Shown here: one piece after another, positions 1-64,000 of the stretch | Position numbering within the stretch: position 1 is the first letter of the stretch | Layout of the letters: every line of letters begins with the position of its first letter | Assembly: GCF_007859765.1 (NCBI RefSeq) | Contig: NZ_SIHJ01000002.1 | Coordinates: 620,001 to 684,000, forward strand | Direction of reading: 5' to 3' | DNA: 64,000 nucleotides | Source of the DNA: Posidoniimonas corsicana | Lineage (GTDB): Bacteria; Planctomycetota; Planctomycetia; Pirellulales; Lacipirellulaceae | Position numbers and translations under genes: made by a program | Notes under the pieces: generated by a model | Told to the model about the DNA's origin: nothing | Databases searched by the model: none | What the model saw: the letters and a program-made list of their open reading frames with translations, nothing else

Positions 1-1
1 G

Positions 2-220
2 GTGGGCGAGGTCGACTCGCGTGTCGTGCTAGGTTGCCCGGCGTTAGCGTCCGTTTATGTTGATCGCGTCCTGGCTACCGCGGACGTCGATCGGCTGCGC
101 GAAGACCCCGTGCGGGACGCGGTCGCCGCCGCCCTGGGCGACCATCTGGAGCTCTGCCCAAAGGTCGCCAGCAACCTCTCCCCTACCCGCGAACCCGAAG
201 AGGCCCAGACAAGTGAGTGA
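2..220 (+). CDS. C-terminal fragment of an upstream gene of the ternary-system operon
   Basis: This reading frame is open from the window edge and stops at a TGA at 218-220, so only the last 70 or so residues are visible and the true start lies outside. The GTG start of the following ATPase (213) falls inside it, an 8-base overlap that is typical of translational coupling. I see no recognisable motif in the fragment. From the overlap and the identity of the next genes I infer that it belongs to the same MoxR/vWA/propeller operon. Its function cannot be stated. Confidence 0.55.
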   Translation: MGEVDSRVVLGCPALASVYVDRVLATADVDRLREDPVRDAVAAALGDHLELCPKVASNLSPTREPEEAQTSE

Positions 221-1382
221 ATCGATTGAGCCGGACGCGCACCGGCTCGGGCACGCGCTCCGCGCCGACGTGCTCGAGCCGCTCAAGCAGAGCTTTGTCG
301 GCAAGGATGAGATCATTGACCTGCTGGGCCTCTGTCTGACCGCGCGGGAAAACCTGTTCCTCCTCGGCCCGCCCGGAACGGCGAAGAGCGCGCTGGTGCA
401 GGCGTTGGCGTCGCGGATCGACGGGCGGGTGTTCGACTACCTCCTCACCCGCTTCACCGAGCCCAACGAGATCTTCGGCCCCTTTGACATCCGCAAGCTA
501 CGCGACGGCGAGCTGCAGACCAACACCGAAGGCATGCTGCCCGAGGCGGACTTCGTGTTCCTCGACGAGCTGCTCAACGCCAACAGCGCGATCCTTAACA
601 GCCTGTTGCTGGTGCTCAACGAGCGCGTGTTCCGCAGGGGCCGCGAGACTCGGCCGCTGCCCACCCTGATGGTGGTCGGCGCCAGCAACCACCTGCCCGA
701 GGACGAGGCGCTGGGGGCCTTGTTCGACCGGTTCTTGATTCGCGTGAACTGCGTCAACGTCCCCGATGAGAGCTTGCGGGAAGTGCTGAACGCCGGTTGG
801 CGCCTCGACTCGCAATCTTCGAATCAGGAGGCGCCGACCAGCGGGCTGCGAGCAGACGATCTGCGGAGGCTGCACCGGCTGACGCCGCAGGTGTCCATCG
901 AACAGGTCCTGCCCGCGTACTGCGACCTGGTGATCAAGCTCCGCGGCGCCGGCATCCGGGTCTCGGACCGTCGGGCGGTAAAGCTCCAGCGGCTGGTCGC
1001 GGCTAGCGCCCTGCTGTGCGGCAGGCTCGACGCGAACCGCACCGACCTGTGGGTGCTCCGGTACATCTGGGACACCGAGGACGAGCAGGAGGTGCTCGCG
1101 GCGTTAGTTTCCCAAGCGGTCGACGCAGCAGACGACGAAGAACGGGCGCTTGGCCACCCCCGCTCTCAGGTCGGCGAGGCTCCCGACCCCGAGCAACTGC
1201 ACGCCGACCTGTCCGTGCTCGCCGAGATGATCGAGCGCGCCGGCGGCGTCGAACGTAGCGTTGCGAGGGATCGGCTGACGCTGCTGGCGGCCCGCTGCCA
1301 GTGGGTGCCCGACGCGCAGCAACGGACCTTCATCGAGAACCAGGTGAATGAACTATGGGCCAGGCTCGACTCAGCACCGTAG
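213..1382 (+). CDS. MoxR-family AAA+ ATPase of a MoxR-vWA-beta-propeller ternary system
   Basis: A 389-residue AAA+ ATPase. Walker A GPPGTAKS lies near residues 52-59, Walker B FVFLDE near 114-119, and a sensor-1-like VVGASN near 154-159. The segment with FTEPNEIFGPFDI and LLLVLNERVFRRG is characteristic of MoxR/RavA ATPases. The GTG at 213 is preferred because it is preceded by GAAGAGG about nine bases upstream and overlaps the previous stop. The longer frame back to 57 lies wholly inside the upstream gene. MoxR ATPases act as chaperone-like remodelling motors that work with vWA-domain partners. Here the partner is probably the vWA/propeller protein two genes downstream. The ATPase call is secure; assignment to the 'bpMoxR' ternary class rests on the gene neighbourhood. 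Confidence 0.9.
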   Translation: MSESIEPDAHRLGHALRADVLEPLKQSFVGKDEIIDLLGLCLTARENLFLLGPPGTAKSALVQALASRIDGRVFDYLLTRFTEPNEIFGPFDIRKLRDGELQTNTEGMLPEADFVFLDELLNANSAILNSLLLVLNERVFRRGRETRPLPTLMVVGASNHLPEDEALGALFDRFLIRVNCVNVPDESLREVLNAGWRLDSQSSNQEAPTSGLRADDLRRLHRLTPQVSIEQVLPAYCDLVIKLRGAGIRVSDRRAVKLQRLVAASALLCGRLDANRTDLWVLRYIWDTEDEQEVLAALVSQAVDAADDEERALGHPRSQVGEAPDPEQLHADLSVLAEMIERAGGVERSVARDRLTLLAARCQWVPDAQQRTFIENQVNELWARLDSAP

Positions 1383-2098
1383 CGTCCGGCTGGTGCGCCG
1401 AGGCGCCGCTGAGCGGTCTGGCGCGGCTCGCCACGCTCCGCGGCATCCCCGGCGTTGAGGTCAACTCCGCGTCCGACCGCCGGTTGTGGCTGCGCGGCCC
1501 TGCGCTTACGCCCATGGTTGAGCGCCGCCTGCGAGAGGTGCTCGGGTGCCGGGTCTACCAAGTCTATGCAGGCGACCAGCTGCTAGCCGTCGGCGCCGGA
1601 GTGCCGCGCGGGCACGTTCGCGACGGGGAGTGGAGACCGCTCGACGCGTGGCTCGCCCTCGCTCGACCCGCCAGCAGGTACGCCGCGCCGACGCCGGTGG
1701 CGGCTGTGTCGCTTGCGCGATCGTCGGAGGTCACAACCGCAGGCTTGGCGCTGGCGTCTCGTGCCGCGTGGGCGAAGTACGTAGAAACGGCGCCGCGGGT
1801 CCGGCTTGACCGCCTGTCCTACGCGGCCAGCGACTCGCAAGTCGTGATCGTTGGCAAGCCCCTTCCTCCGCTCCGCGCGGAGCTCTTTCATGTGCAGCAC
1901 GGCGTCGCGGCGCCGGTCGGCTACCACTGGATGCCGAGGCTCGACGCACGTGTTTTGTGTGAAGCCTGGAAGCTCAACCCAGGCGACTACCTGCTGCTAC
2001 GCCCTAGCGGCGTGCACCAGCTGGTAGCAGGCGATTGCTTTGTTGGCGCGTCGAGGTCCTCTGTCAGGCAGCTGGGGGCCCCGCATGGCGGCGAATGA
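1355..2098 (+). CDS. small partner protein of the MoxR-vWA-propeller system (bpX-like, function unknown)
   Basis: A 247-residue protein without a signal peptide or membrane segment and without a motif I can name. Its ATG at 1355 lies inside the 3' end of the ATPase gene (28-base overlap), and its own stop overlaps the start of the vWA/propeller gene, so it is fixed between the two core components. The ternary systems described by comparative genomics carry small uncharacterised domains named bpX0 to bpX6 in this position. This is probably one of them, but I cannot say which from sequence alone. Residues around 135-160 (ALASRAAWAKYVE) look helical, and the remainder is predicted mixed alpha/beta. 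The role is unknown; an adaptor between ATPase and vWA protein is speculation. Confidence 0.7.
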   Translation: MGQARLSTVASGWCAEAPLSGLARLATLRGIPGVEVNSASDRRLWLRGPALTPMVERRLREVLGCRVYQVYAGDQLLAVGAGVPRGHVRDGEWRPLDAWLALARPASRYAAPTPVAAVSLARSSEVTTAGLALASRAAWAKYVETAPRVRLDRLSYAASDSQVVIVGKPLPPLRAELFHVQHGVAAPVGYHWMPRLDARVLCEAWKLNPGDYLLLRPSGVHQLVAGDCFVGASRSSVRQLGAPHGGE

Positions 2099-4892
2099 CC
2101 AGTTCATAAGAGAGTACTTCCAGGCAGGGCGCGAGTCGTTCTGGCGGTGGGAGGACGACGGCAAGGTGATCGCCTGGGGCGACGGGAAGACCATCACGTT
2201 CCTCGAGGAGGCCACGGTCACCCTGAACCACCTGGCGCCGCACGGGCTCCCCCGCTTCGGTTCACTGCTGCTGCTCCTCGCCGCCACGCGAAAGAACTGG
2301 GCGACCGACGGCAGCGAGGCCGGCTTGTTGGCAGGCGTGGTTGACGCGGCCTTCCAAAAGAGTGATCAACGCAACGCTTCGGCTACAACGCTGCTAAGTG
2401 ACGCCCTCGCCGGACTGCACAAGGTGCGGGCGCTGGACTCGTCGCTGCGCTCGAGCCCAGAGGCGAAGGCCGCCTTGGCGGAGATCGTCTTCGCTGGCCC
2501 ACCGGCCGTTGCGAAGCCAGAGTCACAGGCCGTTGCGTCCGCCGTGCGGCCGGGGCTTACAGCTTTGCTCGATGCAGCGCTGCAGGACACCGCCTCGCTC
2601 GAAGAGCTTGGGCTCTCGCTGATGGCTGACTTGGCGGAGCTGTCCAAGGGCCTCGGGCAGGTTTCGCCTGAATCGGTGCGGCTGCGCATGGAGACCGGCC
2701 TCAACGCCCTGCCTGCGCCCGCGCCCATCGAGGCGCCGGTCGAGGAAGTCCCCCCCTGCGAGGCGGCCCGCCGGGTCATCGCTGAATTGCTCGAGCACCC
2801 CGAGTACGCCGGCGTGTCCCGCGTTGCGAGCCGGTTGCTGTCCAGCGCGTCGCTCCCGCGACGGCTGACCGACGCCCACCACCAGGAGACCGGCGGCTTC
2901 TCCGACATCACCAACCGCGGCGACCCCGACCGGCTGCTCCTCAGCGAGCTGGCCCAGGACGGGCTCACCCTAGCGGTTCGGGTGGCGATGAACGAGGCGA
3001 TGTACCTGCACCGCGAGACGCCGCCCAGCACGCCGCGAGTGCGGCGCGAATTGCTCATCGACTCGGGCGTCCGGGCATGGGGAACCCCCCGTGTGCTGGC
3101 GGCCGCCGCCGCGTTAGCCTTCGCCGCCAGCACCCCCAAGTCGGCCAGCCTGAAGGCCTGGCGGGGCGAGGGGACCGAATTGCGCGAGGTCGATCTTTCC
3201 ACGACGAGCGGCCTGGTCGCCCACCTCGGCGCCTTAGGTACGGCGCCGAACCTGTCGGAGTCGATCCCAGCGTTCGGCGATAAGGTCGACAAGGCGCAAG
3301 AATCGACTGAAGCAATCCTCATCATGCCCGCCGAGTCGTGGGGCGACGAGCAAATGAAGGCCTCGCTGCGGGCGTTGTCGGCTGACCGGGTTTACGTTGC
3401 CACCGTCAGCCGTGGGGGAGAGTTTCGACTGATCGAACGCCGGTTGCGTGGCCAGCGCACCGTGCGACTGGTGCGGGTCGACCCCAACACGCTTCTCGAA
3501 GACAGCCCCCCCCTGCACCGCCCGCGGGATGCTGACCACCTGCCCGCGATCTTCCGCGAGGGCGCGTTCCCGCTGCGGATGCCGCACCAGCTTCAGTCCG
3601 CGAGGAGCTGGTTCCTCGCGGGCTGGGGGGCCTTGGCGGTCACCAAGGACGGACGGTTGATGCGTTGGACCGAGCGTGGGCGCGGCGCCGTGCAGCTGAG
3701 CGACCAGGTTCCGCGTGGCGCCCTTTGGTGGGCCTCCCCCAACTGCCTGCAGGGGATGACGAGCTTTGTCTGCGGGACCAAGCACGACCTGCACCTGGTG
3801 CACGCCGATCTCGTTCGCCGCTCGGTCCGGTGCTTACGGATCCACCCCGCGGACGCGGCGGGGGTCGTTATGCACAACGGGGCGTTGATGGTGATTAGAG
3901 AAGGTGAGGTGCATGCCATCGGCCTGACTAGCGGTGAGAGCACCGGGTCGACCACGCTGCCACGGTACCTGGACTCCGCGCACGGCCGCTACTTCCGAAT
4001 CCCAGGCAGCGCCGGCCACATGGCGTTGTCCCACACGGGCGACGCCCCCTCCCTCGACAAGGTGACCGTCCACGAGACACTCGAAGGCGCTCCGACCCAC
4101 CGCGTCGATCTGTGGGATGTGGTAGGCGTCGACGGCCCTGTCGCCCTGAACTCATCCGGCGTTGTCTTTCGGGTCCTCGACGGAGAGATCCTCGTGCGGT
4201 GCACTCGCCACGCGCCTGCTCACATCCAGCGCCAGTCGAGTCGCGCCGAATGGAAGCTCCGCTGGACCTCGCCCGACGGTGAGTGCGTGGGCGTGTGGAG
4301 CACCAGCAATGGCGTCACACGCCGCTACCGCGTCGACCTTGAGACCAAGAGGGTCGAAGAAGACAACCCCGACGGGACCGACGGCCGGGTCGACCGGATC
4401 GCCCAGGTGCACACGTGCCGCAACCGGTTTGTCTCGATCGGGGTTGATCGTCGGGGCCGGCTGACCTTGCTGGACACAAAAAGCCGGGGCTTCATTGTGT
4501 CGGTGCGCAATAACAGCCCCTTGTTCGTCACCGAGCGGCTCGAAGACGACTTCGGCGATGCGGCAGCGTTCACCCAACTCGACGGCGCCCCGTTCCGGTT
4601 CCGCTTGTCTGAGGCCCGCTGGCCCGACGGCAGCCGAGCGGTACTAGACTCCCGCGGCCTGCTGCACCTGATGCCGGGCGACGCCTCGCTGCCCGAGGTG
4701 TCGCTGGTGCTCGCCGAGGGCGAGCTGACCGGGTGGTGCAACGCGCAGGCCGGCAGCACAGCGGCTGGCGTGTTCGGCAAGAACTACTTCCTGCCTGCCG
4801 ACGACGATCCGATGGTCCCCCGCGCGTCGAGCCGACAGGTCATGCGCGAAGCGATCACCCCGTTCGCCGAGGGGATCCGTGCCGCAACTTGA
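2085..4892 (+). CDS. vWA-like / beta-propeller protein of the ternary system
   Basis: A 935-residue cytosolic protein. The ATG at 2085 (MAANDQF) is preferred over an upstream in-frame candidate at 2040 because it follows a G-rich stretch and overlaps the previous stop by 14 bases. The N-terminal third is helical. Around residue 320 the sequence RRELLIDSGVRAWGTPR resembles the first strand and MIDAS loop of a von Willebrand A domain, with D326 kept but the DxSxS pattern eroded. A second vWA-like strand (EAILIMPAESWGD) follows. From about residue 500 the protein becomes strand-rich with recurring blades such as GWGALAVTKDGRLMRWT, typical of a beta-propeller. In the known ternary systems the MoxR ATPase is thought to act on such vWA/propeller proteins. 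The propeller call is firm; the vWA call is moderate because of the degenerate MIDAS. Confidence 0.8.
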   Translation: MAANDQFIREYFQAGRESFWRWEDDGKVIAWGDGKTITFLEEATVTLNHLAPHGLPRFGSLLLLLAATRKNWATDGSEAGLLAGVVDAAFQKSDQRNASATTLLSDALAGLHKVRALDSSLRSSPEAKAALAEIVFAGPPAVAKPESQAVASAVRPGLTALLDAALQDTASLEELGLSLMADLAELSKGLGQVSPESVRLRMETGLNALPAPAPIEAPVEEVPPCEAARRVIAELLEHPEYAGVSRVASRLLSSASLPRRLTDAHHQETGGFSDITNRGDPDRLLLSELAQDGLTLAVRVAMNEAMYLHRETPPSTPRVRRELLIDSGVRAWGTPRVLAAAAALAFAASTPKSASLKAWRGEGTELREVDLSTTSGLVAHLGALGTAPNLSESIPAFGDKVDKAQESTEAILIMPAESWGDEQMKASLRALSADRVYVATVSRGGEFRLIERRLRGQRTVRLVRVDPNTLLEDSPPLHRPRDADHLPAIFREGAFPLRMPHQLQSARSWFLAGWGALAVTKDGRLMRWTERGRGAVQLSDQVPRGALWWASPNCLQGMTSFVCGTKHDLHLVHADLVRRSVRCLRIHPADAAGVVMHNGALMVIREGEVHAIGLTSGESTGSTTLPRYLDSAHGRYFRIPGSAGHMALSHTGDAPSLDKVTVHETLEGAPTHRVDLWDVVGVDGPVALNSSGVVFRVLDGEILVRCTRHAPAHIQRQSSRAEWKLRWTSPDGECVGVWSTSNGVTRRYRVDLETKRVEEDNPDGTDGRVDRIAQVHTCRNRFVSIGVDRRGRLTLLDTKSRGFIVSVRNNSPLFVTERLEDDFGDAAAFTQLDGAPFRFRLSEARWPDGSRAVLDSRGLLHLMPGDASLPEVSLVLAEGELTGWCNAQAGSTAAGVFGKNYFLPADDDPMVPRASSRQVMREAITPFAEGIRAAT

Positions 4893-7674
4893 GATCACCA
4901 TCCGCCGCCGCGGGTCCCGCCCCCTCCCGACCTCCGCCTGGTACCTCCCGGGCGGCGACGCCAGCGACTGGCTCGCGGAGATCACGCGGTGGCCGGTCGA
5001 CCAGGCCAAGGTGCGTGTTGTGCCCATCGCCGGCGAGTCTCCGACGGCCGCCGACGGGGTGCTCGTCATCCCTGCGGACGGCGGGTTCGCGGCGAGCGCA
5101 AACTGCGTTCCTTTCGGCAGAATCGGAGAAGGCGTCTACCTGCCGGTCGACGCTGAGCTGGCGCCGCCGCCAACCGATAGCGAGCTTCAGAATCTGTTCC
5201 CCTCCGAAGGCCTGTTTGTGTTTGTGCCGGGGCGGGGTCTGACCGAGGTGGAGCCTGGGAGGGTGCTGACACTGCCCGACCTGATCGCGCCGCTCCACGT
5301 TGACGACGCCAACTGGACCTTCGCCGAACCGGGTTTCGCGTTCCCGAGCCGGATCGCCGAACTGCTGCCGCTCAACCCTCCCTCCGCTCAGAGCATCCTC
5401 GACGTCGGCCGCGACGACATCGGGCAGGATTCGGACCAGATCGCCAACCTCCCCAAAACGCCAAACGAGCCGCTGTCCGGGGCGGCGGGGGCGGTGCAAC
5501 GGGCAGCGATCGTTGCGGCGGCACTACCCCTACTGGGAATGGCGAAAGCCCTCTCGGCATTGAAGGCGGCTCTGCCAACTACCGGCGCAGGCGGCGCCGC
5601 TGGATCGGCCGGCGGTGGTTCGCTCGGCGCCCTGGGGGACTTAGCGCAGAAGATGATGCAGGGGGTGTCGCGATCCTTGCAGGCGACTAGAAACCGTGAG
5701 GTATCACGCCTGCTGAACATGCTGCAAGACAACCCCGATGAGGGACTCCGGTACGCCATCCCCTTCGGCGGCGACGCCCACCGGGGTATCGGCGCCGCCG
5801 GCGGCAGCCTTGGCAGGCGAGACGTCAACTTCAGTCTCGGCGGGCTGGGTGGAGGCGGCCCCGCGGACGTGTGGGAGCTCTCCTACGAGCACCAGCAGCA
5901 GCTCATCCAGCGGTACCGCGATCTGGCCGACCGAGAGATGCGTCTGGGACGTTTCCGGCGTGCCGCCTACATCTTCGCGCAGCTGCTAGGCGACTTCCGC
6001 TCCGCCGCCTCAGCACTAGAGCGGGGCAAACACTTCCGCGAGGCGGCTGTGCTCTACAGCGAACAGCTGCGCAACCCAAAGGCTGCAGCAGAGTGCCTGG
6101 AACGCGGTGAGCTGTGGAACGAAGCAATCGAGGCCTACCGAGAGCTGGGCCACCACGAGAAGGTTGGCGACCTGCTCGCGCACATCGATCGGTTGGAGGA
6201 GGCCCGCCAGGCCTACCACGCGGCGGCGGACGAGTTGCGTGACAAGCACGACCTGGTCGGGGCAGCGCGGCTGTACGTCGAGAAACTGTGCGACGCCGAC
6301 CTGGCCCTCAGCGTGCTCGACGACGGCTGGCCCCACACCAGCCATTCCGCTCGGTGCGTTAAGGCCGGCTTCGGCATCCGTGCGCGGCTTGGCCGCCACG
6401 AGGAGTCCGCGTCGCGGATCGACTTCCTGTTCGAGCAGGCGTCCGCCCTGGGTAGGCACGCCGAGGTCGCTGAATTGCTGGCCGACGCCTGCACCCAATA
6501 CCCAGAAGCAGCCGTGCAACAGCATGCCATGGGCCGTGCAGGGGCCATCGTAGTCACTCGATTACAGTTCTCCGGCGCCGATGAGGCCCGCCGGCTGACC
6601 CGGGTCTACACGCGGCTGCACCCGGAAGACACACTCCTGCCACGGGACGTTCAACGATTCCACGGTCAGGTGCCTCCGGCGGCGGCGCCGGCCCAGCCAC
6701 CACAGCGGCCTCGCCCTCGCGACAACAAGCTAACACTCCTCAGCCAGTTCGAGCTGCCGTGCGATGCCTCCTGGCGCGCCGCGACGATCGCTGGCGACCA
6801 ACTCATCGTGGCCGGGGTCGCCGACGGACGGATCGTGCTATCGCAGAGCGACCTCGACGGACGCAACGCGAGGACCACCCGTCCGTGGAGCGGAGTCCCC
6901 ACACGCTCGGATGCGTTGCTGCTCCTGCATGGATCCGACCACCAAGTGCACCTCATTGCGGTTGGTGAGCCGCCGCTGACGCCCGTGCCGGCGATTGAGT
7001 TCAACGATAACGGTCGCGTCGTCGCCGACGTCGGGACTCCGCGAGGCGTCGGCCTAGTGTGGGGATCGGCCGCGGGCACGCTTGGTCAAACCTGGACCAT
7101 TGAGGATCGTGATGACCCGGTGGTGGTCTGTGTCGACCGCGACGGGGTCGTCGTTTCGTCCCAGTCACTGCTGCAGTCGGCCGACCTGCCTTGGGACGAG
7201 GTCGCCACTCCGGTCCCGATGTGCGCCACCAGCAGGCGGTTGGTCCTGGGCATTGGCGCCAGTCTGGCAAGCGTGCAGGGCGGCCAGGTAGACACGATCG
7301 AGGAGTTTCCTACTCGCATCACCGCCATGGCCGGCGGCGGGCCCTACGCGGCCCAACAGGTGTGCGTGTCGCTGGAGTCGGGCGCCGCTCTTGTGAGGGT
7401 AGGTTTCGCCGGTCACGTAACTTCGTTCGCCGAGGGCATGGACCACCCGCTGACGCTGATCATCCGAGGCGGGTTCGTGGTCGCCGCCGACGACAGCCGC
7501 GTCGCGGTGTGGCAGCCACGCGGGCGGCAGGACGAGCGACGTTGGCTCGCCCCGCTGGGCGATCAGCGTTACCAGCACGGGCGGCCAGCCGCCCTCCTTG
7601 CGCTGCCCGCCACGGATCAGTTCGCTGTCGTCTCGGAAAGCGGCGTCGTGTCCCACTTCGAAGTAAATACTTGA
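4879..7674 (+). CDS. TPR-like repeat / beta-propeller protein of the ternary system (possibly bpX6-type)
   Basis: A 931-residue protein starting at GTG 4879, with GAGGGGAT just upstream, overlapping the previous gene by 14 bases. The first 200 residues form a mixed domain with no familiar motif, possibly the family called bpX6 (numbering from memory). A Gly/Ala-rich hinge follows (about residues 230-330). Then comes a helical repeat array of TPR/SEL1 character (about 335-590), with units such as GRFRRAAYIFAQLLGDF, KHFREAAVLYSEQL and ELWNEAIEAYRELG. A Pro-rich linker near residue 600 leads to a C-terminal beta-propeller-like half with repeated short strands. There is no signal peptide, so it should be cytosolic. 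The architecture suggests a scaffold or sensor that binds protein partners, and the second propeller in the operon fits a multi-subunit conflict system. Confidence 0.8.
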   Translation: MPQLEITIRRRGSRPLPTSAWYLPGGDASDWLAEITRWPVDQAKVRVVPIAGESPTAADGVLVIPADGGFAASANCVPFGRIGEGVYLPVDAELAPPPTDSELQNLFPSEGLFVFVPGRGLTEVEPGRVLTLPDLIAPLHVDDANWTFAEPGFAFPSRIAELLPLNPPSAQSILDVGRDDIGQDSDQIANLPKTPNEPLSGAAGAVQRAAIVAAALPLLGMAKALSALKAALPTTGAGGAAGSAGGGSLGALGDLAQKMMQGVSRSLQATRNREVSRLLNMLQDNPDEGLRYAIPFGGDAHRGIGAAGGSLGRRDVNFSLGGLGGGGPADVWELSYEHQQQLIQRYRDLADREMRLGRFRRAAYIFAQLLGDFRSAASALERGKHFREAAVLYSEQLRNPKAAAECLERGELWNEAIEAYRELGHHEKVGDLLAHIDRLEEARQAYHAAADELRDKHDLVGAARLYVEKLCDADLALSVLDDGWPHTSHSARCVKAGFGIRARLGRHEESASRIDFLFEQASALGRHAEVAELLADACTQYPEAAVQQHAMGRAGAIVVTRLQFSGADEARRLTRVYTRLHPEDTLLPRDVQRFHGQVPPAAAPAQPPQRPRPRDNKLTLLSQFELPCDASWRAATIAGDQLIVAGVADGRIVLSQSDLDGRNARTTRPWSGVPTRSDALLLLHGSDHQVHLIAVGEPPLTPVPAIEFNDNGRVVADVGTPRGVGLVWGSAAGTLGQTWTIEDRDDPVVVCVDRDGVVVSSQSLLQSADLPWDEVATPVPMCATSRRLVLGIGASLASVQGGQVDTIEEFPTRITAMAGGGPYAAQQVCVSLESGAALVRVGFAGHVTSFAEGMDHPLTLIIRGGFVVAADDSRVAVWQPRGRQDERRWLAPLGDQRYQHGRPAALLALPATDQFAVVSESGVVSHFEVNT

Positions 7675-7738
7675 CACCTACTGCGCAGGGCTTGATACTC
7701 GGCGGCGTCGCTCGAAACTCTTCGACCAAGGAACGGCA

Positions 7739-9517
7739 GTGGCGTCCGGCGATCCCCAACAAGCTCTGCAGCTGGCGGAAGAGTACTTCTCTGCGGAGGA
7801 CGATCGATTCCTGAACGCGCTCCGCGACGTGACGGACGCCGAGCTGATTGCCCCGCTTGCCGACGCGTGGAAGGTCGACCCACGACCCTGGGCTCACGAA
7901 CAGAAGCTGCTATTTTTCCGCCTTGATCCCGACCGCGTGGGGCACCAGCCAATCGTCAAACGCCTGTTCAAACAGGCCGAAGAGGATGGCGACGACCAAG
8001 TGCTGGCCGCCGCCGCGTCGCTGTTCGATCGGTTGGTGCGTCACCGAGTGAGCACGCGCAACTGCTACGACTGGCGGAGCCGTGCATTCTGGACCGAGGA
8101 GTACCTCGAGGCCGAGTGCGGCAAGCTCCCCAACACCGCGGCCCGGACAAGAGAGGGGATCAACCCGTTTACCGGCCAGCCGGTGACCTTCCACCTCCCC
8201 CCGCCACCCGTGGACGCGATCTACTTCTCGTACGCAACCCGCTACTACCTGCAGCGGCGGGCGTGGCGTTACTACAAGCGGCTCGCAAGGCAGGGCGCCG
8301 AGCGTTACCTCACCGCCTGCCGTGAGCTGCTCCTCGCCTACACCGACGACGACCTCGACACCGGCCCGCGGATACTCGACAGCCGCACGCTGCTGCAAGC
8401 CGCGTTCGGCGAGCACCCCGCGCTGCGGTTTGGACGCGACCGCGTCACGCTCGCCGAAGGCGGCAGCCTGTCGCAGTTGACCGCGGCGCCCCGGCGCCCA
8501 GAGCACTGGCAGGCACCGGCCGCGTTCGACGTGCTCATAGACCTAGCCCGGCGCTCGCGTAGCCGACTGGTGCGTGTCTGGGCGATGCAGCTCACCGAGC
8601 GACACCACGCCGAGCGTGTCGCGAACCTGCCAGTCGAAGTGCTGCTGGAGCTCATTCTCAGCGAGGACCCCGACGTCCAGCGGTTCGCCGAGACGCTGCT
8701 CGAAGACAACCCGGCTATCGATCGGCTGCCCATCGAAACCTGGCTGCGGCTGATCGACGAGGCGGGCCCCAACGCCTTGCCCGCCATCTGTACAGCGATG
8801 AGCGAACGCGGAACGACCCGCGACCTCAACCTCTCAGAGTGCGTCGATCTGGCGGTGCGCGAGCCGTCCGCCGCCGCCAGGCTTGGCCTCAATGAACTCA
8901 AGACCAGAATCCCGGCCTCGGAATACGAACTCGACCAGGTCGCGCGCCTCGCGGACACCGCGTGCGACGCCTTGGCGGGGGAAGCAGCCGACTGGGCATT
9001 AAGCTACGTCGGGTCGCGGCAAGAGTACGACCGCGACCACGTCTCAAGGTTCTTCGACAGCCTCAGGCCCGCAGCTCGGCGCAGCGCGTGGGCGTGGCTC
9101 GAATCCGACGACTGCCCCGGGCGCGACGACCCGGTGCTGTTCTGCCGCCTGCTGGAAACGCCGTACGACGAGCTGAAGCTGCGGGTGATCGACCTGCTCG
9201 AGCAGCGGAACCTGCCGGGCGAGGCCCGCGGCGGGTTGACCGCGGTGTGGACCGCCGTGCTGCTGGGCGTCCACCGCGGTGGCCGCCAGAAACTCGCCGC
9301 CGTCCGTCAGCTCGCGGCGGCCCTAAGGCAGTCGCCCCAGCGGGCGGACGACCTTGTGCCGGTGCTGGCGGTTGCGGCGCGGTCCATCCGCAAGCCGGAG
9401 TCGCGCGCCGCCCTCGCGGCGGTGGTAGGCTCGACGCTCGCCGAACCGGCTCTGGCGGACGCGGTCCAGCGACTACTCCCCGAACTGCGGATCGTCCCCG
9501 CGGAGGCGACCGCATGA
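7739..9517 (+). CDS. HEAT-like helical repeat protein of the ternary system
   Basis: A 592-residue, almost all-helical protein. The GTG start at 7739 is preceded by AAGGAACGGC, a good ribosome binding site, 64 bases after the previous stop. Its first third holds a conserved-looking aromatic segment (RAFWTEEYLEAECGKLPNT, then INPFTGQPVTFHLP). From about residue 250 it becomes a series of paired helices of HEAT/Armadillo type (VLIDLARRSRSRLVRVWAMQ, ELILSEDPDVQRFAETLLED). The stop shares an ATGA overlap with the SWIM gene, so the two are translationally coupled. No catalytic motif was seen. I infer a structural or substrate-binding subunit of the preceding complex; HEAT/SWIM neighbours of this type also occur outside ternary systems. 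Confidence 0.75.
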   Translation: MASGDPQQALQLAEEYFSAEDDRFLNALRDVTDAELIAPLADAWKVDPRPWAHEQKLLFFRLDPDRVGHQPIVKRLFKQAEEDGDDQVLAAAASLFDRLVRHRVSTRNCYDWRSRAFWTEEYLEAECGKLPNTAARTREGINPFTGQPVTFHLPPPPVDAIYFSYATRYYLQRRAWRYYKRLARQGAERYLTACRELLLAYTDDDLDTGPRILDSRTLLQAAFGEHPALRFGRDRVTLAEGGSLSQLTAAPRRPEHWQAPAAFDVLIDLARRSRSRLVRVWAMQLTERHHAERVANLPVEVLLELILSEDPDVQRFAETLLEDNPAIDRLPIETWLRLIDEAGPNALPAICTAMSERGTTRDLNLSECVDLAVREPSAAARLGLNELKTRIPASEYELDQVARLADTACDALAGEAADWALSYVGSRQEYDRDHVSRFFDSLRPAARRSAWAWLESDDCPGRDDPVLFCRLLETPYDELKLRVIDLLEQRNLPGEARGGLTAVWTAVLLGVHRGGRQKLAAVRQLAAALRQSPQRADDLVPVLAVAARSIRKPESRAALAAVVGSTLAEPALADAVQRLLPELRIVPAEATA

Positions 9518-11220
9518 GCATCGCCGTCGCCTACCACGGACGCAGCGTCCTGAGCCGCCCGGCCGGCGGCGCGCAGGCGCTCCGCCTGGCGCCCAACCTC
9601 AACCGCGAGGCGGTTGCGTTCGACGCAGCGCTGCGTCACCCCATTAGGTTCCGCGAAGCCGTTTCCGCCCTGCACGACATCGTCATCAACGACCTCCGCT
9701 ACAAGCCGCGAGACCGCGAGGCCTACGAAGCCTGGCGGCGGGAGCAGCGCCGACGCGAGATGCAGGTCAGGGCCACCGCCTTCCAGCAGGCCCGTCAGGA
9801 AGCGCTCGCCGCCAACAACAGCCTGTCGCCCGAATTCGAGGCCGAGTTCAACCAGAAGCGGAGCCGCTACTGGCGGGCGCGGACACAATTCACCCAACGT
9901 CTGATGACCCGCGATCGCGAGATGTGGCGGATGCTGATGCCGCTCGACCCCGTGGTGACGGTCGCCCCGGACGTGGCGTTCTTCGAGTGCTTCTCGGCGG
10001 ATCAGAGCAGCTACGGCTGCCTGACGCTCGACCGCGACGACGCGCTCGGCGCCAGCGCCCAAACGCAACTCGGCACGACCAACGTCGACTATTCGTGGGC
10101 CCTGTACGACCACTTTCAGACACTCCGCAGCTACCGCGAGACGCGGTTGAAGGTCGACCCGGAGGGCTTCGAATCCACGACCGCGGGCGGCGGCGAGCGG
10201 CGGGAAGAGAAGATCGACCTCCCCGACGGATGGCTGCGTGGCTTTATGCAGGTCCAGGCGGCGATGACGCTGCCGATGCGGCGGGTCACGTTGTCCCGTG
10301 ACGCGGTCTACTCGCTGCTCGCCTGGCTGCGGCGCCACAAGGCGCGGACGAGCCCCCGAGCGATGCGGTTCGAGCTCTCGCCGGGCCGCCCGCCAGTCAT
10401 TGCATTGGAGCCCTGGGAAGAGCGGATCACCTCGCACGCGGGCCCCTACGAGGGACGCGCAACCGAACCAGTCCGCATCTGGGGCGTGCGGCGATTGCTG
10501 TCGCTGGCGCGGGTGCTGCCGCTGGCCGAGGCGTTTGACGTCTACCTCCTGGGGACCGGGCTGCCGAGCTTCTGGGTCGCGCGGATGGGCGAGATGCGGC
10601 TGACGCTTGGCCTGAGCGGCTGGACCGCCAACGAGTGGAGCGGGGGGTCGTCGCTCGACCTGCTCGCCCCCCCTGGGGAGGCGAAGCAACACCGGCTGGA
10701 GTCGGCTGTGTCCGCCTTGCAGCGGGAGCGGGCGTTGTCGTTCGACGCGCTGCGGGCCGCCATGCTCTGCGACCCGGGCGACTGCGCCGCGACGCTCAAT
10801 CAGCTTGCCCTCGCGGGCCAGGTGATCCACGACCTGCAGGCCGGCGTGTTCCGCTGGCGGCAGGTGATGGACATGCCGCTCGGCGCAGCGGAGCTAGGCG
10901 AGGCATCACAAGAGGCGACCGAGTCGAAACTCTTGCTACGTGCAGGAGAGGTTGAGCTGGTCAGCCGTACTCCGAGTCAAGACGGGGCGGAGGTGCTGAT
11001 CGGCAAGCACCGTCGAACCGAGTTGGAGCTGGTCATCGATCGCGACGGCGTGGTACGACGGGGCAAGTGCTCGTGCAGCCACCACCATCGCGGCGGGGTC
11101 CGTCGCGGGCCATGCCGTCACCTGCTAGCATTGCGTAGCCTAGCGATGACGAGGCACTCGTCAGAAGATGCCTCAACGACACAATGGTACAACCGCCTAG
11201 TCAACTGGTCAGACAACTAA
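9514..11220 (+). CDS. SWIM zinc-finger protein, last gene of the ternary operon
   Basis: A 568-residue protein starting at ATG 9514 in an ATGA overlap with the previous stop. The open frame extends far upstream to 8962 but that part lies inside the HEAT gene and is not used. The C-terminal segment CSCSHHHRGGVRRGPCRHLL gives a SWIM zinc-binding pattern CxCx12CxH (C519, C521, C534, H536), a fold usually involved in nucleic-acid or protein binding. The preceding 500 residues are mostly helical, with a basic region near residues 65-85 (RDREAYEAWRREQRRREMQ). No membrane segment or export signal is present. SWIM proteins recur next to MoxR/vWA systems, so it is probably the nucleic-acid or target-recognition component. 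The SWIM motif is directly visible; the role is inferred. Confidence 0.82.
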   Translation: MSIAVAYHGRSVLSRPAGGAQALRLAPNLNREAVAFDAALRHPIRFREAVSALHDIVINDLRYKPRDREAYEAWRREQRRREMQVRATAFQQARQEALAANNSLSPEFEAEFNQKRSRYWRARTQFTQRLMTRDREMWRMLMPLDPVVTVAPDVAFFECFSADQSSYGCLTLDRDDALGASAQTQLGTTNVDYSWALYDHFQTLRSYRETRLKVDPEGFESTTAGGGERREEKIDLPDGWLRGFMQVQAAMTLPMRRVTLSRDAVYSLLAWLRRHKARTSPRAMRFELSPGRPPVIALEPWEERITSHAGPYEGRATEPVRIWGVRRLLSLARVLPLAEAFDVYLLGTGLPSFWVARMGEMRLTLGLSGWTANEWSGGSSLDLLAPPGEAKQHRLESAVSALQRERALSFDALRAAMLCDPGDCAATLNQLALAGQVIHDLQAGVFRWRQVMDMPLGAAELGEASQEATESKLLLRAGEVELVSRTPSQDGAEVLIGKHRRTELELVIDRDGVVRRGKCSCSHHHRGGVRRGPCRHLLALRSLAMTRHSSEDASTTQWYNRLVNWSDN

Positions 11221-11240
11221 ACAGCACATTCAATCCAAAC

Positions 11241-11460
11241 GGTGGGGCGCGACCGGCTTTCCAAGACTTTTCTGCGGCGATACGCCGCGGGTGAGATTGG
11301 TAACCATTGCTTCCCCAAGGCCGTTGTTCGTTAGCCGGCAACGTTACCCCGTGCGCCGGCCAAGACGAGCCACAGCTCACCGGCGAACGGGGTAACGTTG
11401 CCGGCCTGAGTGAACGACCTTGGTCCGCAGCCGTGAAGTTGGGAAGCCGGCCGCCCCGCC
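11241..11460 (+). ncRNA. candidate retron msr-msd non-coding RNA
   Basis: The gap between the SWIM gene and the reverse transcriptase folds like a retron RNA. Arm a1 (GGTGGGGCG at 11241-11249 and CCGGCTT at 11253-11259) pairs with arm a2 (AAGCCGG at 11444-11450 and CGCCCCGCC at 11452-11460), with one G-U pair. After a1 is a short hairpin (GCGGCG 11274-11279 with CGCCGC 11283-11288), a plausible msr stem. Then comes a very long hairpin: CCAAGG 11315-11320 with CCTTGG 11418-11423, TTGTTC with GAACGA, a perfect 19-base-pair stem 11334-11352 with 11387-11405, and six more pairs (11354-11359 with 11380-11385) closing a 20-base loop. This is the probable msd, reverse transcribed into msDNA. I could not identify the branching guanosine. 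Confidence 0.78.
11315..11423 (+). repeat. long imperfect inverted repeat (msd-like hairpin)
   Basis: The core is a perfect 19-base inverted repeat (11334-11352 and 11387-11405), extended inward by 6 pairs and outward by two 6-base helices across small internal loops. There is no T-tract after it, so it is not an ordinary terminator. Its placement between paired arms, upstream of a retron-type RT, makes it the best candidate for the reverse-transcribed part of the retron RNA. Confidence 0.85.
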
Positions 11461-11498
11461 ACTTTCATCGTCAACGCCCGTAGGGGCGCCTTGCATCT

Positions 11499-13100
11499 AT
11501 GGGCATGTTCGACTGGCTATCGGGTCTCTTCGGCCGGGCATCGTCGGGACGACCCACCGCGCCCGCCGCCGGCGCCGCCAGCCCAGCCCCGCCGCCCGTC
11601 AGATCCTCGGCGCCCGAACAACAACCGCGTCCGAGGCAGAGCGGCCCAAAGCGGCTCGAGGGGTTGGACGCCAGCCAGTTCGCCCCGCTCGAGATCGACG
11701 ACGCCCGTGGGCAGGCCAAGCGGCTCAGCCGCTCGTTCGGCCGACTCGTGTGGGGAAACCGGACCGACCGGATCCCCCCGGCCAACGACGCCCGCACGCT
11801 GCTGATCGACCGCATGATGGTCGCCGAGGGGCTGGTCACGCCCGAGGAGCTGGCGGACATCCACCGCGTCGGCGCCGAGATGGACCGGCTGCGGCCCGAC
11901 TACGACGCCGCGCACCGCGCCGGCGCCAAGGCCGCCGAGCAGGCGGCCGCCAGCAGCCGCCAGGAACGCGAACAACGCAAGGCGGAGAAGAAAGCGGCCG
12001 CCGCCGAACGCAAGCGTGAGCGTGCCGAACAGATCGCGGAACGCCGCCGCTCGGACATCGTGTTCTTGGGTAGGGGCGTGTCCCGCGGGCTGGCCGATCG
12101 CCAGTCCTACCCCGACCTGCTCGGCTCGTTCGGCCTGCCGGTCATGGCCACGCCCGCCGACGTGGTTAAAGCGATGGGGTTCCTGGACATCGCCGAACTG
12201 CGCTGGCTTGCGTTCCACACTGAAGCGGCCACGCGGACCCACTACGTGCAGTTCACCACGCGCAAGAAGAGCGGCGGCGTACGCGTACTGGCCTCCCCGC
12301 ACCAGAAGCTCCGCCGCGCCCAGGGTTGGGTGCTGGAGAACATCATCGCGAAGATCCGGGTAGATGACGCCGCGCACGGCTTCGTCGCCGGCCGCAGCAC
12401 GGTCAGCAACGCGACGCCCCACGTCGGTCAGCAGGTGGTGGTGAATGCTGACCTGAAGGACTTCTTCCCATCGATCACCTTTTACCGCGTGGAGGGTTTC
12501 TTCCGCCGACTAGGCTACTCGGGCGCCGTGGCGACGATCTTGGCGTTGCTCACAACCGAGTGCCCACGGCAGCAGGTAACCTACGCCGGACAGACACTGT
12601 GGGTCGCCACCGGGCCCCGCTGCCTGCCCCAGGGCGCATGCACCAGCCCAGGCCTGTCGAACGCGATCGCATGGAAGCTCGACCGCCGGCTCGGCGGGAT
12701 GGCGCGGGGCCTCGGCTGGACGTACACCCGCTACGCCGACGACGTAACCTTCTCGGCGTCGGGAGAGCCTGCCGCGAAGGTTGGCTGGCTACTCGCCCGC
12801 CTCAGACACCTCGCCCAAGAAGAAGGCTTCGAGCTCAACCACAAGAAGACCCGGGTGCAACGCCAGAACGCCCAGCAATCGGTAACCGGGCTGGTGGTGA
12901 ACGACCGCGTGGGCGTCTCGCGAAAAACAGTCCGACGGCTACGGGCCATCCTGCACAACGCGAAGCAAACGGGACTAGAGGCCCAGAACCGAGACAACCA
13001 CCCCAACTTCACCGGCTGGGTGCAGGGGATGATCGCCTACGTCGCGATGGCCAACGCAGAACAGGGCGCCAGCCTCCAGGCGGCGTTCGACGAACTCTAG
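11499..13100 (+). CDS. retron-type reverse transcriptase with long N-terminal extension
   Basis: A 533-residue RNA-directed DNA polymerase. The palm motif YADDVTFS (Y412-D415) holds the catalytic aspartates, and DLKDFFPSI supplies the first catalytic Asp. Retron-specific marks are present: NATPH (N304-H308) fits the NAxxH motif of region X, and VTG (462-464) followed by LVVN fits region Y, which recognises the msr stem. PQGACTSPGLSNAI is the usual motif 4. The first 200 residues are an extension: a Pro/Ala-rich tail, then a conserved-looking helical part (about 65-130) and a highly charged coiled-coil-like stretch (about 135-185). Myxobacterial retron RTs are also extended at the N terminus. 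The gene follows the candidate msr-msd by 38 bases. It should make branched msDNA; no toxin-like effector gene is adjacent. Confidence 0.92.
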   Translation: MGMFDWLSGLFGRASSGRPTAPAAGAASPAPPPVRSSAPEQQPRPRQSGPKRLEGLDASQFAPLEIDDARGQAKRLSRSFGRLVWGNRTDRIPPANDARTLLIDRMMVAEGLVTPEELADIHRVGAEMDRLRPDYDAAHRAGAKAAEQAAASSRQEREQRKAEKKAAAAERKRERAEQIAERRRSDIVFLGRGVSRGLADRQSYPDLLGSFGLPVMATPADVVKAMGFLDIAELRWLAFHTEAATRTHYVQFTTRKKSGGVRVLASPHQKLRRAQGWVLENIIAKIRVDDAAHGFVAGRSTVSNATPHVGQQVVVNADLKDFFPSITFYRVEGFFRRLGYSGAVATILALLTTECPRQQVTYAGQTLWVATGPRCLPQGACTSPGLSNAIAWKLDRRLGGMARGLGWTYTRYADDVTFSASGEPAAKVGWLLARLRHLAQEEGFELNHKKTRVQRQNAQQSVTGLVVNDRVGVSRKTVRRLRAILHNAKQTGLEAQNRDNHPNFTGWVQGMIAYVAMANAEQGASLQAAFDEL

Positions 13101-13402
13101 CCGCACATCTGGCGCGACGCCGGGTAGAGTTCGATCCACCGGTCGGGGTGGAAGCGGACCAGCCGTAGGCTCTCGAGTTCCTCGGCGCGACGTTCCACGA
13201 GCCCGAGCGCTTCGTCGAGTTGCTCGGCAAGCTGATCAACCGTCACCGATGCGCCCGCGGAGTCGCACGAGTGCAGGTGGCGGAGGATGTCGCCGCGAAG
13301 TGATGACCAGCGCTGCCAGGCGCCGGCCGGCCTGGGGCTGAACCGCGGGCGTGAATCTACCGGCAGATTGACAGTTTGACCGGATCGTTGCTCTTCCGAC
13401 AT
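13097..13402 (-). CDS. small winged-helix-like protein convergent to the retron RT
   Basis: A 101-residue protein whose stop codon overlaps that of the RT by three bases, tail to tail. The start at 13402 (MSEEQ) is chosen over an ATG five codons upstream because AGGAG lies seven bases before it. Residues about 40-90 (RGDILRHLHSC, VTVDQLAEQLDEA, VERRAEELESLRLVRF) have the pattern of a winged helix-turn-helix, with two helices, a recognition helix and a short wing ending in WIELYP. It could regulate the neighbouring island, but no operator is evident. It could also be an unrelated housekeeping regulator. Confidence that it is a real gene is moderate to good; the DNA-binding call is inference. 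Confidence 0.65.
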   Translation of the reverse strand: MSEEQRSGQTVNLPVDSRPRFSPRPAGAWQRWSSLRGDILRHLHSCDSAGASVTVDQLAEQLDEALGLVERRAEELESLRLVRFHPDRWIELYPASRQMCG

Positions 13403-13460
13403 CGCATCGCTCCTCATGCGTGGTTAACGGCACTGGATATCCCACAACGGGTTGGCCCGG

Positions 13461-13601
13461 CTACCGTCTGCCGCGTCTTGCGAGGGGATCGCCTCCGGTC
13501 AACGAGCGATTCCTGGCAAGACCTGTGATAGTGTACACCCGACCACCACCAACGCAAGGGGCAATGGCACCTTTGGTGACATATTGAATCCTCCGCGACA
13601 T
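13461..13601 (-). CDS. possible 46-residue small protein
   Basis: A short frame starting with MSRRIQYVTKG, with AGGAACGGGAG directly before its ATG at 13601, which is a strong-looking ribosome binding site. The product is basic and ends in RRGRR. No family is recognised and no neighbour overlaps it. It may be a small peptide gene upstream of the winged-helix gene on the same strand, or simply a chance frame in GC-rich DNA. Confidence 0.22.
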   Translation of the reverse strand: MSRRIQYVTKGAIAPCVGGGRVYTITGLARNRSLTGGDPLARRGRR

Positions 13602-13924
13602 CTCCCGTTCCTCACAAACTGCGCGTCTTAGCACAGCGCGTCGGCAAGGCTTCATTGGGGCCGTCTGATCGTTCCCAGGAGAGAGTCATAAAGGCGGCTG
13701 GCTGCTGCGTCGGGCCCCCTAGTTCTCCGGTCGACCGAGAGACGCCGAGTGGAACTGCTCGCGCCGTTGGAGACAATGAGCCCTTCTGCGCAAAACGGAG
13801 TGGCGGGGAACATTTGCCGCCGGTGGGTGTGCATTAGAATAAGGCCCTGGCAGGCGGAGCGAGGCCCGTGCCATGCGCGGCCGGGTAAGCAGGCATTGCT
13901 CGCGGTTGGAGGAGAGGAACCGTC
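13602..13924. other. intergenic stretch without a supported gene
   Basis: I see no supported gene in this gap. Two roughly 60-codon frames on opposite strands (around 13652-13837) mirror each other and lack ribosome binding sites. The right end carries a GGAGGAGAGG motif that serves as the ribosome binding site for the next gene, so its promoter probably lies within about 100 bases upstream. Confidence 0.5.
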
Positions 13925-15709
13925 ATGAGAGTCGAGAACCGACGCCGCGGGTGGCGCCTGTCACGGGTAGTTCCATTGTTCCTGGCGTTTGCGACCGTCG
14001 GTAGCGCCAACGCCGCGTTCACCGAACAGGGCGCCACCATCCTGGGTGGCGCCAACTACTCCGCCCGCAGCGTCTCGCTGGCGGACATTGACAACGACGG
14101 CGACCTCGACGCCTACTTCCAGGGTTCGACTTCCTCCGCCCGTCAGTTGTGGCGCAACAATACCATCGGCTCGGGCAGCCCCGCCTTCACGAACATCACC
14201 TCCAGCATGCTCCCCTCGGGGCTGAGTTCCTCCTGGAGCTCGGCCTGGGCCGACTACAACGGCGACGGCCTTGTGGACGTCTTTATCGGGCAGACAAACA
14301 GCTCGGGGAACACGGGCACGGTGCTTCGCAACAACCCGTGGGGGTTTTCCAACGTCAGCGCTTCAACGGGGCTCAACGACCCGGGGTTTCACCAGAACGT
14401 GGGCTGGGCCGATATCGACAACGATCGCGACCTCGACCTATTGATTGGCATGGAGGGCCCCTTCGAACGGCACGAGGTCTACCTGCAGGGTCCGTCGGGC
14501 AGCTTTACGCCGGTGGGGGCCCAGACCGGGTTCCAGGTAGCGCACGGGACCAAGGCCTACGGCATGGCCATCGGCGACACCGACGGCGACGGCGATCTGG
14601 ACGTCTATATCTCTACCTGCCGTAGCGCGGGCAACATCCGCAACAACTTCTTCCAGAACATGCTGGTCGAGACTGGCACGCTCGGCTTTGTCGACATCGC
14701 GGACAGCAACGGCACGCAGTTCTACGACAACAGCTACGGCTCGGAGTTCATCGACCTGGATAACGACGGCGACCTCGACCTCTACATGACCGGCGCCGAC
14801 GGCAGCGACACCAAGATCTGGAGGAACGACGGCGGCAACCAGTTCACCGACGTCGACTCGATCACCGGGCACAAGCTGCTGAGCACCAACGGCGTCGACT
14901 TCAACGGCAGCAAGGCCGTCGACTACGACAACGACGGGGACCTCGACCTCTACTTCCACGACAACCTTTCGGCCAACGGCAACCAGCGGCTGTTCCGCAA
15001 CGACGGCGGCTGGCAGTTTACCGACGTCACCGCCATCGAGGGCCTCGATACGGCGGCCGGCGGCGCGCCGGTAGGCGCCGGCGCCTACGACAGCGCATGG
15101 GGCGACCTGGACCTGGACGGCGATCAGGACCTCATCACGCCCAACAACTCCACGCTCAACGGCGTCCCCACCCCGGAGCGGGTCTACATCAGCGACGCTT
15201 CAACCAACGGCAACCACTGGCTGTACGTCGAACTAGACGGACCTGCCTACAACACGACCGGCGTGGGCGCCTCGGTGTACGCCGAGGTGGCCGAGGGCGA
15301 ACTCGCCGGCGCTACGCTCCGCCGCGAGGCGAACACCAACCCGGGCACCTTCAACCAGAGCGACCTCCCGGTGCACTTCGGCCTGGCCGACGCCGCGACC
15401 ATCGAAGAGCTACGCGTCGTGTGGCCGGACGGCACGAAGCAGACGGTGGGCCAAGTGGCGGCCAACCAGCGGCTGACGATCTCGTACCTGCCGGGCGACT
15501 ACAGCGGCGACGGCGTCGTCGACGCGGCCGACTACGTTGTCTGGCGCGATGGCCTGGGCGGCGTGTACCAGCAGTCGGACTACCTGGTCTGGCGCGACAA
15601 CTTCGGCGCCTCGCTCGCCACGGACGCCGGATCGACCATCCCGGAACCAGTCGCCACGGGCCTCGCCTGCCTGATCGCGATGGCCTGCGGCTTCCGCCGG
15701 GCTCGCTAA
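13925..15709 (+). CDS. secreted FG-GAP/VCBS repeat protein with ASPIC/UnbV, dockerin-like and PEP-CTERM segments
   Basis: A 594-residue exported protein preceded by an excellent GGAGGAGAGG site. It has a signal peptide (basic start, hydrophobic core, cut near SANA-AF, about residue 31). Calcium-binding FG-GAP-like repeats follow, each carrying DxDxDGDxD loops (ADIDNDGDLDAYF, DLDNDGDLDLYM, DYDNDGDLDLYF), predicting a seven-bladed propeller. An ASPIC/UnbV-type domain lies at about residues 450-520 (PVHFGLADAATIEELRVVWP). Then come a dockerin-like pair ([19 protein letters not shown] and a shortened second copy) and a PEP-CTERM tail (IPEP, hydrophobic helix, RRAR end). It is probably exported and anchored or released by an exosortase pathway; ligand unknown. 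The gene overlaps the convergent peroxidase gene by four bases at the stops. Confidence 0.9.
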   Translation: MRVENRRRGWRLSRVVPLFLAFATVGSANAAFTEQGATILGGANYSARSVSLADIDNDGDLDAYFQGSTSSARQLWRNNTIGSGSPAFTNITSSMLPSGLSSSWSSAWADYNGDGLVDVFIGQTNSSGNTGTVLRNNPWGFSNVSASTGLNDPGFHQNVGWADIDNDRDLDLLIGMEGPFERHEVYLQGPSGSFTPVGAQTGFQVAHGTKAYGMAIGDTDGDGDLDVYISTCRSAGNIRNNFFQNMLVETGTLGFVDIADSNGTQFYDNSYGSEFIDLDNDGDLDLYMTGADGSDTKIWRNDGGNQFTDVDSITGHKLLSTNGVDFNGSKAVDYDNDGDLDLYFHDNLSANGNQRLFRNDGGWQFTDVTAIEGLDTAAGGAPVGAGAYDSAWGDLDLDGDQDLITPNNSTLNGVPTPERVYISDASTNGNHWLYVELDGPAYNTTGVGASVYAEVAEGELAGATLRREANTNPGTFNQSDLPVHFGLADAATIEELRVVWPDGTKQTVGQVAANQRLTISYLPGDYSGDGVVDAADYVVWRDGLGGVYQQSDYLVWRDNFGASLATDAGSTIPEPVATGLACLIAMACGFRRAR

Positions 15710-15984
15710 CGCGGCCCCCTCTTCCGGCGGCGCCAGCACACAACGCCAAACAGCAGGGGCTTCAGCAGGCTCGGCTCAGGCGCCGCGTGCGGGGAACGAT
15801 TGCCGCCCGCGGGCGATTCCCAGGTGCGGCCAAGGTTGTCCCGCCAGACGGTGTAGTCGGCTGCGTCAACCACAGCGTCGCCGTTGCCGTCGGCGGCGAG
15901 CGTCCCGCCGCCACCGACAGCCTGTCGCCAGATCACATAGTCCGCCGCGTCGACGACGCCGTCGCCGCTGTAGTCGCCCGGCAG
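15488..15984. repeat. perfect 41-base inverted repeat formed by two dockerin cassettes
   Basis: The bases 15488-15528 (end of the FG-GAP gene) reappear as an exact reverse complement at 15944-15984 (inside the peroxidase gene). Both encode the [14 protein letters not shown] part of the dockerin-like cassette in two convergent genes. The identity at synonymous sites suggests recent copying or gene conversion of the cassette rather than only protein-level selection. Confidence 0.9.
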
Positions 15985-17124
15985 CGTGAAGAACGGGTCG
16001 GCGAAGAGGCCGCTGGTGAGGAACACCTCGTCGGTGAGGGTCTCGAGGAACGCGACAAGCTGCGCTACCTCTTGCTCGTCGAGGCCAAGCTCAACCGGGT
16101 CCCTCAGCGACTGGTCCAGCGCCGGCGTGTCCTGCACCCCTTCGTTGTAGAACTCCACCACTTCCTGCAGCGTCGAGAACCGGCCGTCGTGCATAAAGTG
16201 CCCCCGCACGGCGACGTTCCGCAGCGACGGCGTCTTGAACTGGCCCTGCCCCGCCCCTTCGTCTTCGACAATCTCGTCCAGTCCGACGTTGGTCGCCTGC
16301 TGGCCGACCTGGGCGTGGGTGGTGTGGCAGCCAGCGCACCTGCCGGCGCCGTGGAACAGTTCCCGGCCGGCCAGTTCGTCGGGGGTGAACACGCTCTCGA
16401 AGTCGGGATCGGTCGATCCGGGCGCGAACGCCTGATCGTACTTCGCTTGGTAGGAGACCATCGCCCGCTCGAACTGCGCGATCGACTTGGCCATCCGGTC
16501 CGGGGTGACCTCGGGCGATCCGAAGGCGGCCTCGAAGAGGGCCGGGTAGAACCTGGTGGCGCCGAGCTTCTCGACCACCTCTTCGAGTGACGAGCCCATC
16601 TCCCGCGGGTCCTCGATCGGCATCAACGCCTGCTGTTCGAGGGACTCGGCGCGCTCGTCCCAGAACGCCGCGCCGCTGATGTAGTAGCCGCCGTTGGCCA
16701 GCGCCATGGAGTGCCGGTCGGTCAGGTGGCCGTCGACGCCCTCGCTGAACCTGTTGGCGTCGGAGAACCCGGTCGACTGCTGGTGGCACGAGGCGCAAGA
16801 CGTGCTGCCGTCGTGCGACAGGCGTTTGTCGTAGAACAGCACCCGGCCGAGCGTGGCGCCCGCGTCCGTTAGCAGGTTGTCGGCCGGCGTGTTGTCCAGC
16901 GCCGCCACCTCGCCCGAACGGAAGTGGGCAGGCAGGTTATCAATGGCATACTCGACGTACCGCGAACCTTCCGACGCAAGGCGCGGGACCTGCGGCTGGC
17001 TCGCATCCGCCATCGGCGCCGCAGCCACGGCAATGAACACCACCGCGCAGATCACAGGCGCTACGCGCACCCGCGTAGCGGATCGGTCAGTCGACGCTAC
17101 CAACAGCGATCCCATTCTCCACAT
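15706..17124 (-). CDS. di-haem cytochrome c peroxidase (MauG/CcpA family) with dockerin-like and PEP-CTERM tail
   Basis: A 472-residue exported protein. An N-terminal hydrophobic segment (VAPVICAVVFIAVAAAPMADA) serves as signal peptide. Two haem c sites are visible, CASCH (C110, C113, H114) and CAGCH (C263, C266, H267), in the order and spacing of the bacterial di-haem peroxidase family. FDxRLSHDGSTSC- and FKTPSLRNVAV-like segments agree with this. After residue 390 come two dockerin-like units ([18 protein letters not shown] and [20 protein letters not shown]) and a PEP-type tail ending in RRRKRGPR. The start at 17124 has GAAGGGC upstream. The enzyme would reduce hydrogen peroxide or oxidise a partner in the periplasm or at the surface. 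The dockerin/PEP tail on a haem enzyme is a planctomycete trait. A gap of 125 bases separates it from the M61 gene. Confidence 0.92.
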   Translation of the reverse strand: MWRMGSLLVASTDRSATRVRVAPVICAVVFIAVAAAPMADASQPQVPRLASEGSRYVEYAIDNLPAHFRSGEVAALDNTPADNLLTDAGATLGRVLFYDKRLSHDGSTSCASCHQQSTGFSDANRFSEGVDGHLTDRHSMALANGGYYISGAAFWDERAESLEQQALMPIEDPREMGSSLEEVVEKLGATRFYPALFEAAFGSPEVTPDRMAKSIAQFERAMVSYQAKYDQAFAPGSTDPDFESVFTPDELAGRELFHGAGRCAGCHTTHAQVGQQATNVGLDEIVEDEGAGQGQFKTPSLRNVAVRGHFMHDGRFSTLQEVVEFYNEGVQDTPALDQSLRDPVELGLDEQEVAQLVAFLETLTDEVFLTSGLFADPFFTLPGDYSGDGVVDAADYVIWRQAVGGGGTLAADGNGDAVVDAADYTVWRDNLGRTWESPAGGNRSPHAAPEPSLLKPLLFGVVCWRRRKRGPR

Positions 17125-17249
17125 GCCCTTCTTTCACGCCATTCCCAGCAGCATCTCCACCTTCGTTGTACTCCGGGCAAGAGAGCGTCTCAAGTTTGCG
17201 GGCGCGCGGGCACGGCGCCCCGAAGAAGCGGCCTGACGAAGAGAACCGG

Positions 17250-19175
17250 CTACGATGCCGAGCGGGCGCGGGGCTTTGTTTCCTCGGCGACAGGAAGCCG
17301 CGCGGGAGGCGTCGCGGGCAACGGGCGGAGGATGGCCCGCAACCGATCGGGGGTTTCGTCGCGGCGTTCGAGAATCGGGTAGCGGGGCCCGCCGTTGTAG
17401 GGCAGCGTGCACGTGTGGACACGCCCGTCCTGGCGGACGATAAGCTCGATCGGTCGGTCCGGCTCGCTTGCTTCCACGGCCGCACGGAGGCGGGAACGGC
17501 TGAACGCTCGACCGTTCACCGCAACAATATCGGCTCGGTCGGTGAGCCCCGCCGCTGCCGCCGCGGCGCCCTCCACCACACGCCTAATCTCGCCCCGCTT
17601 ATCGGCGACCAGTCCGATTGAGCTCTCGGCGGTGGCGAACCCCCAAACCTTCTCGTAGGCGTCTAGGCAGGCGGGGCGGCGGTCGCCCTCCGCCAGGCGG
17701 TACCCGGCCAGCTGCAGCACTTCCAGGTCGAGGGTGTCGCGCGGTTGGTAGATGAGCCGTTCGATCAGTCCGCGCCAGTCGCCCGGGCTCAGCGAATCCA
17801 GCGTCGTGACAATCTCATCCACATCGAACCCGGTCGGCGTCGCGCCCGCTTCGGCGTGGAAAAACTCTCGGCAGAATTCGTCGAGCGAGGCCCGCCCGTC
17901 ACTTGAAGCGCGGAGCAGGCAGTCGACCCTCAGCCAGAAAAGCGCGCCCTCGTCGTAGTAGTCCTGGGCTCGCCGCAGGCCCCGCCACTGCGCGTCTTGG
18001 CCGCGGAGCGTGCGGGCCGCAACGGCGGTGTCGGCAAGCGAACGCCACGCCCGGCCGTCACGCCGCGCCTGCTCCGCCACCCGGTCCGCCAGGTAGCCCA
18101 GGTGGTAGTCGGCGTCGACCTGACCGGACCGGACCGCGATCAACTGCATCAGGTACTGGGTCAGCCCCTCATACACCCACAAGAGTTCGGTGTCGACCGG
18201 GGTGTGGAAGTTGTCCGATTGCATCCCGCGGGGGGTGCGGTGCTTGCCGCACCACGCGTGGGCAAGCTCATGCGGCAACAAGTAGGCGCCGCGGTAGCTG
18301 TAGACCTGATCGTCTTGCAGCGCGTCGGGCCGGAGGACCATCAGCGAGCAACCGCGGTGCTCTAAGCCGAACCTGGGCAGATCGTTCGTGCAGAGGATCA
18401 GGAACGTGTACTCAGTGAAGGGCGCTGAACCGAACAACCGGGTCGCTTCCGGCAAGATCCGGGAGAGTTGCCGCTCGCGATCCGGTGAGATCGACAAACA
18501 CTCGGGCGATTCGCCTAGCAGGAAGAACCGGGCGTCGGGGGCGCCCGGGCCGGCGGTCGTCAGCTCCCTTGCGAAACGCCCTGCGGCCAGCGGCGAGTCG
18601 ATCAGCTCCGCCAGGCCGACCGCGCCGAAATCGAGGACGCCTTCGGGGCCCTGCTTGGCAGTCAGCGCGCAGCCGTGCTGAAAACCGTCGGGCAGCGACA
18701 CACGCGTGCGGTAGCTCAGCCGGGCCGGCGCGTCGCAGTCGGGGTAGAGCAGGCAGGCGTTGAAGTTGATTACGAGCAGATCGGGCGTGCCGTAGCAGTC
18801 GACCGACGACGACAGCCGGGCGGGCTGGTTCATCACGTACTTGAGCTTCACCGTCAGCCGGGCGACGCCGTCGGGGACGCTGACGCAGAACAGGTTGGCC
18901 CGGGTCGGGTCGCGGCGCCACCGCAGTGGCTGGCCAAACTCGTCCTCGAACACCAGGCCTACCAGGTTGCTCACCTGCTCGGTCGGCCCCGTGACGCCGG
19001 GCGCCCAGTTCGGGTGCCAGAAGTAGCGATCCCCCGCGGATACCGGCAGCGACATCTCGCTCGACAGCAGCCCCCTCTGCGCCTGGGTCGCGTCGATCGC
19101 GAGCTCGACGTCCGGCGGCGCGGCGCCGCACGGGACAGCGAGCAGCGTGAGCAGAAAGGCGGTTCGAGCGTTCAT
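17250..19175 (-). CDS. M61-family (glycyl aminopeptidase-like) metallopeptidase with PDZ domain
   Basis: A 641-residue exported protease. The ATG at 19175 (MNARTAF) is chosen because AGGGAGG stands just before it; the longer frame to 19232 reads into the upstream gene. A signal peptide covers about the first 20 residues (LLTLLAVPCGA). The zinc motif HELAHAW (H302, E303, H306) with a downstream ELLWVYEGLTQY (third ligand Glu) is typical of M61 enzymes. A C-terminal PDZ-like part (about residues 530-610, IGLVADKRGEIRRVVEGAAA, ADIVAVNGRAF) matches the usual M61 architecture and may bind substrate tails. The start overlaps the stop of the upstream metalloprotease by four bases, so the two are co-translated. 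It probably trims peptides outside the cytoplasm. Confidence 0.88.
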   Translation of the reverse strand: MNARTAFLLTLLAVPCGAAPPDVELAIDATQAQRGLLSSEMSLPVSAGDRYFWHPNWAPGVTGPTEQVSNLVGLVFEDEFGQPLRWRRDPTRANLFCVSVPDGVARLTVKLKYVMNQPARLSSSVDCYGTPDLLVINFNACLLYPDCDAPARLSYRTRVSLPDGFQHGCALTAKQGPEGVLDFGAVGLAELIDSPLAAGRFARELTTAGPGAPDARFFLLGESPECLSISPDRERQLSRILPEATRLFGSAPFTEYTFLILCTNDLPRFGLEHRGCSLMVLRPDALQDDQVYSYRGAYLLPHELAHAWCGKHRTPRGMQSDNFHTPVDTELLWVYEGLTQYLMQLIAVRSGQVDADYHLGYLADRVAEQARRDGRAWRSLADTAVAARTLRGQDAQWRGLRRAQDYYDEGALFWLRVDCLLRASSDGRASLDEFCREFFHAEAGATPTGFDVDEIVTTLDSLSPGDWRGLIERLIYQPRDTLDLEVLQLAGYRLAEGDRRPACLDAYEKVWGFATAESSIGLVADKRGEIRRVVEGAAAAAAGLTDRADIVAVNGRAFSRSRLRAAVEASEPDRPIELIVRQDGRVHTCTLPYNGGPRYPILERRDETPDRLRAILRPLPATPPARLPVAEETKPRARSAS

Positions 19176-20503
19176 CGGCGCCTCCCTGCGCGGGCGGCAA
19201 GAGCGGCCCCAGCGGCCAGCCACGCGGCGCAAGGCTCAGGGGCGTCGGTCATTGCCGATACCCCTGCGCTAAAGTTGTTCCGCCAAACAAGGTAATCGCC
19301 TTCGTCCACCGTGCCGCTGTTGTCGCCATCGGCGGCGGCGAAGCCCGTTCCTAGGTTGTCGCGCCACACCGAGTAGTCCGCGGCGTCAACCAAGCCGTCC
19401 TGAGTGTAGTCGCCGGCGATCAGGCTCGGCGGGAACACGTCGAGCACGTCGTAGCCCAGGTCGCGCAGCAGGGCAGCGTCCAGATCGGTGAAGTACTTCC
19501 GCACGCCTGCCAGAGAGTTTGGATCGAGCACCGTCTCGGAGATGATCCCGTCTGAACCCCACACGGCCGACTGCGTGTTCTGAGCGAAGTGGCCGCCGTC
19601 GCCGGGGACAGGCCCGCCGTAGACGCTCAGCAGATTCGGGCCGGTGAAGTCGCCGCTTCCATCCACGCCGACGTAGTCTTCAATCGTGCTGGAGGTGGCG
19701 CCTAGGGCGTGCATCAGCTCGTGCAACGCGGTGGCGTACAGGTCGGTCATGCCGGTTGCGGTGGGATCAACCGACCGCAGGTCAAACCCTTTCCAAGAGT
19801 CGGAGGAGGTTGACCAGTCCCAGTTGTCGGACGAGGAGTCAAAGGCAGGCGACTTGTCGGGGTCCTGCACCCCGTAGTCGTCGGTCGGGTCCACGCCCGG
19901 GTTCTGCCCTGTGTACCAGTCTTTCGCCGTGTTGAAGTAGACTTTCCCGCCCCAGGTGTTGAACTCGGCGCCGGCGCGGCCGGCGTCGTTGCGGCGGTCG
20001 GCGCTGTCCCAGCTCGCCTTGGCGTTGGATGTCGTCCCCGAGTCGAAGGCGAATGCGCCGACATAGACTACGTACTCGTTGGCCGCCACCGAGGCGCGGT
20101 TGGTCGTGTCGACATCGTTGGCGCTCGTCGTGTAGCTGTACCCCACTCCGTCAGACTCCGGGTCGCCGATGAGCGTCTCGCCGTTGAGGTTCTTGATGGT
20201 CGGCGCCGCGATGTCGGTGAAGGTCAACGACTCGTTGAGCGACCCGAGCGGCTCCCAGTCCGAGTTCTGGATAACCCCCGTCAGGAAGCCCGCCGCCGAC
20301 TCCACCGACGCGCGGCGGGCCAGACCGGCAGGCGTTGCCGGGTCGAACCAGTTATCGTTCACCGCGTCCAACGTGAAGTCGAGCGTGATCGTGATCCCGC
20401 TGGCAGGGTGCGGCGCAGCGGCGCAACAGGCCCAGCAGACCAGCAGCGCCCGCCGCGTCAGCCTGGCGGCGTTAGAGGGACAGCCCCTGATTGACTTCGC
20501 CAT
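19172..20503 (-). CDS. secreted zinc metalloprotease (matrixin-like) with dockerin-like and PEP-CTERM tail
   Basis: A 443-residue exported protein. A hydrophobic signal (RRALLVCWACCAAAPHPASG) is followed by a domain rich in Asp and Thr. The zinc motif HELMHALG (H261, E262, H265) lies in the middle and resembles the start of the metzincin HExxHxxG pattern, but I do not see the expected third His at the usual place, so family placement below 'zinc metalloprotease' is open. Two dockerin-like units follow (GDYTQDGLVDAADYSVWRDNLG, about residues 368-415), then a PEP-CTERM tail (APEP, hydrophobic segment, ARAGRRR end). Its start overlaps the DUF1559 gene by 32 bases and its stop overlaps the M61 start, placing both proteases in one operon. 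Confidence 0.85.
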   Translation of the reverse strand: MAKSIRGCPSNAARLTRRALLVCWACCAAAPHPASGITITLDFTLDAVNDNWFDPATPAGLARRASVESAAGFLTGVIQNSDWEPLGSLNESLTFTDIAAPTIKNLNGETLIGDPESDGVGYSYTTSANDVDTTNRASVAANEYVVYVGAFAFDSGTTSNAKASWDSADRRNDAGRAGAEFNTWGGKVYFNTAKDWYTGQNPGVDPTDDYGVQDPDKSPAFDSSSDNWDWSTSSDSWKGFDLRSVDPTATGMTDLYATALHELMHALGATSSTIEDYVGVDGSGDFTGPNLLSVYGGPVPGDGGHFAQNTQSAVWGSDGIISETVLDPNSLAGVRKYFTDLDAALLRDLGYDVLDVFPPSLIAGDYTQDGLVDAADYSVWRDNLGTGFAAADGDNSGTVDEGDYLVWRNNFSAGVSAMTDAPEPCAAWLAAGAALAARAGRRR

Positions 20504-21548
20504 CCAGGGGATCGCCTAGGTAGATGTGCACGCGGTGCTCCAGGTCCCGCGCGAGGAAGTGGACCGAGCCGTCGACGAACACACAGAGCACGCCGCCCGG
20601 GTGCCAACCGAACGCGCAGTCGTTCACGTCGCTCGGGTTGCGGCTGTCGTTGTAGCTGGAAAGCTCGTTCCGCGCCGCCTGAACGTCGGGGTCGGAGATG
20701 GGCCAGTACTCCTTCACGTCGCCGAAGCCGCAGTTGATGGAGTACTCGGTTTTGTAGAGCACCACCTCGTCCCAGTCGAAGCCGGGCGTGCCGATCCAGA
20801 TCGGCCAACGCTGCTTGCCGGTCTGCCACTCGATAGCGTACGCCGCCTCGGCGGCGGCGACGGTCTTGCTGAGGCCGTCGGTTATGTGGCGGAACTTGTA
20901 TCGGCGGCGGCCGGGTTGCTCGATTTCAAGGATCGCGGGCTGCTGCCCGTCGTCGAGGCGGATCCTTCGGACGCGGCCGATGTCAGCGGTGTCTGGCCGC
21001 ACCAGCACGCCCCGACGGCCGGCGCCCTTAGAACCTTTGTACGAGGTGGTCGCGAGCCCACGCACCACGGCCTTGTCCACGTCGCCCGGCACGAGCGCCG
21101 GCACATCGGACGACGGGCAGGTGAACGCGTCGATCGATTGGTCCGACGTGGGGATTACCCTGCCCTGCGAGCTGGCGTACTGGAACGGGAAGTAGTACTC
21201 CCAGGCGGTCTTGGTCGAGCCCGGCGGGACATGCTGGGCGATCAGGTCGTACTTGGCCTGCTCCTCGATATAGGGGAGCACGCGGGTCATCCAGCCCAGC
21301 CCGGCCGAGTTGCTGTTGTTGGGGTCGGTGTAGACTCCCTGCGGCAGCGCGCCCTCGGCGTCGTGCACGTTCTGCAGGGCCAAGCCGATCTGCTTGAGGT
21401 TGTTCTGGCAGTCGGCCCGCCGCGCCGCCTCGCGCGCCGCCTGCACCGCCGGCAGCAGCAGTGCAATGAGGATGCCGATGATGGCGATCACCACCAGCAG
21501 CTCCACAAGCGTGAACGCCCCACGCCCGCGTGTCGGGGCAGCTGTCAT
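20472..21548 (-). CDS. DUF1559 pseudopilin-like protein
   Basis: A 358-residue protein with a type IV pilin / pseudopilin N terminus: [18 protein letters not shown] with the conserved Glu at +5 of the mature chain, followed by [11 protein letters not shown]. This is the planctomycete DUF1559 (SBP_bac_10-like) family, usually present in tens of copies. Residues toward the C terminus ([22 protein letters not shown]) carry the typical H-x-G-G-x-x-x-x-x-x-D-G-S ending. The start at 21548 is in an ATGA overlap with the propeller gene, and the longer frame to 21695 lies inside that gene. Unusually it sits within an operon of secreted proteases. Its role is probably pseudopilus or surface-fibre formation; the exact function of the family is not established. 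Confidence 0.92.
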
Positions 21549-24121
21549 TTCCAATCCCTTTCTGGACAGTGAGGAACGCGGCGCCGTGTGGCAAGCGACG
21601 CCAGCAGCGCGGCCATCGCCATCGCGACCGACGCGGGTTCCGGCGCCGTTCCAGCGGAATCGATGGAGGACGACGCGCCAAAATTGCCCCGCCACAACTC
21701 GTAGTCCGCCGGCACCACCAGGCCGCTCGGGTCACCGACGCCGTTTCCGTTGAGTGCGGCGTCGGCGAGACCGAGGTTGTCGCGCCACACCGTGTAGTCC
21801 GCCGCGTCGACGACGCCGTCGCCGTTGAAGTCGCCCGGCAGACCACCCGAGCCGACCAGCTTCAGCAGCGGGAGCGCGCTGAGTCCGTCCCAGTCGGCGA
21901 CATTCCAGGCGGTGGGGTCGGCCTGGTACGACAGTCCGGTCAGCCCGTTGATGATGAATGGCCGGGCGTCGAAGCTGCCGGGGTGGCCCAGGACCAGGCT
22001 GGCGTCGGCCGACGCCAGCGTGATGGTCGACGCGCCGTCGTCGCCAACCAGGTCGTAGGTCTTGACCGTGCTGACCAGCATCGTCGCGACCGAGGAGTCG
22101 TCGATCACCAGGTCGACGCCGTCGCGGATCGAATTGGCGGTAAGGGTCGACTCGCCCTTGAGCCACAGCGTCGAGCCCTCGCCCTGGGGACCGGCGAACA
22201 GATCGGAGATTCCACCGAGGCGGTCGTCGTCGCGGAGCTCGATGTCGGTGTCGGTCAGGACAATGTCAATCTCGTACCTCATGCTGATCCCGTTCTGCGA
22301 GATCAGCGTCGAACCGAAGACCGAGGTCGCCGAGTTGTCGAAGATCAGGTTGTCATCGGCCGTGAGCGTCGAGTCGATGATGACCGTGTCGTGCTTGTCC
22401 TGAAACTCGATGTCGTCCGCCTGAGACTGGATCTGGGCGCCGTCGAGGTGGGTCGTTCCCGCGAAGATGATGTCTTCCCTGGCCACGACCGAGGCGTCGG
22501 TCGCCTTGAAACCGGAGCCCGGGAAAAACTGCAGCTGTCCGTTGGCGCCGGTCATGTTCAGCTGCGATCCTGGCGTCAGCTCCAGGCTCCCGCCGAGCTG
22601 AAAACGGACCTCGCCGCCGGTGGCGACGATCGAATCGCCGTCGACAATCAGCGACTGCCGGATGTTCTCGCCGGGGTTAATCGAGTTCTCAGGAGGGTTG
22701 GCGCCCTGGGCGTCTTCCCAGTTCGACTCATCAAAGAACTCGCCCCCCGCTGGCCCAATGAAATAGAACGGCGAGGGCGTGAGCCCGCTCTTCTCGGAGA
22801 GGTCGACCACGTAGAGGTCGTTCACTTCCGGGGTGTCCATCGCGCCGAGGTAGTAGATCTGCTCGCCATTGGAGGAGAAAAGGATCTGCCCGGTAGCAAT
22901 CTCCTCCGGCTCGTCGTCGGTGTTGAGACCGGCGTTGGCGCCGGAAGCCACGTCGAACAACCCCGAATTGGACGCCGGCGCGTCGCTCACCCGGATGCTC
23001 GCTCCGACGCCGCCCGCGATCGGCGTCAGGAACAGCTCGGTGGTGGCGCTCGAGTTCTGCCCCGCCGCGTACGCGACCGATGCCCCGTCCGGAGAGACAG
23101 CGAAGGCGTACACGTCGCCGGCGAACGGCAGCTCGTCGCTGACGCGGGTGGGCGTGCCGCCGGCTATGGGGACGGAGAACAACTCGTTCTTGCCGTGTGT
23201 CAGGTAGTCGCCGACGAACAGCACGCTCTGCCCGTCGGGCGTAACCGTGAGCTGGTTGGTGATTGAGAAGTCGTGCGCCGGCGCCGGCATCGGGATCTCG
23301 GCTCGGGTCCCGCCCGACGAGGGGATGCTGTAGAGCTTGGGCCGGATCTCGCCGCGGTTGATCTTCGCGGCCACCGGGTTGTCCGGGGCGAACACAAACG
23401 ATGCGCCGTCCGGAGTGAGGGCGAACAGGCCTGGGTCGATGTCGCCGTCGCCCGGCTGGGTCACCGCGACCGGCGTGCCGCCGGCGGCCGGCACAGAATA
23501 CAGCTGGTCCCAGTCGGCCAGATCGTCCCAGCCGATCACGTTGCCGGCGCCGGCCGATCCACTCAGATCGGGGATCGACCCGCCAAACGCCGACTCTTCA
23601 TTGACGAAGTAGACCGTCCCACCGCTGGGGCTATACACCGGGAAAGAGTTCCCATTGCCGGGCGCCACCAGGTTGTTGCCGCCGAACAGACCAGTGAACG
23701 AGCTGGCGAACTGCTCGCCGCTAATCGGCAGCTTGTAGATGGAATTCCCCGGCGGCGCGCCGTTGTCGTGGGTGTAGAGAATCGTCTGCCCGTCCGGAGA
23801 GATAACCGGAGTGAACGCAACGTCGTAGTTGACCTCGATGCTAAACGTCAGCGGGCTCAGCTGCGTTACGTCAACGGTAGCGCCGGCCGGGTTGGCGGGC
23901 AGCGTCAGTGAGTAGACGTAATTAGTAGTGCCCGCGTTGTCGAACAACGCGCTGGCGACGATCGTGGCGCCGTCCGGCGTGAGGGCGATCGACTCGAACT
24001 GCAGCGGCGGGTCACCGGCGGAAGTCGAGGGGTTGGTGTTGAGCCGGACCGCGGCGGCGGTCGGGCACAGCGTGGCCACGACCAGGCAGGCCGCTAGTGT
24101 TGTGAGCGAGAACGATCTCAT
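21545..24121 (-). CDS. secreted TolB-like beta-propeller fused to a strand-rich module, dockerin-like and PEP-CTERM
   Basis: An 858-residue exported protein with an AAGGAAGAAG site before its ATG and a signal peptide ([19 protein letters not shown]). Residues about 45-430 carry PD40/TolB-like propeller repeats with recurring SPDGxxVxY and TPDGxSxxF blades ([30 protein letters not shown]). Residues about 465-780 form a second module that is clearly paralogous to the neighbouring 352-residue protein. Both contain YF(I/V)GPAGG(E/D)FFDE and a late DARP(F/Y)(I/L)(I/V)NGLTG. A dockerin-like cassette ([22 protein letters not shown]) and a PEP-CTERM end ([23 protein letters not shown]) follow. It heads the operon that runs into the DUF1559 gene and two proteases. 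It is probably a surface or matrix protein; no catalytic residues were seen. Confidence 0.88.
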
Positions 24122-24229
24122 ATCTTCTTCCTTGAAGCGCAGACCCCGCCCCTTCCGGCGTGTGAAGGTCGCTGGATCAGCGCTCAGCTGCTGGTGTCAC
24201 AATGCCAGGCCCGGCGGGCACCACGGGGC

Positions 24230-25288
24230 CTAAACCCGGCGGCGGCGCGGCGCGGCCACGGCCCCAATCAACAGGACCGCCGCGGCGGACGGCTCGGGCA
24301 CCCTGACCTGCAGCGTGACGGCGCTGAAGCCGTCCCAGTTGCTGACGTTCCAGGTGAACGGGTTCTCCGCGTAGGTCTGGCCGGTGAGGCCGTTGACCAG
24401 GTACGGCCGGGCGTCCACGTAGTCTACGCCCATTGGGTCGAGCGTTGCGATGCTCAGGATGGCGTCGGTGGTGGTCATCGTGATCAGCGAGTCGGTCGTG
24501 ACGATCCGCTCGCCCTGACCGCCCATCAGGGCGTCGGTGCTGCCGCCCAGGAACAGCTGAGCGCCCTCCTCGACGCTGTCGGCTACGAGGACCGAGTTGC
24601 CCAGCAGCGTCAGGGACGACCCGGCGCCAGCGGCGGCGAACACGTCGTCGATGTCGCCGGTGCCGTCCTGGATAACCAGGACCGAGTCGGTCATGACAAC
24701 TCCCACGCTGTTCCGCACGCCCAGGCGGTCTCCGGAATCGAACGACGCGCCGGTGATCGAACCGTTGAAGCCGTCGAAGTAGATGTTGTCGAAGGCCGTA
24801 AAGAGCGTGCCGTTGATGGTGAGGTTGTCGAAGTTGTCCTGAAACGCGATGTCGTCGAAGAGCGACTGCACCGAACCGCCGGAGAACGTGCTGGTGCCCT
24901 CGAAGTTGATGACGTCGTCGACGATGAGGGTCGCCTCGGTGAGCGAGAACGTCGAGTTCGAGTTGATGTCCAGGTCGCTGCCGGCGCCGCTGACCAGCAG
25001 CAGGGAGCCCGACCCCAGCGACAGGGATCCGGGGCCGAAGTCGACCTCGCCGTTAGCGACCACGACGTCGCCATCGATGATCAGGTCGAGGTCGATCGCG
25101 GCCGAGGCGCTGTCGAAGAGGGGGTCGCCGGCCAGGAAGGCGCCGGTCCCGTCGGCCGCGTCGTTCCAGTTGCCCTCGTCGAAGAAGTCGCCGCCGGCTG
25201 GGCCAACAAAGTAGTAGGGCTGGGCCGACGACACGACCGGGGCCAAGGCCAGCAGGCTGGCCGCCGCGAGGATCAGGGTGCGCTTCAT
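24230..25288 (-). CDS. PEP-CTERM exported protein, paralogue of the module in the preceding propeller protein
   Basis: A 352-residue protein. The ATG at 25288 (MKRTLIL) gives a compact signal peptide (LAAASLLALAPVVSSA); the longer frame to 25330 adds an unlikely hydrophilic leader. The mature part is Asp/Gly/Ser-rich with many short strands (SLSLGSGSLLLVSGAGS, FSGGSVQSLFDD), suggesting a right-handed beta-helix of autotransporter passenger type. It ends in VPEP, a hydrophobic helix and RRRRV, a PEP-CTERM signal. It shares YYFVGPAGGDFFDEGNW and DARPYLVNGLTG with the 858-residue product 108 bases downstream on the same strand, so the pair arose by duplication. Probably a matrix or surface component. 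Confidence 0.85.
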   Translation of the reverse strand: MKRTLILAAASLLALAPVVSSAQPYYFVGPAGGDFFDEGNWNDAADGTGAFLAGDPLFDSASAAIDLDLIIDGDVVVANGEVDFGPGSLSLGSGSLLLVSGAGSDLDINSNSTFSLTEATLIVDDVINFEGTSTFSGGSVQSLFDDIAFQDNFDNLTINGTLFTAFDNIYFDGFNGSITGASFDSGDRLGVRNSVGVVMTDSVLVIQDGTGDIDDVFAAAGAGSSLTLLGNSVLVADSVEEGAQLFLGGSTDALMGGQGERIVTTDSLITMTTTDAILSIATLDPMGVDYVDARPYLVNGLTGQTYAENPFTWNVSNWDGFSAVTLQVRVPEPSAAAVLLIGAVAAPRRRRV

Positions 25289-25709
25289 TAGACTCGACCT
25301 TGGATGGGGATCAATGGAGTAACGGCCCACGTCGACTCAAGCGCAGCGTGCTCTTCAGAACGAGCCTCACTCTAGCGCCCAGGCGACCGCGACCCGCGGT
25401 TGACAGATTCTCACGCTGCGACACAGCAGCAGCGTCATGGGAGGAAGGTTCTCAACGAATACCGATACAACTACCGATACCATGGGACGCCCCGATACAA
25501 CGCCGGCGCCACGCCCTGGTTCCTCTTCGCCTGTGCCGTCAATCGTAACCAACCCGATTCTGGGTTGGAACAAGAAATTGCACAAATTCGTGCAAATAAA
25601 TACTGACCGCAAAGCCTTGCTAACAGGGGCCCGTTGTGGGTAGATAGTCCTCTGGCGGGAGGGATCCCCCTGCAATCGCGTGAGTCACCCGCCGCTCAGC
25701 AAATTCCCC
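25289..25709. promoter_or_regulatory. divergent regulatory region between PEP-CTERM gene and BlaI gene
   Basis: A gap of roughly 420 bases that is more AT-rich than its surroundings and must hold the promoters of both divergent genes. It contains three copies of CCGATAC (25462-25468, 25474-25480, 25492-25498) and an interrupted palindrome at 25578-25595. No gene is supported here. Confidence 0.5.
25578..25595. promoter_or_regulatory. candidate operator palindrome upstream of the BlaI-type repressor
   Basis: TTGCAC and GTGCAA are separated by six bases (AAATTC), giving a dyad about 115 bases before the repressor start. BlaI/MecI repressors bind dyads near their own promoters and usually control the linked sensor protease. 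The half-site differs from the Staphylococcus consensus, so this is a candidate based on position and symmetry only. Confidence 0.4.
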
Positions 25710-26126
25710 ATGCCAGCCACAAGCACGGATCTGATGACCAAGGCGCTAGTCAACCACCTGACGCGCAGGGAACGGGAAGTCCTCTACGCGGTCTACGAGC
25801 TGGGCGAAGGCTCGGTCGCCGAGGTGCAGGAGCACCTGGCGGACCCGTCGTACAACGCGGTGCGACGGCAGCTCGACGCGCTCGCCAAGAAAGAGCTGAT
25901 CACCTTCCGCAAGAGCGGCCGGAGGTTCCTGTACTCGCCGGCGGCCCCCAAGATGGAACAGGGCGTGGCCGCCCTAAAAGAGGTGCTCAAGGCGTTCTTT
26001 GACGGATCGCCCGCGCTCGGGTTCACCAGCGTGCTGCGGAGCAAGGACCGATCGCTGCAGGAGATGGAGATCGAGAGCGTCCGCAAGCTGCTGGCGGAGG
26101 ACCGCGGAGAGACCCACGCCGAGTAG
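25710..26126 (+). CDS. blaI: BlaI/MecI/CopY-family winged-helix repressor
   Basis: A 138-residue regulator. LTRREREVLYAVYELGEGSVAEVQEHL followed by YNAVRRQLDALAKKELI is the N-terminal winged helix of BlaI/MecI proteins, with a helical dimerisation and cleavage region after it. Three starts are possible: GTG 25680, ATG 25710 and ATG 25734. None has a convincing Shine-Dalgarno, so the exact N terminus is uncertain and ATG 25710 is a compromise. It lies six bases upstream of an M56 sensor protease gene, the classical BlaI-BlaR1 pairing, in which the protease inactivates the repressor on sensing a signal. Here the signal is unlikely to be a beta-lactam, because the sensor domain differs. The gene symbol denotes family membership. 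Confidence 0.88.
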   Translation: MPATSTDLMTKALVNHLTRREREVLYAVYELGEGSVAEVQEHLADPSYNAVRRQLDALAKKELITFRKSGRRFLYSPAAPKMEQGVAALKEVLKAFFDGSPALGFTSVLRSKDRSLQEMEIESVRKLLAEDRGETHAE

Positions 26127-26132
26127 ACCGCC

Positions 26133-27704
26133 ATGCCGCCCAATCAACTAGCCTTCGACGCCTGGCTGCTCGAGTGCGGAATCGAGGCGGCCCTGTTCTT
26201 CGCCGCGATGCAGGTGCTGTGCGGGCTGGCGTTGACCGGCGTATCGGCGCGTGACCGCTGCTTCGCTCTGCTTGTCGGCTTCCTGGCGTGCCTGCTGCTG
26301 CCGCTGCTGAGCGGCGCCGCTCTGTCCGCCGCCGCGTTGGAGCGTGCCCTGCCCGCGACCGGGCTAGCGGTCCTGAAGGCGCTGCCGGCGGTGTGGCTGA
26401 CCGGCTTCCTGCTGCTCCTCGCACAACACACGCTGCGGATCGTCCGCATGGAACGGCAGACCCGCCGGCTCAAGCGGTCGCTCGCCCCATGGGAACCTGA
26501 CTTCTACCTCCGCCTGGCCGCGGAGAACGGGCTTGCCCGCCCGCCGCTGCTGCTGGTCGACCCGTCGGCAACGTCCGCCTCGATCCAGGGCATCTGGCGG
26601 CCGATCATTCGTGTCGGCCCGGATTTCGTCGCGCTGCCGATCACGCAACAGCAGCAGATCGTGCTGCACGAGCTGCAGCACTTCAAGCGCCGCGACCTGC
26701 TGGCCACCGTTGTCGCGCGGCTAGTGGTCGCGGTCTATTGGCCGATACCCTCCGCGTGGCGCCTCGCCAGCCAGCTCGCCCTCGACAGCGAACGCGCCTG
26801 TGACGACGCCGTGCTGGCCGCGGGCTACCGGCCGCGCGACTACGCCGAGACCCTGATCTCCGCTTTCGAGCGGCAGCCGCTATCGGAGCCAAACGGCATC
26901 TACTCGCTGGCGGTAGCCCCGTCCCGTGGCCAGCGTGCGACGCTGAGCATGAACTGGGGCGCCTGGCGGGCCGACTCAACGCTCCACAAGCGGTTGATCT
27001 CCATCATTAGCCCCCGGTCGCGCCGCGCCCCGAGCATGCTCTGCCGCGCGACCAGCGCGTCGGTCGTGCTGCTCACGGCGTTGGCGTGCTCTGGCGCCAA
27101 CCCAATCGCCCGAGCCCTCCCGCCGACAGAGCCGGTCACCGTGCGTGTGGCCGTTCAGACCACCAGCGACGACGCCGAGGAGAACGTGTCGACCGGCGAG
27201 GTCATGGTCGCCAGCCGCGACCTCGACTTCTTCTACGACAAGCAGCAGGAGATGCACCCGCTGGTGGGTGTGCGGTTCTGCGGGCTCAACATCCCGCGCG
27301 GCGCCCGTCTGCTGTCGGCCAGGATCGTGTTCGTTGGCGACGAGCTGCCCGCCGGCATGCCAAGGCTCTCGATCATGTGCCAGCAGGACCCCAACGCCCG
27401 CACTTTCTTGAAACGTCCGTTCGACATATCCGACCGGTTCTCTGGCGGCGAGCCGTCGGTGCAGTGGCGCCCAGGCGCCGATTGGTGCGAGATCTCACGC
27501 ACCGCCGACTCGATTACCCCCGAGCTCCGCGAACTGGTTCAAGACCTGATCGACCACCCGGAGTGGAACGCGGGCAGCTGCATCGTGTTTGGCGTCGCGT
27601 CGGAGAAGAGCAGCCCGCAGACCTACCGCGAGTCGGCCTCGTTCGATCACGAGCTCGGCCCCGAGGTCGCGCCGGTGCTCGAGATCACCTACCAGGACTT
27701 CTAA
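26133..27704 (+). CDS. M56 (BlaR1-like) membrane sensor protease with an unusual extracytoplasmic domain
   Basis: A 523-residue membrane protein. Hydrophobic segments lie near residues 18-35, 42-65 and 78-98, and a last one near 305-322. Between them lies the cytoplasmic gluzincin site HELQHFKRRD (H179, E180, H183) with DSERACDDAVL (E220), the M56 family signature. Instead of the penicillin-binding sensor of BlaR1, the C-terminal 190 residues begin TVRVAVQTTSDDAEENV and contain GVRFCGLNIPRGARLLSARI and SVQWRPGADW. This pattern resembles DNRLRE-type beta-sandwich domains found in secreted proteins. I infer that it senses an extracellular ligand, perhaps a polysaccharide or envelope signal, and cleaves the neighbouring BlaI-type repressor. 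The GDPD gene follows 29 bases later. Confidence 0.87.
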   Translation: MPPNQLAFDAWLLECGIEAALFFAAMQVLCGLALTGVSARDRCFALLVGFLACLLLPLLSGAALSAAALERALPATGLAVLKALPAVWLTGFLLLLAQHTLRIVRMERQTRRLKRSLAPWEPDFYLRLAAENGLARPPLLLVDPSATSASIQGIWRPIIRVGPDFVALPITQQQQIVLHELQHFKRRDLLATVVARLVVAVYWPIPSAWRLASQLALDSERACDDAVLAAGYRPRDYAETLISAFERQPLSEPNGIYSLAVAPSRGQRATLSMNWGAWRADSTLHKRLISIISPRSRRAPSMLCRATSASVVLLTALACSGANPIARALPPTEPVTVRVAVQTTSDDAEENVSTGEVMVASRDLDFFYDKQQEMHPLVGVRFCGLNIPRGARLLSARIVFVGDELPAGMPRLSIMCQQDPNARTFLKRPFDISDRFSGGEPSVQWRPGADWCEISRTADSITPELRELVQDLIDHPEWNAGSCIVFGVASEKSSPQTYRESASFDHELGPEVAPVLEITYQDF

Positions 27705-27733
27705 CGACCGCCCCAAGGCCCCCAAAGGCGCCG

Positions 27734-29602
27734 ATGACCGATGAAGAGAAGCCCCGGCCCGCCGTTGGCGATGTTGTGCGGCGACTCCGACGATCTTGGG
27801 CGCCGCTGCTGCTGACGGACCTCGGTTTCAAGGCGGCGTCGTTCATCGTGCTTACGCCGCTGGTGGGCGTGCTGTTCCGGATGGTGCTCGCCGCCACGGG
27901 CGACGAGGTGGTCTCCGATGCCGATATCCTCCACGCCTTCCTCAGCCCGTTGGGGCTCGCCGGCGCCATCGGCGTCGGAGCGTTGCTGCTGGGGGTAGTC
28001 GCGCTGGAGCAGGCGGCCCTTATGGCGGTCTTGGTTCAACGCGAACAGGGGCAGAACCTGCCACCTATCTCGGCCTTCCGCTTTGCGGCGGCCAACGCCT
28101 GGCGGGTTGTCCGGGTCACCGGTCGGATCTGTGCGGTCGCCCTCGCGGCGGTGCTGCCCTGCCTGACGGCAGCCGGATTGGTCTATTGGGCCCTGCTGAC
28201 TGAATACGACATCAACTACTACCTGAAGGAGAAGCCGACCGAGTGGACCGTCGCGTTTGCCCTCGGGGCCGTCATCGCGGCGGCGCTGGCCGCCGTGATC
28301 CTCCGCCTCATTACGAGCTGGTTCTTCGCTCTGCCCGTTGTGCTGTTAGAGGGGGTCGAGCCGGGGCGGGCGCTGCGCGCCAGCGCCGAACGGGCGGCGG
28401 GACACCGATGGACGATTGCCGCCTGGGTGGTCGGCTGGCTGCTGGCGACGCTCTTGCTATCGGCGGTGGTGACCGGCGCCGTTGGCGTTTTTGGACGGGC
28501 GATCACCCCCACCGAGACCGATTCGCTGCGGGCGCTGACCATCGCGGTTGGCGTGACCCTGCTGGCGTGGTCGGTCGCTAACCTGGTCGTGAATGTGGTG
28601 AACACAGCGGCGTTCGCGGCGATCCTGCTCAGCCTCTACCGCACGATCGGCGGCAATGGCGAACCGGCGACGCCCCTGGTCGGGCTGCCGACCACCGCCC
28701 CCAGCGCTGACCGTCTCCGGGTGACGCGGTTCCGGTTGTTGTCGGCAGGCGTCATCGGTGGAATCATCGCCATCACCATCGGCGCCGCGACGCTGGGCGG
28801 CGTCCGGCTCCAGGACGACGTGCAGATCATGGCGCACCGCGGCGCGTCGGTGTCGGCGCCGGAGAACACCATGGCCGCCTTTCAGGCCGCGATCGACGCC
28901 GGCGCCAACTGGATCGAGCTTGACGTCCAAGAGAACGCCGACGGCGAGGTCGTGGTGATGCACGACAGCGATTTCATGAAGCTGGCGCGCGACCGACGCA
29001 AGATCTGGGACGCCAAAGGAGCGGATCTCGCTGACATCGACATCGGCAGTTGGTTCTCACCCGACTTCGCCGACCAGCGTGTGCCTACGCTCGGCGAGGT
29101 GCTCGACCTGTGCAAGGGCAAGGTCGGCGTGAACATTGAGCTCAAGTACTACGGCCACAACGAACGGCTCGAGCAGCGCGTCGCCGATGCGGTCGCCGAC
29201 CGCGGGATGGACGCGCAGGTGATGGCGATGTCGCTCAAGCGGGAGGGCGTCCGCAAGATGAAGTCGCTCCGGCCGGATTGGAAGGTCGGGCTGCTGATGT
29301 CCGTCGCCGCGGGCGACCCGGGGAAGATCGACGCGGACTTCCTGGCCGTGAACGCCGGGTTCGCCGACCTCCGCCTGATCGAAGCCGCGCACGCCAGCGG
29401 CAAAGAGGTCTTCGTGTGGACCGTCAACGACGCCGCGACCATGTCCGCGATGATCAGCCGCGGCGTCGACGGCCTGCTCACCGACGACCCGGCGCTGGCC
29501 CGCTCGGTGCTCGCTCAGCGGGCCGGGCTGGACGCGCCGCAGCGGCTGCTGCTGGAACTTGCCGGCCTGCTCGGCGTGAAGCCAGAGCTGGGCGAGCAGT
29601 AG
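27734..29602 (+). CDS. membrane glycerophosphodiester phosphodiesterase (GDPD)
   Basis: A 622-residue enzyme starting at ATG 27734 (MTDEEK); the longer frame lies inside the M56 gene. Residues about 20-350 hold roughly seven hydrophobic segments, resembling the glycerophosphoryl diester phosphodiesterase membrane domain. The C-terminal catalytic part begins with IMAHRGASVSAPENT (H368, R369), followed by GANWIELDVQ (metal-binding Glu/Asp) and VVMHDSDF (catalytic His). These are the HR, ExD and HD landmarks of GDPD TIM barrels. KVGVNIELKYYG and VFVWTVND complete the fold. It hydrolyses glycerophosphodiesters to sn-glycerol 3-phosphate and an alcohol, probably on the outer side of the membrane. 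It is probably co-transcribed with the BlaI/M56 pair and may be a target of that regulation. Confidence 0.9.
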   Translation: MTDEEKPRPAVGDVVRRLRRSWAPLLLTDLGFKAASFIVLTPLVGVLFRMVLAATGDEVVSDADILHAFLSPLGLAGAIGVGALLLGVVALEQAALMAVLVQREQGQNLPPISAFRFAAANAWRVVRVTGRICAVALAAVLPCLTAAGLVYWALLTEYDINYYLKEKPTEWTVAFALGAVIAAALAAVILRLITSWFFALPVVLLEGVEPGRALRASAERAAGHRWTIAAWVVGWLLATLLLSAVVTGAVGVFGRAITPTETDSLRALTIAVGVTLLAWSVANLVVNVVNTAAFAAILLSLYRTIGGNGEPATPLVGLPTTAPSADRLRVTRFRLLSAGVIGGIIAITIGAATLGGVRLQDDVQIMAHRGASVSAPENTMAAFQAAIDAGANWIELDVQENADGEVVVMHDSDFMKLARDRRKIWDAKGADLADIDIGSWFSPDFADQRVPTLGEVLDLCKGKVGVNIELKYYGHNERLEQRVADAVADRGMDAQVMAMSLKREGVRKMKSLRPDWKVGLLMSVAAGDPGKIDADFLAVNAGFADLRLIEAAHASGKEVFVWTVNDAATMSAMISRGVDGLLTDDPALARSVLAQRAGLDAPQRLLLELAGLLGVKPELGEQ

Positions 29603-29703
29603 CGTCCTCCGTCTGCTAATCCGCCGGCGCCGCGCTCAGCCATCTGATAGACTGATCAGCCGTTGCTTTTCTTGGCGGTCGACTCATCCTGGGCGGTCAC
29701 CCG

Positions 29704-32700
29704 ATGTCCAACACGCGTACTCCCACCGCGTTGGCGGTGTTGCTCTCCGCGGCGCTGCTCTCACCATGCGCCGGCGATGGCCTTTCGCAACTGCGGGACG
29801 ACTTTCGCAACCCGCCCGAAGCGGCCTGGCCGCGGACCTGGTGGCACTGGACCAAGGGCGCCGTGCGTAAGGAGGGGATCACCAAAGACCTGGAGTGGAT
29901 GAAGGGGGCCGGCATCGCTGGGTTCCAGTTGGCCGACGTCAACGCAGGCGGCGGGCAGAACGTCGAACCGACGGTCGACTACGGCAGCGCCGAGTGGCTG
30001 GACGCCGTAGGGCACGCGGCCGATGAAGCCGAGCGGCTCGGCCTGGAGATGGCGGTGTTCAGCTCGCCCGGCTGGAGCATGACCGGCGGACCCTGGGTCC
30101 GGCCGGAACAGGCCATGAAGAAACTGGTGTGGAGCGTGGCGCAGGTGACCGCCGATTCGCCAGCGCCGATCGCGCTCCCGCAGCCGCCGCGCAGCGAGGG
30201 CGAGTTTCTGGACCTGGGCGCCGGCCGCGGCGGTCAGACCGGCTTCTACCGCGACGCCCGCGTGCTCGCCTACCGCACGCCCGACGCCGAGCTTGGGCCG
30301 CTAACGCCGGCGGCGGTCGAAACCAACAACGGACCGATCGACGGCCAACGACTGTTCGACGGCAGCTACTCCGCGTCGACTGACGTCCGCGCACCGGCGG
30401 ACGGCGGCGCCGCCTGGATTGAGCAGTCGTTCGACAAGCCGGTCACCGTGCGGTCGATCACCCTCGCGGGCCGCGGGGGGATCCCCTGCGGCCGCGTGAC
30501 CGCCAGCGACGACGGCCGGCGGTACCGAGCACTAGTCACGCTGCCCGGCACGCAGCTCTACCGGCAGGCGCGGGTGCGGACCTTCGCCATTCCGGCGACC
30601 ACCGCCAAATACTTCCGGATCGAGCTGACCGGCGCGCCGATCCGACCGGCCGAGACCATGAGCGAGGCGCCGCCCCAGCCCGCCGAAAGCTATTCGCTGG
30701 TGGAGTGGCGGCTGAACCCCGGCGCTCGGGTCCACCGCTGGGAGGAGAAGGCCGGGTTCCGCCACCTGTTCGAGTATGAGACGGTCGCCGATCAGGCGGA
30801 GGCCGCCGCGGCCGCGATCCCCCGCGACGGCGTGCTCGATCTCACCGACCGCCTGGGGACCAACGGCGCTCTCGATTGGACGCCGCCGGCCGGCGAGTGG
30901 ACGGTGCTGCGGCTTGGGTACTCGCTCACCGGCGCCCGCAACCGGCCCGCCACGCCCGCGGGCTCGGGCTACGAGGTCGACAAGCTGAGCCGCAAGCACA
31001 CCAACGACTACTACGACCAGTACGCCAAGCTGCTCCGGCAGGCGGTCGGCGGCAACTACGGGCGGGGACTAGGGTACTGGCTGGTCGACAGCTGGGAGGC
31101 GGGCACGCAGAACTGGACGGAGGAGATGGTCGCCGAGTTCAGTCGCCGCCGCGGCTACGACCCGACGCCGTACCTGCCTGTGCTGACCGGGCGGGTGGTG
31201 GGCGACGCACAGACCAGCAACCGATTCCTGTGGGACTTCCGCCGCACGCTGGCCGACATGTACGCCGACAACCACTATGGCGTGCTGCACGATCGGTTGG
31301 CGGCGGACGGCCTGGGGCTTTACTCCGAAGCGTCCGGCGTATCGCTCGAGATCCCCGAGGACACGCTGCTGAACAAGAGCCGGGTGGACATCCCGATGGG
31401 CGAGTTCTGGGTCCGCGACCTGCACCCAAGACTGATGTACCTGCAGGACGTCCGCGGCGCGGCGTCCGCGGCGCACGCGTACGGCAAGCCAATCGTAGCG
31501 GCCGAGGCGTTCACGGGCGGCGGCTACGAGTCGCCGTTCTCGCTCAAGCGGGTTAGCGACTACTGGCTGGCGCAGGGGATCAACCGGCTGATCTACCACA
31601 CGTCGGCCCACCAGCCGCTCGACACGCCGCCCGGCAACACCATGGTGGGCACGCACCTGCACCGCAACATCACCTGGGCGGAGCACGCGCGGCCGCTCAA
31701 CGAGTACTTCGCGCGGCTCTGCTGCCTGCTGCAGCAGGGCCAGCCGGCGGTCGACATCGCGTACCTGCTGGGCGAGGGCGCGCCGTCGACGCCGCCGATC
31801 TGGGGCGCCGGAACCCAGCCGGCGCCGCCGGACGGGTACAAGCACGACTTCCTCAACGCCGATGTGCTGCTGAACCGCTTGTCGGTCGGCGAGGACGGCC
31901 GCCTCACCCTGCCCGACGGCATGAGCTACCGCGTCCTGGTGCTGCCAAATGAACAACGGATGCGGCCGGAGCTGATGGAGAAGCTGTGGAAACTGGTGAT
32001 CGCCGGCGCCGTGATTGTTGGCCCGCGACCAATCAGCTCGCCGAGCTTGATGGGCCAACCGGACACCGACAATGCAGTGGCCCAACTGGGTGAGGAGCTG
32101 TGGGGGGACCTCAACGGCGTCACGAGGACCATCCGCCACGTGGGCGAGGGGATGGTGGTGTGGGGCCGCCCGCTGGCCGACGTGCTTGACCGGGTCGGCG
32201 CCAAGCCCGACCTCGAGTGGGCCGGACCGCTCGGCACCGAGGTCGCGTGGACGCACCGCCGCACGGACGACGCGGACCTGTACTACCTGTCAAACCTGAT
32301 GCCGCAGACCGCCACGCTGCAACTGAGGCTCCGCGCCGACGCCCAGCACGCCGAGGTTTGGCGGCCCGACACCGGCGGCGCCACGCCCTGCCCCGCCTCG
32401 ACAACCGACGGCCGAACCGAGCTGCAGCTGCGTCTGCAGCCCAACGAGACGGTGTTCGTTGTGCTGCACGACGATACTCCTACGGCGGAGGCAGCCCGAT
32501 CAATAGCGGCCACCGAAGAGATCGAAGAGCTTACGGGTCCGTGGACGGTTTCATTCCCACCGAACCTGGGCGCCCCGGAAGAAATCACAATTGATACATT
32601 GGCGCCGCTCACCGACCACCAGACCCCCGGCGTGAAGTACTTCTCGGGGACCGCCCGGTTTCTGGTTCGCTTCGAGGCCGCCCCCGAATGGCTTGACTCC

Positions 32701-33048
32701 GGCGGCGAGCTGCTGCTCGACCTGGGCGACGTCCGCGACATCGCCCAGGCTTCGCTCAACGGCCGGCCGCTGGGGCTGTGCTGGAAGTCGCCCTACCGGT
32801 TCGACCTGCGCAGCGCGCTGCGTTCCGGCGAGAACGAACTGGAAGTGAGCGTCACCAACCAATGGACCAACCGCATCGCGGGCGACCTCGCTGGTCCGCC
32901 CGATCAGCAAGTGCTGCCGGGCTCGCGCGGCGGCCTGCGGTTCCGCCCCCCAAGGCTGGCCGAGTCGGGCCTGCTCGGCCCCGTGCGGATTCTTGCCGCG
33001 CCCGCCGCTACACCTCCCCCTAGTCCGCAAGGAACCTCTCATGACTAG
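29704..33048 (+). CDS. GH106-type alpha-L-rhamnosidase, secreted
   Basis: A 1114-residue exported glycoside hydrolase. The signal peptide (TALAVLLSAALLSPCAG) is followed by the GH106 start with PRTWWHWTKGAVRKEGITKDLEWMKGAGIAGFQLAD, and later GLEMAVFSSPGWSMTGGPWV. The central catalytic barrel contains YWLVDSWEAGTQNWTEEM and GLGLYSEASGV, with acidic residues suited to catalysis. The C terminus holds a beta-sandwich, galactose-binding-like domain (GTARFLVRFEAAPEW, LLLDLGDVRDIAQASLNGRPLG). GH106 enzymes remove terminal alpha-L-rhamnose from pectic rhamnogalacturonan or related algal polysaccharides. The stop overlaps the CE15 start by eight bases, so the pair is co-translated. The family is clear from the N-terminal sequence; the exact substrate is not. 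Confidence 0.9.
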   Translation: MSNTRTPTALAVLLSAALLSPCAGDGLSQLRDDFRNPPEAAWPRTWWHWTKGAVRKEGITKDLEWMKGAGIAGFQLADVNAGGGQNVEPTVDYGSAEWLDAVGHAADEAERLGLEMAVFSSPGWSMTGGPWVRPEQAMKKLVWSVAQVTADSPAPIALPQPPRSEGEFLDLGAGRGGQTGFYRDARVLAYRTPDAELGPLTPAAVETNNGPIDGQRLFDGSYSASTDVRAPADGGAAWIEQSFDKPVTVRSITLAGRGGIPCGRVTASDDGRRYRALVTLPGTQLYRQARVRTFAIPATTAKYFRIELTGAPIRPAETMSEAPPQPAESYSLVEWRLNPGARVHRWEEKAGFRHLFEYETVADQAEAAAAAIPRDGVLDLTDRLGTNGALDWTPPAGEWTVLRLGYSLTGARNRPATPAGSGYEVDKLSRKHTNDYYDQYAKLLRQAVGGNYGRGLGYWLVDSWEAGTQNWTEEMVAEFSRRRGYDPTPYLPVLTGRVVGDAQTSNRFLWDFRRTLADMYADNHYGVLHDRLAADGLGLYSEASGVSLEIPEDTLLNKSRVDIPMGEFWVRDLHPRLMYLQDVRGAASAAHAYGKPIVAAEAFTGGGYESPFSLKRVSDYWLAQGINRLIYHTSAHQPLDTPPGNTMVGTHLHRNITWAEHARPLNEYFARLCCLLQQGQPAVDIAYLLGEGAPSTPPIWGAGTQPAPPDGYKHDFLNADVLLNRLSVGEDGRLTLPDGMSYRVLVLPNEQRMRPELMEKLWKLVIAGAVIVGPRPISSPSLMGQPDTDNAVAQLGEELWGDLNGVTRTIRHVGEGMVVWGRPLADVLDRVGAKPDLEWAGPLGTEVAWTHRRTDDADLYYLSNLMPQTATLQLRLRADAQHAEVWRPDTGGATPCPASTTDGRTELQLRLQPNETVFVVLHDDTPTAEAARSIAATEEIEELTGPWTVSFPPNLGAPEEITIDTLAPLTDHQTPGVKYFSGTARFLVRFEAAPEWLDSGGELLLDLGDVRDIAQASLNGRPLGLCWKSPYRFDLRSALRSGENELEVSVTNQWTNRIAGDLAGPPDQQVLPGSRGGLRFRPPRLAESGLLGPVRILAAPAATPPPSPQGTSHD

Positions 33049-34333
33049 CCGTGCACTGTTGGTCGGTTTCGCCGTAGCCGTGATGCTCTCCCAGCCGGCG
33101 ATCGGCGTCGAACTGCCCGACTACCCAGACGACGAGGTGGCGGGAGTGGCGGTCAACTACACCGAGGCGGAGGTCGGCGACTACACGCTGCCCGACCCGC
33201 TGCGGCTGTCTAGCGGCGAGGCGGTCGCCACGCCCGACGCGTGGCGGGAGCAGCGTCGGCCAGAGCTGCACGCGCTGATCGAGAGCCAACAGTTCGGCCG
33301 CGCGCCAGGCAAGCCGGCCAAGGTCCGCGCTGAAGTGACCGAAGGCCCCACGCCAGCGTTCGACGGACTCGCCACGCGTGAGCAGGTGACCATCCCCCTG
33401 GGCGATGATGATTCGGCGCCGTCGATCAAGCTGCTGGTCTACACTCCGGCCAAGCTGGAGCAACCAGCGCCGGTGCTGCTCTCAATCAGTTTCGTGCCCA
33501 ACAATCAGAGGGTCGACGACCCGGCGGTGCGTGTCGGGCAGCGGTGGGATCGACAGTCGCAGCAACGTGTGCCCGCCGAAGGACCGGGTCGGTTCGGCAA
33601 ACTGCCGGTGCGGCTGTTTGTGGAGAACGGGCTCGGCATCGCCACGCTGAACTACGCGGACATCGAAATTGACGCGAAGGACGCTGCCCAGCACGGCATC
33701 CGTGGCGCCGCCGGCGACAACCTGGCGGACGACCAGTGGGGCGCCATCGCGGCGTGGTGCTGGGGCATCAGCCGGGTGGTCGACTACTTTGAGACCGACC
33801 CGCTGGTCGACGCCAACCGGGTGGCGATCACCGGCATCTCGCGGCTCGGCAAGACCGTGCTGTGGGCCGGCGCCAACGACCAGCGCATCGCCGCGGTGAT
33901 CGCGAGCTGCTCCGGCGAAGGGGGCGCCGCGCTGAGCCGACGCAACTACGGCGAGACCATCGCCCACCTGGCCTCGCCCGAGCGGTACGCGTACCAGTTC
34001 GCCAAGAACTACCAGCAGTGGGGCCCGGAACCGCGGCGGGCGCCATTCGACGCGCACGAGCTGATCGCGCTGATCGCGCCCCGCCCGCTGCTGCTGCAGA
34101 CCGGCACGTCCGACAAGTGGTCTGACCCCAAGGGCGAATTCCTGGCCGCCAAGGCCGCCACGCCCGTGTACGAGTTGCTGGGCCAGACCGGCGTCGACGC
34201 CGCCGAGCTGCCGCCCGCCGGTCAGCAGGTAGGCGGCACGCTCAGCTACTACATGCACGACGGCGGCCACGGGATGGTCCCGGGCGACTGGGAGGTGTTC
34301 GCGGGCTTCCTGAAGGAGCGCCTGGCCGACTAG
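33041..34333 (+). CDS. CE15-family glucuronoyl methylesterase (alpha/beta hydrolase), secreted
   Basis: A 430-residue exported esterase. The ATG at 33041 follows AAGGAACCTCTC, which favours it over an in-frame start 48 bases upstream. A signal peptide covers about the first 22 residues (LLVGFAVAVMLSQPAIG). The nucleophile elbow GISRLGKTVLW (S267), SCSGEGGAAL (E293) and HDGGHG (H410) match CE15 enzymes, with the acid placed as in bacterial members. ALIAPRPLLLQTGTSDKWSD is also typical. CE15 enzymes cut esters between 4-O-methyl-glucuronic acid and lignin or other alcohols. Coupled to GH106 and near GH127, it supports a locus for complex uronate-bearing plant or algal polysaccharides. It lies ten bases from the stop of the convergent GH127 gene. 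Confidence 0.9.
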   Translation: MTSRALLVGFAVAVMLSQPAIGVELPDYPDDEVAGVAVNYTEAEVGDYTLPDPLRLSSGEAVATPDAWREQRRPELHALIESQQFGRAPGKPAKVRAEVTEGPTPAFDGLATREQVTIPLGDDDSAPSIKLLVYTPAKLEQPAPVLLSISFVPNNQRVDDPAVRVGQRWDRQSQQRVPAEGPGRFGKLPVRLFVENGLGIATLNYADIEIDAKDAAQHGIRGAAGDNLADDQWGAIAAWCWGISRVVDYFETDPLVDANRVAITGISRLGKTVLWAGANDQRIAAVIASCSGEGGAALSRRNYGETIAHLASPERYAYQFAKNYQQWGPEPRRAPFDAHELIALIAPRPLLLQTGTSDKWSDPKGEFLAAKAATPVYELLGQTGVDAAELPPAGQQVGGTLSYYMHDGGHGMVPGDWEVFAGFLKERLAD

Positions 34334-34342
34334 GCCGCCCGC

Positions 34343-37300
34343 CTACTCGGGCGCGACGTCCACGTACACGGAGTAGCGGTCGTAGGTCTCGAAGAACGGC
34401 TTGAGCGTTAGCTCGCCGATGCGGAACCTAAGCTTGGCCGGGTCGGCCTCGATGGCGCCGGCCAGGTCGTTGGCGTCGAGCGGGATCCGACGCCAGGTTG
34501 GTAGGCGGGAGGACTCCTCGACCGCCAGCAGCACGGGGCCGTAGAAGATGCTGGCGATGTTGGGCCGGTCCATCACGCGGCTCAGCCAGAACCGGAACGG
34601 GGTCTGCAGCTCGACCACGTCGCCGGCCTGCCAGTCGCGGCTGACGGTCAGGTAGCCGCCGTCGGCGGCGGTCGCGTCGGCCGGCTCGCCGTTGACCCAC
34701 AGCTTAACGCCCTCGGCCCAGTGCGGCTGGCGGACCCGGAGGTCGAACCGGCCGGCGCCGTCGATCGTCAGCTTCGTGCGGTCGGAGTACGGGAAGCTGG
34801 TCCCCTGCGTCACGGTCACGCCCCGCTCCTGCCAGTCGAGCGTAGATGGAACGAACAGGTTGACGTACAGGCTCTGGTTGTCGGCGCCGCGGAAGTAGAT
34901 GGAGTCCTGCAGCTTGGTGCTGCTCTCCAAGGCCGTGCCGTTGCAGCAGGTAAACCCGCGCATCGAGCCGTTGCCGAACTGCTTGCGCGACCCCGGGTTG
35001 AGCGGCACGTGGTACGTGTTGCCGGGGCTGTCCTCGTCGACCGAGGCCAGGATGTGGTTGTAGAGGGCCTGCTCGTAGTGGTCCATGTAGCGGGCGTCCT
35101 GCTCGTACAGGAAGAGACCGCGGCTCAGCTTCAGCAGGTTGTAGGTGGCGCAGGTCTCGTTCTGCCCGCCGCGCGAGAACCCGTTGGCGAACAGGCTGTC
35201 CGGCTCGGCGGTGAAGCACTCGGCGTTGTTGGGCGTGCTCGCGCCGGCCACGCCGCCGATGGCGTACATGTAGCCGTCCGTGCACAGCCGCCAGAAGTTG
35301 CTGGCGACGTCGTAGTACCGCGGGTCCTGGCTGCAACGGTAGGTCTCCAACGCGCCGACGATCTGCGGGATGTGCTGGTTGGCGTGCCGGCCGCGGATGG
35401 TGTCGACGTTGCGGGCCAGGCCGTGCGAGGCCTGGGCGTCGCCGAAGAAGAAGTTGGTGTTGTCGAACAGCTGCGCGCACTCGAGCATGCGCTGGTCGTC
35501 GGTCAGGCGGTAGAGCCGGGCGAGCACCTCGTTCATGCCGCCGTACTCGCCGGCGATGTAGCGGTTCCACATGCTGATGCGGGTCGCCTCGGGGACCTGG
35601 CGGAGCCGCTCGTGCACCCACACGCCCATGTTGTGGGCGACTTCGAGCGCCTTCTCGTTGCCGCCCACCTCGTAGCAGTCGAGCAGACCGGCGAGGATCT
35701 TGTGCAGCGTGTAGTACGGCGCCCACACCTGGCTGTTGCGGCCGCCGTAGGTGGCGCCCTGCTCCAGCATGATGAACTGGTCGGGCGGGTAGGCGCTGAT
35801 GAAGCCCTCGCCCCAGTTCCAGTAGTCGGTGCGGATGCCCTCCTCGCTGAGGTCCGAGTCGTAGCCTTCGCGGCCCGGCCCCGGCGGGACGGCCGCGGGG
35901 TCGGCGGTCGCCTGGCCGCCCTGCTCCGCCGGGCGGCCCGACAGGCTCGACAACTCGTGGAGGGTCTCGATCAGGTAGTCCATCTTCTGCTTCAGATCGG
36001 CCCGGGCCTGCTGGTCGTAGGTCGCGCCGGCGTAGGCCTGCGCGATGGCGGACAGGTAGTGGCCGCTGGCGTGACCGCGGAGCCGGGTGGTCTGGCTGTC
36101 CCACCCGCCCAGCGGCCGGGCGCCGTCGGGCTGCTGCTGGCCGAACGCGTCACGGAACATGTAGAGGAAGCTGTCCGGGTCGGTGGCCACCAGACCATCG
36201 ACGAACTTGTCGCGGTTCTGCATGAAGAGCGTGTCGCGGCCCTCGGCGTCCTGGTTGAGCGTGACCTGCCCCAGCGGGAACGGCTCGAGTGCTGGGCCAT
36301 CCGGGGCCGAATCTTCCGTGTCGGCGACCACCGTCACCACCGCTGTCGCCTCGACGTCCGCGCCCGGCACCACGCCGGTCACGGTGTACGTGCCCTCCTC
36401 AAGCGTCTGCCGGTTGTCCTTCGGCGCTGGCCAGATCACCCGCACGTCCGGGCCGGCCGAACCGGTAGAGTAGGTCGCCGCTACCATCGTCGGCAGCCGG
36501 GGAAGATCGCCAACCGTGGTGGTGACCGCCACTTCATCGACGCCGGCGATGTCGATCACCGGGGCCGTGGGCGCATCGGCGACCTCCATCGGCTTTTCGT
36601 CGGCGGGCCGCTGTGGCGCCTCGCCAGACGAAGACTCGCCAGACAGGCCGTTGCCGTAGATCGTGGCGACCTGCTCCTTGCTCAGGGCGATCGAGTACAG
36701 CCGCACGTCGTGCAACTTGGCGTTGAGCGTCTGGTCGGTTTCGTACCGCGACTTGCCCAGGTAGAGCTGATTGCGATCCTCGTTCTCTTGGTCCAGCACG
36801 TCCTCGAGCGTCAGGTCGACGTCCTTGGACTGGGCGGCCTGCTTGCCGTCGGCGTAGGTCGTGAGCGTCTTGCCGGCGGCGTCGAGCACGACCGCCAGGT
36901 GCACCCACTTGTTGAGCCCGATGCGAGGGGACACGGGGCCGACCTCGTTGGCCCAGCCAGAATCCGTGATGCGTGCGCGGTAGCCCTCGTCGGCGCCCTC
37001 GCCGATCGGCGTGCAGAAGAAGTTGGCGGTGGTGCTGCGGCCGAAGTCGAAGAACCGCTGCCACGGCGCGTCCGACCGGAGGTAGACCCAGCCGCAGACG
37101 CTGACGCTGTCGACGCCGATCAGCGCGTCGCCCGGGATCTCAACGAATCCGCCGTTGCCGCCAGCCAGCGTCAGGACACGCCCGAACTTCTCGTCGTCCG
37201 CGAAAGACTCGGCCGCGCCGTGCAGCGACGCCTGCCGCTGATGCCGCGACGTGTCCCGCAGGTCGCCGCTGAGCGGGTAGCGGGCGACGAGCGCGGTCTC

Positions 37301-37429
37301 GCCGATGCCGTCCAGGAATTGATCGCCCGGAGTGGTCGATTCGGCCTGGGCCTGAGCCTGCTTGGCGCCCACGAAAGCCGCGGCCAGGGCGCACAGCAAC
37401 AACGAACTCGCAGCGAGGGAAGACGGCAT
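34343..37429 (-). CDS. GH127-family (beta-L-arabinofuranosidase) protein with LamG and Ig-like domains
   Basis: A 1028-residue exported enzyme. The ATG at 37429 is preceded by GAGGTGT; a frame extending to 37852 has no ribosome site and encodes an unlikely basic leader. The signal peptide is ASSLLLCALAAAFVGAKQAQA. Residues about 50-250 are a LamG/concanavalin-like domain (VDSVSVCGWVYLRSD, LTTYADGKQ), and about 290-370 an Ig-like strand domain. The catalytic part, from about 375, matches DUF1680/GH127: FLYMFRDAFGQ, GWDSQTTRLRGHASGHYLSA, NETCATYN (E758, C760) and FTCCNGT (C828, C829). These Glu/Cys residues are the zinc site and nucleophile set of HypBA1-type enzymes. It would release L-arabinofuranose from polysaccharide or glycoprotein. 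The product is distinct in strand from the GH106-CE15 pair but fits the same substrate theme. Confidence 0.9.
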   Translation of the reverse strand: MPSSLAASSLLLCALAAAFVGAKQAQAQAESTTPGDQFLDGIGETALVARYPLSGDLRDTSRHQRQASLHGAAESFADDEKFGRVLTLAGGNGGFVEIPGDALIGVDSVSVCGWVYLRSDAPWQRFFDFGRSTTANFFCTPIGEGADEGYRARITDSGWANEVGPVSPRIGLNKWVHLAVVLDAAGKTLTTYADGKQAAQSKDVDLTLEDVLDQENEDRNQLYLGKSRYETDQTLNAKLHDVRLYSIALSKEQVATIYGNGLSGESSSGEAPQRPADEKPMEVADAPTAPVIDIAGVDEVAVTTTVGDLPRLPTMVAATYSTGSAGPDVRVIWPAPKDNRQTLEEGTYTVTGVVPGADVEATAVVTVVADTEDSAPDGPALEPFPLGQVTLNQDAEGRDTLFMQNRDKFVDGLVATDPDSFLYMFRDAFGQQQPDGARPLGGWDSQTTRLRGHASGHYLSAIAQAYAGATYDQQARADLKQKMDYLIETLHELSSLSGRPAEQGGQATADPAAVPPGPGREGYDSDLSEEGIRTDYWNWGEGFISAYPPDQFIMLEQGATYGGRNSQVWAPYYTLHKILAGLLDCYEVGGNEKALEVAHNMGVWVHERLRQVPEATRISMWNRYIAGEYGGMNEVLARLYRLTDDQRMLECAQLFDNTNFFFGDAQASHGLARNVDTIRGRHANQHIPQIVGALETYRCSQDPRYYDVASNFWRLCTDGYMYAIGGVAGASTPNNAECFTAEPDSLFANGFSRGGQNETCATYNLLKLSRGLFLYEQDARYMDHYEQALYNHILASVDEDSPGNTYHVPLNPGSRKQFGNGSMRGFTCCNGTALESSTKLQDSIYFRGADNQSLYVNLFVPSTLDWQERGVTVTQGTSFPYSDRTKLTIDGAGRFDLRVRQPHWAEGVKLWVNGEPADATAADGGYLTVSRDWQAGDVVELQTPFRFWLSRVMDRPNIASIFYGPVLLAVEESSRLPTWRRIPLDANDLAGAIEADPAKLRFRIGELTLKPFFETYDRYSVYVDVAPE

Positions 37430-37896
37430 CAACACACCTCGGGTGTCCGGACCAGGCGGATCGCAGCAGCGGGCCGCCCTGCTATTGACTTTGCACACAA
37501 TAATACATTCCGGCCGGGCCCGCCGCAACCAGCTCGCTGCGGGCACAGACAAGGCCCAACTCGGCCGGTCCTTGGGCGGCTGCCGGTGGGCAGCCCACGG
37601 CATGCTGCCCCGACAGCGACCGCGGCTGACTCGCGGCGCGATCAACAGGACGCCGCCAGGCGCCGCGTAGAAGCGCAAAGCGACGCGCGACAGAGCGTTT
37701 GATGCCGCCTCAACAGAGCGCCTTTTTCCAACAAAATGAGCTGCACGAAACATTTTCCATGTAACCCACGGCGAGTGAGAATTGGCCGCTGCACAAAGTT
37801 TGAAAATCAACTGCCGCAACCTGTTTTCGCTTGCGCCATAGCCGTAGCGCATCAGTAGGATGAAGGTCTCTTCTCTGATTCTTCACACACCGATGT
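37430..37896. other. divergent intergenic region, no gene supported
   Basis: Nothing gene-like is visible here; the frames crossing it are extensions of neighbouring genes. The right half is relatively AT-rich (37700-37890) and is the likely site of promoters for the GH127 gene on one side and the large CotH protein on the other. No operator or terminator is convincing. Confidence 0.45.
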
Positions 37897-40800
37897 ATGC
37901 GGGCGAAACAGATGCGGAAGCGACTAGCGTTCGAGTCTTTGGAGTCGCGCGAGCTGCTGGCGGCGGACCTCCTGATCAGCGAGTTCATGGCCTCCAACGG
38001 CGGCGTGCTCGAGGACGGCGACGGCGCCGCGTCCGACTGGATCGAGATCTACAACAACGGCGACGCGTCCGCCAACCTGCAGGGCTACAGCCTCACCGAC
38101 GACCCGGGCGACCTGAACAAGTGGAGCTTCTCGACGCCCACCATCCTCGCGCCCGGGCAGTTCCTGGTGGTGTTCGCCAGCGGCGAGGACAAGGTCGACT
38201 CGGCCGGCGCGGTGCACACCAACTTCTCGCTCGCTTCCGATGGCGAGTACGTCGCGCTGGTCGACCCGGGCGGCGTGGTCCTGTCGGAGTTCGGCCCATC
38301 GGGCGCGGAGTACCCGCCCCAGATCTCGAATGTGTCGTACGGCGTGGCGTTCGACTCGTCGAGCCCGGCGGTGGTCACGCCCGAGAGCAGCGCGCGCTAC
38401 CTCGTCCCCAGCAACGCGTCGGTCGACGGCGCCTGGATGCAGCCCGGCTTCAACGACGCCGGCTGGCAGGCGGGCGTAGCGAGCCTGGGCTACGAGACCT
38501 CGGGGACCAACTACGCCAACGCGGGCCTGCTCGACACCGTGCTGCCGTCCGGCACGACCACCGCCTACGTGCGGATCCCCTTCACGGTCGACGGCGCGGA
38601 CACGCTGCTCAGCAAGCTGCAGATGAAGTACGACGACGGCTTCATCGCGTACATCAACGGGACCCGCGTCGCGGGCGCGAACGACCCGTCGTCGCCCGGC
38701 TACGACTCGACCGCCACCGACGAGCACCCCGACGGCGCCGCGGTCAACTACGTCGATTTCGACGTTTCTTCCTTCTCCCACCTGCTGGTCGAAGGCGAGA
38801 ACGTGCTGGCGGTCCACATGCTCAACCGCAGCAGCGGCAGCTCCGACCTGCTGGCGGCGGTCAACCTGCTGACCACGTCCGGCGGGCTGATCGAACCGGT
38901 CGTGGTTGGCGCCCTGCAGTCGCCCACGCCGGGGCTGCCCAACACCAACCTGAGGGCGTCGGACGTGCAGTTCTCGCACACCGGCGGTCCGTTCGTGAGC
39001 TCGTTCCAGCTCACGCTCGCAACGGCCGACAACTCGGAGGTGATCCGCTACACCACCAACGGCAGCGCGCCCACCGCCAGCTCGCCGCTGTACACCGGCC
39101 CGCTGCTGATCAGCGACACTACGCAGGTCCGCGCCCGCGCGTTCGGGCCGGTCGGCCAGGTGGGCGGCGTGCACACCGAGAGCTACACCCGCACCGACGC
39201 CGCGACCGGCGCCTTCACGTCCGACCTGCCGATCATCGTGCTGGAGAACTTCGGCGCCGGCACGCCCGGCACCGGCGACTTCGAGGACGCGGTGCTCTCG
39301 CTGCACGAGGTCGACGAGTCGACCGGGCGGGCCTCGCTCGGCGCTACGGCCGACCTGAGCACGCTGATCGGCCAGCACCGCCGCGGCCGCAGCACCGCCG
39401 GCAACCCCAAGACCAACCTGCGGATCGAGATCCGTGACGAGAACGGCGAGGACAAGAACGTCGAGCTGCTGGGCATGCCGTCCGAGTCGGACTGGATCCT
39501 GTACGCGCCGTACAACTTCGACCGCGCGATGATCCGCAACGCCACGTTCTTCGAGCTCAGCCGCCAGATGGGCAAGTGGGCGCCGCGGGTCCGCTTTGTC
39601 GAGGTGTACGCCAACTACGACGGCGACCAGCTCGACGCCGGCGACTACATGGGCGTGTACGTGCTGATGGAGAACATCAAGCGCGACGGCGACCGTGTGT
39701 ACATCGAGGAGCTGACCCCCACCCAGAACAGCGAGCCCGACATCACCGGCGGGTACATCTTCGCGCTGGACGGCCCCGACGGCGAGACCCCGCCCGACGG
39801 CGCCTGGAAGACCGACCGGAACATCCCCACGCTGGGCGACTCGTGGCTGGTGCACGAGGAGCCGGGCCGGCTCGACATGACGCAGGCCCAGGTCGACTAC
39901 CTGCGCGGCTACATCCAGGACTTCGAGGACGCGCTGTACGGCCCCAACTCCACCGACCCGGAGCTGGGCTACCAGGCGTACTTCGAGGTCGACACGTCGA
40001 TCGACCACCACATCCTCCGCGTGCTGTCGAAGGAGCCCGACGGGCTGCGGCTCAGCACCTTCCTCACCAAGGACCGCGACGGCAAGATCGCCTTCGGGCC
40101 GGTCTGGGACTTCGACCGCTCGAGCGGCGCCGACGACGACTCGCGGTCGTCCAACCCGGAGGGCTGGTTCCTGCCGGACGTGGACTTCTTCGAGTCCGAC
40201 TGGTGGGGCCCCCTGTTCGACGACCCCAACTTCGCCCAGCGGTGGGTCGACCGCTGGCAGGAGCTCCGCCAGGGCGTGCTGAGCGACGACGGCCTCCGCG
40301 CTACCGTCAACGGGCTGGCGTCGCAGATCGCCGAGGCCCAAGTCCGCAACTTCCAGGAGTGGCCCAACATCGCCCCCAACGGCGGGACCTACGCCGACCC
40401 GGGCCTGACCGGCTGGGAGGCGGAGGTCAGCCACCTGGCGAACTGGCTGGTGATCCGCGCCAACTGGATGGACGAGCAGCTCATCAACCTGCCGGCCTTC
40501 TCACCGGCGCCCGGCAACACCTCGCCGGGGCAGCAGGTCACACTGACCGCGACGCTCGGGGCGGACATCTACTACACGCTGGACGGGACCGACCCACGGG
40601 CCGACGGCGGCGGCATCTCGCCCAACGCGATCGAGTACACCGGCCCCATCACCATCAACGATACCACCCAGATCAACGCCCGCGCGTTCGGAGTCCCCGG
40701 CACGAGCGTGTCGGGCAACAGCAGCTACCCGGGCAACGAGCGGCCGTCCGACGCGCTGGACGGCAACTCGGGCACGAAGTACCTCAACTTCGGCGGCGCC

Positions 40801-42300
40801 AACTCCGGCATCATCCTGACGCCCGGCGTCGGGGCGTCGGTCGTTCGCAGCTTCCAACTGACCACCGCCAACGACGCCCAAGGCCGCGACCCGTCTTCCT
40901 GGGAGCTGTACGGTACGAACGACCCCATCCAGAGCAACGACAACAGCACCGGCCTGGCGGAGAACTGGACGCTGATCGACTCGGGCAGCATCAACCTGCC
41001 CACGCAGCGTCAGACGCAGGGCCCTGTGGTTTCCGTTGACAACGCCACCGCGTACACGTCGTACAAGCTGATGTTCCCCACGCTCAAGTTCAACGCGAAC
41101 GAGATGCAGGTGGCCGACATCCGCTTCTACGAGACTTCAAACGGGACCGGCGCCCAGATCCTGGCGCCGGGCGACGGCGCCCTGGCCGTGCACGTGCAGA
41201 CCGGCCCCGGCGCCGAGGGCATCTCGCCGTGGAGCTCGCTCGTTACCGGGCTCTTCTCGGTCGAGCTGCCGGCCGACGCCAGCAGCCTGCGGATCAGCGA
41301 GCTGCACTACCACCCGGCGGACCCGACCGCCGACGAGCTGCTGGTGGTCCCCGGCGCCGAAGAGGACGACTTCGAGTTCATCGAGCTGGTCAACACCAGC
41401 AGCAACCCGATCAGCCTGAACGGCGTGCAGCTGGGCGGCGGGATAACGTTCGACTTTACGACCGGGTCGGTCACGTCGCTCGCGCCCGGCCAGGCGGTGG
41501 TGGTGGTGGTGGAGAACGCCGAAGCCTTTGCCGCGCGCTACGGCGCCGGGATCGCCATCGCCGGCCAGTACGGCGGCAAGCTCGGCAACGGCGGCGATCA
41601 GGTCACCCTCACCGACAGCGGCGGCGCCACTATCCACGACTTCACCTACGACGACTCTGATCCGTGGGCCGAGGCCGCCGACGGCGATGGGCCCTCGCTC
41701 GAGGCGATCGACCTGTTCGGCGACCACACCCAGGCCAGCAACTGGCGGGCGAGCGCAGCCAACGGCGGCACGCCGGGCGTCCACACCGCGGCCACCCTGC
41801 CGGGCGACTACGACAACAGCGGCGCCGTCGACCAAGCCGACTACGCGGTCTGGCGGGCGAGCTACGGCTCGACCACCGACCTGGCCGCCGACGGGAACAA
41901 CAACGGCCGCGTCGACACAGCCGACTACACCGTCTGGCGCGACAACCTGGACGCCGTGCTCGCCCCGCCGGTCGTCGCGGCCGCTGCGCCGACGACCCAC
42001 GACGGAGCAGTCGAGGCTGTACCATCCTCCACCGCAATGGCGGACGCTAGTGAGCAGCCGGCCACAGTAGCGGCTTACCCAATCGAAAACACGCCCGTCG
42101 AGTCTGCACTGCGGCCAACCAAGGGCCTCGCAACAACGCCCGCCGCGTCTAATGCGGCGTCCGACGAGCTGCTCCTGCTCGACCTGGCCTACAGCAGCCT
42201 GCAGGACGACGAGTGGACCACACCGGCGACCGCAGCCGCCGTGGACGGTGAGGAAGAAACGCAGCCCGAGTCGCTTTCGATCGTCTGGCGGGCCTTCTAG
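37897..42300 (+). CDS. giant exported CotH-kinase / lamin-tail-domain protein with dockerin-like cassette
   Basis: A 1467-residue protein, starting at ATG 37897 or ATG 37912. The N terminus carries FESLESRELLAAD, a planctomycete N-terminal motif seen in large surface proteins. In order I see a lamin-tail domain (about 25-140, LLISEFMASNGG, DWIEIYNNGD), a galactose-binding-like domain (about 165-330), a chitobiase-type strand domain (about 365-425, SEVIRYTTNGSAPT), a CotH kinase domain (about 480-830, with NFDRAMIRNATFFELS, GDYMGVYVLMENIKRD and FGPVWDFDRSSG), a second chitobiase-type domain, a discoidin-like part, a second lamin-tail domain (about 1125-1260) and dockerin-like units (GDYDNSGAVDQADYAVWR). 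CotH proteins phosphorylate partner proteins; the target here is unknown. The C-terminal 110 residues show no PEP-CTERM motif. Confidence 0.88.
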   Translation: MRAKQMRKRLAFESLESRELLAADLLISEFMASNGGVLEDGDGAASDWIEIYNNGDASANLQGYSLTDDPGDLNKWSFSTPTILAPGQFLVVFASGEDKVDSAGAVHTNFSLASDGEYVALVDPGGVVLSEFGPSGAEYPPQISNVSYGVAFDSSSPAVVTPESSARYLVPSNASVDGAWMQPGFNDAGWQAGVASLGYETSGTNYANAGLLDTVLPSGTTTAYVRIPFTVDGADTLLSKLQMKYDDGFIAYINGTRVAGANDPSSPGYDSTATDEHPDGAAVNYVDFDVSSFSHLLVEGENVLAVHMLNRSSGSSDLLAAVNLLTTSGGLIEPVVVGALQSPTPGLPNTNLRASDVQFSHTGGPFVSSFQLTLATADNSEVIRYTTNGSAPTASSPLYTGPLLISDTTQVRARAFGPVGQVGGVHTESYTRTDAATGAFTSDLPIIVLENFGAGTPGTGDFEDAVLSLHEVDESTGRASLGATADLSTLIGQHRRGRSTAGNPKTNLRIEIRDENGEDKNVELLGMPSESDWILYAPYNFDRAMIRNATFFELSRQMGKWAPRVRFVEVYANYDGDQLDAGDYMGVYVLMENIKRDGDRVYIEELTPTQNSEPDITGGYIFALDGPDGETPPDGAWKTDRNIPTLGDSWLVHEEPGRLDMTQAQVDYLRGYIQDFEDALYGPNSTDPELGYQAYFEVDTSIDHHILRVLSKEPDGLRLSTFLTKDRDGKIAFGPVWDFDRSSGADDDSRSSNPEGWFLPDVDFFESDWWGPLFDDPNFAQRWVDRWQELRQGVLSDDGLRATVNGLASQIAEAQVRNFQEWPNIAPNGGTYADPGLTGWEAEVSHLANWLVIRANWMDEQLINLPAFSPAPGNTSPGQQVTLTATLGADIYYTLDGTDPRADGGGISPNAIEYTGPITINDTTQINARAFGVPGTSVSGNSSYPGNERPSDALDGNSGTKYLNFGGANSGIILTPGVGASVVRSFQLTTANDAQGRDPSSWELYGTNDPIQSNDNSTGLAENWTLIDSGSINLPTQRQTQGPVVSVDNATAYTSYKLMFPTLKFNANEMQVADIRFYETSNGTGAQILAPGDGALAVHVQTGPGAEGISPWSSLVTGLFSVELPADASSLRISELHYHPADPTADELLVVPGAEEDDFEFIELVNTSSNPISLNGVQLGGGITFDFTTGSVTSLAPGQAVVVVVENAEAFAARYGAGIAIAGQYGGKLGNGGDQVTLTDSGGATIHDFTYDDSDPWAEAADGDGPSLEAIDLFGDHTQASNWRASAANGGTPGVHTAATLPGDYDNSGAVDQADYAVWRASYGSTTDLAADGNNNGRVDTADYTVWRDNLDAVLAPPVVAAAAPTTHDGAVEAVPSSTAMADASEQPATVAAYPIENTPVESALRPTKGLATTPAASNAASDELLLLDLAYSSLQDDEWTTPATAAAVDGEEETQPESLSIVWRAF

Positions 42301-42403
42301 ACGCCGGCCACTGCCGCTGAGGGCCGGCGTTCCGGTTGGCGGGCGGGCCGTACGGCCGATATCATTGGGTCCCCAACTCCACGCACTCGCGGGACCGGCT
42401 CCG

Positions 42404-44305
42404 ATGCGAATCTCCCTGCTCATCCTTGCGCTGGCCCTACCCGCCGCGGCCACCGACCTGACGCGGCTGCCCTACAACAACCCGGGCTTGGTGGTCGATC
42501 TCAAGGTAGGCCTGTGGGCGTGGCCGCTGCCGATGGACTGGGACTCTGACGGCGACCTCGATTTAGTGGTCTCCTGCCCGGACGTGCCGCACAACGGCGT
42601 GTACGTTTTTGAGAACCCGGGCGGCGATTCTCCCGTGTTCCTGCCCGCCCGGCGGGTCGGCGACGGGCGGTCGAACATCAGCGTGAGCCACGTCGACGGC
42701 GAGCCTCGTGTTCTCACTCCGGGGCGTGAGTGGGTCAACTTCCGCGGGCGAGGCTTCACCGACACGGTCCCCCATCCGCCGAGCAAACTTAAGGTTGGCT
42801 CGGGCCGCACCCGCGCCGATCAGCGTAAGCTGGTGGACTACAACGGCGACGGGCTCTTGGATCTGGTGATCGGCGTCGGCTATTGGGGCGACTACGGCTG
42901 GGACAACGCCTACGACCAGCACGGCGAGTGGACCAACGGGCCGCTGCACGGCTACGTCTTCGTCGCGTTGAACCGCGGCACGAACCAGTCCCCCGTCTAC
43001 GACGAAGCCGTGAAGCTGCAAGCCGGCGACGCGGACGTCGACGTCTACGGCATGCCAAGTCCGAGCCTGGCCGACTTCGACTCCGACGGCGACCTCGACT
43101 TGTTGTGCGGCGAGTTTATCGACGGCTTCACCTACTTCCAGAACACCGGCGGCAGCGAAGAACCGGTGTACGCAGCCGGGCGGCCGCTGACTCACAACGG
43201 TGCTCCCATCAAGATGGAGCTGTGCATGATCGTCCCGACCGCGATCGACTGGGACACTGATGGCGACGTCGACCTCGTCGTTGGTCAGGAAGATGGCCGC
43301 GTCGCATTGCTCGAGAACTCCGGCGCCGTGATCGACGGCGTTCCTCAGTTCCTGCCGCCTGTGTTCTTCCAGCAGCAGGCCGACCACGTCAATTACGGCG
43401 CGCTGGCGACGCCGGTCGCCATCGACTGGGACAACGACGGCGACCAGGACCTGCTGGCGGGCAACTCGGCGGGCTTCATCGGCTTCATCGAAAACCTGGG
43501 CCAACCCGCAGGCGTCGACACTCCCCGCTGGGCGGCCCCGGTCCACCTGCAGGCCGGCGGCGAGCCATTCCGCATCCAGGCCGGTCGGAACGGCTCGATC
43601 CAAGGCCCGTGCGAATCGAAGTGGGGTTACACCACCCTCGGCGTCGCGGATCTGAACGCCGACGGACTGCCCGACATCGTGCTCAATTCCATCTGGGGCA
43701 AGGTCCTCTGGCTGCGAAACATCGGCGCGCCCGGCCATCCAGAATTGGCCGCCGCCCGCCCCGTAAAGGTCGTAGGGGGTGATCCGCCGCCTAAGCCGGC
43801 GTGGAACTGGTGGGACCCGGCCGAGGGCGATCTTGTCACCCAATGGCGGACTACGCCGGTGGCGGTCGACTGGGACCGCGACAACACGATGGACCTAGTA
43901 ATGCTGGACCACGAAGGCTTCCTCGCGTTGTTCCGTGGCGTGCCGGACCAGGCCGGGTTCTGCGTCGCGCCGCCGGAGCGGCTCTTCGGTCACGCCGAAA
44001 GCGGTGAGCCGCTGCGCCTGACCGACGGGGTCGCAGGAAAAAGCGGGCGCCGCAAACTGTCGCTAGTTGATTGGGACGGCGACTCCGACCTCGACTTGCT
44101 GGTGAACGGACGCAGCGCCGAGTTGCTCGAGAACGCTGCTTCGGGCGGCCCAACCCTGTTGCGCAAGCCTACCAGGCTCAGCGGCCACCGGCTGGCCGGC
44201 CACACGACCAGCCCCACCACAGTCGACTGGAACAGCGACGGCGTTCCCGAGTTGCTGATCGGCGCCGAAGACGGCTGCTTCTACTACCAGCCGCGGCGGG
44301 ACTAG
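42404..44305 (+). CDS. exported VCBS/FG-GAP repeat protein
   Basis: A 633-residue protein starting at ATG 42404 (MRISLLI), with a short signal peptide (LLILALALPAAA). The mature chain holds repeated Ca-binding loops such as DWDSDGDLDLVV, DYNGDGLLDLVIG, DFDSDGDLDLLCG, DWDTDGDVDLVVG and DWDGDSDLDLLVN, typical of a seven-bladed FG-GAP/VCBS propeller, possibly two. Between the blades are regions without familiar motifs. No dockerin or PEP-CTERM end is present, unlike its neighbours. It is probably a periplasmic or surface binding protein; polysaccharide binding is a reasonable guess given the hydrolase genes nearby. It lies 103 bases downstream of the CotH gene and may be co-transcribed. Confidence 0.85.
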   Translation: MRISLLILALALPAAATDLTRLPYNNPGLVVDLKVGLWAWPLPMDWDSDGDLDLVVSCPDVPHNGVYVFENPGGDSPVFLPARRVGDGRSNISVSHVDGEPRVLTPGREWVNFRGRGFTDTVPHPPSKLKVGSGRTRADQRKLVDYNGDGLLDLVIGVGYWGDYGWDNAYDQHGEWTNGPLHGYVFVALNRGTNQSPVYDEAVKLQAGDADVDVYGMPSPSLADFDSDGDLDLLCGEFIDGFTYFQNTGGSEEPVYAAGRPLTHNGAPIKMELCMIVPTAIDWDTDGDVDLVVGQEDGRVALLENSGAVIDGVPQFLPPVFFQQQADHVNYGALATPVAIDWDNDGDQDLLAGNSAGFIGFIENLGQPAGVDTPRWAAPVHLQAGGEPFRIQAGRNGSIQGPCESKWGYTTLGVADLNADGLPDIVLNSIWGKVLWLRNIGAPGHPELAAARPVKVVGGDPPPKPAWNWWDPAEGDLVTQWRTTPVAVDWDRDNTMDLVMLDHEGFLALFRGVPDQAGFCVAPPERLFGHAESGEPLRLTDGVAGKSGRRKLSLVDWDGDSDLDLLVNGRSAELLENAASGGPTLLRKPTRLSGHRLAGHTTSPTTVDWNSDGVPELLIGAEDGCFYYQPRRD

Positions 44306-44313
44306 CGGCCGCG

Positions 44314-45447
44314 CTACCCCGCCTTGTAGTTCAGCACCGGCCGCAGCTCGCGCACCACGCGGCACAGCTCCCGCTGGGCCCGCATCACTTGGCGGATGTC
44401 CTTGTAGGCGGCGGGCGCCTCGTCCAGCAGCCGGTCGGCGCGGCGGCGGTCGATCCACACTCGGTCGATCTGCTGCTCAAACGCCCGGCGGCTGATTGCG
44501 CGGCGGGCGTCGGTGCGGGAGAGCCGCCGCCCGGCGCCGTGCGAGCAGGAGTTGAGCGCCGCCGCGCAGCCGCGTCCCTCCGTGTGGAAGCTGGCGGTCC
44601 CCATCGACCCCGGGACGACGCCCGGCTCGCCCCCGCCCGCCGACTGGGCGCCCTTGCGGTGCATCCACACTTCTTGGCCGTCGTGCGCCTCCAGGCGGAC
44701 GTGGTTGTGGTCGGAGTGGATCAGGCTGCCCCAGTCCGCCCGCGCGCCGAGCACCCGCCGCAGCACGCCCTCGAGTGCGCGGAGCATCGCCAGGCGGTTC
44801 TCTTGCGCGTAGCGGGCGCACCACTGCGCATCGTTGAGGTAGGCGCGGCCCGCGGCATCGTCCGGGGCCAGGCCCAACAGCCCTTCGCCCACTACTGGAG
44901 CGTGCTCCGTGTGCCGGCGGAACACCGCCTGACCCATCGCCCGCGATCCGCTATGCACCATCGCCCACAGCCGGTCCTCCTGGTCGGCCTGCAGCTCCAG
45001 GAAGTGGTTGCCGCGGCCCAGCGTGCCGAGCTGCACGGCGCCGTCGCGGCGGGCGAGCTTCTGGAGCGCGGGGTCGCTGAGCGGCGCCGCCCGCAGCGGC
45101 TCGGGCAGCGGTTCGGCCGGGCCACGGCGCCGGGCGGCGGGGACCGCCTCGTAGCAGGCGGCCAGCACCCGCGCGGCGGAGCGCTCGTCGAGCGCCGTCG
45201 CGGGCGCGTCGAACGCCACGGCCGCCATGCCGCAGCCGATGTCGCCGCCGACCGCCTGGGGCAGCACCACGCCACAAGCCGCCGCCGCGACGCCGACGCA
45301 CACGCCGGTCGACAGGTGCACGTCGGGCATCACGGCCACCGCGCAGACGCCGTCGGCGCGCTGCAGCCGGTTTATCGACCGAGCGGCCTCGGGCGTGAGC
45401 GGATCGACGAGCCAGCCGGCGTAGTCCTCCACCGGGGTTGGCTTCAT
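44314..45447 (-). CDS. rtcB: RtcB-family RNA ligase
   Basis: A 377-residue RNA-splicing ligase of the RtcB family. Visible signatures are MPDVHLSTG near residue 40, GGDIGCGM (D69, C72, manganese ligands), GTLGRGNHFLEL (139-150), HSGSR near 163, EVWMHRKGA near 257, VPGSMGTASF, and SHGAGRRLSR with H301, the expected guanylylated histidine. EAPAAYKDI near the C terminus and the terminal NYKAG are also family-typical. It joins RNA 2',3'-cyclic phosphate or 3'-phosphate ends to 5'-hydroxyl ends using GTP and Mn2+. It is slightly shorter than the E. coli enzyme. The ATG at 45447 shares an ATGA overlap with the RbfA-like gene, so the two proteins are co-translated, implying RNA or ribosome repair. 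Confidence 0.94.
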   Translation of the reverse strand: MKPTPVEDYAGWLVDPLTPEAARSINRLQRADGVCAVAVMPDVHLSTGVCVGVAAAACGVVLPQAVGGDIGCGMAAVAFDAPATALDERSAARVLAACYEAVPAARRRGPAEPLPEPLRAAPLSDPALQKLARRDGAVQLGTLGRGNHFLELQADQEDRLWAMVHSGSRAMGQAVFRRHTEHAPVVGEGLLGLAPDDAAGRAYLNDAQWCARYAQENRLAMLRALEGVLRRVLGARADWGSLIHSDHNHVRLEAHDGQEVWMHRKGAQSAGGGEPGVVPGSMGTASFHTEGRGCAAALNSCSHGAGRRLSRTDARRAISRRAFEQQIDRVWIDRRRADRLLDEAPAAYKDIRQVMRAQRELCRVVRELRPVLNYKAG

Positions 45448-45881
45448 GCGGCGCCCCCCAGCGGCGGATCGGCCTCGGCCAGCACCTCGAACTCCAGGAT
45501 CGGCGCCCGGCGACGCGTCACGGCGGCGGCGACCTCGGTGCGCAGCCTGCCCGAAATACGGCGGAGCCGGCTGGCGAGCAGCTCGCGGTGGAACGGCTCG
45601 TGGGGCGCGTCGTTCCAGACGCTCACCAGCAGCCGCGACGCGTCGGGCGCCGGCCGCACGGCCGCCACCCTCAGGTCCGACAGACCGGCGTCGCCCAGCT
45701 CGCCGGCGAACACCTGGTCCAGCGTCTGCGCCACCTGCCGGCAGAGCTGCAGCGCCTTACGGTTCTGCTGACGCTCGTTGCGGGGCGGCTTGAAGTAGTC
45801 TCGGGGGTCGACCCCGTCGTCCTCGTGGATCGCTCCACAGTGCGCCAGCATCTGCTCGCGCGTACGCTTGTCCAGCGTCAT
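45444..45881 (-). CDS. RbfA-like protein coupled to RtcB
   Basis: A 145-residue protein; the start MTLDKRT at 45881 is preferred since the longer frame encodes a low-complexity leader. Residues about 35-60 (RNERQQNRKALQLCRQVAQTLDQVF) and 63-145 (LSDLRVAAVRPAPDASRLLVSVW, RLRRISGRLRTEVAAAVTRRRAPILEF) match the order of RbfA: an N-terminal helix, a central beta strand pair, and the late helix followed by the PxLxF strand. RbfA binds the 30S subunit and 16S rRNA 5' helix during maturation. The ATGA overlap with rtcB ties it to RNA ligation, so this may be a dedicated paralogue for rRNA repair rather than the housekeeping RbfA. The fold assignment is from pattern only. Confidence 0.65.
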   Translation of the reverse strand: MTLDKRTREQMLAHCGAIHEDDGVDPRDYFKPPRNERQQNRKALQLCRQVAQTLDQVFAGELGDAGLSDLRVAAVRPAPDASRLLVSVWNDAPHEPFHRELLASRLRRISGRLRTEVAAAVTRRRAPILEFEVLAEADPPLGGAA

Positions 45882-46148
45882 CGCATTGCTTTCGTCAAGA
45901 AGTCGCGTCGGCCAAGCGGCGGCCGGCGGCTGATGGGTAGGATTCAGCGGCAGAAGGCGCGCTACCAATCGCTGCGAACCGGTCGGTTCAGCAGGAGCGT
46001 AGGCGCATCGGTGCAATGGCAGAGAAAACGTGCACGGCTGACTCCTCCTCGCTAGAGGCGCCGAAACCGGACGATGCCGGAGGCGCCAAGGGGTGGGCTT
46101 CGGCAGTCAGGACACCGCGGGCGCCGGTGGGTTCGCGCCTTCCTTCCG
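45882..46148. other. intergenic stretch between RbfA-like gene and propeller gene
   Basis: No supported gene. It must hold the promoter of the RbfA-like/rtcB pair, since both flanking genes are on the minus strand and the propeller gene ends at its right edge. No terminator hairpin with a T-tract was recognised. Confidence 0.4.
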
Positions 46149-48599
46149 CTAGCCGAACACGCCCCGCCAGCCCGCCGAGAGCCCCTTCGCGGGCCTGCCG
46201 GGGGCGGGTTCCGCCTCGGCCGCAGCGGGCTCGGCGTCGGCGCCAAAGTCATCCCACCAGGGCTGTGCCTCCGCTGCGCGTCCCGCCTGCAGGCGGGCCA
46301 GCTCGTTGAGGTCCTGCTCGACCGTTTGCGTGAGCGGCGTCTCCAGGGCCTTCCTCGGCCGGGCCCCCGCGGGGGCGGCCTCTGCCGGCGGAACGAAGAC
46401 CGGGCCCGCCGCGACGTCCGGCTCGGCCAACGCGACCTCAATCGGCGAGATGCCTGTCGGAGTGATGTTCGGCAACGGCTGCAACGCGGCAAGCGTCAAC
46501 GCCGCTTCGGTCTGCCATGACACAGCGCCAGCGGTCTCACCCAGGCTGGCCAACGCGTGGCTCGTCAGCCGGCCATCGGAAATCGCCAGCAGATGTTCGC
46601 CGATGCGGAGCGAACGGCTGATCGCGGTGTCGTGCTCGATGAGGGTCTCGACGGTAATCCCGTCCACGGGGTCCAGTCGCAGGAGCTGCAGCCCGCCGGG
46701 GCCGCCGGTTCCCTCCGAACCCCAAAACCAGTCTTGCTGCTCGGTGTGCACCGGCAGCGCCAGCAGCCCCTCGTCGGCGAAGTAGCTGACGGCGTGGTGG
46801 TCGCCGTCGCCGCGGGCCCAGCGGTTGCCGGTGGCGATGGTGGCCGTGCTGCGGTCGCCGTCGAACGAGAAGCGGTCGATCAACGCTGGGTTCTCCAGGT
46901 CCGACACGTCGAACAGCGAAACCTGCAGCTCCTCGAACAGCCCGGTCTGCTCGTCGGCGCCGCGGCCGATCGCCAGCAGCGTGTTCTCGTCAATCGGCTG
47001 CAGGTAGTCGCTGTAGCCGGGCAGCTTCAGCTCGCCTAAAACCTGGGGGTCGGTCGGGTCGCTCAGGTCAACAGCGAACAGCGGGTCGACCTTGCGGAAC
47101 GTCACAAAGAACAGGCGGTCGCCCATGAAGCGGACCGAGTAGACGTCCTCGTTGGGCGCCAGGCGATCGACTTCGCCCACCTGCACGAGCTGGTCGTCCT
47201 GCTGTTCGAACACCGTGACCTGGTGGCCCTCGCCCCATCCGTAGCCGCTGCTGACCACCCGCAGGTAGCCGTTGTGCTCGTCGATGCTGAACTGGTTGAG
47301 CGGCGTGCCGTCCAGCACTCCGGTCGCGGCCAGCTCGACTTGCCCCGACTCGGCGCCGAACGAGAACTTGCGGATGGCGGTCGACTGAGAGGCGTAGCCC
47401 CCACTGGCGAAGACGTAGAGGTTGTCGTTGTCGCCGTAGACGGTCAGCTGGCCGGCGGCGGTGAACTCCTCGGTGTCCATCACTTGCGGGGCCGCCGCTT
47501 GCACGTCGATCGTGGCGACCGTCACCGTGCTTTCTTGGCCACCCAGGTAGTACCCCGGCGCCGTCAGCCTTTCACGGAGCTCGGCAGGAAGCCAGGCATG
47601 GTCGCCGCTCTCGTGCACCACGTTGCCGTGCCCATCGAGCGTGCGGTAGCCGCCCGCGAGCCGCCGCACGGCGTCGTCGAGCACACGTTCCAGGTACGCT
47701 TCACGCGACTCGTAGGCGAATTCCGCAAGACGGAACTCCCCCGACTCTGGCGACGCGTCCCGCTGGCCCCAGGTAGGCGACGGCAGGATCGACCACGCCG
47801 GCGCGTCCTGCAGCACCAGCCGCAGCTGGCCCTCCACCATCCGCGAGTCGACAAGCCCAGCGGCGAACTCGGTCCGCCCCACCAGGCTCGGCTGCTCACG
47901 ATCCGTCATGTCGAACACATCAACGGTGGTCGTGCGGCCGGCGGCGGACGTTGGAACCACTGACCGTAAGCCGATGATGGGCATCGCGGTCGGCGCATGC
48001 GTCGACGAGATCAGCGTCAAGCGTCCCTCCGACAGGTACATGCCCGACGGCGCCGAATCGAGCTCTACCTGGGACGCCACCTGCGGACTCGCCGGGTCCC
48101 GCACGTCAACGACGACTAGCTGATCGCCCGACACGATGTAGACGTACTGCCCGTCGGTCTCGATCAGGTCGGCCTCGTCGACGCCCTCTACCTGCACGTT
48201 GGTCGCTGAGTAATCCAACGCTGCGTTGCTAACGACACCGCTCACTGCAACGCTGTCGACCGCCAAGAATGCGATCGGCATCGTGATGACGTCGCCGCAC
48301 ACGATCCAGTCGTAGTTCCACGGCTGGCCGAACAGGTCCCCGTACTGACGGTCGATCTCGGCGGTCAGCCACGCCCGCAGCTCCTCGCGGGAGTTGAGCA
48401 CCGCGTCCTCGGAGGTCGGGCTCGCCTGGCCAATCGCTGCCGACAGCGCCGGCGCGTCATCAGCGGGTTCGACCAGCGCCGCCCCACCGACGACGGCCCC
48501 GGCGTCGCCGCTCATCAGGCAGCGGGGCTCCAGCTGCTCGGCGTGGAGCGGCCGACGGCGTGAACCGGATCGGAGTAGCGGAGCGGGGCGGCGTTTCAT
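46149..48599 (-). CDS. exported C-terminal beta-propeller domain protein with LEPR-type N-terminus
   Basis: An 816-residue protein. The N terminus HAEQLEPRCLMSGD is a planctomycete N-terminal motif comparable to LESRELLA in the CotH protein. A long segment (about 160-730) matches the archaeal/bacterial 'secreted beta-propeller distantly related to WD40' family: NVQVEGVDEADLIETDGQYVYI, VVDVRDPASPQ, VAVSGVVS, and later FMGDRLFFVTFRKVDPLFAVDLSDPTDPQVLGEL and LPGYSDYLQPIDENTLLAIGRG. The last 90 residues are Ala/Pro-rich and low in complexity. No catalytic residues are visible. The start at 48599 lacks a clear ribosome site. Probably a surface or periplasmic binding protein; ligand unknown. Confidence 0.87.
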   Translation of the reverse strand: MKRRPAPLLRSGSRRRPLHAEQLEPRCLMSGDAGAVVGGAALVEPADDAPALSAAIGQASPTSEDAVLNSREELRAWLTAEIDRQYGDLFGQPWNYDWIVCGDVITMPIAFLAVDSVAVSGVVSNAALDYSATNVQVEGVDEADLIETDGQYVYIVSGDQLVVVDVRDPASPQVASQVELDSAPSGMYLSEGRLTLISSTHAPTAMPIIGLRSVVPTSAAGRTTTVDVFDMTDREQPSLVGRTEFAAGLVDSRMVEGQLRLVLQDAPAWSILPSPTWGQRDASPESGEFRLAEFAYESREAYLERVLDDAVRRLAGGYRTLDGHGNVVHESGDHAWLPAELRERLTAPGYYLGGQESTVTVATIDVQAAAPQVMDTEEFTAAGQLTVYGDNDNLYVFASGGYASQSTAIRKFSFGAESGQVELAATGVLDGTPLNQFSIDEHNGYLRVVSSGYGWGEGHQVTVFEQQDDQLVQVGEVDRLAPNEDVYSVRFMGDRLFFVTFRKVDPLFAVDLSDPTDPQVLGELKLPGYSDYLQPIDENTLLAIGRGADEQTGLFEELQVSLFDVSDLENPALIDRFSFDGDRSTATIATGNRWARGDGDHHAVSYFADEGLLALPVHTEQQDWFWGSEGTGGPGGLQLLRLDPVDGITVETLIEHDTAISRSLRIGEHLLAISDGRLTSHALASLGETAGAVSWQTEAALTLAALQPLPNITPTGISPIEVALAEPDVAAGPVFVPPAEAAPAGARPRKALETPLTQTVEQDLNELARLQAGRAAEAQPWWDDFGADAEPAAAEAEPAPGRPAKGLSAGWRGVFG

Positions 48600-48843
48600 G
48601 TCGGGTCGGCTCGGGCGTGGGAGGAGGTCGCAATCCGGCGATATAAGGACAATGGCCGGTTCCCCGCAGCGTTGTCACGCGGGCGGCAGGTTTTCTGGGC
48701 AACCGAGCCCGGCGCCCCGGGCCGGGTGAGAATCACGCCGAAACTTGGCTCGCCGGGCGGGGGCGCTATAATCCACTCGCCCCCTGTCCTCTCCCGCCCC
48801 ACGCCGCCCGCCGACCACCGCCCGAAGTCCCTTCCCCAACCGC
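48600..48843. promoter_or_regulatory. divergent promoter region between propeller gene and MoxR-vWA pair
   Basis: A 244-base gap separating two divergent genes, so promoters for both are expected. The sequence is GC-rich; I see no obvious palindrome or consensus promoter. The C-rich tract before the ATG of the ATPase gene contains no Shine-Dalgarno, suggesting leaderless or unusual initiation. Confidence 0.35.
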
Positions 48844-50256
48844 ATGACGCACCACAAACCAAGCAACCTCGCCGAGCTGACCGCTAGCGGCTGGCGTTCC
48901 AAGACCGTCAAGCAAGAGATCCGCGACAACTTCATGCGGGCGCTGAGCGCCGGCGAGGAGCTGTTCCCCGGCATCCTGGGCTACGACGACACCGTCATCC
49001 CGGAGGTCAACCTGGCGCTGATCTCCGGGCACGACATGCTGTTCCTGGGCGAGAAGGGCCAGGGGAAGAGCCGCATGATGCGGTCGCTGGTGCGGTTCCT
49101 GGACGACGAGATCCCCTACATCGCCCACCCCGAGGCGCCGCTGCACGACGACCCGCTCCACCCGATCACCAGCGTGTGCAAGCGGTTGGTCGAGAACGTG
49201 CCGCCGGAGGAGGTGCCGATCGCGTGGTGGCCGCGTGAGAAGCGGTACGCCGAGCGGCTGGCGCCCGGCACCAAGTTCGCCGACATCATCGGCGAGATCG
49301 ACCCCGCCAAGCTGGCCGGCGGCGCCAGCATGTCCGCCGAGGAGGCGCTGCACTTCGGACTAATCCCGCGCATGCACCGCGGCGTGTTCGCGGTGAACGA
49401 GCTGCCCGAGCTGGACGAGCTGGTGCAGGTTGGCCTGTTCAACATCCTCGAAGAGCGCGACGTGCAGATCCGCGGCTACCCGATCAACTTCGACATCGAC
49501 GTGCTGATCCTGTTCTCGGCGAACCCGTCCACCTACAACCGCAGCGGCAAGGTGATCCCGCAGCTGAAGGACCGCATCGGCTCGGTGATCCACACGCACT
49601 ACCCCCGCGAGCGCGACCTGGGCATCCAGGTCACCGAGCAGGAGGCGGGCGTCGACCTCGGCGGCGACTTCCCGGTGGTCGTGCCGCTGTTCATGAAGGA
49701 GCTGATCGAGCAGATCACCATCGCCGCCCGGGCCAGCAAGTTCGTCGACCACCAGTCGGGCGTGAGCGCGCGGTTCAGCATCTCGAACTACCGCACCATG
49801 GTCGCGTCGGCGCGGCAGCGGGGCGCGGTGCTGGGCGAGAAGCCGGCCGTGCCCCGGATCAGCGACCTGGGCCACCTGTACAGCTCTTCGCTGGGCAAGC
49901 TGGAGCTGGACATGATGGGCACGCACCAGATGTCCGAGCGGCAGGTGCTGGACGCGATCATCGCCGAGGCGATCCAGACCGTGTTCCAGGAGTACGTCGA
50001 CGAGCACGGCCTGCTGGAGATCGCCGAGATCTTCGCCGAGGGGGTCAAGATCGAGGTCGGCGACACCCTGCCCTCCTCGCACTACGCCGAGCTGCTCGAG
50101 CGCGTGCCGCCGGCCTGGGAGAAGGCCTTCGAGGTGAACACCGCCAGCGACCCGTCGGTGCGGGCGTCGTGCGTGGAGTTCGTGCTGGCCGGCCTGTACG
50201 CGACCGACAAGATCAGCCGCGCCCAGCACCACGGGCGGGTGATCTATGAGACCTAG
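48844..50256 (+). CDS. MoxR/magnesium-chelatase-like AAA+ ATPase
   Basis: A 470-residue AAA+ ATPase with Walker A GEKGQGKS near residues 69-76, a Walker-B-like [14 protein letters not shown], and sensor-1 [12 protein letters not shown]. The insertions and the C-terminal helical part (about 310-440) resemble the ChlI/BchI (magnesium chelatase subunit I) branch. It is unrelated in detail to the ATPase at the left end of the window: different length, different Walker A. It is followed by a vWA-domain gene, the classical ATPase/vWA partnership in which the vWA protein recruits substrates through its metal site. No chelatase subunit or tetrapyrrole gene is nearby, so a general protein-remodelling role is more likely than chlorophyll synthesis. 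Confidence 0.9.
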
Positions 50257-50720
50257 CTTCACGAACACAGCGATGCGAACTCGCTGCGGCGCTCGTAGTT
50301 TGTTGCTGAAAACAGGCCACTTGAGTGATCTAATAATTAGTAGGCGCCGTGCGTAGAGGGTGGGCAAGAGAAGGGGAACACTAATCGCCGCTAATCGCGC
50401 GGGTCACGGCACGGATCGGTGATAAGCGATCATTAGTGTTCCCCCCGAAGGGTCCCAACTCAGCCGCTGGGTATTGTCCCCTCGGCGCACAAAAACGGAC
50501 AAAACCCCGAGCGGGGTTCGCCGGCAGCTTCCATAAGACGCTACAGCAAAAGTACTTAGAGCTCCTGCGGGAAAAATAGCGCCGGAGTTCTGTCCGCTTC
50601 GTTCGTGTTTTTGGACAAAACCCTGGGGTCAACACTTTGGGCTGTCCCACCCCTGGCGTGGTGGGCTAGGTGCAGCTTGCGGCGACCAAAAATCTTCAAC
50701 CTCCAACTTCCAACCGCCCA
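50257..50720. other. long intergenic stretch with an inverted repeat, no gene
   Basis: The 464 bases between the ATPase and the vWA gene contain no supported frame. A 13-base inverted repeat (GGGGAACACTAAT at 50373-50385 with ATTAGTGTTCCCC at 50432-50444) stands out, and GGACAAAACCC occurs twice (near 50498 and 50613). The region is unusually AT-rich for this window and may include a degraded mobile element or a small RNA. Its presence inside an otherwise coupled gene pair is odd. Confidence 0.5.
50373..50444. repeat. 13-base inverted repeat, possible hairpin or MITE end
   Basis: GGGGAACACTAAT and its exact reverse complement are separated by 46 bases, with near-matches (CGC/GCG) just inside. 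It could be a transcript hairpin after the ATPase gene or the end of a small non-autonomous element. No target-site duplication could be confirmed by eye. Confidence 0.45.
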
Positions 50721-52421
50721 ATGGCCAACCGCAGCAATCTTGGTGGGATCGTCCACACGTACCAGCGGTACGACCCCAAGCGGTTCCCTAGCCCAACCCA
50801 GCCGCCGCCCGACCTGGTGTCGGGCGCGATGGAGCACATGCTGGCGTACGGCGACTACCGCGAGCTGACCGAAGAGGAGCTCGCCCGGGCCGTGCGGTTG
50901 GACCCCAGCCAGATCCAGGGGCTGGGCCCGAGCATCGACGCGCTGATCGCGATGCTGGAAGAACGCAAGCGGAAGATCCTCGAGCGGTACGAGACCAAGA
51001 AAGCGCAGAAGAAAGCCGGCAAGGCGTTCCGTGAGGCGGCCGCCAAGGCCGACCCGCCCAAGCACCTGCGCGACTCGTTCGGCAAGGCGGTCCGTCAGGA
51101 GCAGCTCCGCGACCTGGAACGGCTGTGGTACCGGGCAGGCGACGACCAGTCGCCCTTCGCGCGGCAGCTGGTGCAGCTGATCGGCTCGCTGGGCGACAAG
51201 TACGAGGTCGACGAGCTAGCCGCCAAGTACACGTTCACCGGCCGCGAGTCGATGACCGTGCCGCAGGCGATCGAGATCAAGGAAGAGCTGGAGAAGATCG
51301 ACGAGCTGCTGGAGCAGCTCCGCGAGGCGGCCAAGAACGCCCAGATCGGCCTGATCGACATGGAGGCCCTGGCCGAGTTTGCCGAGCCGGGCGACGTGCA
51401 GAACCTCAGCGCACTGCAGCAGCAGGTGCAGGACTACCTGCGCGAGATGGCCGAGCAGCAGGGCCTGCAGCAGTCCGCCGACGGCTACCAGCTGACGCCC
51501 AAGGCCCAGCGGCTGTTCCAGGGCAAGCTGCTCGAGAAGCTGTTCAGCGAGCTGACCGCCTCGCGCACCGGCCGGCACCAGGGGCCGATCGTCGGCGAGG
51601 GCTCGGTCGAGATGCAGCGCACCCGGGCGTACGAGTACGGCGACTCGGTCGCGAACCTCGACATCACCGGCTCGCTGACCAACGCCATCCTGCGCGAAGG
51701 CCCCGGCCTGCCGATCCGCCTGAAGCAGGACGACCTGGAGGTCCACTACACCCGCAACACGCCGAAGGCGGCCACCTGCGTGATCATGGACATGTCGGGG
51801 TCCATGCGCTACGACGGTCAGTACATCAACGTGAAGCGGATGGCGCTGGCGCTCGACGGGCTGATCCGCAGCGAGTACCCGGGCGACTTCCTGCAGTTCA
51901 TCGAGATGTACTCGTTCGCCAAACCGCGCCGGCTGGGCGAGGTCGTGAAGCTGATGCCCAAGCCGGTCACGATCCACGACCCGTGGGTGCGTCTGCGGGC
52001 CGACATGTCCGACCCCGACATCAGCGAGAGCATGGTGCCGCCGCACTTCACCAACATCCAGCACTCGCTGGCCACGGCGCGGCGGTTCCTGGCGGCCCAG
52101 GACACGCCCAACCGGCAGATCGTGCTGATCACCGACGGCCTGCCGACCGCGCACTTCGAGGGGAGCGAGCTGCTGCTGCTCTACCCGCCCGACCCGCAGA
52201 CCGAGCAGGCCACAATGCGCGAGGGCCAGCTCTGCAAGCAGGAGGGGATCACGATCAACATGTTCCTGGTGCCGAGCTGGTCGCAGTCGGAAGAGGACAT
52301 CCGCTTCGCGTACCGTCTGGCCGAGTCGACCACCGGCCGGGTGTTCTTCACCGCCGGCCGCGACCTGGACCGGTACGTGGTGTGGGACTACGTGAAGCGG
52401 CGGCGGGACATTGTGAGCTGA
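50721..52421 (+). CDS. vWA-domain protein, partner of the MoxR-like ATPase
   Basis: A 566-residue protein. The ATG at 50721 (MANRSN) is chosen; a frame to 50670 adds a non-conserved leader. The first 300 residues are helical with coiled-coil character (about 170-260, EIKEELEKIDELLEQLREAA). The vWA domain occupies about 350-540, with an intact MIDAS DMSGSM (D357), a Thr/Asp-rich middle and IVLITDGLPT. It would bind metal and substrate and be acted upon by the ATPase encoded upstream. Its 3' end overlaps the convergent 961-residue PEP-CTERM gene by 34 bases. Probably cytosolic. Confidence 0.9.
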   Translation: MANRSNLGGIVHTYQRYDPKRFPSPTQPPPDLVSGAMEHMLAYGDYRELTEEELARAVRLDPSQIQGLGPSIDALIAMLEERKRKILERYETKKAQKKAGKAFREAAAKADPPKHLRDSFGKAVRQEQLRDLERLWYRAGDDQSPFARQLVQLIGSLGDKYEVDELAAKYTFTGRESMTVPQAIEIKEELEKIDELLEQLREAAKNAQIGLIDMEALAEFAEPGDVQNLSALQQQVQDYLREMAEQQGLQQSADGYQLTPKAQRLFQGKLLEKLFSELTASRTGRHQGPIVGEGSVEMQRTRAYEYGDSVANLDITGSLTNAILREGPGLPIRLKQDDLEVHYTRNTPKAATCVIMDMSGSMRYDGQYINVKRMALALDGLIRSEYPGDFLQFIEMYSFAKPRRLGEVVKLMPKPVTIHDPWVRLRADMSDPDISESMVPPHFTNIQHSLATARRFLAAQDTPNRQIVLITDGLPTAHFEGSELLLLYPPDPQTEQATMREGQLCKQEGITINMFLVPSWSQSEEDIRFAYRLAESTTGRVFFTAGRDLDRYVVWDYVKRRRDIVS

Positions 52422-55273
52422 GCCGCGGCGATCAACGCCAGCGCGGCCGCGAGCGGCTCGGGCGCGGCGTCTACCGCGGCCGACGCGCCGCTTCCGAGGC
52501 CGTAGTTCGACCGCCACGCGACGTAGTCCCCCTGGTCGATCTGGCCGTCGCCGTCGCCGTCGGCGCCCGTGCCAACGGGCACGCTTTGGCCGAGCGTGTC
52601 ACGCCAGACGGTGTAGTCGGCCGCGTCGACGACGCCGTCGGCGTTGTAGTCGCCGATCAGGCCGCCGGAGACAAACTCCACCAGGCCGTCGATCACCGCG
52701 CCGGTGTCGGCGCGGCGGAACTGGAACGCGATGTCGGGCGAGCCGCCCGGCGTGACCGGGCTGCCGAGGCCGATCATCTGGCCGGCGGCCAGCGTGGTGG
52801 CGCCCAGCAGGAACGACTCGGCCAGCACGCCGGCGTCGGCGCCGCCGGCCTCGTCCCAGGTCTCGCCGACGCCGTCGCCCGCGGTCGAGCCGGGGTCGTC
52901 GCCGTCGACGGCGTCGGTGGCGTTGTCGCTCAGGCTGCTCCAGAAGGCGTCGCCGGGGCGGAGCGAGTTGGTCGAGCTGGCGATCCGGTACGAGTCGAAC
53001 GTGTAGTCCTCGGTCGAGTCGTTCACGATCCACGCCTGACCGGTGGTGGTGTTGACGCGGAGCGTGAGCGGGTCGACCACGTCGGTGATGGGCGTCTCGT
53101 TGGTGATGTACAGCCGGTCGAGGTCGAAGAACTCGCCCGTGCCGCTGAAGTTGTTGTTCACCACCATGCGGACGCTGTTGGCGGCGCGGGCGGTCTCGAC
53201 CACGTCGCGCGTGCCGATCAGCTCGAACGCGCCCGTGCCGGTGCGACTGTAGATGGAGTACATCTCGTTGTCGCCGTCGTACTCCAGCACCATGGTGTAG
53301 GGGTCGTTCTGGACCAGCGGCAGCGACACGTCGAACGTGAAGTTGGTGGCGGTTCCGCCGCCGGCGCCGTAGATCGTGAGCCCGCCGTCCGACGTGCGGG
53401 TGATGGCCATCTGGGAGACAATCTCGCTGCCGCCCTGGTTAGAGCTGTCGTTGTTGAGGAAGCCGAAGCGGACCTCTTCGAGCTCGCCGCTGTCGAACTC
53501 GGCCGGGCCGGCGATCGAGGAGAAGCTCCAGCCGGCGATTTCGGCGACCATCCAGAGCTTGCCGGTCGAGACGTTCGCGATGTCCAGGTAGTTGGTGCCG
53601 AAGCCGTCGTTGTTCTTCTGGATGCGGTAGACGCCGTTCTGGATCGCCGACCCGGCCATATCGGTCCCGTCTTCGTTCCACGAGTTGCCCAGGTTCGCCG
53701 AGTTCTCCGCGTCGACCAGCAGCGTGCCGTTGGAGTCCCCGAACCCGAAGTCCTCCAGGATCACCGCCTGTGCATTCGACGCGGCCAGCCCCAGCATCAT
53801 CACCGCGGTCAGCAGCAGCGCGCGGCGGCGGGCGCCGGCCAGCAGCCCGAGCACGCCGCACAAGAGCGCCGCCGCGGGTTCGGGCACGCCGGCGACCATT
53901 GCCGAGAATGCGCCGGCGCCGTTGGCCGCGTCGAACGCGCTCTTGAACACCCCGATGTCCTGGATGCTGCTGACGCCGTCGCCGTCGAGGTCGCCCTGGC
54001 GGTACGCCTGGACCGGCGAGAGGCCGGCGAGCGAGGTCTCGCTGCTGGCGATCAGCACGGTCCAGTCGTCCACGGTGAGCTGGCCGTCAAAGTTTAGGTC
54101 GCCCAGCTGGAAGCGGGCGCCGCCGTTGCCGGTGAAAGTGACGTCGGCCGAGCGGGTGACGCCGCCGGCAAAGTTGAGCTTCACGGTGACATCCTCCATA
54201 GGTGACTGCAGCCAGACGGCGTCGCTTGCGTTGTTGAGCACCACGGATTGCCCGACGCCCAGGGCGCCGCCGTTGGCGTCCAGCGCCGACTCGGCCAGCA
54301 GGTAGGGCGTGCTGTCGTCGACGGCCCAGTTGCCGTCCGCGTCGACCGAGTCGTCGCCGGCCAGGTCGTAGTTGCCGGTGATGCTCTTCCAGCCCGAGGG
54401 GTCGAGCCCGCCGGCGGCGGACTCGATCGAAACCGACTCCAACCCGGTGAGCGCCTGCCCGGTATTGTTGACCAGCGTGAGCGCGCCGGTGGTGCGGTTG
54501 ATGCTGACGGTCCCCAGGTCGGTCAGCGGGTTGGTGGTCGCGACCGCGATGCGGTCGATGTCGAAGCGTTCCTCGATCAGGATCGGGTAGAAGTTGCCGT
54601 CGGCGAAGAAGTTGTTTGCGGCCAAGCGAACCGAGTTGGCGGCCCGCAGCGACGACACCGCGCCCTGCCCCAAGAACTGAGAGGCGTTGGACCCGTCTTT
54701 GTAGTAGACCTTGTAGGTGTCGGCGTCGAGGTCGACGGCCAGCACCGCGGTAAACGGCGAGGTCTGATCGACGGCTAGGTCGGCCGTCTCGCTGATGGTG
54801 GTGCCGCCCGTCCCGAGCGCGCGTCCGGAGAGCTGGATGCCGCCAAGACCGGTCCGCTGGATCCGCATCTCGGCGGTGATGGTGTTGCCGTCGACCCCAG
54901 TGTCCTCGTTCAAGAACCCGAACCGCACCTCCTCTGCGGCGTCATCCACGCTGTTCTGCCGGAACGCCCACCCCGACATCCGGGCCACCAGGTAGACAGA
55001 CCCGCTCGCAACATTGTCGATCTGCAGGTGGTGGGTAGCCAGCCCGTCCGACTCCTTGATGATTTGGTAGACGCCGCCTGTCACCTCGGAGAGGTCGTCG
55101 TTTGCGCTGGTCCAGTTGTTGCCCGGATTGACCGAGTTTGCCGCCGATGGCAGCAGCGTGCCGTTGGAGTCGTTGAACTCGAACGCCTCGAGGTCCACCG
55201 CCCCGGCGGGGCAGGCGCACAGAGCCGTCACAATCAACAAGCAGGCAGCACGCAGTGGGGTCACGCCTAGCAT
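52388..55273 (-). CDS. 961-residue tandem fusion of two PEP-CTERM exported proteins
   Basis: An exported protein with a signal peptide (AACLLIVTALCACPAGA) and two homologous halves. The first half runs from AVDLEAFEFNDSNGTLL to a dockerin-like cassette near residues 395-455 and an internal PEP-CTERM signal (VPEPAAALLCGVLGLLAGARRR, V463-R484). Immediately after it, without a stop, comes a second signal-peptide-like segment (ALLLTAVMMLGLAASNAQA, 485-503). The second half follows (AVILEDFGFGDSNGTLL), ending in dockerin-like units and a second PEP-CTERM tail. The junction therefore reads as stop-codon loss between two adjacent paralogues. Each half has the AxxLExFxFxDxxGT start also seen in the 275-residue protein upstream. 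Ligand unknown; the product may be processed into two proteins. Confidence 0.85.
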   Translation of the reverse strand: MLGVTPLRAACLLIVTALCACPAGAVDLEAFEFNDSNGTLLPSAANSVNPGNNWTSANDDLSEVTGGVYQIIKESDGLATHHLQIDNVASGSVYLVARMSGWAFRQNSVDDAAEEVRFGFLNEDTGVDGNTITAEMRIQRTGLGGIQLSGRALGTGGTTISETADLAVDQTSPFTAVLAVDLDADTYKVYYKDGSNASQFLGQGAVSSLRAANSVRLAANNFFADGNFYPILIEERFDIDRIAVATTNPLTDLGTVSINRTTGALTLVNNTGQALTGLESVSIESAAGGLDPSGWKSITGNYDLAGDDSVDADGNWAVDDSTPYLLAESALDANGGALGVGQSVVLNNASDAVWLQSPMEDVTVKLNFAGGVTRSADVTFTGNGGARFQLGDLNFDGQLTVDDWTVLIASSETSLAGLSPVQAYRQGDLDGDGVSSIQDIGVFKSAFDAANGAGAFSAMVAGVPEPAAALLCGVLGLLAGARRRALLLTAVMMLGLAASNAQAVILEDFGFGDSNGTLLVDAENSANLGNSWNEDGTDMAGSAIQNGVYRIQKNNDGFGTNYLDIANVSTGKLWMVAEIAGWSFSSIAGPAEFDSGELEEVRFGFLNNDSSNQGGSEIVSQMAITRTSDGGLTIYGAGGGTATNFTFDVSLPLVQNDPYTMVLEYDGDNEMYSIYSRTGTGAFELIGTRDVVETARAANSVRMVVNNNFSGTGEFFDLDRLYITNETPITDVVDPLTLRVNTTTGQAWIVNDSTEDYTFDSYRIASSTNSLRPGDAFWSSLSDNATDAVDGDDPGSTAGDGVGETWDEAGGADAGVLAESFLLGATTLAAGQMIGLGSPVTPGGSPDIAFQFRRADTGAVIDGLVEFVSGGLIGDYNADGVVDAADYTVWRDTLGQSVPVGTGADGDGDGQIDQGDYVAWRSNYGLGSGASAAVDAAPEPLAAALALIAAAQLTMSRRRFT

Positions 55274-56790
55274 CGGGGGTGTCTCCTGGATAGGGTCGCG
55301 ATTCTCATCAGGGCGAGAGAACTCAGGATGGCAGCGGAGGGCTCTGGCACGGCCAGCATGCGGGCGAAGGCGCCCGGGCCGTGGGCCTGTTCGTACAGTG
55401 ATTTGAACAATGCGAAGTCGGCGATGCCGTTGGCGCCATCGCCGTCGAGGTCGCCGCGGAGGTAGGCGTCCGCAGCAGAGAACGCGGCGAGCTCGGTCTC
55501 GGCGTGGGCGATCTGCAGCAACCAGTCGTCACGGTCGAACACGCCGTCCAGGTTAAGGTCGCCGAGGGTGAACAACGTCTGGAACATGGCGAGGGCGAAG
55601 CTCTGGCCGATGCCGAGGAACCGGTCCTCGTTCTCGCCGGCGATGAACTGGGTCTCGAACGTGATTGAGAACCCGGCGCCCAGCTCATCGCGGCCAAACT
55701 TCGCCAGGGTGTCGTCGATCAGCGACGCGTTGCGGGTGTCGATCGCGGGCTCAAGCGCGAGGAGGCTCTGCCATAGGGGGTCCCCCTGCATAGCCGGATG
55801 CACGTAGGCGAAGTGCCCCGACTTGCCAACCACCGTGGAGTGGAAGTCGATCACGTAGTCGGCCTCGGCGCCCGTGTCGGCCAGCATCGCGTCGCCCACG
55901 ACCTGCAACTCGGCGTGCCCGCCGTAGCCGGGGCTGCTCCAGAAGCGGTTGGGGTCGTCTGCCGGGCGGGCGACCGTGCTGCGGTTCATGCCGGCGTAGC
56001 GTCCGTCGGGGTTAATCAGTGGGTATACCGCGAAGTCGGCCACCTTGCGGAGGAGCCCGGCCTGCAGCGAGTCGCCGGCCAGGTAGTCGACCAGCCCCTC
56101 CAGCACCAGATTGCCCAGCCCCTCGTTGGCGTGCACACCAGAGGCGAGCACCACGCTGACACGCTCGGCGGCCCCGTCCGGGTCGGACAGTCCGAACGCC
56201 CGGATCGGATGAGACGGAATGGACCGCCCCAGGTCGTCTACGCCGCCCGGCGAGGCGCCAATTGCGAACGACGCATCGCCCGAGGCCGTAGGCCGCACCC
56301 ACGGCGAGGAGGCCAGCCCGCTGACCAACTGCTCCGCTCGGCCGACGGTGTAAGGCAGCCCGTACGCGACGAACACGGTGTCGGACGTGAATGGGCCATC
56401 GTTGTAGAAGGCGTACCGTCCCTGGGCGGAGCTACGCTGGTTGTAGTCGAAGAACTCCCACGACTGGCCGTCGTAGCTGTAGACCATCTCGTGGTCGTTG
56501 AGATTGGACCCGCCGTTGGCGAAGTCGTCGTCGATCTGGAACGCGGGCCGCTGGCCCCCCGCATCGTCGAGGCGGAAGTGCAACCACTTCCAGTCGCCCG
56601 GGTTGAAGTTGTCCCGCCCGGCGAGGGTGATCACGTCACCCACGATGGTCGATCCTCCCACATCGAGCGAGCCGGTGTCGAAATCGGCGGAGAGCTGGTA
56701 GGCGCGGCCCTGCGTGGCGACCGCTAGCACCGCGAGCAGACCCCACGCCGACAGGCGGCGGGCGGAACGGCTTGACCAGGCTCGACCCAT
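55267..56790 (-). CDS. M14-family zinc carboxypeptidase with dockerin-like and PEP-CTERM tail
   Basis: A 507-residue exported carboxypeptidase. The ATG at 56790 is preceded by GGAAG about ten bases away; the longer frame reads into the upstream gene. A signal peptide (LSAWGLLAVLAVATQGRA) and an N-terminal beta domain (about 30-150, DWKWLHFRLDDAG) precede the catalytic part. Zinc ligands SGVHANEG (H220, E223), the substrate-binding NPDGRYAGMNR, VIDFHST (third ligand His) and SITFETQF (catalytic Glu) match M14 enzymes. The C-terminal cassette (GDLNLDGVFDRDDW, GDLDGDGANGIADFALFKS) and AVPEPSAAIL tail closely resemble the first half of the neighbouring 961-residue protein, showing cassette sharing between adjacent genes. 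It would trim C-terminal residues of extracellular peptides. Confidence 0.9.
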   Translation of the reverse strand: MGRAWSSRSARRLSAWGLLAVLAVATQGRAYQLSADFDTGSLDVGGSTIVGDVITLAGRDNFNPGDWKWLHFRLDDAGGQRPAFQIDDDFANGGSNLNDHEMVYSYDGQSWEFFDYNQRSSAQGRYAFYNDGPFTSDTVFVAYGLPYTVGRAEQLVSGLASSPWVRPTASGDASFAIGASPGGVDDLGRSIPSHPIRAFGLSDPDGAAERVSVVLASGVHANEGLGNLVLEGLVDYLAGDSLQAGLLRKVADFAVYPLINPDGRYAGMNRSTVARPADDPNRFWSSPGYGGHAELQVVGDAMLADTGAEADYVIDFHSTVVGKSGHFAYVHPAMQGDPLWQSLLALEPAIDTRNASLIDDTLAKFGRDELGAGFSITFETQFIAGENEDRFLGIGQSFALAMFQTLFTLGDLNLDGVFDRDDWLLQIAHAETELAAFSAADAYLRGDLDGDGANGIADFALFKSLYEQAHGPGAFARMLAVPEPSAAILSSLALMRIATLSRRHPRC

Positions 56791-56797
56791 GCGAGTG

Positions 56798-58516
56798 CTA
56801 CTTCCCGGCGGCGTCGTTCGTGCGGCGTGGATCGGCCGCGGCCAGCAGGCGGCCGTCGGGCAAATACTGCACCCCATTGCCGCCGCCGAAGTAGCTGCCG
56901 TCGCTCTGCCGCTCCTCGGTCCGCCAACCGCGGGTCACAAGCTGGCCCACAAGGTCGTCCGGCGCCTCCTCCTCGAAGTCGATGAAGTTGCTCGGCTCGC
57001 CGCGGTAGATCGGCCGGCGGAGGTGGTACCGCCAGCGCCCCAGTGCGGACGGGAGCTCCTGTCCCGACCCCAGCACGTCCAGCAGCAGCTGGATGGTGGT
57101 GGAGGGGATCCGCTGGCCGCCCGGGATGCCGAGCGCCAGCTTGACGTGGCCCTCTTCCTCGACGATCACCGGCGCCACGGTGCTGCGAGGGCGTTTGCCG
57201 GGCGCCAGCGTGTTGACCGACTTCCGGTTGGTGACATTGAAGTTGCTCATGCTGTTGTTGAGCAGCACCCCCGTGCCGGGCGCCACGACGCTGGCGCCGA
57301 AGTGGAAGCTGAGCGACTGCGTGATGCAGACCACATTGCCCTCGGAGTCGGCCACCACCAGGTGCGAGGTGCTGGCGTCGGACTCGTCGTCCATGGTCGG
57401 CTCGAGCGGCTGCGGCACGGGTTGCGACTTCTTGTCGCGGGCCGCGGCGTCCTCGGCGATCGCCAACGCGTTGCGGCGGATCAACCGGATCGACTCCGGC
57501 GCAAGCAGGCCCTTGGCCATCTCGACCGAGTCCACCACGTCGGCGATTTCCCTGTCGATCCGCGGGTAGATCTCCAGCAGCACGCCGCACAGCTTCTCAA
57601 TGGAATGGATGTCGTGCGTGTCTTCCTTAGTCCAATCGACCCCCTCGAGCGTCTTCAGGGCGGCCAGCACCGTGACCCCACCGGTGGTGGGTGGCGGCGA
57701 GGTGCAAACGCGGTATCCGCCGAACGAGTCGGTCAGCGGCGGCGGGACGCGGGGTTCGTACGTGGCGAAGTCGCGTTGGGTAAGGTCCGACCCGCCGGCG
57801 CGGCACGCCTCGACAATCCGCTTTCCGATCTCCCCTTTGTAGAACGCCTGCACGCCCTCGGCGGCGATCTCGCGGAGCGTCGCCGCGAGGTCAGGGAACT
57901 GCATGCTGCTGCCGACGCCAGGCGCCTTGCCGTTGCTCAGGTAAAGCCCCGCCGCGCCCGGGTCGTGCCGCAGCCGGGCCACCTTGTGGCGGAACAGCGG
58001 CTGCATTTCTTGGTCGAACGGGATGCCCCGTTCGGCCAGCTCTACGGCCGGCTGCACCACCTCGTCCCAATCCCGCGAGCCCCACCGGCCGTGCGCCAGC
58101 GCCAGCCCCGCTGGCAGGCCGGGCACGCAAACGGCCGCGAAGCCGTGGCGGCGGTCCTCGCGGGGCAGAGCCGCGAACTTGTCCGGGTCGAGCTCGCGGG
58201 GCGCTGCATTAAGAGCCTCGACGCAGTGCACCTCGCCGGTGGCGCCGTTGCGGTACAGCATCACCATCTTGCCGCCCAGGCCCGACCCCCACGGCGCGGC
58301 GACGCCCATCGTAAGCGAGGTCGTAACCGCGGCGTCCACCACGTTGCCGCCCTGCTGCAACACCGATAGCCCCGCGGCGGACGCCGCGGGATGACCGCTG
58401 GTCACCGCAAAGCGGGTGGCCACGAGCTTCTCGCGGGCGTGAGCCGCGCCGCCGAAGCAGGGTCCGAGAAGCAGAACGGCAAGCAGGACGCGGCAAAGGC
58501 GGCTTGTCACGGGCAT
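56798..58516 (-). CDS. ggt: gamma-glutamyltranspeptidase
   Basis: A 572-residue exported enzyme. Start 58516 (MPVTSRL) is preferred over 58534 because AGGAG lies five bases before it. A signal peptide (LLAVLLLGPCFGGAAHA) is followed by REKLVATRFAVTSGHPAAS and GGNVVDAAVTTSLTMGV, the family's large-subunit start. The autoprocessing site DASTSHLVVADSEGN puts the nucleophile Thr at T383, the usual position at the start of the small subunit. FGASVVAPGTGVLLNN and GKRPRSTVAP are further family marks. The enzyme cleaves the gamma-glutamyl bond of glutathione and related peptides. A seven-base gap to the M14 gene makes an operon likely and suggests peptide scavenging at the cell surface. The usual TTH/TTS is TSH here, an allowed variation. 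Confidence 0.93.
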   Translation of the reverse strand: MPVTSRLCRVLLAVLLLGPCFGGAAHAREKLVATRFAVTSGHPAASAAGLSVLQQGGNVVDAAVTTSLTMGVAAPWGSGLGGKMVMLYRNGATGEVHCVEALNAAPRELDPDKFAALPREDRRHGFAAVCVPGLPAGLALAHGRWGSRDWDEVVQPAVELAERGIPFDQEMQPLFRHKVARLRHDPGAAGLYLSNGKAPGVGSSMQFPDLAATLREIAAEGVQAFYKGEIGKRIVEACRAGGSDLTQRDFATYEPRVPPPLTDSFGGYRVCTSPPPTTGGVTVLAALKTLEGVDWTKEDTHDIHSIEKLCGVLLEIYPRIDREIADVVDSVEMAKGLLAPESIRLIRRNALAIAEDAAARDKKSQPVPQPLEPTMDDESDASTSHLVVADSEGNVVCITQSLSFHFGASVVAPGTGVLLNNSMSNFNVTNRKSVNTLAPGKRPRSTVAPVIVEEEGHVKLALGIPGGQRIPSTTIQLLLDVLGSGQELPSALGRWRYHLRRPIYRGEPSNFIDFEEEAPDDLVGQLVTRGWRTEERQSDGSYFGGGNGVQYLPDGRLLAAADPRRTNDAAGK

Positions 58517-58573
58517 AGCACTCCTAGGGGACAAAACACCGGGGGGCGGGCGCCCCCGGTCGCCGGGGGTCGG

Positions 58574-59401
58574 CTAGCAGGCGGGGCGCCGACGCCGCAT
58601 CGAGAGCAGCACGCCGCAGGCCAGCAGGCTAGCGGATGCGGGCTCCGGGATCGTCGAGATGTCGGCAATCAGGCCTGGGTAGGGGTTGGTGTCCAGCAAC
58701 GTGATCGAGTCGATCAGCACGCTGTCGTTGGAAAGGTCGTTGTTGAGCGTGAGCCGAAGCGACCCGAAGCCTCGCGTCGGGTCGAGCAGCCCGGTCCCGA
58801 TGGTCGTGAACGACGCGCCGCCGTCCAGCGAGTAGTGGACTTGGTAGACGTCCTTGTCGAGGTCGGCGGCCAGCACCGCCAGCACCGACGCGGCGTTGGG
58901 CACAACCACCGGATCGATGTCCGTGGCGCCGTCGCCGACGCCGTTGCCCAGCAGCGTGACGGTGTCGTCGTCCTCGCGCTGGAACTCGAATTCAGTGGTA
59001 ACGAAGGTGGACCGGGGGTCGAACTGGATGAAGCTGATGCGGATCTCTTCGTTCTCGGCGGCGTCGAGCGTAGCGGAGTCGAACGCGTAGCTGAAATCGA
59101 GCACGCCGTAGAGCGAGCCCACCGCGACGTCATCGGCGTCGACATAGGTCGTGCCGAACTCGTTGTTCGCCTTCAGCGACGCGTCTAGCTGCCCCAGGCC
59201 GTTTGTGGTCACGTCCACCAGGTCGGCGTCGACGTCAAACAGGTGGGTGGGGACGGCGCTGTTGGCCGCCGCCTCGATGGCCGTGCCGGCGGCGTCGTCA
59301 AACAGGAACTCCTCCAGCACCGCGGCGTTTAGGTTGGGCGACCACAGCGCCGCGCTGGTTAGCAGACAGCCGCCGAGCACCAATCGCATGTTGCCGATCA
59401 T
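58574..59401 (-). CDS. PEP-CTERM exported protein, paralogue of the halves of the 961-residue protein
   Basis: A 275-residue protein. Of three nearby starts, 59401 (MIGNMRL) has GGGAG eight bases upstream and is preferred. The signal peptide (RLVLGGCLLTSAALWSPNLNA) is followed by AVLEEFLFDDAAGTAIEAAANSAV, clearly related to AVDLEAFEFNDSNGTLLPSAANSV in the 961-residue product. It ends in IPEPASASLLACGVLLSMRRRR, a PEP-CTERM signal. The mature part is strand-rich, probably a jelly-roll. There is no dockerin cassette, so the paralogues differ in their tails. A 57-base gap separates it from the ggt gene and it may head the operon. Confidence 0.85.
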   Translation of the reverse strand: MIGNMRLVLGGCLLTSAALWSPNLNAAVLEEFLFDDAAGTAIEAAANSAVPTHLFDVDADLVDVTTNGLGQLDASLKANNEFGTTYVDADDVAVGSLYGVLDFSYAFDSATLDAAENEEIRISFIQFDPRSTFVTTEFEFQREDDDTVTLLGNGVGDGATDIDPVVVPNAASVLAVLAADLDKDVYQVHYSLDGGASFTTIGTGLLDPTRGFGSLRLTLNNDLSNDSVLIDSITLLDTNPYPGLIADISTIPEPASASLLACGVLLSMRRRRPAC

Positions 59402-59781
59402 GAGCAATACTCCCAAGAGCCAAAGGATGTTGAGCTAGGTAGGACGACAATGCACGCGCCTTAGGGCCAGGGCACAAAAAAAGGCCCCCAGCGCGCAGTC
59501 TGCACGCAAGGCGCCTGTCTCCTCTGTTCCGGTAGACGAACGACTCACCGCGGTAAGGCGGTAGTCCGTCTGAGTTTGAGGCTATCGAGTCGCTTTCGCG
59601 AACTCAAGCGAATTCAGACCAAATTCGGGTATGCGCAACCCGGCGATCCTGGCCCGGCAGGGGCCTAAATCCGGTCGGAGACGTATTGCTTCCCGCAGGT
59701 GCAAATCCTAGATTGAATCTCGGAAGAGGCGGCCGAGCGTTCCCCCGTTGTTCTCCCTTTCGGGTTGATCGAGAGCGTCGT
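59402..59781. other. divergent intergenic region, no gene supported
   Basis: A 380-base gap holding promoters for the divergent PEP-CTERM and DUF1559 genes. A run of seven A residues with flanking GGCCC/GGGCC near 59465-59495 could form a weak hairpin. No RNA gene was recognised. GAGAG precedes the DUF1559 start. Confidence 0.4.
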
Positions 59782-60783
59782 ATGTCTATGCCTCACTTCG
59801 CGCCGTCGGCGCGGCGGGCCCGCCGCGCGTTCACCCTGGTCGAACTGCTGGTGGTGATCGCCATCATCGGCATCCTGATCGCCCTCCTGCTGCCTGCGGT
59901 GCAAGCAGCCCGCGAGTCGGCCCGCCGATCGTCCTGCCTGAACAACCTGCGTCAGGTAAGCCTGGCGATGATGAACTACGAGTCGTCTAACAAGCGGCTG
60001 CCGGTTGGGGCAGCGCAGCGGTTCAACGTCACCAGCGACCCGACGCTCCACAGCTGGGTCTCCCAGATCCTCCAGTACGTGGAGGAGGCTAACGCCTACG
60101 GCATGGCCGATTGGACCCAGCCGCTCGCCCAGCGTGAGGACGACGGCAACCGGGCCCACCACATCAAGTTCGAGACCTTCAGCTGCCCGTCGCTGGAGCC
60201 GGTCGAGATCGTCAACGACTTCTACGGCGCGCGGGGGTCGTACGCGGTCAACGCCGGCATCGGCCAGGTGTTCATGCAGAACCCCGACCCAAAGCAGCGT
60301 ACGTCCGAGGCCTCCGGCGTTCAGCCCTGGCCGATCCCGCCCTACGCGAGCACGACTTCGTCGTTGGGCGCGATCGGGCTGTTCATGGTGAACCACGGCC
60401 GCAAGCTGTCTGAGGTGACCGATGGCACCAGCAAGACCGCGATGCTGACGGAGGTCATCAACGTACCGGGCGAGGACACCCGCGGGGCGTTGCACTTCGG
60501 CGCCGCGGTGATGTACATGCATAATGTCCTGCCGAACGACACCGCTTCGCTGCCCGACCGCACGAGGTGGTGCGTGTCGGTCGAGAACGAGGCGCCCTGC
60601 CGTCAGACGCTGAACCAGTGGCAGGGCGGCTGGTACCAGGCGGCGCGCAGCAAGCACCCGGGCGGAGTGAACCTGGTCATGGGCGACAGCAGCGCGCGTT
60701 TCCTGACCGACAGCGTCAACTTCGAGGTCTGGCAGGCCATGTGCACCCCGCAGGGCGAAGAGGTCCTGGCGGAAGGCCTGTAG
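59782..60783 (+). CDS. DUF1559 pseudopilin-like protein
   Basis: A 333-residue protein starting at ATG 59782 (MSMPHFA) with GAGAG upstream. It has the pseudopilin N terminus [19 protein letters not shown] with the conserved Glu, then AVQAARESARRSSCLNNL. The C terminus carries KHPGGVNLVMGDSSARFL, the DUF1559 ending. It shares only the general family pattern with the DUF1559 gene at 20472. The next gene, a small lipoprotein 39 bases downstream, is a typical neighbour for this family and probably in the same operon. Function: likely surface filament or secretion-associated pseudopilin; not established. Confidence 0.93.
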   Translation: MSMPHFAPSARRARRAFTLVELLVVIAIIGILIALLLPAVQAARESARRSSCLNNLRQVSLAMMNYESSNKRLPVGAAQRFNVTSDPTLHSWVSQILQYVEEANAYGMADWTQPLAQREDDGNRAHHIKFETFSCPSLEPVEIVNDFYGARGSYAVNAGIGQVFMQNPDPKQRTSEASGVQPWPIPPYASTTSSLGAIGLFMVNHGRKLSEVTDGTSKTAMLTEVINVPGEDTRGALHFGAAVMYMHNVLPNDTASLPDRTRWCVSVENEAPCRQTLNQWQGGWYQAARSKHPGGVNLVMGDSSARFLTDSVNFEVWQAMCTPQGEEVLAEGL

Positions 60784-60822
60784 CCTGTCGCCCGATTCCT
60801 TTGTTTCCTCCTGGATCGCTCG

Positions 60823-61251
60823 ATGCCGCGTACCGCGATTGCCTGCGTTGCCGCTCTGTTGCTAGCCGGCGGCTGCTCCGAAACCGCCAACTACTGCGAG
60901 TTCTCCGGTGCGGTGACCGCGGATGGTAAACCGGTCGACGAGGGGCTGATCATGTTCACGCCAACGGCCGCCGGGCCGGGCCAGGGGCCGGTGGCCGCCG
61001 ACATCAGTGGCGGTTCCTACCGGGTTACCCCCGCAAAGAAGATGACCCCCGGCTCGTACAAGGTCGCGATCACGGCCGAACGGGACACCGGGCGGACGAT
61101 TTCCTCCGAGCCGGGCAGCCGAGACGCCACCCCGATGCGCGAGCAGTACATCCCGCCACGCTACAACGCCACCACCGAGCTGACAACGGACATCGCGGCG
61201 GGCCAGAGCACGCCCGTCGACTTTGATCTGACGCTGAAGAAGAGCAAGTAG
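60823..61251 (+). CDS. small lipoprotein with transthyretin/carboxypeptidase-regulatory-like fold
   Basis: A 142-residue protein with a lipobox LLLAGGC (Cys18) after a basic start, so it should be lipidated and membrane-anchored. The mature part (CEFSGAVTADGKPVDEGLIMFTPTA, GSYRVTPAKKMTPGSYKVAI) resembles planctomycete carboxypeptidase-regulatory-like lipoproteins that regularly follow DUF1559 genes. The function of these pairs is unknown. No ribosome site stronger than GGAT is visible before its ATG at 60823. Confidence 0.85.
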   Translation: MPRTAIACVAALLLAGGCSETANYCEFSGAVTADGKPVDEGLIMFTPTAAGPGQGPVAADISGGSYRVTPAKKMTPGSYKVAITAERDTGRTISSEPGSRDATPMREQYIPPRYNATTELTTDIAAGQSTPVDFDLTLKKSK

Positions 61252-61266
61252 CGGCCCCGAGTCTCG

Positions 61267-62343
61267 CTAGGCGGCGTGCGAGTGCGGAGACCCGACCGGC
61301 TTGGCCGGCGTACTCGGGCGTAGGGCCGCCAGGTCGGCGTCGACCATCATGTGCACCAGCTGCTCGAAGGTGTGCTCGGGGCGCCAGCCGAGCTCATCAC
61401 GGATCCTCGTGGCGTCGCCGCGCAAGCACTCGGACTCGACCGGGCGGAAGTAGTTGGGGTCGACCGCCACCAGCGTGCGTCCCGTGGCGTCGACGCCGTG
61501 CTCCTCCACGCCCTCGCCGCGCCAGGTCAGCGGGCGGCCAATGCGGTAGAACGCCCGCTCGCAGAAATCGCGGACGCTGTGCGTCTGACCGGTCGCCACG
61601 ACGTAGTCTTCAGGCCGATCGGCCTGCATCATCAGCCACATCGCCTTGACGTAGTCGCCGGCGTAGCCCCAGTCCCGTTCGGCGTTCAGGTTGCCCAGGT
61701 AGACCCGCTCCTGCTTGCCGAGTGCGATGGCGGCCGCGGCGCGGGTGATCTTGCGGGTGACGAAGGTCTCGCCGCGGCGGGGCGACTCGTGGTTGTACTG
61801 GATGCCGTTCACCGCGAACATGCCGTACGACTCGCGGTAGTTCCGCGTGATGTAGAACGCGTAGGCCTTGGCGCACGCGTACGGGCTGCGGGGGTGGAAA
61901 GGCGTTTGTTCCGTCTGCGGACTCTCGCTGGCCAGGCCAAACAGCTCGGACGAGGACGCCTCGTAGAACCGGGCGTCGAGGTCCGTCTCGCGCATCGCCT
62001 CGAGCAACCGCACCGCACCCAAGCCGGTGACGTCGCCCGTGTACTCGGGAAGGTCGAACGACACCTTCACGTGCGTCTGGGCGCCCAGGTTGTAAATCTC
62101 GTCGGGACGGATCGTCTTGAGGTGGCGGTTCAGCACCGACCCGTCGGCCAGGTCGCCGTAGACGAGTCGCAGTCTGGCGCCGTCGGCCTGCGGGGCCTGG
62201 TAGATGCTCTCAATCCGCCCCGTGTTGAAGCTCGACGCGCGGCGGATCATTCCCCAGACCCGGTAGCCCTTGGAGAGCAGCAGCTCCGCCAGGTAGGACC
62301 CGTCCTGACCCGTGATGCCGGTGATGAGCGCCGTCTTCGCCAT
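61267..62343 (-). CDS. gmd: GDP-mannose 4,6-dehydratase
   Basis: A 358-residue short-chain dehydrogenase/reductase. Start 62343 (MAKTALITG) is preferred; a longer frame adds an unrelated leader. The Rossmann motif [12 protein letters not shown] is the typical Gmd start, followed by a [19 protein letters not shown] segment specific to GDP-mannose 4,6-dehydratases. The catalytic [11 protein letters not shown] contains Yxxx[17 protein letters not shown] and [16 protein letters not shown] are also family-typical. It converts GDP-D-mannose to GDP-4-keto-6-deoxymannose, first step to GDP-L-fucose or GDP-rhamnose. With the dTDP-glucose dehydratase facing away from it, this suggests the edge of a polysaccharide gene cluster. 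It converges with the lipoprotein gene (16-base gap). Confidence 0.95.
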
Positions 62344-62766
62344 TCGCTTCAGTTGAATAGTGGTTGCGGAGTCTGATCGGGGCCCGCCGCCCGCAGCGGG
62401 GCGAACCATACGCACTCGCTGGCACTTACTCCAGGCCGGTTCTGTGCCGTCTCAACGATTCACCAACGTTGCAACTCTCGCGCCGCTGTCAGTGCCGTAT
62501 TCTAGAGCCGTCCGCCGGGCTGTCGGTGTTGCAGCAGGCAGCGTCTATGTCGTCGCGGGGGTGGGATCGAGCGACGCCGGGCGGGACGATCAATTTCGGG
62601 TGGGGCGGACAGCCACTTCAGGGCCGTCCGGTCCCCTTGACCATACCGTGCAGGCGTCCGCAAATCAATCTCAGGGCGCCGCGACGCCTTTCGGTTGACC
62701 GCTCACAGACCAGTGCTGAAGATGGCTGGTAGCCGTCCACCCACCCTGCTTCGCCAAGTAACCGCA
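62344..62766. promoter_or_regulatory. divergent promoter region between gmd and rfbB-like genes
   Basis: A 423-base gap. Two overlapping plus-strand frames of 110 to 120 codons cross it but have no ribosome sites or recognisable motifs, and the minus strand opposes them. Promoters for the two divergent dehydratase genes should be here. Nothing else recognised. Confidence 0.45.
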
Positions 62767-63828
62767 ATGCCAACCCTGCTGATAACGGGCGGAGCCGGCT
62801 TCGTGGGCGCCAATCTGGTGCGGGTCGCTTTGGAGTCGCCAAACACCCGGGTGGTGGTGTTGGACAAGCTGACCTACGCGGGTCGGAAGGAATCGCTGCC
62901 CGGCGCTCAGGCGGCCGACCGGTTGATCTTCGTCAAAGGCGATATCAACGACGGCCCGCTGGTACGCTCGCTGCTCTCCGACCACCAACCCGATGCGGTG
63001 GTGCACCTGGCCGCCGAGTCGCACGTCGACCGGTCGATCGACGCCCCCGCGGCGTTCGTCGACACGAACGTCGGCGGCACGTCAACGCTGCTGCTGTCGA
63101 CGCTCGGCTACTGGGAGGGCCTGACCGGCGAGTCGCGCGGGCAGTTCCGCTTCGTCCACGCGTCGACCGACGAGGTGTTCGGGTCGCTCGACCCCGAGGG
63201 ACGCTTCACCGAGGAGAGCCCCTATCGGCCCAACTCGCCCTATTCCGCTTCCAAAGCGGCCTCCGACCACTTGGTGCGGGCGTTCCATCGAACATACGGC
63301 CTGCCGACGGTCACCTGCCACAGCTCCAACAACTACGGGCCGTACCAGCACCCGGAGAAGCTGATCCCGACCATCATCCTCAACGCTCTGGCAGGCGCCC
63401 CGCTGCCGGTCTACGGGGACGGCCTGCAGGTCCGTGATTGGCTGCACGTCGCTGACCACAGCCGGGCGCTGCTGGACCTCGCCGCCCGTGGTCAACCAGG
63501 CGGCGTCTACCTGGCGGGCGCCGACAACGAGCAAACCAACCTGGACGTGGTCCGCAGGGTCTGTCGGCTGGTGGACGAGTTGTCGCCCCCGGCCGGCGGC
63601 AAGCCGCGCGCGGACCTGATACGCCACGTTGAAGACCGGCCCGGCCACGACCGCCGCTACGCGCTGGACGCCGGCAAGATCCGCAGCGAACTGGGTTGGG
63701 CGCCATCGATTCCGTTCGACGACGGCGTCCGGGAGACCGTCGCCTGGTACCTGGCGAACCCGAGGTGGATCGAGATCGCGGTACGCAAGGATGGACTTCG
63801 GCGCCTGGGGCTGCGACAACCGGGTTAG
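62767..63828 (+). CDS. rfbB: dTDP-glucose 4,6-dehydratase
   Basis: A 353-residue enzyme. ATG 62767 (MPTLLITGGAGFVG) gives the Rossmann start; the longer frame adds 24 residues without support. Family marks are HLAAESHVDRSIDAP, STDEVFGSL (active-site Thr/Asp/Glu), YSASKAASDHLVRAF with the catalytic Tyr-x-x-x-Lys, and HSSNNYGPYQHPEKLIP. It converts dTDP-glucose to dTDP-4-keto-6-deoxyglucose, the precursor of dTDP-L-rhamnose and other deoxysugars. The usual CSNNYGP is HSSNNYGP here. No rfbA, rfbC or rfbD is seen inside the window; they may lie to the right. Confidence 0.94.
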   Translation: MPTLLITGGAGFVGANLVRVALESPNTRVVVLDKLTYAGRKESLPGAQAADRLIFVKGDINDGPLVRSLLSDHQPDAVVHLAAESHVDRSIDAPAAFVDTNVGGTSTLLLSTLGYWEGLTGESRGQFRFVHASTDEVFGSLDPEGRFTEESPYRPNSPYSASKAASDHLVRAFHRTYGLPTVTCHSSNNYGPYQHPEKLIPTIILNALAGAPLPVYGDGLQVRDWLHVADHSRALLDLAARGQPGGVYLAGADNEQTNLDVVRRVCRLVDELSPPAGGKPRADLIRHVEDRPGHDRRYALDAGKIRSELGWAPSIPFDDGVRETVAWYLANPRWIEIAVRKDGLRRLGLRQPG

Positions 63829-64000
63829 GCGGGTCGGCCGCAATACTCTGAGAATCTATTGGCTTTTGGGGTGAAAACGCCCCCGTGCCGTGGTCCAATG
63901 AGCGGGTTGCTGCGCGGCTAATGGGCGTCGCATGCCTGCGTGGCGCCCTCACTCTTCTGCTGCGGAGGCCTTGGTCGTGGGCGGTGGCACACGGCGCCGG
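63829..64000. other. right window edge, no gene supported
   Basis: The last 172 bases may contain the start of another gene, for example an ATG near 63931 opening MPAWRPHSSAAEAL to the edge, but without a ribosome site it cannot be called. Confidence 0.3.

What the first reader, a model, noticed from the sequence alone, without database searches (positions are those of the whole stretch)
1..11220. Overlapping MoxR-vWA-propeller ternary operon with HEAT and SWIM subunits
The sequence shows six overlapping or tightly spaced plus-strand genes (plus an incoming fragment): MoxR ATPase, small unknown protein, vWA-like/propeller, TPR-like/propeller, HEAT-like and SWIM. The first three and the propeller partner match the ternary conflict systems reported from comparative genomics; their molecular function is not experimentally known. 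This is a complete-looking, clearly coupled example, with a SWIM zinc finger as a possible nucleic-acid-binding component.
Basis: partly seen in the sequence, partly recalled or inferred. Interest (0 to 1): 0.75.

Follow-up and report, generated by a model that had tools for sequence, protein, structure and literature searches.

The report
MoxR-propeller system joined to a retron
Behind a known but unexplained bacterial conflict operon (a MoxR motor with vWA/propeller proteins) lies a complete retron, with a reverse transcriptase, a template RNA and two helper proteins, one of which is predicted to fold like the PCNA DNA clamp; the two systems travel together as one block in several bacteria, which suggests that they work together against phages.

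Summary
The genes are real and the first four are correctly recognised: with an incoming bpX4 gene they form a complete MoxR-vWA-beta-propeller (bpX) ternary system. The HEAT and SWIM genes are not shown to be subunits of it; they are accessory genes of a type XIII retron. The retron half has its own promoter-like site, conserved in relatives, so a single operon is not shown.

The eight-gene block (about 13.6 kb) is kept intact in three other Lacipirellulaceae genomes, in unrelated surroundings, and partly on a fifth contig. Linkage of retron and bpX genes arose at least twice more: in a verrucomicrobial genome (retron followed by bpX4-bpMoxR), and in another planctomycete family, where 7 of 13 bpX loci have a XIII-like retron divergent from bpX4, with its own covarying RNA and no HEAT or SWIM. 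Elsewhere the two co-reside unlinked, so coupling is optional.

The SWIM protein is predicted to contain a PCNA/9-1-1 sliding-clamp fold (Z 18.6), undetected by sequence. Modules: near certain. Functional coupling: plausible, untested. I found neither point in the papers I could search; the main retron survey was not readable.

The parts
1..220 (+). 3' end of bpX4 gene (gene starts about 440 bases upstream of the window; L002:13489/13561-14220)
   Evidence: Pfam PF19920 bpX4, 4.2e-47
213..1382 (+). bpMoxR AAA+ ATPase (GTG start at 213 overlapping the bpX4 stop; longest ORF opens at 57); P-loop GPPGTAKS
   Evidence: Pfam PF20030 bpMoxR 9e-98; start; nearest solved relative RavA, 5e-40
1355..2098 (+). 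bpX2 protein
   Evidence: Pfam PF19918, 2.3e-45
2085..4892 (+). vWA/beta-propeller component (bpX0 at N end, bpX1 at C end)
   Evidence: Pfam PF19915 3.4e-17, PF19917 1.1e-12; start from alignment
4879..7674 (+). bpX3 / TPR / propeller component
   Evidence: Pfam PF19919 1e-27, weak TPR
7671..7699 (+). sigma70-like promoter TTGACA-17-GATACT of the retron half
   Evidence: 10 of 12 matches, only hit in 7400-14000; conserved in G397, G426, G480 (11, 9, 10 of 12) and visible in L107
7739..9517 (+). HEAT/ARM accessory protein of the type XIII retron
   Evidence: PADLOC PDLC02922 HEAT-ARM_XIII 8.3e-170
9514..11220 (+). SWIM accessory protein: PCNA-like core (aa 35-371, predicted), helix-turn-helix-like stretch (about aa 392-450), SWIM zinc finger (CxC...CxH, aa 519-536)
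   Evidence: PADLOC PDLC02972 SWIM_XIII 1.6e-181; AlphaFold model and fold comparison
11240..11462 (+). msr-msd-like retron RNA: a1/a2 pairing 11240-11265 with 11435-11462, msr hairpin near 11271-11291, long msd hairpin about 11315-11423
   Evidence: (z -8.5), covariation; profile hits in other type XIII loci
11499..13100 (+). type XIII retron reverse transcriptase (NATPH, YADD and VTG motifs)
   Evidence: PADLOC PDLC02956 RT_XIII 1.4e-154; best solved relatives are retron RTs, Ec86 5e-42

Best explanation
The locus is two conflict modules inherited as one block: a beta-propeller (bpX) MoxR-vWA ternary system and, directly behind it with its own promoter, a complete type XIII retron (HEAT, SWIM, msr-msd RNA, RT). 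Most likely they act together. Steps with their standing: (1) shown by sequence: all parts are present, intact and co-conserved. (2) Inferred from retron biology: the RT copies the msd hairpin into msDNA, and the RT-RNA-DNA complex holds its accessory proteins in an inactive state. (3) Inferred from the predicted fold: the SWIM protein is a PCNA-like clamp with a zinc finger that engages DNA or replication partners, with HEAT as scaffold. (4) Inferred: phage replication or its nucleases disturb the msDNA or the clamp and release the complex. (5) Inferred from MoxR-vWA pairs: the ternary system is the ATP-driven remodeller that loads, activates or disassembles the retron complex, giving a thresholded, probably abortive, response. 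In the family without HEAT and SWIM the ternary system would itself be the retron's partner.
For: Module identity. RNA with covariation in composite loci. Intact block in three other Lacipirellulaceae genomes and, in part, on a fifth contig, with no shared flanking genes, although the upstream DUF58/BatA operon is colinear in G480 and G412 without the block behind it. Linkage in at least two further lineages: L138 retron then bpX4-bpMoxR, and family f28 with divergent XIII-like RT plus RNA in 7 of 13 bpX loci; the RT tree separates the three. PCNA-like fold of SWIM.
Against: Linkage is not obligatory: about a dozen genomes hold both systems far apart, most type XIII loci lack bpX, G412 lies within the composite bpX clade but has no retron beside it, and L107 has two foreign ORFs between the halves. 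The retron half has its own promoter. L138 has only bpX4 and bpMoxR. Defence genes cluster in islands anyway. No experiment exists; the clamp fold rests on one model.
Confidence: 0.55

Rival explanations
1. Two separate defence systems that happen to sit side by side, as in a defence island, each working alone.
For: Separate promoter-like site before HEAT; both systems exist alone in many genomes; two unrelated ORFs inserted at the junction in L107; G412 has the ternary system alone.
Against: The block is kept in four genomes at 41-77% protein identity in different surroundings, junction gap always 64-97 bp in the four uninterrupted copies, and linkage recurs in two other lineages in other arrangements. 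No other defence system was seen sharing the block.
Confidence: 0.38
2. One reading: one six-gene ternary operon in which HEAT and SWIM are subunits of the MoxR-vWA-propeller complex.
For: Same strand, tight spacing; SWIM relatives of a more distant kind also occur in other multi-gene operons.
Against: HEAT and SWIM go with RT and RNA in about 70 loci without bpX; bpX loci elsewhere lack them; promoter between the halves.
Confidence: 0.05
3. The reverse transcriptase is a diversity-generating element, as in the VMAP ternary systems, not a retron.
For: Kaur et al. report DGRs with VMAP ternary systems.
Against: RT matches RT_XIII and other retron RTs, not DGR models; retron motifs NAxxH and VTG; msr-msd-like RNA. 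Template/variable repeat pairs were not searched for.
Confidence: 0.02

Closest known systems
MoxR-vWA beta-propeller ternary systems (Kaur et al. 2020, PMC7159879, subsystem 4)
   Same: bpX4, bpMoxR with GxxxTAKS P-loop, bpX2, vWA/propeller with bpX0 and bpX1, bpX3/TPR/propeller, in that order
   Different: Kaur et al. say these systems 'show no conventional effector modules' and mention reverse transcriptases only as DGRs of VMAP systems; here a retron follows, and in another family a retron is divergent from it
Type XIII retrons (PADLOC-DB RT_XIII, HEAT-ARM_XIII, SWIM_XIII; classification of Mestre et al. 2020, not readable here)
   Same: HEAT-SWIM-RNA-RT order, all three protein families at E below 1e-150, structured RNA in the SWIM-RT gap
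   Different: Joined to a bpX ternary system; SWIM recognised as PCNA-like by predicted fold
PCNA / 9-1-1 sliding clamps
   Same: Two-domain fold, Z 18.6, rmsd 2.8 over 232 residues
   Different: No sequence similarity detected; helical insertion in domain 1, extra helix-turn-helix-like stretch and SWIM finger; ring formation unknown
SWIM + DUF6493/DUF7824/DUF7825 gene pairs in other planctomycetes (L249, L250)
   Same: SWIM protein related to SWIM_XIII (about 1e-50) next to a large partner protein
   Different: No retron RT matched there

Membership tests
beta-propeller MoxR-vWA ternary system | bpMoxR ATPase with the GxxxTAKS P-loop | tested here: met
   PF20030 9e-98; GPPGTAKS in the sequence
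beta-propeller MoxR-vWA ternary system | vWA component carrying a beta-propeller | tested here: inconclusive
   Flanking bpX0 and bpX1 domains matched, but no Pfam vWA hit; model of low confidence (pLDDT 52), whose Foldseek matches are propellers such as TolB with poor superposition
beta-propeller MoxR-vWA ternary system | third component with variable N end, TPR and propeller | tested here: met
   bpX3 1e-27 and weak TPR; the propeller part was not modelled
beta-propeller MoxR-vWA ternary system | linked bpX2 and bpX4 genes | tested here: met
type XIII retron | RT of the XIII clade with NAxxH, YxDD and VTG motifs | tested here: met
   RT_XIII 1.4e-154; motifs; tree
type XIII retron | HEAT/ARM and SWIM accessory genes | tested here: met
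   8.3e-170 and 1.6e-181
type XIII retron | msr-msd RNA with a1/a2 repeats | tested here: met
   fold z -8.5; covariation 14 pairs with double changes, 0 of 500 shuffles; homologous RNA in other XIII loci. No Rfam retron family matched
type XIII retron | production of branched msDNA | not testable with these tools
   needs RNA/DNA extraction
sliding clamp (PCNA) fold, SWIM protein | two-domain clamp fold | tested here: met
   predicted model only: pLDDT 75.8, pTM 0.71; Foldseek 1.6e-10; VIA Z 18.6
sliding clamp (PCNA) fold, SWIM protein | ring assembly and encircling of DNA | not testable with these tools
   needs biochemistry or a complex structure
diversity-generating retroelement | template and variable repeats with DGR-type RT | not tested
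   RT is of retron type; repeats not searched

The most novel reading that the evidence does not exclude
bpX ternary systems are the ATP-driven partners of a group of retrons: a retron class in which a MoxR-vWA-propeller machine, with or without a PCNA-like SWIM clamp and a HEAT scaffold, is the sensor-effector. This would supply the missing output for bpX systems and a clamp-based, replication-watching mechanism for type XIII retrons.
Probability: 0.4. Interest if true: 0.88.

Novelty: new variant of a known kind. Interest (0 to 1): 0.72.

Why it matters
Two bacterial conflict systems without a known mechanism, bpX ternary systems and type XIII retrons, explain each other's gaps if they are coupled: the first lacks a recognisable effector, the second lacks a known sensor and effector. 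The linkage gives a directly testable genetic prediction, and a culturable species carries the block (Aeoliella straminimaris ICT_H6.2, L106). A PCNA-like clamp as a retron accessory protein would be a new way to watch DNA replication during infection.

Tried and rejected
HEAT and SWIM as ternary subunits: rejected from gene neighbourhoods. DGR: rejected on RT class. Rfam gave no retron family, only chance hairpin matches on the other strand. The RT N-terminal motif MGxFDWL looked specific to bpX-linked retrons (15 of 94 RTs) but a wider look showed similar short hydrophobic starts in most HEAT-SWIM type XIII RTs, so no bpX-specific claim is made. Outgroup phage RTs had very long branches in the RT tree, so only the separation of the three bpX-linked groups is used, not the rooting. 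The vWA/propeller model was too poor to use. Other Verrucomicrobia/Phycisphaerae bpX loci (L243-L247) have no retron next to them. Kaur et al. text has no mention of retron linkage for propeller systems. Paper searches for retron with MoxR, with sliding clamp or SWIM, and SWIM with PCNA found nothing relevant. Mestre et al. 2020 is not held, so prior notice there cannot be excluded.
Full report
WHERE AND WHAT. The window is contig C2:620001-684000 of a 6.77 Mb genome. The six genes of the finding exist. The incoming fragment is bpX4 (PF19920, 4e-47). Genes 1-4 match bpMoxR, bpX2, bpX0+bpX1 and bpX3: with bpX4, the full gene set of the beta-propeller MoxR-vWA ternary system (Kaur et al. 2020, PMC7159879).

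HEAT and SWIM match the PADLOC families HEAT-ARM_XIII (8e-170) and SWIM_XIII (2e-181), and the next gene, 11499-13100, matches RT_XIII (1e-154); its closest solved relatives are retron RTs. It carries NATPH, YADD and VTG. The 278-base gap between SWIM and RT folds far better than shuffles (z -8.5) into a retron-like msr-msd RNA with a1/a2 pairing, a short hairpin and a long hairpin. Across four genomes the flanks are conserved in letters and the long stem in pairing: 14 pairs with double changes, against a mean of 5.7 in shuffles, 0 of 500 as high. A profile of this RNA finds relatives in many other type XIII loci, and 34 of 43 measured SWIM-RT gaps have fold z below -3 (20 shuffles each). This is a complete type XIII retron, by sequence.

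ONE BLOCK, TWO TRANSCRIPTION UNITS? A sigma70-like site lies between bpX3 and HEAT (7671-7699). The same site is found at the same place in G397, G426 and G480 and before HEAT in L107, after two inserted ORFs (the L107 site was read by eye from the printed sequence). So a single operon is not supported, though read-through is possible.

IS THE LINKAGE REAL? In an even sample of 392 genomes of the phylum, SWIM_XIII rings in 32 (about 22 strongly) and bpX2 in 28. Outside f1 and f28, genomes with both hold them on different contigs or far apart (for example G381 by about 520 kb, G537 by about 230 kb, G396 by about 63 kb). In f1, all four genomes with strong SWIM_XIII (G000, G397, G426, G480; three genera) have the whole bpX set directly upstream, same order and strand, with identities to the window from about 41% (bpX2) to 77% (MoxR) and 57-68% for HEAT, SWIM and RT. 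A fifth contig, L107, shows bpX2-vWA-bpX3, two unknown ORFs, HEAT, SWIM and the start of the RNA. The flanking genes of the four blocks are unrelated (the few hits are edge genes of the block itself, a MoxR/DUF58 paralogue and short repeat matches). The eight-gene operon in front of the block in the window is colinear in G480 and G412, but there the block is elsewhere (G480) or the bpX genes are elsewhere and without retron (G412). So the block is kept together while its surroundings change.

INDEPENDENT RECURRENCE. L138, a verrucomicrobial MAG, has HEAT, two small genes, SWIM, RT_XIII (2e-154), then bpX4 (8e-33) abutting the RT stop and bpMoxR, then housekeeping genes. Its SWIM-RT gap also folds into the RNA shape. 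In family f28, seven of thirteen bpX loci (L214, L215, L217, L218, L222, L225, L226) have a XIII-like RT divergent from bpX4 (RT_XIII is the best PADLOC family for the two scanned, 3e-85 and 3e-59 on truncated frames). Just 5' of these RTs lies an RNA with a1/a2 pairing and a long stem whose sequence differs completely between genomes but stays paired: 19 pairs with double changes, mean of shuffles 11.1, covariation score 0.444 against 0.173, 0 of 500. No SWIM_XIII was found in these genomes. In the RT tree the composite RTs form one clade (99), L138 sits among verrucomicrobial type XIII RTs (95), and f28 is a separate clade (100) outside the HEAT-SWIM group (quick tree, SH-aLRT only, rooting unsure). 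So linkage arose at least three times. Trees of three bpX proteins put G527 (ternary alone) outside and G412 (ternary alone) inside the composite clade: the retron was most simply gained once in this family and lost from G412's locus.

THE SWIM PROTEIN. An AlphaFold model from 22 sequences (pLDDT 75.8, pTM 0.71) matches PCNA and 9-1-1 clamps throughout the top 50 (Foldseek down to 1.6e-10; VIA Z 18.6, rmsd 2.8, 232 of 245 residues, model residues 36-371). The order of elements (beta-alpha-beta4-alpha-beta3, twice) fits the two PCNA domains, with a helical insertion at about 61-143. Sequence searches of solved structures do not find PCNA. This is one model; ring assembly is untested. In two type XIII members the zinc ligands are replaced (L043, L045), so the zinc may be dispensable there.

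MECHANISM. Shown: parts, order, conservation, RNA covariation, recurrent linkage. From established knowledge (my own, not tested here): retron RTs make msDNA, and RT-msDNA complexes restrain toxic partners until infection; MoxR-vWA pairs remodel protein complexes. Inferred: the clamp-like SWIM protein and HEAT scaffold sit on or near msDNA and respond to phage DNA replication, and the ternary machine remodels that complex. The weakest link is functional coupling of the two halves; the main rival is side-by-side defence systems.

WHAT IS NEW. Both families are known. New here, as far as I could search: the recurrent linkage, the XIII-like retron with a ternary system and no HEAT/SWIM, and the clamp fold. 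No held paper links retrons to MoxR systems or to sliding clamps. The defining survey (Mestre et al. 2020) could not be read.

Noticed in passing
L125:13709-15316, L155:13799-16257, also L117, L158, L167: Several other type XIII retrons carry a WGR-PARP gene, and some a Macro-domain gene, directly behind the RT on the same strand (6 and 4 of 80 loci by clustering; one PARP and one Macro protein confirmed by Pfam): possibly another interchangeable partner module based on ADP-ribosylation.
   Followed up: partly
L117:350-850, L115:11763-12243, L155:9724-9952, L167:3288-3494: RNA profile hits occur in tandem pairs in L117 and L115; in the loci with PARP the RNA lies between HEAT and SWIM instead of between SWIM and RT.
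   Followed up: partly
N termini of type XIII RTs, window 11499-11535: A short hydrophobic start (MGxFDWLxxLFG or similar) followed by a long variable linker recurs in HEAT-SWIM type XIII RTs and in all f28 RTs; it resembles a docking or membrane-contact peptide.
   Followed up: partly
G000:C1:557712-558734 (L263): The same genome has a second RT related to RT_XIII (6e-98), not near bpX genes.
   Followed up: no
L249:9566-13925, L250:9076-13637: More distant SWIM relatives are paired with a DUF6493-DUF7824-DUF7825 protein of about 1000 residues, without a retron: perhaps a parallel clamp-like SWIM system.
   Followed up: partly
L107:6235-7605: Two ORFs (301 and 154 aa) without Pfam or PADLOC match are inserted between the ternary and retron halves, upstream of the retron promoter.
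   Followed up: partly
L138:9129-9988: A DUF6036 nucleotidyltransferase gene and a small gene, possibly a toxin-antitoxin pair, lie between HEAT and SWIM.
   Followed up: no
L002:2040-12382 (just upstream of the window): An ordinary MoxR-DUF58-BatA type operon precedes the block; it is a separate, conserved operon and should not be taken for part of the ternary system.
   Followed up: yes
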